Assembly (NCBI GenBank): GCA_903876685.1 | Contig: CAIRBC010000092.1 | Location: 1-37,505 of the forward strand | Reading direction: 5' to 3' | DNA from: an uncultured Nitrosomonadales bacterium | Lineage (GTDB): Bacteria > Pseudomonadota > Gammaproteobacteria > Burkholderiales > Gallionellaceae | DNA length: 37,505 bases | Made by a program: the position numbers and the translations under genes | In this document: piece by piece, positions 1-37,505 of the stretch | Position numbering within the stretch: the stretch's first letter is position 1 | Layout: the number at the start of each line of letters is the position of its first letter | Notes under the pieces: model-generated | What the model was told of the DNA's origin: nothing | Databases searched by the model: none | The model's input: the letters and a program-made list of their open reading frames with translations, nothing else

Positions 1-175
1 CCTGGGAGAGCTTCTACCACCCTTTAACCTCATTGGTAATTGCGTAAAGTGTAAACCGAGAAATGAAGGATGCCGAAAAATAGCATGAATCAATTAATAT
101 TCGGCAAACCCATCAATCAGCAGAGCCGGCCTGGTGATGAGGCATGAACGTATTATTTGCGACCGAAATTACCCT

Positions 176-250
176 ACCCCCCGCCCTTCGGGCACGCTCC
201 AGCGGAGGGGTGAACCACCCCGCCCTTCGGGCACCCCACCAGCGGAGGGG
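176..250 (-). repeat. Two tandem copies of GC-rich palindromic repeat (family A)
   Basis: Two adjacent copies, about 176-210 and 213-250, share CGCCCTTCGGGCA followed by a CCAGCGGAGGGG end. They match, in inverted orientation, the copies at 301-340 and 12831-12866. The element resembles the short REP-like intergenic repeats common in proteobacteria. No transposase is nearby. Confidence 0.75.
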
Positions 251-300
251 AATTGGGAAACGAAAAATAGGTTCCTATTCTTAAGGGTTGGAATTTTATT

Positions 301-340
301 CCCCTCCATTGGAGGGGTGCCCGTCAGGGCGGGGTGGTTG
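301..340 (+). repeat. Inverted copy of family A repeat
   Basis: Reads CCCCTCCATTGGAGGGGTGC and continues into a GGGCGGGGTGGT end. The first part is itself a palindrome (CCCCTCC/GGAGGGG). It is inverted relative to the two copies at 176-250 and parallel to the copy at 12831-12866. Confidence 0.75.
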
Positions 341-459
341 TTCAAGCCGTATACTCACGGGCATCAATTTGTTGACACCCAATTTTATGTTTTTAACGGT
401 TCATTTAACCATTATTTCAAATGGAGCCCGACCCCAATAGGGCCCGTATCCGTGCCATG

Positions 460-990
460 TTAATCGTGCAACGGCGGTTTTGCGAGTTTGCGCTGCAAGG
501 TACGGCGATGCATATTCAATGCACGCGCGGTGGCCGAAATATTATCGTCATTTTCGCGCATCACGCGTTGAATGTGTTCCCATTCCAGCTTGTGGACGGG
601 TAACACCTTGACCGGGACATCGCTATTGGCGGCATGTCCGAAAGCGGCAACAATTTCGTCTGCATTGGCGGGCTTGGCAAGATACTGGGTCGCACCGAGC
701 TTGATCGCCTCAACGGCGGTGGCGATACTGGCATAGCCGGTCAGCACTACGATGCGCGTATTCGGATCAAGTTTGTATAGCTCCCTGACCAGCACTAACC
801 CTGACGCACCCGCCATCTTCAAATCAACTACGGCATATTCGGGCGGATTAGCCTGCGCCAGTGGCATCGCCTGTTCCACGCTATGCGCCAGCGTAACCCG
901 ATAGCCGCGCTTTTCCAACGCCTGCTTTAACACCCGACAGAAGGTGTGATCATCATCCGTCAGCAACAGGGTGGCCGCTTGTTCGGTCAA
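460..990 (-). CDS. regA: RegA/PrrA/ActR-type redox response regulator
   Basis: This 176-aa protein is the output partner of the RegB-like kinase encoded just upstream. The N-terminal receiver domain (about 8-125) shows the acidic pocket TDDD, the phospho-acceptor Asp in VVDLKMAG, and the conserved Lys in LAKPA. The C-terminal Fis-type helix-turn-helix contains NMHRRTLQRKLAK, nearly the invariant recognition helix of the RegA/PrrA/ActR family, and there is no AAA+ domain between the two, so it is not an NtrC-type activator. It starts with TTG, preceded by GGGAG, and overlaps the regB stop codon by four bases (TTGA), so the two are translationally coupled. In known systems RegA controls respiration, carbon and nitrogen genes in response to redox state; the targets here are unknown. 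Confidence 0.9.
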   Translation of the reverse strand: MTEQAATLLLTDDDHTFCRVLKQALEKRGYRVTLAHSVEQAMPLAQANPPEYAVVDLKMAGASGLVLVRELYKLDPNTRIVVLTGYASIATAVEAIKLGATQYLAKPANADEIVAAFGHAANSDVPVKVLPVHKLEWEHIQRVMRENDDNISATARALNMHRRTLQRKLAKPPLHD

Positions 991-2246
991 GTCCGGACTC
1001 CCGTCAGTGGCAGGATAATTTCGGTGGTTGCGCCGCCTTGCTCACGGTTATAAAGTCGCACCGAACCGCCCATACGCTCCAGGGTGGCATTGGCCAGAAA
1101 CAGACCAAGCCCGTGCCCTTCAGCCTTGGTGGTAAAAAATGCCGATCCGGCTTTAAGCTCGGCTTCTGCACTGAGCCCTTGTCCAGAATCGTGAATTTCC
1201 AGAATAAAGTGCTGTTTGTCCCAGGAGATGCAAATTTCAATCGGCTCGGCGTTTGCCGGAAGCGCATCGGCGGCATTATTCAGCAAATTCATCAGCGCGG
1301 CACGCAAGGTTGCGTCCATGCCAAGCTGCGGCGCAGGCATTGCTCCATGATTGCGATACTCATAGCGGGCTGCAGGCCGCAATAACTGCCATTCGTCCAA
1401 CAATTCTGCCATTAACCGGTCGACCGGATGCAACAGCGCAGCCCCGCTATCTTGCGCGTTGGCGAGTATCTGGGTAAGAATGCGTTTGCATGCCCTCACC
1501 TGCTCATCGAGTATCGATAAAGCCTCGCAAAAGTCTGACTCTGCTTCGTGCTGCAATTCACCAATTACTACCGCCATCGTGGCCAAGGGGGTGCCCAGTT
1601 CATGCGCCGCACTTGCTGCCTGCACACCCAGCGCCACAATACGCTCGTTACGCAAAATTTCCATGCGCACCTGTTCCAGCATTTCATCGCGGTGTCGCAC
1701 CGCCTGAGCCATTTGCACCACAAAATAGGCCACCACCATGCTGCTGAAAACAAAGCCCAGCCACATACCCACCACATGCATATTAAATGCACTGACATTA
1801 TCATGCGGATGCGGCAAGGGAATATAAAACACCATCAGCACACTGTAACAAACGGTGGTGAGTGCCGCCATCCCCCAGGTATAACGGGCAGGCAGAGTCG
1901 CAGCGGCAATTACCAGCGGCAACAGATAAAGCGAAATAAATGGATTGGTCGAGCCGCCGCTGTAATAAAGCAATACGCCTAGCTCCAGCACATCCACGCA
2001 TAACTGAGCATAAAGCTCCCTATCCAGAACCGGCTTATTACTACGCTGCCTAAGCCACGACAGGCAATTAAACAGGGCCAACACCGCCATCGACAACAGC
2101 ATCGGCAGCCAGTCCAATTTCAGTTCAAGGATTTTCCAGGAGCCAAGCAAGGTCAACAGTTGTACTGCGACCGCAATCCCCCGCAAGGCGATCAGACGGC
2201 GCAGCAGACTGTGGCCGGCCAGTGAAGAAATTGATGGAGGATTCAT
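987..2246 (-). CDS. regB: RegB/PrrB-type redox sensor histidine kinase
   Basis: A 419-aa membrane histidine kinase. About six hydrophobic segments occupy residues 1-185. They include GGSTNPF, which matches the GGXXNPF quinone-binding heptapeptide of RegB. The H-box AAHELGTPLATM is typical of RegB. The C-terminal ATPase domain shows an N-box (LMNLLNNAADAL) and a glycine box (GHGLGLFLANATLERMGG). A Cys in RACKRIL, in the dimerisation region, is a candidate for the redox-active Cys described in RegB, but I did not align it. The gene starts at ATG 2246 and is divergent from the copper chaperone gene, with about 130 bases between them. It would sense the quinone-pool redox state and phosphorylate the following response regulator. 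Confidence 0.9.
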   Translation of the reverse strand: MNPPSISSLAGHSLLRRLIALRGIAVAVQLLTLLGSWKILELKLDWLPMLLSMAVLALFNCLSWLRQRSNKPVLDRELYAQLCVDVLELGVLLYYSGGSTNPFISLYLLPLVIAAATLPARYTWGMAALTTVCYSVLMVFYIPLPHPHDNVSAFNMHVVGMWLGFVFSSMVVAYFVVQMAQAVRHRDEMLEQVRMEILRNERIVALGVQAASAAHELGTPLATMAVVIGELQHEAESDFCEALSILDEQVRACKRILTQILANAQDSGAALLHPVDRLMAELLDEWQLLRPAARYEYRNHGAMPAPQLGMDATLRAALMNLLNNAADALPANAEPIEICISWDKQHFILEIHDSGQGLSAEAELKAGSAFFTTKAEGHGLGLFLANATLERMGGSVRLYNREQGGATTEIILPLTGVRT

Positions 2247-2337
2247 GCCAGTATTGTAAACGAAGCTCCCGGGATGTAGAGCATCAATCCAGCTTGAGAT
2301 TTAACCGTTGAGATGCACATACCGGATAAATGGTATG

Positions 2338-2343
2338 TATAAT
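2338..2343 (+). promoter_or_regulatory. Possible -10 box of the PCuAC gene
   Basis: A perfect TATAAT lies 34 bases before the favoured ATG at 2378. No good -35 element stands at the proper spacing, so this is a weak call. Its position argues against translation starting at the upstream ATG of the ORF track. Confidence 0.35.
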
Positions 2344-2377
2344 TTGCCTGTCCCTATTCACTCACCCTAAAATTATC

Positions 2378-2821
2378 ATGAAACAGTTTTTATCCGGTTT
2401 ACTGGGTTTTTTATTATGTTCCACCGTCTATGCGGGAGACATCCTGGTAGAAAATGCCTATACACGTGCCACTGCTCCAGGACAGGATATGGCCATGGTG
2501 TACCTGTCGATTACCAGCAAACAGGCTGCCTCGCTGGTCGGCGTCTCTAGCACGGCTGCAAAAAACGCCGAGATGCACAACATGGAACATAAAGTCGGCA
2601 TGATGAAAATGCTCGAGGTCAAATCGATCAGCCTGCCGGCCAATCAGCGCATGGAAATGGGCTTGCATGGCTACCATCTGGTGCTCAATGGCCTGAAGAC
2701 GCCGCTTACGGCAGGTGCGAGTATTCCACTGACCTTGACTATCGAAATGGGCGATAAGCAGCGCGTAAAGCTCGATGTCAAGGCTGAAGTCAGGCCGCTG
2801 ACCGAGGCTACTAAAAAATAA
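2378..2821 (+). CDS. Periplasmic copper chaperone PCu(A)C family
   Basis: A 147-aa protein with a signal peptide (MKQFLSGLLGFLLCSTVYA, then GD) followed by the PCuAC (DUF461) domain. The family delivers Cu(I) to the CuA centre of cytochrome c oxidase or related sites in the periplasm. The family motif is H-x10-M-x21-H-x-M. Here the first His is in EMHN, the first Met follows ten residues later in MMKM, and the second His stands in GYHLV, but the final Met is replaced by Val. The Cu site therefore lacks one canonical ligand. I chose ATG 2378 over the track start because it begins directly with the signal peptide. The large MHYT kinase follows 29 bases downstream on the same strand, probably in one transcript. 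Confidence 0.85.
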   Translation: MKQFLSGLLGFLLCSTVYAGDILVENAYTRATAPGQDMAMVYLSITSKQAASLVGVSSTAAKNAEMHNMEHKVGMMKMLEVKSISLPANQRMEMGLHGYHLVLNGLKTPLTAGASIPLTLTIEMGDKQRVKLDVKAEVRPLTEATKK

Positions 2822-2850
2822 TGGTAATTTAATGTCAGCGGTGATCGGAC

Positions 2851-5800
2851 TTGTCTGCTTCCTGGAACAGTTTACTGATTTTATTGTCAGGGGTGCTTGC
2901 GGTAGCAGGTTGCTTTGCCTCGCTGCAATATGCGCAGCGGATACACTCCTCCAGCGGACGCGTAGCCGAACTCTGGGCGGCCAGAAGCGGTATCACGCTA
3001 GGGGTGACGATCTGGGCGACGCATTTGATCGGTATGCTGGCGCTGATACTACCGATCAAAGTTTACTATGACCTGACACTGACCCTGCTTTCCCTGTTGC
3101 CAGTCCTTGCCGGAACGCTGTTGGGTTTCAATGCGCTTTGCCGCAAGGCTGGCGAAACGCGCATCATCCTCTACGGTTTGCTAATGGGTCTGGGGATTAG
3201 TGCGATGCATTACACCGCGATGCTGGCACTCAAACTGGCACCGGCAATCCGTTTTACTCCTTTTTTTTCCAGCTTGTCCGTTGCGCTTGCCTTGATGACT
3301 TCCGTGGGTGCACTATTGTTATTGCATCGGCGCGCGCTCACGCTCAAGCTGCATCTGATGGCCTGCTGTCTGGGGTTGTTGTTGTTTGGCATTTACGCGA
3401 CGGCAATGCTCAGCACACAGTTTCAAGCGGATAGCCAGCCAGTGAGCATTAGTATGCCCATTGAACATGACACACTGGCGTGGCTGGTTGCCTCGATTGT
3501 CTTGTTGTTTATCGGCGGTAGTTTCTTTCTGACCCTGTTTGATCAGCGCAAGTCGCTGCGCGATGGACAGGTGCTGGCCGTGCTGGTGCTGGCCTTTTCC
3601 CTGACCGTCACTTATCAGTTATGGCATAGCGCGCGGCAAGATGCGCTGCAAGATGCACAGCAGATACAAAATAATCAAAAAATCGACCTGAACCAGTCCA
3701 ACATTGTTGCCGGTTGTGGCATGCTTCTCAGCCTGTTGCTTTCACTATTTACCTGGTTCATGGTTGCGGCAAGAACGAATGCACTGCAAGCCGCCGAGGC
3801 TTTGGAGCGCGAAAGCCGCAAAAACGAGACGCTATTGCGCACCGCCAACGACAGTATTTACATTTTCGACCTCAGTGGACAGGTGTTACAGGTAAATGAT
3901 GCGTTCGCCAATATGCTGGGCTACCCCAAAGCACAGTTGCTGACCATGAATGTGGCACAATGGAACGCGCAATGGAGCAAACAGGAACTACTTTTTAAAA
4001 TAAATGAACTAGGCAGCAGCAACCCCCCCTTTGAAAGCCGGCATCGCTGCCGCGATGGCAGGATAATCGATGTCGAAATCAGTGCCTCCCGGGTGGAAAT
4101 CGATGGCAACCCGGTGATCTACAACTCGGTTCGCGAAATCACCGAACGAAAAAAATCCGAGATAGAACGACTACAGGCAGAAAAAGCGTTACGTGTCAGC
4201 GAGGAACGCTGGAGTTTTGCGCTGGAAGGTGCAGGTGAAGGGGTCTGGGACTGGGATATGCAGACCGGCTTGGTGATGTATTCAAAACGTTACAAGGAAA
4301 TGTTGGGTTTCCCCGAAAATGCCGACTGGAACGGCCTTGACGATTGGTCGAAGCGGGTCAATCCGAATGATTTGCGACATGCGATGATGGATCTGGAAAA
4401 GTATCTGGATGGAAATTCGCCTGCTTATACTGTTGATTACCGGATGATATGCCAGGATGGAAGCGAGAAATGGGTTTCTGCTCGAGGCATGGTAGTGAAC
4501 CGCGCCGAAGACGGCAGACCGCTGCGCATGATCGGTACACATACTGACATCACCGAGCGCAAGCAGGCGGCAGAGGCGATACGCATCAGCGAGGCTCGGC
4601 TGCGTATGTTGCTGGATTCGGCAGCCGAGGCAATTTTCGGTCTGGACAAAGCAGGTAATTGTACTTTCTGCAATCCTTCCTGCCTCAAAATGCTGGGCTA
4701 TGAGGATCCCGGTGAGCTGATTGGCAAAAACATGCATCAGCTGATTCATTACCAGTATCCTGACGGAACTGCCTATCCGATTGAAGAATGCAGAGTCTGT
4801 CAGGCGCTCAGCTCAGGTGCGGAAACACATATGGAATATGGGATGTTCTGGCGTGCCGATGGCAGTGGTTTCCCCAATGAATGCTGGTCACATCCACAGT
4901 TGCATCACGGCGAGGTAGTGGGTGCAGTGGTCACCTTTCTGGATATTTCAGAACGGTTAAAGGACAATGAAACACTGCTCAAACTTTCCAAAGCGGTGGA
5001 AAACAGCCCGGCCAGCGTGATCATCACCGATATCCACGGCACGATCGAATATGTCAATCCAAAATTTACCGCCATCACCGGCTACAGCCGTGACGAGGCT
5101 CTCGGACAAAATCCGCGCCTGCTCAAATCCGGTCTGTTATCACCTGTATTCTATGAAAAATTGTGGAACACCATCCTGTCCGGAGAAATCTGGGTAGGAG
5201 AATTGCATAACCGCAAGAAAAACGGCGAGATTTATTTCGAGGCGGCCACCATTTCTCCGATACGCGATGACCAGCAAAAAATCACCCATTTCGTGGCCGT
5301 AAAGGAAGATATTACCGAACGTAAACGCACCGAACAAGAACTGAAAAAGTCTGCTGCCGTTGCAGAGGCAGCCAATCGTGCCAAGAGCGATTTTCTCGCC
5401 AATATGAGCCACGAAATCCGCACGCCAATGAATGCCATCATCGGTTTCTCGCAACTGTGTCTGCAATCCGAACTGGCACCGACACAACGGGATTATCTGG
5501 ACAAAGTTTACCGTTCGGCGAATTCCTTACTGGGAATAATCAACGATATTCTTGATTTTTCCAAGGTTGAGGCGGGCAAACTGGAGATGGAGCGTACACG
5601 CTTTCACCTGCATGAAGTGCTGGGTGGCGTTGCTGCGATTGCCAGTTTTCGTGCCAAAGAAAAAGGTCTGGATCTTCAATTCGATTGCGCACCCGAGATC
5701 CCCTTTAGCTTGCTGGGAGATCCGCTGCGCCTGGGACAGGTGCTGAATAACCTGGTCGGCAACGCCATCAAATTCACCCATACCGGGCAAGTCATCATTA

Positions 5801-7509
5801 AGGTCAACATCGAAAGCCAGTCGCAGCAACAGATCGTGCTGTGCTTTATGGTCAGCGACAGCGGTATTGGACTGACGCCGGAGCAAATTGGCAAGCTGTT
5901 CCAGTCCTTCAGTCAGGCGGATGCCTCTATCACCCGGCAATATGGCGGAACCGGCCTCGGGCTGGCTATTTCCAAACGTCTGGTCGAATTAATGGGAGGA
6001 AACATCTGGGTGCAAAGCACACCGGGTAAAGGCAGCGTTTTTTCCTTCAATCTGCCCCTGCAAAGTTTGGCGGAAAATATCACTACCCCTGATTTAAGCG
6101 GGCGCAGGATACTGGTGGTAGATGCTGACGAAACAGTGCGCAACCAGACCGTGTCCTATCTGAAGTCAATGCATATTCAGACTGATGCAGCGGCCAACAG
6201 CGGCGAAGGATTGCTGGCAATCACACAGGCGGATAAGGCCGGTTGCCCGTATAGCGAGGTGCTGCTCGATGCTGACCTGCCGGATCATAGCGACCCATCG
6301 GTGCTGGAAATGCTACAGCAGATTAAACAGGGGCTCTCACTGACACACCGGCCGCGCGTCATCACGATCAATTCACCCCGACACCCCTATACCCCAGGAA
6401 TCAATGAGCTGCTGCCCGATTCGATGATAAGCAAGCCGTTCAGCGCCGCCATCCTGTATGACAAGCTGATGACTATTGATCCAGCGCCTTTGCCGCAGCT
6501 CAGAAACCAGGTCGGTTTGAGCGGGTTACAGGTACTGCTGGTGGAAGATAATGAAATTAATCAGCAACTGGCCAGCATATTATTAAAACGCGCCCATATC
6601 AAAGTTCACATCGCCCAAGATGGGATTGAGGCGGTAGAGGCCGTACAACAACAGTCTTTTGATGCGGTGCTGATGGATATGCAAATGCCGCGCATGGATG
6701 GTCTGGAGGCTACCCGTCAGATCAGGACTCAATTTGCAACATTGCCCATTATTGCGATGACGGCCAATGCGATGGCGAGAGACCGCGAACAATGCCTGGC
6801 TGCAGGAATGAACGGTTATCTTACCAAGCCGATGAATGTCCAAAATTTATATGCAGCACTTGCACAATGGACGAATCGTATCCTGCCAGACCCAATAGAA
6901 CACGTTGCAGCGCCGGTACACACCATTAATCCCAAGGTGCTGAACATAGAGAAAGCTATTGCCGGAATAGGCGGCTTGGATATTTATCAGACGGTGCTTG
7001 GCAAATTCACCGCCAATCAGGGCAGGACTCTTGAAGCCATCAGGGCCGCGCTGGAAGCCAAGGATTTAAAAACGGCTGAGCGACTGATCCACACACTGAA
7101 GGGAATCGCAGCGACCATTGGAGCAGTTGCGTTGACCGAGTCTGCAAAGCGTCTACAAGTGGTCATTCATAATGCCGAAGATCCGGTCAAGGCCTTCGCG
7201 ACTGCAGCAAATGACCTGGCTCAGGTGATCTCCGAGGTGAATGTTTTTCTACAGTCCCGTGAAATTATCGCCACGCAGCCCTCGCTCGACCCTGCCAGAC
7301 TAGCGGAGCTAATGGCGCAATTGTCGCTGCAATTGAATGCCTTTGATTCTGCTGCCGGTGACACCATGAACCTGATCAATCAGCAAGTCAAACAGACCGA
7401 AATGGCGGAGCGTTTTGCCGACTTAACCCGTTATATCAGCAATTATGATTACGAAAATGCGCTAACAGAAGCCGAGCAGATTGTCCTTGAACAAACTAAC
7501 CCCGGCTAA
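2851..7509 (+). CDS. MHYT-PAS hybrid sensor histidine kinase with two receivers and HPt
   Basis: A 1552-aa multi-domain phosphorelay kinase. Residues 1-240 are an MHYT membrane sensor with three motif repeats: THLIGMLA (degenerate), AMHYTAMLA (canonical) and YATAMLS (degenerate). A further membrane span ends near 310. Four PAS/PAC units follow (about 325-440, 450-570, 580-700, 705-825), three of them ending in ITERK or ISER-type motifs. HisKA carries [12 protein letters not shown] with His near 855. The ATPase domain has GNAIKF and [13 protein letters not shown]. Receiver 1 (about 1083-1205) is divergent. Receiver 2 (about 1226-1345) is canonical, with VEDNEINQ and [11 protein letters not shown]-terminal HPt has LIHTLKGIA near 1412. 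TTG 2851 is the first start after an in-frame stop, with a poor ribosome site. MHYT domains are proposed to bind copper or sense diatomic gases. No partner DNA-binding regulator is adjacent. Confidence 0.88.
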
Positions 7510-7563
7510 AAAAATTTCTAGGATCTGGCAACTTGTGTCCAACTTTTTTGAAAAAGGTTTAAT

Positions 7564-8916
7564 TTAAAAAGTCAGTCCGGCACCCAGCGTCAGCGAATTC
7601 CCAAAGCGGTGACTTCGGGGATCAACCCCGGCAATCGCCAGTTCTGAGGGCATTGAAATCGGTGCCGGTGCGTAATGGCCGTAGCGTACCTGCCCCAGCC
7701 CCCCATAAAGTTGCAGGTCTTTATAAACTTCAGGCATGCGTCTGTAGATACCCAGATTGATAAAAGTAGCCGTATTGCTTTGCCCATACTCGGTGGGTGT
7801 TTGCGTATAGGTTTTATTCAGTCTGACAAAGCCCCCGGTGTAAGTCCATAATCCGTCCATACGACTCAACCCGCCCATCACATCCAGTGACCAGGCACTA
7901 TGACCACCATTCAGCGAAGGATTGGTCACACTCAGGGTATTATTGAACCCGGAAGGGAAATAACAATAAGTGGCAAAATCGCATTGATAAGCCACGCCTG
8001 ACCAGTAATTGCGCTTAATTCCCAGCGTTGCTACCCAATTACCATCAAAATAATGGTTACCCTGAAGAATCTGCACGCTCTCGGTAGGACGGGTATAAGT
8101 GCCGGGTACGATTAAGCCCAAGCCGTCTGCATTACCCACATCGCCGACCAGCGGCCCCTTGCCCCACGAGGACTGCTGCCCTCCTCGGGTATCCTGAAAA
8201 ATGTATTCCACCAGGTTGGATGCATCCGCATACTGTACAAAAATCTCCAACTGTTTGGGTCTGGGCGTCGTTTCGTCATAGCTTACCAGCGAGGCATTCC
8301 TGGCAAGTCGGGTATTGTCCGTAGCATAAGTGACCTCAAGCAAAAGTTTTTTGCCACCCTCCAATTCGAGCATCGGCCCGGTATACCGGAGAGCCTTACG
8401 CACAAAGCCGTAACCTGCCCCGGTTTCACTCCAAGCACTCGACAAACCAACAGGATAGCTGAAACTATCCGAGCGTGACCAGGAACGAGTCAGCATCGAA
8501 CCCGCCCTTAACTCGCCATAGACTGGATGGCTTACGGCCAGATTTTGTTCCACGATGGTCTGGCCGACGATGTCCGCCTGCCCATTACGCAACCGGTATC
8601 TCTGATGCCCCGAAATTTTCCAGGCGGAATCGAATTCATGAGACAAATCGCCGCTAAGTCCGGCCAGATTGAACGGTCGATGACTTGCGGATTCTGCCTC
8701 ACCAGGTTGACAGAAGCTGCCGAAAACACCGCGCGGATCATTCGTAAAACCACAATTGACCAGACCTTTAGACTGGTTGGTGTTGGCATGCAGCTCTTCT
8801 TTGACGAACCCTGAAAAACTCGCCGTTGCAAAGTCTCCAAGCTGAAATGTCTGTTCGGCTGAGGCTCCGGTCAGCGAGCACAACCCGCACAGTACAAATG
8901 TCAGTCGCTTCATCAT
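7564..8916 (-). CDS. Outer-membrane beta-barrel porin, probable oligosaccharide channel
   Basis: A protein of 450 aa with a signal peptide (MMKRLTFVLCGLCSLTGASA, then EQ). The body is a run of alternating amphipathic segments rich in Gly, Tyr and Ser, and it ends in GAGLTF. A C-terminal Phe is the usual recognition signal for outer-membrane barrel assembly. I do not recognise a specific porin family. It lies 50 bases downstream of the GH81 glucanase gene on the same strand and probably shares its transcript, so a role in passing beta-glucan oligosaccharides across the outer membrane is a reasonable inference. There is no TonB-dependent receptor or SusD-like protein in the window, so this porin is the only outer-membrane entry route seen. 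Either of two adjacent Met codons could be the start. Confidence 0.7.
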   Translation of the reverse strand: MMKRLTFVLCGLCSLTGASAEQTFQLGDFATASFSGFVKEELHANTNQSKGLVNCGFTNDPRGVFGSFCQPGEAESASHRPFNLAGLSGDLSHEFDSAWKISGHQRYRLRNGQADIVGQTIVEQNLAVSHPVYGELRAGSMLTRSWSRSDSFSYPVGLSSAWSETGAGYGFVRKALRYTGPMLELEGGKKLLLEVTYATDNTRLARNASLVSYDETTPRPKQLEIFVQYADASNLVEYIFQDTRGGQQSSWGKGPLVGDVGNADGLGLIVPGTYTRPTESVQILQGNHYFDGNWVATLGIKRNYWSGVAYQCDFATYCYFPSGFNNTLSVTNPSLNGGHSAWSLDVMGGLSRMDGLWTYTGGFVRLNKTYTQTPTEYGQSNTATFINLGIYRRMPEVYKDLQLYGGLGQVRYGHYAPAPISMPSELAIAGVDPRSHRFGNSLTLGAGLTF

Positions 8917-8966
8917 CCATTCCCCTCGGCAAATTTATAAAAATAATTTCAAAAACAAAACAATGA

Positions 8967-11276
8967 CTATTTCCGGGTCGCCCTGGCGAGGCTGTGCGTA
9001 GCCACCTCCAATACTTGTCCGTCGCTGAAATGCACCTTGCGTGGCTCATTGCCAGAATTATAGGCCAGATAAGTACGTTGCCCTGAGGCACTATGGAATA
9101 CACCATACAAGGCAGTATCCGCAGTCACCGAAAAGTCAGGCGTGCCCATTTCTTTCAGACTCAGCAACCAATGCAGCGTATGTGAGCGAGTTTCACCCGT
9201 TTCGTTGTTGCCACGCGGCTTCCAGGAGGCGAGTCCTGCCTCGGGATCTCCCAGAGCCAGAAAGGAAGCAAATACATCCTGCCAGATATCTTCGGGGGTT
9301 CCGTCACTCATGCCGCGTGCGCTATAGGCTTTGATCTCGGACGGAAGCGCTGCGATAAAGCGACGATTATAGGCCGGATCGCGTCCCAGATAAACCGAAG
9401 CGGTGGTGATAGGTAACAGATTGATACCCTGAATTTGACGAGGTTCCTCGGTCCACCAGGTATTGTAGGTATAGCGTCCCCCAAACACCTGTGCCGCCAC
9501 CACATGACCATAGGCCGGCGGAAACAGCACGCCGCGCATATCGAACCAGTAATCGGTGACCGCCTCGGTTTCGCTGGTGTACAGCCAAATGCCCAGATCA
9601 CGAAGCGAGGTGTTCCCGGTTGCCTCAGCCCATAAAATCAGACCTGCCCAGGCATTAACCGCCTCGGAAGAAGATTCCTGATTATTGCCGTCAGGGAATA
9701 TCGCATCACCCGAAGCCCAGGAATGCCCCTCATAAGCGTCAAAATTGCGCAAAAACGGAAAATCACTGCGTCCACGTTGCGACGTTGCGATATCTGCGAC
9801 CAGCAAATCCACCATGCCGCCCCAGCGGCTCTGCTGCGCCCAGGCCGGATCGCGCAACGCTACCTGTGCAGCCGCATTCAACCAGTAACCGTAATGAAAA
9901 TGATGATCATTGATATGCGTGATGCTGCCATACTCATCATAAGAGCCAACCACCGTGCCAATCCTGGCATCCTGGGTGAAATAACTGGAACTATTGCCCT
10001 TGAACCAGGTTTCGAGACGTCCTTCCAGCGCCTTCAGCAGCGTGTCACGTAATTCGGATTTTCCTTCCTGTTCAGCCACGCACATCAATTGTGCGGTTGC
10101 AGAAAGCGCCTTGCCATACCAGTAAGTCCCGCTGCCCTGCTGACTGACGAACAGGTTACGCGCCTTGGCAGCATCGCCTACCAGCACACTTTGCAGACGT
10201 TCACGATCTGCCTCCTGCTGGGTTCCTCCCCAGAAAGGCAAGATGCCATGATAAGGGTGGGTGATGCTAAAATGTGTATCAGCCAGGGTAAGGATCGGCC
10301 CTCGCACCGATGCATAGCGAAAGCCGTGGCTCAAATCTGCCTGAGTGGCTCTGGCCTGATGTGGATACAGTCCGAGCAAAGGCACTCGCTGGCCTTCTGC
10401 ACGCGACTCGATTTTGGTAGTAAAACTGGTTTGAACCAGGCTGGTAGCGGGCTCATAATGCCAATCCACAAGCGTGTCGACGATGAAGGCGAACGCATGT
10501 TTTTTAAATTCAGCCAGCGTTGCAGGTGAATGATCTGGCAGCACCGCCACTGAAAAGAACCGGCCTGATGCACCAAATTGCAGAACCGGACTAGCGCTGT
10601 CCCGTCCTGACCAGTGCGCATCAGCCGCCGCGAAAACGGCAAAATCCCGCTCCAGCGCATGCACGCACAACACCTGCTCCAGCACAATCCCGGCACAAGG
10701 CACTGCCCCTTTAGCGAGCTGTACCCGCAAATCGCCGGCACTCAGGGTGTAATAGCTGAAAGGGCTACCGTGAACCACGGTCGCCTGCAACGAATTTCCA
10801 GATTGGTCGCCCAGTGCAATCGTCGCCGAAAAATCGCCGTGTCCGGCAAGCCTCGCATCAACGGGCGTAAAACCAGCGGGCGCCAGCGTCAAGGCTGCGC
10901 GGTGCGGGTAAACAATGTCGATTCTACTGGCATGGTCTTCAGGCGTCGGGGTTTCAAGCGGATAACCGATCTCGAAACCTTCCGGGCTCGCCTTGTAAGT
11001 TGCTGGATGTGCGTGAATGGGCTCAGACCAGCGAGAGAAAATCACCGACGAATACCACTGATTAGTTGGCGTGGCTTGCGCTGCCTGGACTTCAGTCCTA
11101 TAAACAGGTTCAGGCGTTTGCGGCCCGGCAGAACGGGAATTAGCGATATGCAGGTTTGCCATACCGACCTGCCGCAACTCCTCGGCCTGTACATTTGATC
11201 CTGCTGCCAACAACAGCGCCAGTAGTATCAGCACCGAACCCGGCGCACGCTTGAAAATCGCAATCATCTGTGGCAT
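8967..11276 (-). CDS. Secreted GH81 endo-beta-1,3-glucanase
   Basis: A 769-aa protein with a signal peptide (hydrophobic VLILLALLLAAGS, cleavage likely after VQA). The sequence has the hallmarks of glycoside hydrolase family 81: DFPFLRNFDAYEGHSWASG near residue 505 and NNQESSSEAVNAW near 528, which hold the conserved Asp and Glu of the active site, plus an N-terminal beta-sandwich with TNQWYSSVIF. GH81 enzymes hydrolyse internal beta-1,3 bonds of laminarin, curdlan or fungal wall glucan with inversion. No carbohydrate-binding module is attached. It is the first gene of a two-gene unit with the porin and is divergent from the GH30 gene across a LacI-type operator that stands 61 bases from its ATG. 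It probably acts in the periplasm or outside the cell to make importable oligosaccharides. Confidence 0.93.
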   Translation of the reverse strand: MPQMIAIFKRAPGSVLILLALLLAAGSNVQAEELRQVGMANLHIANSRSAGPQTPEPVYRTEVQAAQATPTNQWYSSVIFSRWSEPIHAHPATYKASPEGFEIGYPLETPTPEDHASRIDIVYPHRAALTLAPAGFTPVDARLAGHGDFSATIALGDQSGNSLQATVVHGSPFSYYTLSAGDLRVQLAKGAVPCAGIVLEQVLCVHALERDFAVFAAADAHWSGRDSASPVLQFGASGRFFSVAVLPDHSPATLAEFKKHAFAFIVDTLVDWHYEPATSLVQTSFTTKIESRAEGQRVPLLGLYPHQARATQADLSHGFRYASVRGPILTLADTHFSITHPYHGILPFWGGTQQEADRERLQSVLVGDAAKARNLFVSQQGSGTYWYGKALSATAQLMCVAEQEGKSELRDTLLKALEGRLETWFKGNSSSYFTQDARIGTVVGSYDEYGSITHINDHHFHYGYWLNAAAQVALRDPAWAQQSRWGGMVDLLVADIATSQRGRSDFPFLRNFDAYEGHSWASGDAIFPDGNNQESSSEAVNAWAGLILWAEATGNTSLRDLGIWLYTSETEAVTDYWFDMRGVLFPPAYGHVVAAQVFGGRYTYNTWWTEEPRQIQGINLLPITTASVYLGRDPAYNRRFIAALPSEIKAYSARGMSDGTPEDIWQDVFASFLALGDPEAGLASWKPRGNNETGETRSHTLHWLLSLKEMGTPDFSVTADTALYGVFHSASGQRTYLAYNSGNEPRKVHFSDGQVLEVATHSLARATRK

Positions 11277-11337
11277 TTTATCAACCTCTTTTTTCCGGCT
11301 TCAAGCTTGGTCAGTGGTACAAACGTCATCCGCTCTA

Positions 11338-11351
11338 TGAAAGCGCTTTCA
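11338..11351. promoter_or_regulatory. LacI-family operator, GH81/GH30 divergent promoter
   Basis: Perfect 14-bp palindrome TGAAAGCGCTTTCA. It stands almost midway between the two divergent genes: 61 bases from the GH81 ATG and 62 from the GH30 ATG, so one bound regulator could control both. The same sequence occurs at 26939 and 29664, and an expanded form at 34931. A TATAGT at 11370-11375 could be the GH30 -10 box, which would put the operator over the -35 region. Confidence 0.85.
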
Positions 11352-11413
11352 CATGAATTCTAGGCAATGTATAGTAGCGCGTCAATGTATTTTTTGAGGT
11401 TTTACCAAACTCT

Positions 11414-12757
11414 ATGCCAGTCTATTCAAACACTCGTTTTTTTCTGAGCGCCAAATACCAAACTTGCCGCTTGACAGAGCAATTAACGCTGACTACCGAC
11501 CATACTACTGACTGTTTAGCTTCGGTATCGGTGATGCCCTCAAGCACCTTCCAGGCCATGCAAGGTTTTGGCGGTGCCTTTACCGAGGCGGCGGCAGTCA
11601 CCTGGCTTTCCCTGAGTCCGGCAAAACGCAAAGAAGTGCTTCAGGCGTATTTTGACCCTGAGCTAGGCCATGGTTACACGCTTTGTCGCGTGCACATGAA
11701 CAGTTGCGATTTCTCACTGGGCAACTATGCCCATCTGGAAACAGCCGGCGATGAGGCCTTGCAAAGCTTCAGCATCGAGCGCGACCGGCAGGCGCTGCTG
11801 CCGTTTATTCAGGAGGCGCTAAAGCTGACCCCGCTCAAGTTGCTGGTGTCGCCGTGGAGTCCGCCTGCCTGGATGAAGAGTAACGGCCAGATGAATCACG
11901 GCGGATATCTGTTGCCCCGCTATCGTTCAACCTGGGCACGCTGCTTTGTACGCTTCATTCAGGAATATGCCAAAGAAGGCGTACCAGTTTGGGGAGTCTC
12001 GGTGCAGAACGAACCTGCCGCCACTCAACGCTGGGATTCCTGCCTTTACAGTGCCGAACAGGAACGGGATTTTGTGCGCGACTTTCTGGGCCCGGAACTG
12101 GAAAAGGCCGGACTAGGCCACATCCACATCATTATCTGGGACCATAATCGCGACCTGATGGTCGAACGTGCCAACGTGGTATACAGCGATGCAAAAGCCG
12201 CAAGCTACGTCTGGGGCACCGGCTTTCATTGGTACGGTGAAGATCATTTCGAGCATGTGCAACAAGTCCACGACGCCTGGCCGGACAAACAATTACTGTT
12301 TACCGAAGGCTGTCAGGAAGGGGGGGCGCACAACGGCTCCTGGGAACCAGGCGAACGCTACGCGCGCTCCCTGATCAACGACCTGAACCGCTGGACCGTA
12401 GGCTGGATCGACTGGAATCTACTATTGAACGAACAAGGCGGTCCGAACCATGTCGGCAATTTCTGCAGCGCGCCGATCCTGATTGACGACCAACAGCATA
12501 CGCTACTGCTACAAAGTTCCTACTATTACCTCGGTCATTTTAGCCGCTTCATCAAACCAGGCGCGTTACGAGTATTGTGTGCCAGCACCCGGCAAGATCT
12601 CGAAGCCACGTCCTTCGTCAATCCAGATGCTACCCTTGCGACCGTAGTGATGAATCGCACCGAAGCCCCAATCCGCTTCTCGCTGGTGATCGGTCAGAAC
12701 CGCATGGTCAGCGAATTGCCGCCGCGCTCGATCGCCACTTACCTGTCGAAATGCTAG
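11414..12757 (+). CDS. GH30 beta-glucanase (cytoplasmic), probable beta-1,6-glucan side-chain enzyme
   Basis: A 447-aa glycoside hydrolase family 30 enzyme. The N-terminal QGFGGAFTEAAA, the SPWSPPAWMK motif (about 146-154), the acid/base Glu200 in VQNEP and the nucleophile Glu298 in FTEGCQE all fit a clan GH-A retaining hydrolase related to glucosylceramidase. The last 80 residues form the usual small beta domain. In laminarin systems GH30 members often cleave beta-1,6 branches; that specificity is inferred from context, and beta-1,3 or glucosylceramide activity cannot be ruled out. There is no signal peptide, so it should work on imported oligosaccharides. It is the only plus-strand gene of the locus, is read divergently from GH81, and shares the operator at 11338. 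Confidence 0.88.
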   Translation: MPVYSNTRFFLSAKYQTCRLTEQLTLTTDHTTDCLASVSVMPSSTFQAMQGFGGAFTEAAAVTWLSLSPAKRKEVLQAYFDPELGHGYTLCRVHMNSCDFSLGNYAHLETAGDEALQSFSIERDRQALLPFIQEALKLTPLKLLVSPWSPPAWMKSNGQMNHGGYLLPRYRSTWARCFVRFIQEYAKEGVPVWGVSVQNEPAATQRWDSCLYSAEQERDFVRDFLGPELEKAGLGHIHIIIWDHNRDLMVERANVVYSDAKAASYVWGTGFHWYGEDHFEHVQQVHDAWPDKQLLFTEGCQEGGAHNGSWEPGERYARSLINDLNRWTVGWIDWNLLLNEQGGPNHVGNFCSAPILIDDQQHTLLLQSSYYYLGHFSRFIKPGALRVLCASTRQDLEATSFVNPDATLATVVMNRTEAPIRFSLVIGQNRMVSELPPRSIATYLSKC

Positions 12758-12830
12758 TGTATATTCGGCCAACCCATTCAAGCTAAGCAAAATTCAAGTA
12801 TGGATACAAAAATATTTTGGATCACCCATT

Positions 12831-12866
12831 CCCCTCCGCTGGAGGGGTGCCCAAGGGCGGGGTGGT
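12831..12866 (+). repeat. Family A GC-rich repeat, distant copy
   Basis: CCCCTCCGCTGGAGGGGTGC then GGGCGGGGTGGT. It matches the copy at 301-340 with a few differences, 12.5 kb away. It lies between the convergent GH30 and phosphorylase genes, a usual site for REP-like elements. Confidence 0.75.
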
Positions 12867-12942
12867 CATTTCGGGAAGCACAACAGCACATCGCGGTAGT
12901 ACAAATTGGTTCGTCTGAAAAGCCGAACCGGGAATTGCAAGG

Positions 12943-15900
12943 TCAAGCCAGGTGGATCACCAGTCTGGACAATTGATAGTCGCGCAGGCTCAACGCAAGC
13001 GCCGCTGGCAACCAACTCCCGTGATGCGTCTTGAGACTGCCGTCGAGGTAATGCAAATCGAAACGTGCCGGGGTTACCGCTCCCGGACCAAAAGTTGCAC
13101 ACCGGGCAGGGTTCTGATAAACGATCCAGGTCTGACCGAACAACTTGAAAGCAAAGCTGTGCGCGTCACAACCATCACCTGCAACCGTAGTGAACAACCA
13201 CTTGTCCAGCGTCGGATGCGGTTCGAAGCGCAAACTGCCTTCCACCAGGCGAAACGGCGCGCCACCGAGGCCCATATGCAACACCATACTGAGCCACTCA
13301 GCCGTCGCGCCACTTAAGCGGGCGACGAAACCGACCCCGTGAACACTGGCATCCGGGAAGCGGCTACTGGCGATGAACGACGAATTTTCCAGCGGCGAAC
13401 GTCCGTATACGTCAGCACTCTGGAAGGCTACCAGGCCGCGCTGCAGATCATCGAAGAACGGTTGCGCCAGACCACTACGCAAGGTTTCAAGCAAAAACTT
13501 GTAATGCATATGCAGGAAAATCGATTCATTTTCCAGCCAGCCAGGCGAGAAAATCCGGCTGCGACCGATCTCGAAACTCTCCTCGTCCAGCGGACAATTG
13601 ACGCGGTACATGCCTAGCTTTTTATCGTAAAGCGCCGATTGCCGGACGGCGCGGTAGAGTGCTGCGGCGCTATCAGGATTTTCGGCTCCGCGCAAGGCAT
13701 GCACCGCCCCTTCCAGGAAATTGCTGACCGGCTTTTGTGAGAAACACGTCACCTTGACATGAACCACTGCCACCTCATCCTGCTCATGCTTGGGCGGCGC
13801 TGGCAATACTTCATAGGCCTCGACTTGATGTGTATAGTAGCTGACCGGCAACCCGTTCAAAGCTACTGCCTTTTTCAGGCCTCGTTGCAGCAGTATATCG
13901 GCGGCTTGAACAAAACTTTGCAACTCTTCACACGACAGACAACTTAGCTCGCCCGCCACGCCCAGACGTACACTTTCCCGAAAATCTTCGCGCAGCGTCG
14001 CCAGTTTTTCCCAACTGGGGAAAAAGTTGCTGCTATCGGCAGAGCACAGAATCACCGTCAACTGACGCACAAAATCAGCCACTTCCAGCGGCACAGCCAG
14101 CGCTAACTCCGGCAAACCCGCCAGCATACGCCCCACAAAAGCCAGTCCACGGCGCAGCGCATAGGCTTCATGCGTGGAGGAACCAAACAACCCCGGCAAG
14201 CCATTCAGTGCATCGCACCAACCCGGTTTATCGGTCTCCATTTCCAGACCTATCCCGAAAGGATCCAGCAACGCAGTCTTGACGGCCAGCAGATTGATCA
14301 GTTTAGCCAGCAAGGTGGTTTGCAACACCGGCCCTGCCCCATGCAAAGTGCGCAACATGTTGCGTCCCTCGCTGCGACGATTGAGCAATCGCAGCTTTTC
14401 CTCATCCTTCAGCACGGCGTGCAACTGCCTGACTTTGCCGTCACTGCGCAGCGTATATTTTCTGGCGCGAGGTTGAACCAGATACTCGCTATCAAAATAA
14501 GTGTAGTCACCACGCCCGACCAGCAAAGCTTGCAACCGATCCGGATACAAACCGGCATAACTGTCCAGCAGATCCAGGTTGTAGAGCCAGTGATCGACCC
14601 AATAGCCTTCGCCATGCCTGCCCTCCTGGATCAGGTCGGCTACCCCAAGGATCTGCCTGAACAAGGGTTGTGCCCGCTCTAGCGTGCCGACTGCCTCCAG
14701 CAGCGCCTGCAGCAACTCTCCCGGACTAAAGGGACGCGACAAGAAAGTCAGCCAGTCCGCAGCAGGGGTATTTTGCAGCGCTGACCTCCGCGCCGGGGGA
14801 ACGCAGAATTTTTCCGAATGTACAATCAGCGGGTTGTTGCCGTCGATTTGCAGCAGATTGAAAAAAGTCACGATATTGGCCGTATCAATACCTTTAAACA
14901 GATAGTTTTCCGAACGGCGGTTCTGGTTCACGTCGCGAAAGTTGCTGTTGCCCTGCGAATAAAAGCTCGGTGCCACATCGAAGAAATTGTAGTCACGCTC
15001 CATGTCGCCATGTTTGCGGGTATACATATGAAACACGCAAGACCCGGCGGCAGCCTCAATCACCACCGGTTGTCCGCCGCGCAAGGTGTTATCCAGAAAC
15101 GCCTGGCGCGTATAGGGGGCAAGCTGCGGCGGGCCGGCGACCAGATCGAATTGGCCGGAGAGCGCATTAAGCAGCGCGCGATTCTCGGCACGCTTTTGCA
15201 AGGCATAGTTGCCGGTGATACGTTCACGGAAAGCGCAAGCGGTCTGCCAGTCAGGCGTCTGTCCAAAATAAGAGTCCCAACTGGCCGTCTCACCGGCTTC
15301 CAGCTGCAAAGAGAGCTTGGCGAAGGCGCAACCGGTCAGCGTTTCCTGCCTGCCGGCGGCAGCATCGATAGTTGTGTTTTGCATAAACGCCAGCGGCTGA
15401 CGCAAACTGGTATCGGAACCAAACACCTGTTCGGGATCGACCAGCACGTCCACCGGCTGATTGCACTGCATCGTGAAAGCGAAAAAGCCGCCGTCGATAC
15501 GTTCCATCTCCGGCTTGTCGGAGGGCTTCACCTTGAGTTTGTAAAAAGGTAACTGCTGCGCCACATGGGTAATCTCGGCAAACGCCTGCAGGGTGCGCGA
15601 CATCTGTTTAAGCAGATGTTCCTCCAGGCCAAAGGGCACCACCAGCGGCAAACCGTCCAGCACCTCGAAAGCCTGTGGCGCAGCACCGGCATTTTCGACC
15701 GTGACCCTGCGCACCAGCGCAGGAACCGCTTCATTAGGCAAGCCAAAATAAGTGACCCGAATCCGCAAATCCGCGTGAGTCTCGACAATTTCGATCTCCT
15801 CCGGGCGGATGGTGAGCGTGGCAACCGCGCTCTGAAACGGTTCATAACACTCACCAGCTTGCTTGAAAAAGGTACGAAAGCCGAACAGCGAAGTCAGTGC

Positions 15901-16095
15901 ATAGGCCTTGTCTGCCGGATAAAATTCCAGCATCGCCCCGTTCCGGTCACGCACCCCAAAACTGGCGATGCATTGCCCCCGATTGGTATAGAACACCCAG
16001 AGCGGTTTGCCATAAGCACCGGCGATACCCGGCAGAAAGCTGGCAAAGGGTCGCGCGGCGTTATAGGCTGGAAGATCGAAGCCGTCTGCCGTCAT
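12943..16095 (-). CDS. Beta-1,3-oligoglucan phosphorylase, GH94-clan (probably GH161)
   Basis: A large cytoplasmic enzyme of 1050 aa. The opening residues FASFLPGIAGAYGKPLWVFY and the following NRGQCIASFGVRDRNGAMLE resemble the very large phosphorylases of the GH94/GH149/GH161 group, and the length (about 1000-1150 aa) fits GH149 or GH161 rather than cellobiose phosphorylase (about 800). GEGYWVDHWLYNLDLLDSY near residue 500 is the likely start of the catalytic helical barrel and may hold the catalytic acid. These enzymes split beta-1,3-oligoglucans with phosphate to give alpha-glucose-1-phosphate. The GH161 assignment is from memory of family features and from context. It is the last gene of the operon, 18 bases after glucokinase. 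GTG 16104 is an alternative start. Confidence 0.8.
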   Translation of the reverse strand: MTADGFDLPAYNAARPFASFLPGIAGAYGKPLWVFYTNRGQCIASFGVRDRNGAMLEFYPADKAYALTSLFGFRTFFKQAGECYEPFQSAVATLTIRPEEIEIVETHADLRIRVTYFGLPNEAVPALVRRVTVENAGAAPQAFEVLDGLPLVVPFGLEEHLLKQMSRTLQAFAEITHVAQQLPFYKLKVKPSDKPEMERIDGGFFAFTMQCNQPVDVLVDPEQVFGSDTSLRQPLAFMQNTTIDAAAGRQETLTGCAFAKLSLQLEAGETASWDSYFGQTPDWQTACAFRERITGNYALQKRAENRALLNALSGQFDLVAGPPQLAPYTRQAFLDNTLRGGQPVVIEAAAGSCVFHMYTRKHGDMERDYNFFDVAPSFYSQGNSNFRDVNQNRRSENYLFKGIDTANIVTFFNLLQIDGNNPLIVHSEKFCVPPARRSALQNTPAADWLTFLSRPFSPGELLQALLEAVGTLERAQPLFRQILGVADLIQEGRHGEGYWVDHWLYNLDLLDSYAGLYPDRLQALLVGRGDYTYFDSEYLVQPRARKYTLRSDGKVRQLHAVLKDEEKLRLLNRRSEGRNMLRTLHGAGPVLQTTLLAKLINLLAVKTALLDPFGIGLEMETDKPGWCDALNGLPGLFGSSTHEAYALRRGLAFVGRMLAGLPELALAVPLEVADFVRQLTVILCSADSSNFFPSWEKLATLREDFRESVRLGVAGELSCLSCEELQSFVQAADILLQRGLKKAVALNGLPVSYYTHQVEAYEVLPAPPKHEQDEVAVVHVKVTCFSQKPVSNFLEGAVHALRGAENPDSAAALYRAVRQSALYDKKLGMYRVNCPLDEESFEIGRSRIFSPGWLENESIFLHMHYKFLLETLRSGLAQPFFDDLQRGLVAFQSADVYGRSPLENSSFIASSRFPDASVHGVGFVARLSGATAEWLSMVLHMGLGGAPFRLVEGSLRFEPHPTLDKWLFTTVAGDGCDAHSFAFKLFGQTWIVYQNPARCATFGPGAVTPARFDLHYLDGSLKTHHGSWLPAALALSLRDYQLSRLVIHLA

Positions 16096-16113
16096 GACCG
16101 GCACCCGATTAGC

Positions 16114-17094
16114 CTAAGCATTTTTTGCGGCACACAACGCAGCGCCATACAAGGCGGTACGATCATCCAAAATCACCTTGACCGGCATGGCTTCCAGCAA
16201 ATGGCGCATCCGCCCCTTGTTCAGAAAAGCATCGAGAAACGCGCCATTTTGCATCAGCGGCAGGATTTTCGGCGCGATGCCGCCGCCCAGATACAAGCCG
16301 CCACTGCTCATCATCTTGAGCCCCAAATTACCCGCTTCAGCACCATACAGTCGCACGAACCAGGAAAGCACTTCCACACAGATGGGATCCTTGCCGGACA
16401 AAGCCGCACCGGCAATCGCCGCCGCAGCATCCCCTTCATGCATTTGCTCGACCAACCAGAGTGGCGCCGGCGCCTGGCGGTGCAGACGCAAAAACTCATG
16501 CAGACTCAATAACCCCATGCCGGAAACCACGCGCTCCCAACTGACATGCTGGTACTGCTGCTGCAGAAAATGCAAAAATGCCACTTCGAGATCATTATCC
16601 GGACTGAAACTGGTATGCCCGCCTTCCGTCGCAAACGGGTGATACGCTTTCCCGTCCCAGTACATGCCCGCTTCGCCCAGTCCGGTGCCTGCGGCGATCA
16701 CGGCCGCATTCCCGGAAGCACCCGCAGCCCCTGCCTGCAAGGTCAGCAGATCTTTTTCCGCCAGCGCAGGCAAACCAAACGCGGTCGCTTCCAGATCGTT
16801 ATGCAAGGTACAGCGCTCAAAACCGAATTGCTGCTGCAACGCGTCAGCGTCGATATGCCACGGCAAATTGGTGGCCTGAACCACCCTGCCTTGCACCGGC
16901 CCTGCGATACCGAAGGCGGCATTGGCAGGAATTTCACTGCCCTCCAGAAAGTTACCCAGCAAGGCAGCAAAGGTCGCGTAAGCGCGACTCGAATATTCGG
17001 TTTCACGCACCACCCGCACTTGCGTACCGATAACCTGAGCTAAAGCAATGCGGGTTTTGGTACCGCCGATGTCGCCAGCAATCACATTATTCAT
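16114..17094 (-). CDS. glk: Glucokinase
   Basis: A 326-aa ATP-dependent glucokinase of the Glk (not ROK) type. The N-terminal phosphate-binding motif AGDIGGTKTRIALA, FGIAGPVQGR, TNLPWHID, HNDLEA and AAGTGLGEAG are typical. It phosphorylates glucose released by the GH1, GH16 and GH30 enzymes, feeding glycolysis. ATG 17094 is preceded by AGGA about eight bases upstream. It lies 59 bases after the GH17 gene and 18 bases before the phosphorylase gene in the same operon, a placement that confirms glucose as the end product of the cytoplasmic hydrolases. A dedicated copy inside a sugar operon suggests induction with the substrate. Confidence 0.93.
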   Translation of the reverse strand: MNNVIAGDIGGTKTRIALAQVIGTQVRVVRETEYSSRAYATFAALLGNFLEGSEIPANAAFGIAGPVQGRVVQATNLPWHIDADALQQQFGFERCTLHNDLEATAFGLPALAEKDLLTLQAGAAGASGNAAVIAAGTGLGEAGMYWDGKAYHPFATEGGHTSFSPDNDLEVAFLHFLQQQYQHVSWERVVSGMGLLSLHEFLRLHRQAPAPLWLVEQMHEGDAAAAIAGAALSGKDPICVEVLSWFVRLYGAEAGNLGLKMMSSGGLYLGGGIAPKILPLMQNGAFLDAFLNKGRMRHLLEAMPVKVILDDRTALYGAALCAAKNA

Positions 17095-17153
17095 CTTGAT
17101 CTTCCTTTAATTTTTAATTCAGTAATCTTAGCGAACCAATGCCGCTCCAACCC

Positions 17154-18083
17154 TCAGCCGCCCGCAAGATATTCTTGCATGAAGTGTTTAGGCTGTCTGT
17201 CCACCTTGAACAACCCCCAGTGTTTCTCTGGCTCCATCGGATCCGGCGAGCCTTTCCAGGGTTCATCAAAGGCTTCAAAGACGAAGGTCAGAATGCCCGC
17301 AGTATCACTCCAGTGCAACAACTCGCGTACATAGCTATTTTGCAACTCCTGTGAAGTATGCTGGGGTTGTATACCCCGCCCGTTGCTGTTAGTAGTCCAA
17401 CCGGCTTCAGAAATCACCACCGGTTTATCTGGATAGAGCCGCGCCACGCTCGCATAATTTTCGCGCGTGTAATCCAGTGCCTCGTGGATAGACTTGTATT
17501 CCCATACCGGATAAGTATGCAGGCTGATAAAGTCCAGTTCCTCCACCAGCGCACGCAACTTGTGTTGCCAGGGTACATAATTTTCGCAGAAAGTGACCGG
17601 CTGCCTGACATTTTCCCTGACAAGTCGCACCTGTTCTATCATGCGCGGCAGCGGAACCAGATGGTCTGTCCAGTCCACCGTGGACTCATTGCCAACCGCA
17701 ACCGAAAACACGATATCCTCGTTTAACCGCGCAAGCCGGATCAGCCGCCCGATTTCGGCATCGTTTTCGGCGATATTAAACTCAAGCTGCGCTTGACTAA
17801 AAGTCGCTCCCCACGGACAAGCAGGGTTACTCACCTCGGCAGCGAGGTAGGCACCCAGCATAATCTTGAAATCCAGACCGTCTCGCCGGATCACCTCAAG
17901 CACACGCTCGGCATGCATGCTGCAATCATACAGGCGCAACAAGCGACAATAGGGTTGCAACAGCCGCAGATCCTCACGAATCTGCTGTTGAGACGGATAT
18001 ATTCTGGCATCCGGACTTTGCCCCTCGCGATAACCCGAATAACAGAGTGCGCGCCCGACGGGCAACTTTAATTTTGACCCCAT
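17154..18083 (-). CDS. Cytoplasmic GH17 beta-1,3-glucan hydrolase or transglycosylase
   Basis: A 309-aa single-domain glycoside hydrolase family 17 protein. The start of the barrel has CYSGYREGQSPD; the acid/base is Glu133 in AVGNEST and the nucleophile Glu226 in VVISEAGWT; LHTYPVW and FEAFDEPWKG are further family signatures. It has no signal peptide. ATG 18083 is preferred; the track start is a TTG five codons earlier that overlaps the upstream stop codon. It starts seven bases after the transporter-GH17 fusion gene and is clearly paralogous to that fused domain. Bacterial GH17 enzymes include both endo-beta-1,3-glucanases and glucanosyltransferases; the sequence does not settle which. Acting in the cytoplasm it could trim or remodel imported oligosaccharides before phosphorolysis. 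Confidence 0.88.
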   Translation of the reverse strand: MGSKLKLPVGRALCYSGYREGQSPDARIYPSQQQIREDLRLLQPYCRLLRLYDCSMHAERVLEVIRRDGLDFKIMLGAYLAAEVSNPACPWGATFSQAQLEFNIAENDAEIGRLIRLARLNEDIVFSVAVGNESTVDWTDHLVPLPRMIEQVRLVRENVRQPVTFCENYVPWQHKLRALVEELDFISLHTYPVWEYKSIHEALDYTRENYASVARLYPDKPVVISEAGWTTNSNGRGIQPQHTSQELQNSYVRELLHWSDTAGILTFVFEAFDEPWKGSPDPMEPEKHWGLFKVDRQPKHFMQEYLAGG

Positions 18084-18090
18084 GCTAGGT

Positions 18091-20499
18091 TCACGCAAAT
18101 TTAGCTAAGCCGTTCTTATCCCACAGACCCCAGTAGGCACCCACATCGCCTTCGAGTCCAACCTTCCAGGCTTCATCGAAGGCGGCAAAATAAAACAGTT
18201 CCAGCTGATCCTGTTCAGCCCAACGCTGGCTATCGATGAAGTAGCGCTTCGCCCCGTTTACCGAGGGCCTCGCACCGTAAAAGGCACTGCCCTTGTCAGG
18301 CCAACCGGTCTCACTGACGATGACCTTCTTGCCAGCGGCAACCGCGATAGTGCGACGAAGCATGTCCTGCATATAGGCGATCGCATTTTGTTCCGGACAC
18401 CCTTCCCAGAACGGATAGCAATTGGTCAACACCACGTCACAGGCCGCCGTGATGCGCGGATGCTTCTCGAACACATAATAGGCATCGACGTAGCCGACCG
18501 GAATATTCGGCAAAGCCTGTTTGACCCGGGCAATCAGCGCAAGCAGCGCGTCTTCAGACAAATCTTCGCGCAACAGCACCTCATTACCGACCGCCACTAT
18601 ATCGGCGTGACCGGCGAGTGCTACTTCAATCAGGCCGCTGATTTCGCGTTCGTTGATGGCGTGATCGGTGCCCAGCCACGCCCCTACCAACGTCTTGATC
18701 CCCAATTCATGGGCGATCTTCGGCGTCTGCTCGTGCCCGTCAGTACACGAAAAAGTACGAATCCAGCGCGTATAGGGACGAATCACCGAGAGTCTCTCAC
18801 GAATCTGTTCGGCGCTGATCTGCGAACCCGGTGACTGTCCTTCCAGGTAAGGACTGAAACAAAACCCGTGCACTCCCGCCTGCAGTACCGAGCGGAATTC
18901 CTCATCGAGCAATGCCTGTTCACCCCCGGTCAACGGTAGTTCCTGAACGGCAGCCTGCTCAACGGGCGGCAAGTGTTGTGCGTAGGGTGAAACATGATGG
19001 AACTGGGCTGGCGCTAATTTTGACATGCTAATCTCCAAATTTTCAGGCGGGGTGGCTGCGGCAACAGGGGAAGGTACCGGCTCAGACTCAAACTTACTCT
19101 CAAGCTCAGGCTCTTGCTCAGGTAATACATCAACAGAACGTGTTTTATCCGCACGCCGTTGTTGCAGTTCACGGGTCATCTTGCTGACCATATGCTCGTC
19201 AAGCTCGTAAAACCACAGTGCGCCTATCGCAATCAGCGCGCCTACCGTCGGAATAATGCTCATCATCATCATGATACCGTCGATGGTGCGCGCACTCTGC
19301 ACCACGTTTGGCTGATAACCGAAATAAGCCAGCAGCCAGCCGGTACCGGCTCCGCCAATCGCCCAGCCGAATTTCTGCGCGAAAGAGGCGGCGGAAAATA
19401 CCAGACCAGTAGCACGACGTCCGCTTTTCCACTCGGAATAATCTGCCGTATCGGCGTACATCGCCCAGACCAGAGGGGCGGTCGGTGCCGCACACAGGCT
19501 GATTAAGGCATGCGCACCCCATACCATGGCCAGATTATCCGGCGGCACAAAATAAAAGCCTGCGGTCAGTAAGGCGGTCAGTGCCATCGAAGCCATATAG
19601 AAATTGCGTTTGCCGAAGATTTTCGACAGCGGAGAGGTGACCATCACCCCGATGATAAAGGCGATTGCACCAGTGGTCATTACCGGTCCGAAATAATCCT
19701 TGCCACCCGGCACCACATTTTCAAAGTAATAGATGCTGACTGTGCCACGGATGTTGGCGTAGGTGAGTGCGGCGATGCCGACGATGCACAACACCACCCA
19801 GGGTTTGTTGCGAAACAGATCCTTGACATCTTCCTTGAGCGTAGACTGCTGTTTTTGCTCAGGCTGCACGCGCTCTTTAGTCATCGCGAAGGTCGCAAAA
19901 TACAGCAGCACCGCCACGCTCGAATAGATGATCATGGTCATTTGCCAGCCGCTGGCGGAATTTTCGCTGCCGCCGAAATAACTGGCGAACGGAATCGCGG
20001 TATTCACGATGATGAACACCGGCAGCAGCGCCATCACGAAGCGGTAGGAACAGACGCTGGTGCGATCCACAGAACTGGGCGTCAATACGCCCAGCAAGGC
20101 AGAATAAGGAATGTTTATCGCGGAATAAGCGACCATCATCAGGCTGAGTGTGACATAGGCGTAAACGATCCGGCCGGTACCGCCGAAAGAGGGAACCGTG
20201 AAGGTAAGCACCGCCGTGACTGCCATCGGGATCGCCATCCACACCAGATAAGGCCTGAAACTACCCCAGCGGGTTCGGGTACGATCCGCAAGCGCGCCAA
20301 TCACCGGGTCGATCAGCGCATCACCGATGCGGGTGACCAGCAGCATGGTTCCCATGGTGGCTGCACCCAGTAAAAACACATCGGTGTAATATTTCGCAAT
20401 AAAAATCGAGAACATCTGCCAGAACAGATTCGATGCCAGATCGCCGAAGCCATAGCCGATCTTCTCGGTCACCGTGAGTTTTGGAGTCTCATTTTCCAC
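18091..20499 (-). CDS. GPH-family sugar transporter fused to a GH17 domain
   Basis: An 802-aa fusion. Residues 1 to about 440 are a twelve-helix glycoside-pentoside-hexuronide:cation symporter, with GYGFGDLASN, RIGDALIDPVIGALADRT and RTRWGSFRPYLVW. An acidic, Pro/Glu-rich linker (about 445-500, EQEPELESKFESEP) leads to a complete GH17 domain with CFSPYLEGQSPG, acid/base Glu640 in AVGNEVL and nucleophile Glu730 in VIVSETGWP. GPH carriers have both ends in the cytoplasm, so the enzyme would sit on the inner face, at the channel exit. GTG 20499 is chosen because GGGAGG precedes it by five bases; it overlaps the GH16 gene by 11 bases. The track's 33-residue extension is basic, non-hydrophobic and reads into GH16. 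An internal ribosome site at the linker could also yield free GH17. Confidence 0.88.
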   Translation of the reverse strand: MENETPKLTVTEKIGYGFGDLASNLFWQMFSIFIAKYYTDVFLLGAATMGTMLLVTRIGDALIDPVIGALADRTRTRWGSFRPYLVWMAIPMAVTAVLTFTVPSFGGTGRIVYAYVTLSLMMVAYSAINIPYSALLGVLTPSSVDRTSVCSYRFVMALLPVFIIVNTAIPFASYFGGSENSASGWQMTMIIYSSVAVLLYFATFAMTKERVQPEQKQQSTLKEDVKDLFRNKPWVVLCIVGIAALTYANIRGTVSIYYFENVVPGGKDYFGPVMTTGAIAFIIGVMVTSPLSKIFGKRNFYMASMALTALLTAGFYFVPPDNLAMVWGAHALISLCAAPTAPLVWAMYADTADYSEWKSGRRATGLVFSAASFAQKFGWAIGGAGTGWLLAYFGYQPNVVQSARTIDGIMMMMSIIPTVGALIAIGALWFYELDEHMVSKMTRELQQRRADKTRSVDVLPEQEPELESKFESEPVPSPVAAATPPENLEISMSKLAPAQFHHVSPYAQHLPPVEQAAVQELPLTGGEQALLDEEFRSVLQAGVHGFCFSPYLEGQSPGSQISAEQIRERLSVIRPYTRWIRTFSCTDGHEQTPKIAHELGIKTLVGAWLGTDHAINEREISGLIEVALAGHADIVAVGNEVLLREDLSEDALLALIARVKQALPNIPVGYVDAYYVFEKHPRITAACDVVLTNCYPFWEGCPEQNAIAYMQDMLRRTIAVAAGKKVIVSETGWPDKGSAFYGARPSVNGAKRYFIDSQRWAEQDQLELFYFAAFDEAWKVGLEGDVGAYWGLWDKNGLAKFA
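19024..19036 (-). promoter_or_regulatory. Internal ribosome binding site and ATG at the GH17 boundary
   Basis: Inside the fusion gene, GGAG (19033-19036) stands six bases before an in-frame ATG (19026) that opens MSKLAPAQF. Starting there would give a 311-aa protein, almost the same length as the stand-alone GH17 next door (309 aa). This looks either like a relic of two separate genes or like a working site for a second product. Confidence 0.5.
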
Positions 20500-21397
20500 G
20501 TTTGCCTCCCGACTTCTTCTGGTACGGCAGCTTGCCCGGACCGCGCGGCGGCGCTTCGGCATAGCCGCCCACCTTATCGTAAACCCGCACGTAATCAATC
20601 ACCAACTCGGCAGGAAAGTGTGTTTCAGGATTAGGATGACCGGGGAAATTGCCGCCCACGGCGATGTTCATCAGCAAATAGAAAGGCTGGTCAAAGGGTG
20701 CCGGCCAGGGGTTGATGTCTGATTTCTTCTTGGCCTCGACCCCGACCCCCTCGACATTTTTGCTACAACTCCACCAGAAGTTCTGGGTTGCCCAGTGCAC
20801 GCCATCCAGCAGCCAGCGTATCTCGCCCGGTTCCCACTCCACCGTGTACACATGCCAGTCGCTGACCAGGCTGTCCTCAGGAATCTTGTGCACATGGGTA
20901 ATCAGCGAGCGCTTGGGATAAGTGGAGCCGTAATGAAGGGTACCCAGCACCTCGTCCGGTTTTTCGCCGACAATTTCCATCACGTCGATCTCACCGGACG
21001 CCGCCCACCCGCCATAATGATCAGTCAGCGGCAGCATCCACAGGGCAGGCCACATCCCTTTGCCCCAGGGCACTTTGGCGCGGAATTCAAATTTTCCATA
21101 CCGCTTGCTGAACAGCGGCGTACCGTCACGCTTCACTGTCTTCAGCCTGGCCGAGGTATACCCGCAACCGTGCAGCGATTCCTTGACCGCGCGTATAGTC
21201 AGCAGACTGTCTTTGACCGAGACATTTTCAGGCTCGCGAGTATAGTATTGTAGTTCCTCGTTTCCCCAACCGGGAATCCAGGCATGGTTCCGGTAGTCAT
21301 AAAACCCATTGCCCAGATCATAATCCCATTTCGCCGGGTCAATCCGGTCGCCCTCGAATTCGTCGTTCCAGACCATTACCCACTCATTTTCAGTCAT
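20489..21397 (-). CDS. GH16 laminarinase (cytoplasmic)
   Basis: A 302-aa glycoside hydrolase family 16 enzyme. The catalytic signature GEIDVMEIVG supplies nucleophile Glu136, Asp138 and acid/base Glu141; the extra Met makes it the beta-bulge form found in beta-1,3-glucanases (laminarinases) rather than lichenases. WNDEFEG, WGNEELQYYT, RYGKFEFRAKVP, GMWPALWMLP and FYLLMNIAVGGN are further family markers. ATG 21397 is favoured: GGGGG lies just upstream and the ATG overlaps the ATPase stop codon as ATGA; the track's 32-residue extension reads into the ATPase gene. There is no signal peptide, which is unusual, as most GH16 laminarinases are exported. It should cut longer imported beta-1,3-oligoglucans. 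Confidence 0.9.
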   Translation of the reverse strand: MTENEWVMVWNDEFEGDRIDPAKWDYDLGNGFYDYRNHAWIPGWGNEELQYYTREPENVSVKDSLLTIRAVKESLHGCGYTSARLKTVKRDGTPLFSKRYGKFEFRAKVPWGKGMWPALWMLPLTDHYGGWAASGEIDVMEIVGEKPDEVLGTLHYGSTYPKRSLITHVHKIPEDSLVSDWHVYTVEWEPGEIRWLLDGVHWATQNFWWSCSKNVEGVGVEAKKKSDINPWPAPFDQPFYLLMNIAVGGNFPGHPNPETHFPAELVIDYVRVYDKVGGYAEAPPRGPGKLPYQKKSGGKRGK

Positions 21398-22443
21398 GAA
21401 TTTCCCCCTGATTCCATCAATCTGCCATCCACATCGTACCTCAACACCCGGCTGGCATCCGGAGCGATACACACCATCTGGCCGGTAATGCACTGTCCGG
21501 CAACCACTTTCGCCTTTAGCAAGCCATTCACCCCCTCGACTTGCAGATGCAAAATAGAGGAATCGCCCAGATGTTCCGCCAGCACCACTAGCGCGGGTAT
21601 CCCCTGCCCGGCTAGGTGCAGGTGTTCGGGACGCAAGCCAATCCGCTGCACCGTTGCCGATCCCTGCAAGGCTTCCCAGAGCGCCAGGTGTGCGGCTGAA
21701 GCACTGTCCGGCCGGTCAATCAGGTTGATGTTCGGCATGCCGATAAAGTTGGCGACGAATTCATTGGCCGGGCGATGGTATAGATCCATCGGAGCGCCCA
21801 GCTGCTCGATATGTCCCTGGTTAAAAACGGCGATGCGATTACCCAGTGTCAGCGCCTCGACCTGATCGTGGGTGACATAAATCATGGTGGTCGCCAATTC
21901 CTTATGCAATCGGGAAAGTTCAGTACGCATACTCACCCGCAGCGCGGCATCCAGATTGGAGAGCGGCTCGTCGAACAGAAACACCGCCGGCTTGCGCACG
22001 ATCGCGCGACCAATCGCGACACGCTGACGCTGACCGCCAGACAGCTCCTTCGGATAGCGAGCCAACAATTCGACGATATGCAACACTTCTGCGGCACGAC
22101 CGACCTGCGCTGCACGCTGTTGCTTGGGTACTCCCGCCATCTTCAACGCGAAGCCCATGTTTTCAGCCACCGTCATATGCGGATACAGCGCATAGCTCTG
22201 AAACACCATCGCCGCACCTCGATCAGCCGGCCGCAGTTCGTTGGCGCGTACCCCGTCGATGCGCAATTCGCCGCCACTAATACTTTCCAGACCAGCAATC
22301 ATCCGCAACAGGGTCGATTTCCCGCAACCCGAAGGCCCGACAAACACCATGAATTCGCCGTCTTGCACCTCCAGATCAATGCCCTTGATGACGGACACTT
22401 CCGCATAATTTTTGCGGATGCCCTGCAAGGAAACCTGCCCCAT
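21394..22443 (-). CDS. ABC sugar importer ATPase, MsmK/UgpC/MalK type
   Basis: A 349-aa ATP-binding subunit. Walker A GPSGCGKST, signature LSGGQRQRVAIGRA, Walker B VFLFDEPLSNLD and the switch His in VTHDQVEAL are intact, and the C-terminal TOBE/OB region with IGLRPEHL marks the carbohydrate importer group. It powers the two membrane subunits encoded two genes upstream. ATG 22443 is chosen over the track start: GGAGG lies about ten bases upstream, the protein then begins MGQVSLQGIRKNY as in the family, and the longer form would read into the GH1 gene. It begins one base after the GH1 stop codon. Its stop overlaps the GH16 start by four bases. Confidence 0.95.
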   Translation of the reverse strand: MGQVSLQGIRKNYAEVSVIKGIDLEVQDGEFMVFVGPSGCGKSTLLRMIAGLESISGGELRIDGVRANELRPADRGAAMVFQSYALYPHMTVAENMGFALKMAGVPKQQRAAQVGRAAEVLHIVELLARYPKELSGGQRQRVAIGRAIVRKPAVFLFDEPLSNLDAALRVSMRTELSRLHKELATTMIYVTHDQVEALTLGNRIAVFNQGHIEQLGAPMDLYHRPANEFVANFIGMPNINLIDRPDSASAAHLALWEALQGSATVQRIGLRPEHLHLAGQGIPALVVLAEHLGDSSILHLQVEGVNGLLKAKVVAGQCITGQMVCIAPDASRVLRYDVDGRLMESGGNS

Positions 22444-22444
22444 T

Positions 22445-23797
22445 TCACGCCCTCCTTTTCTGGTTTCGCCGATCCCTGACGCCCAACAGATAGTCGCGAT
22501 ACCACAAGGCGCTATCCTTGAGTGTGCGTTGCTGGCTTTTATAATCGACGTGAATGATGCCGAAACGTTTTTCATAGCCCGAGGCCCACTCGAAATTATC
22601 CAATAGGCTCCACAGCATAAACCCCCTGATGTCTACGCCAGCTTGTAGCGCGATGCCGATTGCTTCGATATGCCGGGCTATGAAATCAATGCGCTGCGAG
22701 TCGTGAACTTTCCCGTTAAACAGCACATCCTTGAAGGCTGCGCCGTTTTCAGTGACGTAAACCGGCGGCAGCCGATAGTCCCTTTGCAAGCGCAACAGCA
22801 GTTCAGTAATTCCTTCAGGATAAATCTCCCACCCCATATCGGTGCAATCGAGACCACCGTCCTGAACCTGCCAACTGTTATCGGCACTTTCCACCTTGCG
22901 CGAGTAGTAATTGATCCCCAGAAAATCCATCGGAGTCGCAATAGCCTGCAGATCATTGTCTTGCATCACGGGGGCATCGCTACCGAGAAAATCAAGAACA
23001 TCCTGTGGATAGTGTTGTTTGAACAGCGAATCCATATACCAGCGTACCAGCTTGCCGTCCTTGAGCCGCGCCAACGCCTGATCAGCCGGACTATCCGTAG
23101 CCGGAACCACCGGCGCCAGGTTGAGCACGATGCCGAGTTGACTGCGAGTGCCCTGTGCGCGTAACGCCTGCAAGGTCAGACCATGACTGAGCAGCAGGTG
23201 GTGCGACACCTGCATCGCCACCTTGCGGCTTTTGACCCCCGGTGCAAATTCGCCGGTCTGGTGACCGAGGGTAGCCATCACCCAGGGTTCGTTGTGGGTG
23301 GTGATCGAAGTCACCCGATCGCCCAAGTGCTTGGCGACCTGAAGTCCATAGTCGACAAAATGCTGCACGGTATCACGGTTTGCCCAGCCGCCTTTGGCCT
23401 GCAAGGCTGCAGGCAAGTCCCAGTGATTCAGCGTCAGATAAGGCTGAATGCCCCGCGACAGCAGACCATCCACCAGCTTTTCATAAAAGGCCATCCCGGA
23501 CTCGTTCCAGGAACCCGTCCCCTGCGGACAGATGCGCGGCCAGGAAACCGAGAACCGGTAAGCATCTACCCCCAGCGAGGCGATCAGATCCAGATCCGGT
23601 TCAAGGCGATGATAATGGTCGCAGGCGATGTCGCCATTACTATGATCGGCAATCGCGCCTGGAATCTTGCAAAAATCATCCCAGATGGATTGCCCCTTGC
23701 CATCCGCAGCGGCTGCACCTTCAATCTGAAAGGCGCTGGTCGCAACCCCCCAGACAAAATCGGCCGGGAAAGTGAAAGTATTAACAAGGCGCTTCAT
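22445..23797 (-). CDS. GH1 beta-glucosidase
   Basis: A 450-aa family 1 beta-glucosidase. FPADFVWGVATSAFQIEG opens the domain; the acid/base is Glu170 in THNEPW and the nucleophile Glu350 in YVTENGA; WSLLDNFEWASGYEKRFG near the C-terminus is the aglycone-site signature. It has no signal peptide and would release glucose from the non-reducing end of imported short beta-glucosides such as laminaribiose or gentiobiose. The true start is ATG 23797, which overlaps the permease stop codon as ATGA and is preceded by AGGAG; the track's 36-residue extension lies in the permease gene. It sits inside the ABC transporter gene set, between the second permease and the ATPase. Confidence 0.95.
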   Translation of the reverse strand: MKRLVNTFTFPADFVWGVATSAFQIEGAAAADGKGQSIWDDFCKIPGAIADHSNGDIACDHYHRLEPDLDLIASLGVDAYRFSVSWPRICPQGTGSWNESGMAFYEKLVDGLLSRGIQPYLTLNHWDLPAALQAKGGWANRDTVQHFVDYGLQVAKHLGDRVTSITTHNEPWVMATLGHQTGEFAPGVKSRKVAMQVSHHLLLSHGLTLQALRAQGTRSQLGIVLNLAPVVPATDSPADQALARLKDGKLVRWYMDSLFKQHYPQDVLDFLGSDAPVMQDNDLQAIATPMDFLGINYYSRKVESADNSWQVQDGGLDCTDMGWEIYPEGITELLLRLQRDYRLPPVYVTENGAAFKDVLFNGKVHDSQRIDFIARHIEAIGIALQAGVDIRGFMLWSLLDNFEWASGYEKRFGIIHVDYKSQQRTLKDSALWYRDYLLGVRDRRNQKRRA

Positions 23798-24633
23798 TTG
23801 ACGGCTCCTGTCGTCAGGCCGGAAATCAGTTGTCTGGAGGACAACACAAACAGCACCACCAGCGGCAGGGTCGCAATCGCCGAACCGGTCATCAGGGCAC
23901 CCCATTCAGTATTAACCGGACTTTGTAAGCTGCGCAACGCCAGCGGCAAGGTGTACATCTCAGGGGTACGCATCACAATCAGCGGACCGATGAAGTTATT
24001 CCACGAGGCGATGAAGGTAATCAACCCCAGCGTGCCCAGTGCCGGTCGCAGTAACGGCAGCACGATGCGCAGATAAATGCTGAATTCGCCGCAGCCATCC
24101 ATGCGCGCCGCCTCGATCAGGTCTTTGGGGATGGTTGCGGCGACCGACTGGCGCATCAGAAAAATGCCGAAGGCGCTGGCAGCACCGGGGATATACAACG
24201 CTCTGGGCTGGTCGATCCAGCCCAGCATATCCATGATCATGAACGTCGGAATCATGTTCATAAAGGAAGGCAGCAGCATGGTCGCCATCACCAGCGCGAA
24301 CAGCATGTTCTTGAAACGGAACTGGAACATCGCGAAGGCATAACCGCCCATCGAACAGAACAACAGGGTCAAGGCGGTAGAGGCAATCGCCACATACAGG
24401 CTCCAGCCCAGGTTGCGCCAGAACGGCATGCGGCTGGTCAAAATTTCCAGATTCGCCAGAAAGTCGTCGCCAATAAACAGCGGCGGTGGCAGACTGAAAA
24501 TCTCGGTGCGCGAGTGGGTCGCGAACACAAACATGAAATAAAATGGAGCGAGCATCAGTAGTGCGCCTGTACCCACCAACAGGTAGGCTGCCCAGCTTGA
24601 AAGTTGCTCAGTTTGCCTATTCAACAGTTTCAC
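23794..24633 (-). CDS. ABC sugar importer permease, MalG type
   Basis: A 279-aa inner-membrane subunit with about six hydrophobic segments. The EAA loop that contacts the ATPase reads EAARMDGCGEFSIYLRIVLP (about 175-195). It pairs with the preceding MalF-type permease; the two genes overlap by four bases. With the solute-binding protein and the ATPase it forms a CUT1-type importer, the class that handles oligosaccharides. From context the substrate is beta-1,3-gluco-oligosaccharide. Confidence 0.95.
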   Translation of the reverse strand: MKLLNRQTEQLSSWAAYLLVGTGALLMLAPFYFMFVFATHSRTEIFSLPPPLFIGDDFLANLEILTSRMPFWRNLGWSLYVAIASTALTLLFCSMGGYAFAMFQFRFKNMLFALVMATMLLPSFMNMIPTFMIMDMLGWIDQPRALYIPGAASAFGIFLMRQSVAATIPKDLIEAARMDGCGEFSIYLRIVLPLLRPALGTLGLITFIASWNNFIGPLIVMRTPEMYTLPLALRSLQSPVNTEWGALMTGSAIATLPLVVLFVLSSRQLISGLTTGAVK

Positions 24634-25571
24634 GAGTGGGATTCTTTCGTACTAAATAAACGGTTAGTCAGCCAGGTCAGCAGCGCCACCACGATAAACA
24701 GTAACCAGGACATCGCGCTTGCCGCGCCAAAATCGTTGAAATCGAACGCCATACGATACAGATAGATCGCCGTCGTCATACCGGCCTGATCACTGCCGCC
24801 ACGCCCGCCGGTGAGAATAAAGGCCTCCTCGAACAGTTGCAAACCGCCGATCACCGACAGTGTTACTCCGAAAAAGATCATCGGTTTCAGGCTGGGCAAG
24901 GTGATAAACCAGAACTGCTGCCAGCGGCTGGCGCCATCCATGGTGGCCGCCTCATAAATATCCTTGGGTATGGTTTGCAGTGCGGCCAGATAAAGCACCA
25001 CATTGAAGCCGACATAGCGCCAGAACACGATCAACGCGATCGCCGGTTTGATGGTATCGGGATCGTTAAGCCAGTCCACCGGGTGTTGCGGCATTAGTCC
25101 ACCCAGCAAGGGTATCTGGCTTAAGCCGCTCAGCACGACATTAATCAACCCATAATCAGTGGAAAACAAGGAACTGAACAGAATCGCAATCGCGACCGTC
25201 GAGGTGATATAGGGCATGAAATACGCCCCGACCACGCCATTACGCAAACTGCCAAAGGAGGAATGAATGAAACAGGCCAGTGGAATCGCCACCAGATGTT
25301 GCGGCACACCCGACGCCAGCGCCAGCCAAGCGGTATTCTTTAGCGACTTCCAGAACCATTCATCCTGCAACGCGAAGGCGAAGTTGTCCCAACCAACAAA
25401 CTGCATCGCCGCCAGGCCGCTGGTAGGCTCCCAGGTCTGGAAGGCCAGATACAACGAAAACAGCAGCGGAAATACCCCGAATACCAGGAACAGCAGCACA
25501 AACGGGCTCAAAAATAGATAAGGCGCCAGTTCCGGCGACAGGCGGAATGCCATGAATTTTGCGGCGCGCAT
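24630..25571 (-). CDS. ABC sugar importer permease, MalF type
   Basis: A 313-aa inner-membrane subunit. SPELAPYLFLSPFVLLFLVFG is the usual first membrane span of MalF-type CUT1 permeases, and the EAA loop reads EAATMDGASRWQQFWFITLP. The start ATG 25571 shares one base with the stop codon of the binding-protein gene (TAATG), which indicates coupled translation. There is no strong Shine-Dalgarno sequence of its own. A second Met at codon 7 could also serve. Confidence 0.93.
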   Translation of the reverse strand: MRAAKFMAFRLSPELAPYLFLSPFVLLFLVFGVFPLLFSLYLAFQTWEPTSGLAAMQFVGWDNFAFALQDEWFWKSLKNTAWLALASGVPQHLVAIPLACFIHSSFGSLRNGVVGAYFMPYITSTVAIAILFSSLFSTDYGLINVVLSGLSQIPLLGGLMPQHPVDWLNDPDTIKPAIALIVFWRYVGFNVVLYLAALQTIPKDIYEAATMDGASRWQQFWFITLPSLKPMIFFGVTLSVIGGLQLFEEAFILTGGRGGSDQAGMTTAIYLYRMAFDFNDFGAASAMSWLLFIVVALLTWLTNRLFSTKESHS

Positions 25572-26857
25572 TAGCGATTAGCCCGGTGTTGCAGCAGGCG
25601 CTGCGCGTCTGCCAGGGCGGTGGTGATATCCTTGCCCCGATCCAGCACCTTGTCGAGTTCGGTATTGATCACCTCGTCGGCAAAGGCGTCCTGCTTGTGC
25701 ACGTCGATCGCCGTGATGTGGCTGGCCGCTTCGCGCCAGATAACGCGCGCTTTCTGCCCACCCAGAAAGGCGATCGGCAATTCAAAAAAGGGATCGTCAT
25801 AGCTTGAGCTCAGCGCAGGAAAGGCGTCCTGCACCTTGAAGGCGGCTAATTGAACCTCGCGGTTTTGCGTCATCAACTTGATAAATTCCCACGCCAGCCG
25901 TTTATGCGCCGCAGGCGCTCCCTTGGGTATGGCATAAAAAGTGCCTCCATAGGCCGCATAAGCCTGTTCGGGCAATTGTGCGGCGCGCCATAATCCCCGT
26001 GTGCCGGGAGCAAGCCAGGTATTCATATGTCCGGAAAGCCAGGCGCCGCTCATCTGCGTGGCGATGCCACCCCGTTTAAAACCTTCAGACCATTCGTTTG
26101 ACCAGGCAATCACTTTGGCATCCAGCTTCAGGGTACGCACCTTGCGCGCCAGTTCGAACGCCCGCACAAAGCGCGGTGTGTTGACCAGCACCCGCGACTG
26201 CTTATCGAAATACAGCCCTTCGCCCGGCTTGATACCGGTACGAATCATGATATCTTTCATGTCGCGGGCGTGGGCGATCAAATAAGCACCGGTGACCGCC
26301 TTGATCTGCACGCCGCTTTCCACGTAGCTATCCCAGGACTGGCGCATTTGCGCTTCAGTCACCCCTGCCTTATCCAGTAGGTCGATACGATACAACATAG
26401 TCCCGGGACCAATATCAGCAGGTGCAGCCACCACCGCACCATTTCGACTGGTGGCCTGAGCATAGGCATAAGGTACATAACCCGCTTGAAATTGACCGAT
26501 CGTGTAAGGTGCAAGTGCCAGATCTTCAAGCCCGCCCCCCTGAGCAAACCTGCCGACAAAGCCGACTTCAAGCGCCATTACGTCCGGCAAATAAAACGAA
26601 GTCGACAACGCCGTAATCATTGCAGTATGGTGATCGTTGAACTGACGACTGACCACCTTGATCTCCACCTCCGGATGCAGACGCTTCCATAAGGGAATCG
26701 CGGCTTTGACAATCTCGTCAACAGCAGGATAAGCCGCCACGGTCAGTGTCAGCGGCGGCTGAGAGTCAGTCTGACTGGCGCTGACGTCGCAGAGTGTCAG
26801 GCTGATCAAGCCCAGCACTGCTAACACTTTCCATGGAAAAAACCGCCTGCTGTTCAT
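25571..26857 (-). CDS. ABC sugar importer solute-binding protein (CUT1 type)
   Basis: A 428-aa periplasmic binding protein of the family 1 extracellular solute-binding type. The signal peptide spans about residues 1-28 (hydrophobic WKVLAVLGLISLTL, likely cut after VSA). The mature part opens with LTLTVAAYPAVDEIVK and has the usual APADIGPGTMLYRIDLLDKAG hinge region and YAIPKGAPAAHKRLAWEFIKLM near the C-terminus. Several exposed Trp residues (NEWSEGF, GAWLSG) could stack on sugar rings. It is the first gene of the ten-gene operon; an operator and a good promoter stand directly upstream. The ligand is inferred to be beta-1,3-gluco-oligosaccharide from its neighbours. Confidence 0.93.
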   Translation of the reverse strand: MNSRRFFPWKVLAVLGLISLTLCDVSASQTDSQPPLTLTVAAYPAVDEIVKAAIPLWKRLHPEVEIKVVSRQFNDHHTAMITALSTSFYLPDVMALEVGFVGRFAQGGGLEDLALAPYTIGQFQAGYVPYAYAQATSRNGAVVAAPADIGPGTMLYRIDLLDKAGVTEAQMRQSWDSYVESGVQIKAVTGAYLIAHARDMKDIMIRTGIKPGEGLYFDKQSRVLVNTPRFVRAFELARKVRTLKLDAKVIAWSNEWSEGFKRGGIATQMSGAWLSGHMNTWLAPGTRGLWRAAQLPEQAYAAYGGTFYAIPKGAPAAHKRLAWEFIKLMTQNREVQLAAFKVQDAFPALSSSYDDPFFELPIAFLGGQKARVIWREAASHITAIDVHKQDAFADEVINTELDKVLDRGKDITTALADAQRLLQHRANR

Positions 26858-26938
26858 TGTTCTGATTCCTGATTCAAGGTGATTTCAGCATCATTAATAT
26901 TATTGATTCGCTCAGGCATCGGTCACGCACGATAATTA

Positions 26939-26952
26939 TGAAAGCGCTTTCA
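26939..26952. promoter_or_regulatory. LacI-family operator before the ABC/GH operon
   Basis: Perfect palindrome TGAAAGCGCTTTCA, 81 bases before the binding-protein ATG. It begins eight bases downstream of the -10 box of the promoter at 26961-26989, so it covers the transcription start, the classical position for a repressor. The same 81-base spacing is found for the lipoprotein gene. Confidence 0.88.
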
Positions 26953-26960
26953 TTAAACTC

Positions 26961-26989
26961 AGAATAGCCTGCAGTGCCACTGAAGTCAA
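26961..26989 (-). promoter_or_regulatory. Sigma-70 promoter of the ABC/GH operon
   Basis: On the minus strand, TTGACT (26984-26989) and TATTCT (26961-26966) are separated by exactly 17 bases. Five of six bases match the -35 consensus and four of six match the -10. Transcription would start about 26954, at the edge of the operator. Confidence 0.65.
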
Positions 26990-27020
26990 ACACTATTTTA
27001 TCAATATGAACCACCAGCAA

Positions 27021-27064
27021 AGCGGCCATCCAATCCGCTTGAGAATGCGGCCGGGATGGCCGCT
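27021..27064 (-). terminator. Hairpin after the surface lipoprotein gene
   Basis: A perfect 11-bp inverted repeat, AGCGGCCATCC and GGATGGCCGCT, separated by 22 bases, begins 16 bases after the lipoprotein stop codon. On the minus strand it is followed only by TTTGCTGG, not by a long T run, so it is a plausible but not classical terminator. It separates the lipoprotein gene from the ABC operon promoter. Confidence 0.5.
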
Positions 27065-27080
27065 CTCCCAAGTCTGATGA

Positions 27081-29582
27081 TCATTGAAACTGGGTCAAGC
27101 CACGTGCGATGCCGGTCGGATAAACTGCCCCGGAAATGATAGTCGTGTTGATATTCGGATAGATCAACTGTGAATTGACTGCCCCGATCGGCTGCGCCAG
27201 TACCGCAGCGGCCGTGGTGTAATTTCCGCTATAAGGGGAGCCGCAGCCATTGCTAAGCGTGAAACTGGACAGCGGGATGGTATAGCCGATCATGGTGCTA
27301 CTGGTCGGATTCACACTGGCTGTCACCGTCGCATTGCATTTGTTAATACCGCTGGTATAGGTCTGCGCACCGACAATCGATACCGTAATCGACCGATTGC
27401 TCACCTGCTTGTAGAAATTTGCGTCTACACCCAGATTAATTAGCAGACTGGTCTGTCCATTCAAGGTCAGGCCATTGCCGGGATAAGTGACATACATGCC
27501 CACATAGCCACCGGCGGTTGGTGGAGTTGCGCCAGGCGCCGGTGCGGAGGGTGCTGAGGTAATCACCGATATCCAGAAATCCTGACTGGCGTCCGCTATC
27601 GCAGGCGCATAGTCCCCACCCGCATAAGTATTTGTATAATGAGTAAAGTCTCCGCTGACATAACCCCAGGTTCCGCCCTGAGCGGTGGTCTTGGTCGAAG
27701 TGAAGCCGCTGGCAAAGGTCAGCAAGGGTGCGACAGGCATCACCGAATTGGAAGCCGCAGACTCGATACTATTGCCGATGCTATTGGTCGCGTGCACGGT
27801 AAAGGTATAAGCGATTCCATTGCTCAGTCCGGTCATGGTATGCGACAACAACGTGCTTCCGGCATTGCTGTCCACCCCGCCGGACGGAACCGAACTGACC
27901 GTATAGCCGGTAATCGCGCTACCGCCATCCGAAGCCGGCGCAGTAAAAGCGACCGTTGCCAGCGCATTGCCAGCACTAGCCGTGCCGATGAGCGGAACAC
28001 CCGGAGCTGTAGGACTGGCCGGCGGCAAGGCAGGCGTGACGCTATTGGAAGCAGCCGATTCTGCGCTACTACCTATAGCGTTAGTCGCATGCACCTTGAA
28101 GCTGTAAACAACCCCGTTAGTCAGACCGGTTATCTGGTGCGTCAATGCGGTGGTACCCGCATTACTATCCACCCCCCCGCTGGGTGTGGAGGTCACGGTA
28201 TAACCCGTGATCGCGCTGCCACCATCACTGGCAGGTGCGGTGATGACCAGGGTCGCCTGTGCGTTACCCGCGCTAACCGAAGCAACAGCAGGTGCGCCCG
28301 GAACCGTCAGAGTGCCGCCCGCAAAGCGCAAATTATCGAAATAATAGTTGCGCAGGGCTGGCATCGGGGCAGAAGCAACACCGGTGTCGCTGCCCAGACC
28401 AAAGTCAAAAAAGACTGATGCCTTGTTATAACTGTAAGCCAGATTCAACGCCGGTGTACCGCTGGCGGCACTGGCAAAATTAAAGGTCAGTGTCTCCCAG
28501 GAGTTAGCTTTGGTCGAAACGGCTTCAGTCTCTACACTATGCTGGGAATTCGCCGAATCTTCCAGCTTGAGTCTCACATGCACACCGATCGCCGGACTGC
28601 AGACGTTTGCCGTCATGTTTTTTGCTGCAGAAAAATCGAGTGCGGTTCCGCTCCAAAGGGTGGTTCCCGCCCAGGAATTGGCAGAAACGGGCTTCTGGAC
28701 ATCCAGCACCTTGTTCGAAGCATTGGCCGGGTCTAGCGCAATGCTCGAGCCGGCGCCACCGAAATCGGTATGTAGCGGCGTCCCATCAAACGAGGCCAGC
28801 ACCGTGCCGCTTCCCGTATTACTGGCATTCCCGCAGGCACCGGTGCTTCCGCCAGCCGGCAACAATTTTGTGCCTTCCTCAATAGCATTCTTCAAATCAA
28901 CAGCGCCTGGACTGGACGGCAACTTGACTACACCTGCTTTGACAGCATCCAGTGCCGAACCGAGATTATCAGTGGTGGGCGACTGACCAGCTATAGTGCC
29001 TGCCAGCATGGCTGCGACCAGCTTGGCCACATAATGAGACTTGTTATCCGGCGGATTTGCAATGTAATCAGCGGTAATAGCACCGGCCGGAACACCCAGA
29101 TCACTTTGCACCTTGGCCTGAGCCTCGGCTACGCTGCTGGCAGGTTTTACCATCATGTTCAGCGAAACCATGGTCGTCAACGGTGAGACTATCGAAGGCG
29201 TTTCTGCTGGTGCCATCAGGGTATAGGTTTTCGAAACTGCGCTTGCCGGCAAATCATCAGCGTCGTGCGCAACACCCGCCGTGATCACCGCGACCAGATG
29301 TTTACCAGCGATAGAACTACCATAAGGTACCTTAAGGCTGAAGCTGCCTGAAGTGCCCGTGGTTTGCTGAGGATCGCTGGGATCACAGACCCCGTTACTG
29401 TTTTTCAGCGGCAGACAAACCGTTGCGCCGCTAATATATCCATCCATCAACGTACCTGTCAGAGTCGGCCCCTGCAGTACGCCACCGCCACCACAAGCCG
29501 CCAGCGTCAAGGCGACTAGTGCAGCAGCACAGGTTTTATAGTGTGACGCCCTGCCCCGGATTTCATTGACTGCTGCAAACAT
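27081..29582 (-). CDS. Surface lipoprotein with FN3 and putative glucan-binding modules
   Basis: An 833-aa protein of unrecognised overall type. The N-terminus has a lipoprotein signal with lipobox LTLAAC followed by GGGG. A short carboxypeptidase-regulatory-like stretch (GTLMDGYISGATVCLP) comes next, then a beta-sandwich module that looks carbohydrate-binding (about 261-418, ending YYFDNLRFAGG), two fibronectin type III domains (about 427-517 and 527-614), and a C-terminal module (621-833) that I cannot name. The last and the beta-sandwich modules both have relatives in the 1639-aa GH17 protein. No catalytic domain is seen, so it probably binds glucan at the cell surface. ATG 29582 is chosen because GGGAG precedes it and the lipobox then falls at a normal distance. 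A LacI-type operator stands 81 bases upstream. Confidence 0.75.
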   Translation of the reverse strand: MFAAVNEIRGRASHYKTCAAALVALTLAACGGGGVLQGPTLTGTLMDGYISGATVCLPLKNSNGVCDPSDPQQTTGTSGSFSLKVPYGSSIAGKHLVAVITAGVAHDADDLPASAVSKTYTLMAPAETPSIVSPLTTMVSLNMMVKPASSVAEAQAKVQSDLGVPAGAITADYIANPPDNKSHYVAKLVAAMLAGTIAGQSPTTDNLGSALDAVKAGVVKLPSSPGAVDLKNAIEEGTKLLPAGGSTGACGNASNTGSGTVLASFDGTPLHTDFGGAGSSIALDPANASNKVLDVQKPVSANSWAGTTLWSGTALDFSAAKNMTANVCSPAIGVHVRLKLEDSANSQHSVETEAVSTKANSWETLTFNFASAASGTPALNLAYSYNKASVFFDFGLGSDTGVASAPMPALRNYYFDNLRFAGGTLTVPGAPAVASVSAGNAQATLVITAPASDGGSAITGYTVTSTPSGGVDSNAGTTALTHQITGLTNGVVYSFKVHATNAIGSSAESAASNSVTPALPPASPTAPGVPLIGTASAGNALATVAFTAPASDGGSAITGYTVSSVPSGGVDSNAGSTLLSHTMTGLSNGIAYTFTVHATNSIGNSIESAASNSVMPVAPLLTFASGFTSTKTTAQGGTWGYVSGDFTHYTNTYAGGDYAPAIADASQDFWISVITSAPSAPAPGATPPTAGGYVGMYVTYPGNGLTLNGQTSLLINLGVDANFYKQVSNRSITVSIVGAQTYTSGINKCNATVTASVNPTSSTMIGYTIPLSSFTLSNGCGSPYSGNYTTAAAVLAQPIGAVNSQLIYPNINTTIISGAVYPTGIARGLTQFQ

Positions 29583-29663
29583 GCTGTACTCCCTGCTGTG
29601 AATTTTTACGGTGACTGCCAGAGCCGAATTTCCTGTCGAGTGAAACGGAAATCCGTGACCATC

Positions 29664-29677
29664 TGAAAGCGCTTTCA
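29664..29677. promoter_or_regulatory. LacI-family operator before the lipoprotein gene
   Basis: Perfect palindrome TGAAAGCGCTTTCA, 81 bases before ATG 29582. A weak promoter (TTGCAA at 29703-29708, 17-base spacer, TAAATT at 29680-29685, minus strand) lies immediately upstream of it, giving the same operator-after-promoter order as in front of the ABC operon. Confidence 0.85.
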
Positions 29678-29761
29678 TTAATTTATTCCAAATTAACACA
29701 TATTGCAACTTGCATTTTCAAGGCATCACAACCGCCAATTTAGCCGTCCCGCAATTTTGCT

Positions 29762-29796
29762 TTAAAAAAAGCGGGTCCCTCTCAGAACCCGCTTTT
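29762..29796 (-). terminator. Rho-independent terminator of the 1639-aa GH17 gene
   Basis: Stem AAAAGCGGGT / ACCCGCTTTT (10 bp, 10-base loop) followed on the minus strand by a run of T residues. It begins 22 bases after the stop codon at 29819 and ends before the lipoprotein promoter, so the two surface-protein genes are separate transcription units. Confidence 0.85.
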
Positions 29797-29818
29797 GTAC
29801 GCTATTGCCAAATTGACC

Positions 29819-32800
29819 TTAAGGATGATTGACCCAGAAACCAGTGGTCGGACTCAAGCTCTTGCCCGCCGTTGGATCACTAAAGTCCAGATAAGTCTTG
29901 GTTGAAATATAGGATGACAAGCTACCATTATTATCCAGAACCGGCGTATAGAAGAACCAGTTCATTTTGACATTATCCCAGGCCCACAAGGAAATAAGGC
30001 TGTTTGAGGCGTTCGCACCCAATACAGGTGACGGTGACGTAACAGCGACCTGGTTGACAAACGCTCTGGGCGATGAACCATCCCCGACAGTGATCAGACT
30101 CCAGCCTGGAGGCAAGGCATTCGCACCTATAGCTGAATCCTGATCTTTAAAGTCACTCACCTTGACCGCGTTTCCTGCCGGCAATTGAATCGTGAAAGTC
30201 GCAGAAGCATTCACCCAGAAACCCTCACCACCATTGACTATGGAAAGCACATCATAGCCTTTCGACAAAGCATAAGCGGCTAGCTGTGCCGGAGTCATGG
30301 CAGGGGTATAGAAAGCCCATCTTTGGGTCTTGGAAACCCATTTCCAGACGGTGGTTACCTGACTTTGCGTCTGATCCCCTAACTTGGTCACATCCAGCGC
30401 TGTACTGCTGCTGTTACCTAGCAAGTTCCAACCCTTAGTCACAGCAACCATTGGCGTAAACACCGCAGTAATCGAGCAATTGGCTGTGATCACCCCGGTG
30501 GTATAGGTACTACCACTGAGGCTACCGCCGCAACCTGACACCGAAACAGTGACATAGCCTGCATTGGGTGAAACCGTAAAGCTTGTGGTCGCACCCGGAG
30601 CCACCGTCTGTGTGGCAGGACTGAAGCTGCCATAGAGGCCGGCATTGGCAGTAACCGTTAGCGTACTGGCTGGCGTAACGGCGTTGGAGGCTGCCGATTC
30701 CAGGCTGCTGCCGACCGCATTAATCGCATGTACCGTGAAGGTATAGCTGGTTCCGTTGGTCAAGCCGGTCACGGTATGGGTCAAGGCATTACTGCCCGTA
30801 TTGCTGTCCGTGCCACCGGCAGGAATCGATTTCACCGTGTATCCGGTAATCGTGCTGCCACCATTGCTGGCCGGGGCGGTGAAGTTGACGATCGCCTGAG
30901 CGTTGCCACCGGTAGCGGTTCCGATGGTCGGTGCACCAGGAACGGTGGCAGAACCAGAGCCTGCTCCTGGGGTCAGATCATCGAAATAGTACACGCGGTC
31001 AGCAGGCATCGGCCCGGAACCGCCATTTCCAAGTCCAAAATCCGGGAAAACCGACACCTTGTTATAGGTTTTAGTCAAGTCCAGCGCGGCTGTGGGTCCA
31101 CCACCGACAGGTGGTGCAAGTCCCGGATTAGCAAAATTGAAAGTCAAGGTTTCCCAGGCGTTCGCCACCGTGGTGATTGCGTCCGTTTCCACGCTAATGC
31201 CGTCGTTTGATGCGTCTTCGACTTTCAGACGAATCCTTATACCTGCTGCCGGACTGTAAGACCGCAGAGTCAAGATCTTGCTGTTGGCACTGAACGGAAT
31301 AGACGCTATAGCGTTGAATCCCGAATTACGGCCACCTGTGGGATTTACGTTAAGCAATGCAATCGTGGTACCACCCCAGGTTTCAGAGCCGGTTGCCTGT
31401 TTCTTGTAGACTTTCAGCACCTTGTTACTGCCGCCTGCAGGATCTGCCACGACTTCAGAGGGTGTACCATTCAAGCCAAAGTCAACCATCGTGGGTGGCG
31501 GCGTTTCGTCGAAAGTCACCAACTGGTTGCCGGCTGGCGCTGCACCACCCACAAATACCGTCATGCCGCGGGTAATTCCCGTCGCATAAACAGGCGCGCC
31601 TACAGTCCCGGAATTAACCGTGGTATTAAGGTTAGGGTAGCTCAACTGGGTGTTGATCGCGCCGATCGGTTGTGCCAGTGCCGCAGCAGCGGTAGTGAAG
31701 TTACCAGAGAAGGGTGCACCGCAACCTTGCGCCAGCGTGAATTTGCTCAGCGGAATGGTGTAGGTCGTCATCGCATCAGAGGTCGGGGTCACCGTGGTCG
31801 TCACCGAAGTATTGCATAAACCGCCGCTGCCGTTACTGTACTGTTGCGCGCCAACGATGAAGATGGTGATGTCCTTATTGGTCGCTTGTTTAAAGAAATC
31901 AGCATCCATACCCAGATTAATCGCCAGACTGGTCTGTCCTGAGAGAGCCAGTCCTGCGCCTGGATAAGTCACATACATACCCAGATAGCCGCCTGCAGTG
32001 GGCGGGGTAGCACTCGGAGCAGGGGCTGTCGGGGCTGTCGTGGTCACCGCAATATAGAAATACTGGTTCGCATCCGCCACCGCAGGTGAGGAATCGGCAA
32101 AACCGCCACCGGTGTAGGTGTTGGCATAATTGGTGAAATCTCCGCTGAAATATCCCCAACTGCCGCCCTGCGAAGTACCATAGGTCGAGGTGAACCCACT
32201 GGCAAAGGTCAGGCTTCCACCCGCAGCAGTGGCCGAAGGTGTCACCGCATTGGATGCAGCCGACTCAGCGCTGTTGCCGGTGGAATTAGTTGCATGCACC
32301 GTGAACGTATAGCTGGTTCCGTTGGTCAAGCCGGTGATGATATGCGTCAACCCTGTCGTAGCAGTATTGCTGTCTACGCCCCCGGCAGGGAATGAAGTCA
32401 CTGTGTAACCAGTGATTGCACTGCCGCCGGTATTGGCAGGTGCGGTAAAGGTAACCACAGCCTTGGCATTGCCACCCGTCGCCGTCACCGAAGCCGGTAC
32501 ACCGGGAACCGTCGCCGCGATTGTACCTGCCCAGAAATAAAGGTTGTCTATATACACCGTATTCCCGCCAGGCGTTCCGACAAACTTGAATTGGAAAATA
32601 TTGGTTTTAGCCGGAATTGTGTAAGCGCTCAGTGGAATATCAAAACTGTTCCAGCCTGTGGTCGTAGGATGCAACGTATAGGGCTGCTCTAGTGCGGGTG
32701 CTCCGGGCGAAATCAGGTACACATCCAGCGCAGTGGTAGTCGCAGCCCACACATCAATGTGTAGATAACTCATCCCGCTCACATCGATGCCGGTATTGGG

Positions 32801-34738
32801 AGAAAGCTCCAACCCCTGATAGCCCAGATTTGCATATTTGAGAATGTGGCTTCCCGTGACAATTATCTCAGACTCAACCGTAGACTGACCCCAGTTCGGG
32901 TTGAGGTTAAAACCCGCGCCAGTCATCGCTCCATAAGTATCCCCATAAATCGATATATAGGTACCGGCGGTTCTGACTGGGGGGGTAGTCGGATTGACGG
33001 TCGGGTCTGAGCCGCCTACGGCAGGCGCTGAAAAAGTTGCTGCTGCATACAACGGACTGGTGCAGGCAGGTGCACCGGTGACCGCAGTCACGCCACACAA
33101 GGCATAGCGAGTGTTGCGACTGGCATCCCAAAGACCCCAGCCATCATCGTTGTTTTTCCAGGCTTCGTCAAAGGCTTCGAAATAAAATACGGTTTTCGGT
33201 CCCGTTGCACCGTTCTGCCAGGCATCCATCGCGTCGTAATACATTTTGGCATTGACAGGGTTTGCACAGCAGTTTTCCAGCGGATTGGCTGCATTGGTGA
33301 CCATCGCCTTCCAGCCGGTTTCACCCACCACGATCGGCAGGTTCGCTCCTCCATGACTGGCAATATAAGTTGCGACCTGGTTATAACTGTCTTTTGCGTT
33401 TTGCAGCGCCGCACTCATCATAGCAGACGCACTGCCGGTATTCTGATAAGTCCAGCGATTAGGATTGCTCATCGGATAAGTGTGCATCGACACGAAGTCC
33501 AGCAGCGGTAAAATGCTATCCGGCAACTCCGTGGCACCAGATCCCCCTGCGAAGAAGGTGTAATCGTCATCTGCCGTCACCGGCTGAGTAATACCCTGTT
33601 TAACCGTGGTGATATAGCCCTTCAGACAGGCCACCGGCATATAAGCGCTAAAGAAGGAAGTCTCGTTACCCACACTGACTGAAACTACATTCGAATATGT
33701 ATTGGCTTCCCGGATGCCATTTTGTACGTCAGTATCATTGGCTGGGCTGGCACAGCTGGCCTGACTGGCTGGAGCAATTCCCGACAGGTAAATGCCCAGC
33801 TGAAACTTCAGACTGGAGAAACTCGCAGCCGCGACGCGCAGAATATTTTCATGTGAAAGATCGGTATCGAACAGGCGCAGCAGGGTATATCCGGCGGAAC
33901 TGAGTTTGGTCAAATCCTCGGTAATCTGCGCATCGGTAGGCACTTCACTGGCACCCGGACCGCCAGCACGATAGGCGCTGTAGTTAATCGCCTTGACATT
34001 ATTTGCATAAACTGCAGGTAAAGCACGCAGCGCCAGTGAATTTCCGCCCGAGACAGTTGCCGTTTCAAAGGAGATGCCGCCCAGATTGAGACCGTTTGGA
34101 TAAGCGCCTGCTGTTCCGTTTGTGGTAAATTGCATATTAGCCTGCAGCAGTTGTGCATGTACCTCTTTCAGCGGCAACGCCAGAAATGCAGCCATGGTAC
34201 TGGTTCCACAACCACTGATTGTCCAATTAGCGTCGGTGAGGGTTTTAGTATAAGTAGTCGCTGTCGTGGGAGCTGCAACCCCATTCCCGGTATTCACCGC
34301 CGTTGCCATGATGGTGATCGGGCTGTTTGCAGTCGCTGTACAGCTGGCTGATTTTAAAATAAGCGTTGCAGCACAATGCCCTACACATTCTGTGTTAGTA
34401 CCCAAGCCGACAGTAATGGAAGTCGCACCGGTGATATTCCAGGTATTACTGCCTGCACCCGCAACATACACGCCAATGCCTGCCCCCGTACCCGTTGGAT
34501 CCACGCCATCGCCCCGGTACACCGAGTCAGTGCCTACACCGCCCCACCAATAGGTTGGCGACGGACTGCCAAATTCATATCCAGACGCGGTATTGTTCCC
34601 AGGTAATGCAGCACCGGATGCAGGCACATAAGAATCCTGGCTCGCCGTCTGATTCTGCACCACAATGACTGTCGCAGAGGAAAGCACAGGGAAAAACAAG
34701 GTAAACAGGATGAAAAACCGTACTACTATCGAACACAT
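29819..34738 (-). CDS. Secreted multidomain GH17 beta-1,3-glucanase
   Basis: A 1639-aa exported protein. Signal peptide to about residue 22 (FFILFTLFFPVLSSA). After a 220-residue N-terminal region of unknown type comes a GH17 domain (about 249-551) with acid/base Glu in SVGNETSFF and nucleophile in PIVVGETGWKA. Then follow a putative binding module (591-738; NPNWGQSTVESEI, YIDNLYFWAG), FN3 (746-835), an unnamed module (844-1064) shared with the lipoprotein, a second putative binding module (1073-1256), FN3 (1264-1358), an InlB B-repeat-like domain (1360-1431) and a C-terminal duplicated module, each copy running from a GWNLLG/GWSLI motif to GFWVN. ATG 34738 follows GAGGAG; the track's TTG is part of that ribosome site. 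It should attack insoluble or long glucan outside the cell. Confidence 0.87.
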   Translation of the reverse strand: MCSIVVRFFILFTLFFPVLSSATVIVVQNQTASQDSYVPASGAALPGNNTASGYEFGSPSPTYWWGGVGTDSVYRGDGVDPTGTGAGIGVYVAGAGSNTWNITGATSITVGLGTNTECVGHCAATLILKSASCTATANSPITIMATAVNTGNGVAAPTTATTYTKTLTDANWTISGCGTSTMAAFLALPLKEVHAQLLQANMQFTTNGTAGAYPNGLNLGGISFETATVSGGNSLALRALPAVYANNVKAINYSAYRAGGPGASEVPTDAQITEDLTKLSSAGYTLLRLFDTDLSHENILRVAAASFSSLKFQLGIYLSGIAPASQASCASPANDTDVQNGIREANTYSNVVSVSVGNETSFFSAYMPVACLKGYITTVKQGITQPVTADDDYTFFAGGSGATELPDSILPLLDFVSMHTYPMSNPNRWTYQNTGSASAMMSAALQNAKDSYNQVATYIASHGGANLPIVVGETGWKAMVTNAANPLENCCANPVNAKMYYDAMDAWQNGATGPKTVFYFEAFDEAWKNNDDGWGLWDASRNTRYALCGVTAVTGAPACTSPLYAAATFSAPAVGGSDPTVNPTTPPVRTAGTYISIYGDTYGAMTGAGFNLNPNWGQSTVESEIIVTGSHILKYANLGYQGLELSPNTGIDVSGMSYLHIDVWAATTTALDVYLISPGAPALEQPYTLHPTTTGWNSFDIPLSAYTIPAKTNIFQFKFVGTPGGNTVYIDNLYFWAGTIAATVPGVPASVTATGGNAKAVVTFTAPANTGGSAITGYTVTSFPAGGVDSNTATTGLTHIITGLTNGTSYTFTVHATNSTGNSAESAASNAVTPSATAAGGSLTFASGFTSTYGTSQGGSWGYFSGDFTNYANTYTGGGFADSSPAVADANQYFYIAVTTTAPTAPAPSATPPTAGGYLGMYVTYPGAGLALSGQTSLAINLGMDADFFKQATNKDITIFIVGAQQYSNGSGGLCNTSVTTTVTPTSDAMTTYTIPLSKFTLAQGCGAPFSGNFTTAAAALAQPIGAINTQLSYPNLNTTVNSGTVGAPVYATGITRGMTVFVGGAAPAGNQLVTFDETPPPTMVDFGLNGTPSEVVADPAGGSNKVLKVYKKQATGSETWGGTTIALLNVNPTGGRNSGFNAIASIPFSANSKILTLRSYSPAAGIRIRLKVEDASNDGISVETDAITTVANAWETLTFNFANPGLAPPVGGGPTAALDLTKTYNKVSVFPDFGLGNGGSGPMPADRVYYFDDLTPGAGSGSATVPGAPTIGTATGGNAQAIVNFTAPASNGGSTITGYTVKSIPAGGTDSNTGSNALTHTVTGLTNGTSYTFTVHAINAVGSSLESAASNAVTPASTLTVTANAGLYGSFSPATQTVAPGATTSFTVSPNAGYVTVSVSGCGGSLSGSTYTTGVITANCSITAVFTPMVAVTKGWNLLGNSSSTALDVTKLGDQTQSQVTTVWKWVSKTQRWAFYTPAMTPAQLAAYALSKGYDVLSIVNGGEGFWVNASATFTIQLPAGNAVKVSDFKDQDSAIGANALPPGWSLITVGDGSSPRAFVNQVAVTSPSPVLGANASNSLISLWAWDNVKMNWFFYTPVLDNNGSLSSYISTKTYLDFSDPTAGKSLSPTTGFWVNHP

Positions 34739-34930
34739 AACAAAACTCCTCAATGTTTTTTATTCCCTGCCGCTCAAAAAAATCCACCCTTTCAATTGCA
34801 TAAGCAATTGATCAAGAATGATTTAATCCGCAACAAATATTAAATCACCACACGGCGTCTGTTTTATTTCTTGGAAAAAACAGCACTGCAACCCGTCAGT
34901 AACACCCTCGATTTTTTCTAAAATTTATCG

Positions 34931-34957
34931 TGAAAGCGTTTTCTGAAAACGCTTTCA
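34931..34957. promoter_or_regulatory. Extended 27-bp LacI-type operator before the secreted GH17 gene
   Basis: A perfect 27-bp palindrome: half-site TGAAAGCGTTTTC, a central T, then GAAAACGCTTTCA. Each half overlaps one copy of the 14-bp operator form (TGAAAACGCTTTCA on the right, a two-mismatch copy on the left), so it may hold two regulator dimers. It stands 192 bases before ATG 34738 and 73 bases after the regulator's stop codon. Confidence 0.8.
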
Positions 34958-35030
34958 TAATCACTTTAATCTTAATTTTTGAGAAATGCAAGCAGATTTT
35001 TTTCAGCCGCCACAACGAAACTGAAACCGC

Positions 35031-36074
35031 TCAAATAGGGCAGGATCGGGTTGATTTTCGAATGACTAACTCGGGTGCAGGGTTATCAGAAGCATGCGTT
35101 TCCCCTGCTATCAATTTGAGCATGGTGACTGCTGCAATTTTGCCGATTTCTCGTATCGAGTGCCTGACGGTGGTGAGCGGGGGAATCATAAAAGATGAGT
35201 TTAGCAGATCATCAAAACCGACCAGCGAAATGTCGTCGGGCACACGCAACCCGCGATTGTACAAGGCGAGTGCAGCGCCATAGGCCATCTGATCGTTGGA
35301 TGCAAAAATCGCCGTAAAACGGCTACCCGAATCCAGCAACTTCAGCGTTGCCGCTTCGCCACCAGTTTCCATGAATTGTCCCTGCACGCAAAGCTTGGGA
35401 TCAAAAGGCAGGTTATGCGCTTTCAATGCTGCACGGTAGCCCTTGAATCGTTCAATCGCATCGTGATGACTGGAAATCCCCTTTAGAAAGGCGATACGGG
35501 TATGACCCAAGCCTATTAAATGTTCGGTGGCCATTTTCGCGCCGGTATAGTTATCAAAATTGAAACTATGTAACCTTTCCGAACTCAGCATTCTGCTGGT
35601 GACCACCATGGGGGTGCGGATAGACCGTTCAAGCAACACTTCATCCGGCAGGCAGGCTGACAGGATGATGATGCCATCGACGCGGCGTCCTTCCAGAAAA
35701 TTGATGCAACCCAGTTCGAAATCTTCACGCCAGTGACTGCTGACAAACAGGGGTGCATAATTTGCCGCAATCAATATTTCTTCAATACCGACCATGGCCT
35801 GACCATAATAAGGGCTGCCAAACACTTGGGTGATAATACCGATACTGTGACTTTTACCTCCCGCAAGTCCACTGGCGATGGGATTTGATACAAAACTCAG
35901 CTTCTTGATGGCTACTTCGATTGCTCTGCGTTTGATCTCGCTGACTTTTGCGGTACCATTTAAAAATCGCGAAACGGTGCTGGGAGAAACGCCTGCTTCT
36001 GCAGCAACCATTTCCAGCGTGGTAACCGGTTCTTCCGAGTAATTTTTGAGCTTGCCGGGTACTTGCATTGACAT
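35031..36074 (-). CDS. LacI-family transcriptional regulator of the glucan locus
   Basis: A 347-aa regulator. The N-terminal helix-turn-helix (about 17-60) has TTLEMVAAEAGVSPSTVSRF and LNGTAKVS, followed by the hinge NPIASGLAGG, in which the Leu would intercalate at the central CpG of the operator. The rest is a periplasmic-binding-protein-like effector domain with IGIITQVFGSPYYGQAMVGI, FASNDQMAYGAALAL and ISLVGFDD. CG-centred palindromes such as TGAAAGCGCTTTCA are typical targets of this family, and four such sites stand in front of the glucan units but none before this gene. It is inferred to repress the locus and to be released by a beta-gluco-oligosaccharide or its breakdown product. Translation could also start at Met3. 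Confidence 0.92.
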   Translation of the reverse strand: MSMQVPGKLKNYSEEPVTTLEMVAAEAGVSPSTVSRFLNGTAKVSEIKRRAIEVAIKKLSFVSNPIASGLAGGKSHSIGIITQVFGSPYYGQAMVGIEEILIAANYAPLFVSSHWREDFELGCINFLEGRRVDGIIILSACLPDEVLLERSIRTPMVVTSRMLSSERLHSFNFDNYTGAKMATEHLIGLGHTRIAFLKGISSHHDAIERFKGYRAALKAHNLPFDPKLCVQGQFMETGGEAATLKLLDSGSRFTAIFASNDQMAYGAALALYNRGLRVPDDISLVGFDDLLNSSFMIPPLTTVRHSIREIGKIAAVTMLKLIAGETHASDNPAPELVIRKSTRSCPI

Positions 36075-36152
36075 TATTCTGGTGAAATAAACCTCATGAT
36101 CCTATCACACCCTGTTAAATTCAATTCATCTAGTCAATACATGCACCACGCA

Positions 36153-36764
36153 TCAGGCACTGGTATTAAACAAGTTACCCACTGACATGCTACCTTGAAT
36201 ATTGATCGCCACTGTCTGCAGAAATGACTGCAACGATGCCTGGCTTGGATTGCCTCCGCTGTTAGTGACCAGGCTGTTAAATGATTGCTGTAAATTCGCA
36301 AGGCCTGAAGCAGCATTCGAGGCTGGATTGCCACTCAACAGATTGCTGATATTGTTATTGCCATCAAGCTGTGAAATCAGACCCTGGATACTCGTTTGCA
36401 ATTTGATGGTCGAACTTGTACGATCCAACGTGACTGGCGTTGCGGCCTGCCCGGTTGCATAGCCGCTTAGGGATTGCTTAGTAGACGAATCGGGTGAAAG
36501 TGACCCTTGCAGCGAAGCGAGCAGGCTGCTTGTAAAATCGGTGGTGGATTGGCTGGCAGTCGACCCCAGCAAGCTTGAAAGACCAGAGCCCATGTTCATC
36601 TGCGCCATCGCCTGAGTCACTGCCAGAGACAAACTGCTCTTATTGGCAGTAGCATTGACAGTGCCGGTGCTGGCCGAACCGCCAGCATTCGGCACAACTG
36701 CCGCCAGGGAAGTGAGTCCATTGGCATTTTGATAGGCATTGGTAGAAATTGAAGAAACTGACAT
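36153..36764 (-). CDS. Unrecognised Ser/Ala/Asn/Gln-rich protein
   Basis: A 203-aa protein I do not recognise. ATG 36764 (MSVSSISTNAYQ) is chosen over the track start four codons earlier because GGAGG lies at the right distance before it. The composition is rich in Ser, Ala, Asn, Gln, Leu, Gly and Thr, with no Cys and no Trp. There is no signal peptide or membrane span. The middle and C-terminal parts alternate polar and hydrophobic residues (SLLASLQGSL, LQTSIQGLISQL, ANLQQSFNSLV), which suggests amphipathic helices. The style is like secreted or flagellar-associated structural proteins, but nothing nearby supports an export route. It is upstream of the LacI gene on the same strand with 78 bases between them; a functional link to glucan use is not shown. 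Confidence 0.7.
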   Translation of the reverse strand: MSVSSISTNAYQNANGLTSLAAVVPNAGGSASTGTVNATANKSSLSLAVTQAMAQMNMGSGLSSLLGSTASQSTTDFTSSLLASLQGSLSPDSSTKQSLSGYATGQAATPVTLDRTSSTIKLQTSIQGLISQLDGNNNISNLLSGNPASNAASGLANLQQSFNSLVTNSGGNPSQASLQSFLQTVAINIQGSMSVGNLFNTSA

Positions 36765-36924
36765 AGTGACCTCCAAATTTTTTAAACGATATCCACGCTT
36801 ACTCGTTGCTTATCGGCTGGATGCAGGAATATTTTACCCGATACAGATCACAGATCCACTTACAATCTCGAACCGGATACAACACGGTAAATTTGTTCTC
36901 ATCCGGCTACGCCCCCTCGCTACG

Positions 36925-36955
36925 CTCTCCCCGCTTGCGGGAGAGGGGCGGGGGA
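36925..36955 (+). repeat. REP-like palindrome (family B), copy 1
   Basis: Hairpin CTCTCCCCGCTTGCGGGAGAG followed by GGGCGGGGGAGAGG. It is one half of an inverted pair with the copy at 36995-37032. This GGGAGAGGG type is a widespread intergenic repeat of proteobacteria and differs from family A at the left end of the window. Confidence 0.75.
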
Positions 36956-36994
36956 GAGGGAGCGAACTTTAACTTCTAGTTTTTTCATGTTTTT

Positions 36995-37032
36995 TCCCTC
37001 TCCCTAACCCTCTCCCACAAGTGGGAGAGGGG
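36995..37032 (-). repeat. REP-like palindrome (family B), copy 2, inverted
   Basis: CCCTCTCCCTAA followed by a perfect 11-bp hairpin, CCCTCTCCCAC / GTGGGAGAGGG with an AA loop (37008-37031). It is inverted relative to copy 1, about 50 bases away. Apart from these repeats the 36777-37149 interval holds nothing that I can recognise. Confidence 0.8.
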
Positions 37033-37149
37033 ATAAGTCGGTTTTATTTTATTCAAAACTAATCAGTATGTTATGCGAAGAACAAATTTACCGTGCCGGA
37101 TACAAGCACTTTATTTACATTTAACCTCTTAACGTGTATAGGAATGGAA

Positions 37150-37461
37150 ATGAGCCAGATTGAAAATCATTATCACGAAGTTGTCCACATAGAAACCGAA
37201 ATTCAGCGAAAAATGATTGCTCTTGGACTGGACTGGCATAATGAACAAGCCATGAAACAATTAGCCTCTGAATGCAAGGTTTTTCACGAAGACGATGCGC
37301 AATCTGCATATGCATCCCATGAACGAGAGCGGATAACAAAAGCTGAATTATTTGGCTTGGTCTCCCTGATGCTGTCCACCATGGAGAATGCTGCACTGGA
37401 AGGACGTGTAGTACATGGTGGAGAAATTTGGAAAGCCTTCGGCATACACCTATACAACTGA
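37150..37461 (+). CDS. Unrecognised small soluble protein
   Basis: A 103-aa protein I do not recognise. ATG 37150 (MSQIENHYHEV) has AGGA six bases upstream; Met at 37144 is an alternative and the track start at 37093 adds a Phe/Leu-rich stretch without a ribosome site. The protein is charged, with no signal peptide or membrane span, and looks largely helical (EIQRKMIALGLDWHNEQAMK, ITKAELFGLVSLMLSTMENA). It has a single Cys and a His-rich N-terminal part. The gene lies just right of the REP pair and is read away from the glucan locus, so it most likely belongs to the next chromosomal region. Confidence 0.65.
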   Translation: MSQIENHYHEVVHIETEIQRKMIALGLDWHNEQAMKQLASECKVFHEDDAQSAYASHERERITKAELFGLVSLMLSTMENAALEGRVVHGGEIWKAFGIHLYN

Positions 37462-37505
37462 CTCAGATTGGCTCACGACAATATTCTCCTGAGTGATAGA
37501 AAGCA

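Follow-up and report, generated by a model that had tools for sequence, protein, structure and literature searches.

A candidate beta-1,3-glucan-binding lipoprotein and its unnamed C-terminal module in a Gallionellaceae locus

Surface capture of glycans is well worked out in Bacteroidota, which use SusD and surface glycan-binding proteins (SGBPs), and far less in Proteobacteria. SGBP-B of Bacteroides (BuSGBP-B) is a sequence-divergent, non-catalytic lipoprotein that is encoded in a beta-1,3-glucan locus and captures the polymer for enzymes (PMC7157763). Laminarin loci of marine Formosa (Flavobacteriia) encode PKD proteins, which were detected together with laminarin enzymes, and the same study knew fusions of an MFS transporter with GH17, reported in marine Flavobacteriia, from no other bacteria (PMC6246565). 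Muricauda has a lipid-anchored GH17 laminarinase, MlGH17A, with a signal peptidase II site (PMC13188888).

Here, we analyse a stretch of 37,505 nucleotides (the window) from the 4.82-Mb genome of a freshwater bacterium of the Gallionellaceae. The window encodes a lipoprotein that resembles SGBP-B in being non-catalytic and in belonging to a beta-1,3-glucan locus. The protein is from a different phylum and contains Ig-like/FN3 spacers. The locus differs from that of SGBP-B in its ABC transporter, MFS-GH17 fusion and putative porin, whereas neither a SusC-like TonB transporter nor SusD was found among the major ORFs scanned. SGBP systems of Bacteroidota are defined by the company of SusC/D, and the lipoprotein does not belong to them. 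The best reading is that it is a functional analogue of the SGBPs and not their homologue.

The locus and its lipoprotein

The locus encodes GH81, GH30, a GH161 phosphorylase recognized by a PDB match, glucokinase, GH17, the MFS-GH17 fusion, GH16, an ABC ATPase, GH1, two permeases, a sugar-binding protein, the lipoprotein, GH17 and a LacI-type regulator (Table 1). The predicted enzyme set fits a beta-1,3-glucan of the laminarin type; GH1, GH16 and GH30 enzymes act on other substrates too. The conserved protein encoded next to GH81 has no relatives in Pfam or PDB; its signal peptide and its last residue, Phe, are the grounds for guessing at an outer-membrane barrel. The multimodular GH17 protein adjoins the lipoprotein gene on the upstream side. 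It is closed by a recurrent C-terminal domain ending in LWAWD...GFWVNxP, which also closes other secreted multidomain proteins of this genome (L045, L047).

The lipoprotein is composed of a signal peptide, an N-terminal base domain, a module that we call M, two FN3 domains, and a C-terminal module that we call X. An alternative TTG start at 29708 in the ORF list is less likely than the ATG. The signal peptide and the LAAC lipobox point to lipidation of the protein, in agreement with the initial annotation. The same annotation had described a protein with no enzyme domain, in which two FN3 spacers precede a module at the extreme C-terminus. All of this is borne out: searches of Pfam and NCBIfam found no catalytic domain, both FN3 domains are real (Pfam match 2e-18), and X ends exactly at the stop codon. 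Titin-type matches of the FN3 domains are fold-level only and were set aside. The genome has 19 FN3 matches, spread across many large secreted proteins (L041, L042, L044 and other contigs), and just four of the matches are in the locus.

Table 1 Features of the window that bear on the lipoprotein and its locus.
Feature	Position	Strand	Remarks
Conserved putative outer-membrane barrel (porin)	7564-8916	-	Adjoins GH81
Operator candidate	11338..11351	.	Between divergent GH81 and GH30 genes
GH161-type beta-1,3-glucan phosphorylase	12943-16104	-	Without any Pfam match; PDB 9qqk E=9e-200, close to 9h8v
MFS sugar transporter with C-terminal GH17 domain	18091-20598	-	Here in a betaproteobacterial locus
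Operator candidate	26939..26952	.	Upstream of sugar-binding-protein/ABC genes
Lipoprotein gene	27081..29582	-	833 aa; ATG 29582, stop 27081-27083; ORF, GGGAG ribosome-binding-like site, lipobox
X module	27084..27722	-	213 aa; extreme C-terminus, last X residue is the last protein residue
FN3 domain 2	27735..28004	-	Pfam PF00041
FN3 domain 1	28032..28301	-	Pfam PF00041
M module	28311..28817	-	Homologous to PDB 8qx6 (hmmsearch)
N-terminal anchor (base) domain	28818..29492	-	264-aa match (48% identity) to the L020 lipid-anchored GH17 enzyme
Signal peptide	29493..29582	-	From sequence; lipobox LAAC, Cys codon at 29495, +2 residue Gly
Operator candidate TGAAAGCGCTTTCA of the lipoprotein gene	29664..29677	.	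82 nt upstream of the lipoprotein ATG
Intrinsic terminator after the GH17 gene	29767..29796	-	Fold -19.7 kcal/mol, z -4.4, then T run
Secreted, non-lipidated GH17 protein	29819..34753	-	X' - GH17 - jelly-roll-like - FN3 - X - M - FN3 - C-terminal domain
M copy, GH17 protein	30956..31531	-	In the M-FN3 block shared with the lipoprotein
X copy 2, GH17 protein	31550..32212	-	69% identical to lipoprotein X, E=2e-86
X copy 3 (X'), divergent, GH17 N-terminus	34061..34678	-	Pairwise E=0.01; matches a profile of which the copy itself was part
One-mismatch operator candidate	34944..34957	.	Between GH17 and LacI-type regulator genes
LacI-family regulator gene	35031..36074	-	Pfam

The X and M modules

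Module X matches no entry of Pfam or NCBIfam and no PDB sequence, and within these databases its description as unnamed holds. None of the 8 X members matches a curated Pfam CBM model at E<=10. Whether X was used as a profile or as a single sequence, PDB and Pfam gave chance-level matches only; PA-IIL (0.07), mL71 and RPTP-F were rejected as relatives. The module, correctly described as a recurring one, is also present in the neighboring GH17 gene, and a search with the X sequence finds these two close copies and no others in the whole genome. The lipoprotein and the GH17 protein have the blocks FN3-X and M-FN3 in common.

We modelled X twice with AlphaFold2, each time from another query row, and reached a mean pLDDT of 57 and pTM of 0.62-0.64. 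The low-confidence models have a beta-rich core, and their first 60-70 residues lack resolved structure. The best Foldseek matches of the first model include CBM11 bound to a beta-1,3-1,4-glucan oligosaccharide (probability 1.00, E=3e-3), and those of the second include GH16 beta-glucanases, SGBP-B (7k44), CBM16 and CBM15 (probability 0.3-0.5). X was not assigned to CBM11, since this match was absent with the second model. The resemblance of the models to CBM11, CBM16 and CBM15, which have a jelly-roll fold, is weak, differs between the two queries, and is not accompanied by a sequence match. The models are consistent with a carbohydrate-binding beta-sandwich and do not prove one.

X had been put forward as the binding-type module of the lipoprotein. 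The module is present, but a second one, M, had been overlooked. A four-sequence profile of M matches PDB 8qx6, a 'PKD domain-containing protein', over positions 20-161 of 166 (hmmsearch E=2.3e-17), and a two-sequence profile matches it with E=2.9e-9. By near-full-length homology, M is assigned to the family of 8qx6, in which X was not found. Our search found no paper describing 8qx6, which presumably is itself from a laminarin locus. Since M is homologous to 8qx6 and PKD proteins are encoded in the Formosa laminarin loci, the lipoprotein contains two candidates for a binding module. Of the two, M currently has the better pedigree, and binding may be a property of M no less than of X.

Relatives of X and the candidate operator

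We searched for X in 158 genomes of the family, 399 of the order, 369 of the class, and a GTDB-wide contig set. Full-length X is present in five other genomes, making six genomes from three families, and always lies in a beta-1,3-glucan locus. The 369 genomes of the class gave no X from outside this order. The GTDB-wide contig set yielded three loci with an alignment profile of X and no match with the window sequence alone. Partial X-like matches in proteins of about 8000 residues (G185, 7e-5; G433, 6e-4) cover positions 7-96 only and were rejected as full-length copies; their loci (L016, L017) belong to another family of the order.

Enzymes of the relatives were named from reading the translations, except for GH17, which was assigned by similarity to the window proteins, and GH81 of G391, which was assigned by profile. 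In a Nitrosomonadales MAG (L020) and a Gallionellaceae MAG (L021), X is part of a lipid-anchored enzyme built as lipobox - N-terminal base - X - FN3 - GH17, which lies beside a putative porin in the former and with a putative porin, GH16, GH30 and GH81 in the latter. These enzymes share the lipid anchor, the kind of base domain, X and FN3 with the window lipoprotein but have the order X-FN3-GH17 instead of M-FN3-FN3-X. Because X occurs solely within an enzyme in L020 and L021, a locus of this kind can do without a separate non-catalytic lipoprotein. The remaining loci encode such a lipoprotein. That of a Sideroxydans MAG (L022) has the architecture FN3-FN3-X-M-jelly-roll and is accompanied by GH81, LacI, a binding protein and a permease. 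In a locus from another family (L023), an Ig-M-X lipoprotein lies among genes for glucokinase, GH81, a porin-like protein, a lipid-anchored GH17, an ABC ATPase, GH1 and permeases. In a third family (L024), a lipid-anchored GH17 is followed by an Ig-Ig-X lipoprotein.

Of the four non-catalytic lipoproteins, three (window, L023, L024) end with X, as expected if it were the distal glycan-binding end of the protein. This part of the initial annotation is incomplete: X is internal in L022, and binding may lie in M. Three proteins (two from relatives, one from the window) combine X with GH17, and in the rest X lies beside GH81 and/or GH17. The fusions and the places beside GH17 suggest a common substrate for X and GH17. 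Among the 399 genomes sampled from the order, GH81 was found in four and full-length X in three, each of which has GH81. When the window's own genome is left out, 2 of 2 genomes with X have GH81, against 3 of 398 genomes overall (hypergeometric p=4e-5, with sampled species counted as independent). The GH81 gene of G319 is on a separate contig, and G188 has GH81 with no X detectable in the order search.

The shared modules also allow for a scaffold, in which X (and M) would mediate protein-protein contacts between the lipoprotein and GH17 and keep the enzyme cell-bound. X and M are common to the lipoprotein and the non-lipidated GH17 of the window, and homologous GH17 enzymes elsewhere (L020, L021) are lipoproteins. 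However, tethering would not be needed in L023 and L024, because the GH17 neighbors there are themselves lipidated and lack X. Furthermore, M is homologous to a PKD protein, and PKD proteins of the Formosa laminarin loci are expressed with laminarin enzymes (PMC6246565). We consider the scaffold improbable.

The sequence TGAAAGCGCTTTCA, a perfect 14-base palindrome of the LacI-operator type, has three perfect sites in the whole genome, all of them within the locus, and the site at 34944 is its sole one-mismatch copy in the genome. Perfect copies are also located directly upstream of the non-catalytic X lipoprotein genes in L022 (1426), L023 (3970) and L024 (7756). From proximity and the type of site, we infer that the LacI-family protein encoded in the window regulates these sites. 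The GH17 gene is closed by a terminator, and the lipoprotein gene therefore has its own control region and probably forms its own transcription unit. A consensus terminator scan of 26700-35200 returned none, and limits of the scan pattern probably explain why it missed the hairpin listed in Table 1. The lipoprotein is apparently co-regulated with the locus through the locus-unique operator candidate.

FN3 domains and N-terminal lipoprotein domains of this kind are common, and the protein could be a hitch-hiker or an adhesin-like structural surface protein that shares repetitive domains with its GH17 neighbor by chance. Two things speak against this: in each of four genomes the gene has a copy of the locus-unique operator to itself, and the GH81/GH17 company is conserved across three bacterial families. 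Given the operator and the synteny, such a chance association is very unlikely indeed.

Role and orientation of the lipoprotein

A glycan-binding role is the natural reading of the X lipoprotein, which very probably serves its partner enzymes by keeping hold of laminarin. We consider it reasonably probable that the protein is a non-catalytic outer-membrane lipoprotein of a laminarin-type regulon that captures beta-1,3-glucan via M and X and most likely faces outward. The lipid anchor and the N-terminal base domain would carry M, the two FN3 spacers and the C-terminal X. M and X, as beta-sandwich carbohydrate-binding modules, would capture beta-1,3-glucan chains and hold them near the putative porin and the co-regulated extracytoplasmic enzymes, GH81 and the multimodular GH17 that shares X and M with the lipoprotein. 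Oligosaccharides would then pass to the ABC transporter. Outward export of the lipoprotein would use the type II secretion system or some other pathway. Glucan binding, surface exposure and hand-over to the enzymes are what we infer as the best explanation. Of the earlier proposal that the lipoprotein acts like an SGBP, the dedication of a non-catalytic lipoprotein to a beta-1,3-glucan locus stands, supported by the shared operator candidate, the conserved GH81/GH17 company and the X-GH17 fusions elsewhere; the role itself is putative.

If the lipoprotein binds glucan, its exposure on the cell surface is quite probable. Outer-membrane lipoproteins of Proteobacteria face the periplasm by default, and the protein could instead bind glucan on the periplasmic side of that membrane. 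There, it would concentrate imported oligosaccharides for periplasmic GH81 and GH17 and the ABC binding protein, and the porin would admit laminarin fragments. This arrangement matches the default topology, and a dedicated putative porin adjoins GH81 in the window and GH81 or the X protein in L020 (728-2146), L021 (5773-7134) and L023 (6469-7917). In addition, no signal peptide is evident in the sequences of several locus enzymes, and sizeable oligosaccharides must therefore reach the cytoplasm. However, the long multi-domain extension, with a binding-type module farthest from the anchor, suits outward reach, and ordinary porins are too narrow to admit intact laminarin. The genome encodes the type II secretion proteins GspD/E/F, which makes export of the lipoprotein possible. 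The long reach of the domain arrangement and the presence of GspD/E/F favour surface exposure, and the default topology speaks against it; we regard the periplasm-facing orientation as rather unlikely.

We tentatively propose that X may represent a new family of beta-1,3-glucan CBMs, so far confined to the order of the Gallionellaceae, and that, with M, it may form part of a surface lipoprotein replacing SusD/SGBP in an ABC-based laminarin regulon controlled by LacI and TGAAAGCGCTTTCA. If this is true, the locus would provide a small, well-defined system for asking whether lipoproteins dedicated to glycan binding work at the surface of Proteobacteria with ABC transporters, and X would be an unclassified binding module to assay. 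It would also point to feeding on algal sugars in the Gallionellaceae, a family known for iron oxidation.

Follow-up and report, generated by a model that had tools for sequence, protein, structure and literature searches.

The window, meaning the whole 37,505-nucleotide stretch analysed here, is a beta-1,3-glucan locus in which two exported proteins, a secreted multimodular GH17 protein and a lipoprotein, together carry three copies of a module of about 200–220 amino acids. Its features, in order of position, are as follows.

7564-8916, minus strand: conserved secreted protein, porin-like by eye from its signal peptide and C-terminal Phe (without a Pfam match)
8967-11276, minus: GH81 endo-beta-1,3-glucanase
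11414-12757, plus: GH30
12943-16104, minus: GH161 beta-1,3-glucan phosphorylase (PDB 9qqk, E 9e-200)
16114-17094, minus: glucokinase
17154-18098, minus: second GH17
18091-20598, minus: GPH/MFS transporter-GH17 fusion (PF13347 plus a C-terminal GH17 domain, 835 aa)
20489-21493, minus: GH16
21394-26857, minus: ABC sugar importer (binding protein PF01547; an ATPase and two permeases recognised by reading the sequence)
22445-23905, minus: GH1 beta-glucosidase, within the ABC importer region
27081-29708, minus: lipoprotein with module copy 2 (the Cys of its LAAC lipobox at about 29493-29495)
27087-27722, minus: module copy 2, 212 residues at the C-terminus of the lipoprotein
29819-34753, minus: GH17 protein, secreted and multimodular (1644 aa with a TTG start at 34753)
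30683-30919, minus: FN3 of the GH17 protein, residues 1279-1357 (Pfam)
30959-31540, minus: second module shared by both proteins, residues about 1072-1265 of the GH17 protein (sequence relative of PDB 8qx6, E 1.2e-5; without a Pfam match)
31553-32212, minus: module copy 1, residues 848-1067, between an FN3 and the second CBM-like module
32234-32512, minus: FN3 before copy 1, about residues 748-840 (Pfam PF00041 and the duplicated-block alignment)
32519-32956, minus: CBM-like module M3, residues 600-745 (without a Pfam family)
33122-34036, minus: GH17 catalytic domain (PF00332 over residues 451-552; PDB 6fcg over 253-539, E 2.9e-16)
34064-34681, minus: module copy 3, residues about 25-230, directly after the signal peptide
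35031-36074, minus: LacI-family regulator

The porin-like protein recurs, at 28-67% identity, in the majority of the beta-1,3-glucan loci that were compared and is a candidate outer-membrane channel for laminari-oligosaccharides. The GH161 protein went unrecognised by Pfam at E 1e-4. Transporter-GH17 fusions about 64% identical to that of the window are present in two other loci (L029 and L033), and the combination of a transporter with a glucanase domain is unusual.

The GH17 protein runs from its signal peptide through copy 3, the GH17 domain, M3, FN3, copy 1, the 8qx6-like module, a further FN3 and an InlB-type repeat to a Trp-rich C-terminus (29822-30450, minus strand). This last part consists of two similar halves with W..FYTP motifs, has no family match and is possibly an anchoring or sorting domain. 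Relatives of M3 were found in L013 (70% identity), where it forms the C-terminal domain of a lipoprotein, and in L014 (39%). The lipoprotein of the window comprises an 8qx6-like module (about 28308-28811, minus strand), two FN3 domains and, at its C-terminal end, copy 2; 8qx6-like modules also occur in L016/L041 and, weakly, in L013.

An earlier note on this DNA had described an unnamed module common to the two proteins. The shared module is real, but its boundaries in the GH17 protein were slightly off (31545-32205, against 31553-32212 found here). Copies 1 and 2, the latter comprising residues 663-874 in the longest open reading frame or 621-832 from the likelier ATG start (MFAAVNEIRG...), are identical at 146/220 positions (66%; BLASTP E 3e-108; z = 80 against 500 shuffles). 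Over the aligned codons, amino acid identity is 69% and third positions are 43% identical; this low third-position identity beside a conserved protein indicates a duplication that is old and under purifying selection rather than recent. The homology also extends further than the note had stated. A block of FN3 plus module at residues 748-1067 of the GH17 protein corresponds to 567-874 of the lipoprotein (66%), a second block of CBM-like module plus FN3 at 1074-1362 corresponds to 300-560 (52%), and the two stand in a different order in the two proteins. The FN3 neighbour that the note had proposed is confirmed by Pfam PF00041, whose profile matches beside the module and nowhere inside it.

Copy 3, overlooked in the note, is 26-28% identical to copies 1 and 2 (z 6.7 and 9.5 against shuffles). 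It was recovered at i-E 2.1e-13 by a profile of the group A relatives built without the copy 3 row, and at i-E 1.1e-10 by a profile from group A together with a divergent lipoprotein group, B. Given this homology, the catalytic domain of the GH17 enzyme has a copy of the module to either side. A search for a fourth copy in the window's genome found none.

Neither as a single sequence nor as a profile does the module match any family in Pfam, NCBIfam or PDB sequences, which agrees with the note's statement that it could be assigned to no known family; by 'new family' we mean here absence from these three collections. We found no account of the module in the literature consulted, most of it outside subscription papers and exclusive of CAZy itself. 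Several candidate relationships were rejected: Pfam PA-IIL (E 0.07) and Erf4 (0.21) on copy 2 lay below the cut-off and were not repeated in relatives; ClpP2 (PDB phmmer, E 0.6) was a chance match; M3 gave a weak hhalign result (probability 18%) with a common IPLSxxT strand; and the 8qx6-like neighbour showed no relation to the module by hhalign. Nor has the module a sequence relation to 8qx6 itself.

Searches starting from the module yielded relatives in three other Gallionellaceae genera (L003-L005) and in two further genomes of the order (L008 and L009). Among 369 genomes drawn across the class, at a cut-off of 1e-5, only the window's own genome matched, and a plasmid search gave no match to the module. 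Two order-level matches in open reading frames of about 8000 aa (G185 and G433; E 5e-5 and 4e-4) were dropped, as they covered model positions 7-96 only; the one of these that was read (L010) is a cadherin/Big-like repeat protein. The module alignment contains no conserved stretch with which contigs could be scanned directly, and the wider scan therefore used the GH17 domain. Over 84,980 species it gave 13 loci, several with further module copies, which belong to group A (L024, L026) or to group B (L024, L026, L030, L029, L033); the scan biases these extra relatives (group B) towards GH17 loci, and the association statistics below use the module-first searches only. Group A alone recovers four of the five group B proteins (E 4e-8 to 6e-4) and misses the L026 member (E 20). 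In hhalign, groups A and B are linked with a probability of 96% (E 4e-9). The sources of the relatives include metagenome-assembled contigs.

The surroundings of the relatives resemble those in the window. A GH17 protein carries the module in the window and likewise in L004 and L005; with no acid conserved (below), it resembles CBMs in being a discrete non-catalytic module attached to carbohydrate-active enzymes. In L013 a lipoprotein with the module has GH81 on one side and LacI/ABC genes on the other; in L016/L041 the module adjoins GH81 and is accompanied by GH17, GH1, ABC and LacI genes; and in L015 it occurs with GH16, GH30 and GH81. In one genome (G319), a group B module gene beside GH81 (L035 / L040:11555-12514, minus strand) is broken by a single TAA, which makes it either a pseudogene or an assembly error, and an intact group A copy lies beside GH17 on another contig.

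Two Cys, one Tyr and one Phe are invariant in the 15-row alignment, in which extra cysteines are likewise paired, and group A has an aromatic strand at positions 52-54 (YWY, FYF, YFF and similar). The conserved Cys pair probably forms a disulfide. No Asp or Glu is conserved throughout these 15 relatives, which makes a hydrolase unlikely. A novel glycosidase or lyase domain would account for the module's place in exported enzymes and for nothing more, and with no acid conserved through the family and the top structural matches (below) being binding or accessory domains, we regard a catalytic role as extremely improbable.

The AlphaFold2 model of copy 1, computed from the 15-sequence alignment, is a beta-sandwich (mean pLDDT 75.6, pTM 0.78), as the 'beta-rich' look remarked on in the note had led one to expect and as in the CBM11 jelly roll. 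In its second half most strands reach a pLDDT of about 90. Three loops that may contact the ligand (39-48, 66-73 and 196-205) fall below 50. Foldseek against the PDB placed CBM11 first (E 2.6e-7, probability 1.00, a modest TM of 0.45-0.56 and 13-15% identity), its top-matching structure having been solved with a beta-1,3-1,4-glucan tetrasaccharide. CIA30 followed (7zkq, E 4.5e-5), with CBM15, CBM28 and the laminarin-binding CBM 8qx6 (E 0.05, probability 0.89) further down. The model of copy 3 is poorer (mean pLDDT 63.9, pTM 0.67, the first 66 residues below 50) with a similar core, and its Foldseek matches, all above E 0.001, were led by CIA30 (4.8e-3), a mannanase with its CBM, and CBM28.

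The best structural match might be taken to mean that the module is a strongly diverged true member of CBM11. We consider this very improbable, since the CBM_11 profile (PF03425) matches none of the 15 members at E 10 and nothing anywhere in the window contig, and the identity and TM values are as low as given above. CIA30 (PF08547) was likewise not among the matches of the 15 members at E 10. By predicted fold and by place the module looks CBM-like; the profile test places it outside CBM11. Chain 7zkq_A, which we take to be the CIA30 / NDUFAF1 domain, belongs to a complex I assembly factor for which we know of no link to glycans; a similar fold without known carbohydrate binding means that fold alone is no proof of binding.

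Among 158 Gallionellaceae genomes, the four with the module are the same four that have GH81 (P 4e-8; 1.6e-6 once the window's genome is left out), and among 399 genomes of the order all three with the module have GH81, which occurs in four (P 4e-6 when the dropped matches in G185 and G433 are counted), all of these being figures from few genomes that are not independent and whose kinship is ignored. The sole GH81 genome of the order set that lacks the module (G188) has an isolated GH81, with the rest of the locus absent from the 18.6 kb read. These tables show an association of the module with beta-1,3-glucanases, not its function.

The association bears on a structural explanation in which the module, like bacterial Ig/FN3-type domains, would set distance or protect the enzyme and bind no glycan. 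Its alternation with FN3 domains, its low-complexity Thr/Ser/Ala-rich sequence and the same fold in CIA30, which is not known to bind glycans, are consistent with such a spacer. Spacers are promiscuous, however, and in the 158 family genomes the module is found only alongside GH81; it also stands at protein ends (closing the lipoprotein and directly following the GH17 protein's signal peptide), where there is nothing to space, and in group B and part of group A it is the last domain of a lipoprotein. We therefore judge a spacer unlikely. If the enzyme and lipoprotein copies bound one another, or bound the porin-like protein, and so kept the enzyme at the surface, this would explain why both proteins of one locus carry the same module and why the porin-like protein is conserved in most loci. 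In L013 and L016, however, the module lies on a lipoprotein beside a GH81 that lacks it, with no matched pair seen there, and glycan-binding modules are among the closest folds, which leaves a protein-protein tether quite unlikely.

We favour, at a probability of roughly 0.68 with the mechanism below included, the reading that the module is a beta-1,3-glucan-binding, non-catalytic beta-sandwich CBM of a new family, similar in fold to CBM11 and CIA30. The note had leaned towards a carbohydrate-binding module, and the genomic association with beta-1,3-glucanases, the CBM11-like predicted fold and the FN3 neighbours support it; that the neighbouring duplicated module is a relative of laminarin-binding 8qx6 also fits a glucan-binding role. 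The ligand would be laminarin, curdlan or another such glucan from algae or fungi. The lipoprotein would present its copy on the outer membrane, presumably exposed at the far end of a chain of 8qx6-like and FN3 domains, and would thereby retain the polymer on the cell surface. The two copies in the GH17 enzyme would keep the enzyme on the same polymer during cutting. In the sequence of steps that we infer, GH81, GH16 and GH17 would cut oligosaccharides from the polymer. These would be taken in through the porin-like protein and then the ABC importer, and the GH161 phosphorylase, GH1 and glucokinase would degrade them, with the LacI-type regulator in control.

More tentatively, and at somewhat less than even odds, the module would found a new CBM family (group A plus the divergent lipoprotein group B) and mark a transferable, SusCD-independent locus for beta-1,3-glucan capture and uptake, by which members of the iron-oxidising, mostly autotrophic Gallionellaceae feed on algal or fungal glucan. 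Heterotrophy is not something for which Gallionellaceae isolates are known. Genes for degrading polysaccharides have been recorded in the family (PMC10734482). The window's genome, at 4.8 Mb, is large for its genus (listed congeners 1.6-3.4 Mb) and lies in 600 contigs, so that the host assignment is not beyond doubt. CBMs decide which polymer an enzyme or a cell holds. Should the proposal be right, a sequence family would be added to annotation libraries, in which such stretches are now blank, and a marker would be available for a Proteobacteria glucan locus without SusCD.

Among known systems, the module most resembles CBM11 (CtCBM11 of Lic26A-Cel5E; PDB 1v0a, 6r3m, 6r31) in its beta-sandwich, predicted here, and in accompanying beta-glucanases as an accessory. 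A cleft on the concave side of CtCBM11 takes up a single chain, with a preference for beta-1,3-1,4 glucan (PMC5849603), whereas the locus of the module points to beta-1,3-glucan; the module also exceeds CBM11 in length, at 220 residues against 170-175, and differs in its conserved Cys pair. CIA30 shares a similar predicted fold at 11-12% identity, without a Pfam match of the module. The laminarin-binding CBM X584 (8qx6, whose entry title names a novel laminarin-binding CBM) matches the module at the level of fold, and its sequence relative is the adjoining module in the same two proteins. Polysaccharide utilisation loci (PULs) of Bacteroidota have surface glycan-binding lipoproteins of the SusD/E/F type. 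The lipoprotein proposed here to hold glucan at the outer surface, encoded beside a polysaccharide locus, would be their counterpart; unlike in those loci, SusC/SusD are absent among the window genes scanned, and uptake looks like that of a porin combined with an ABC importer.
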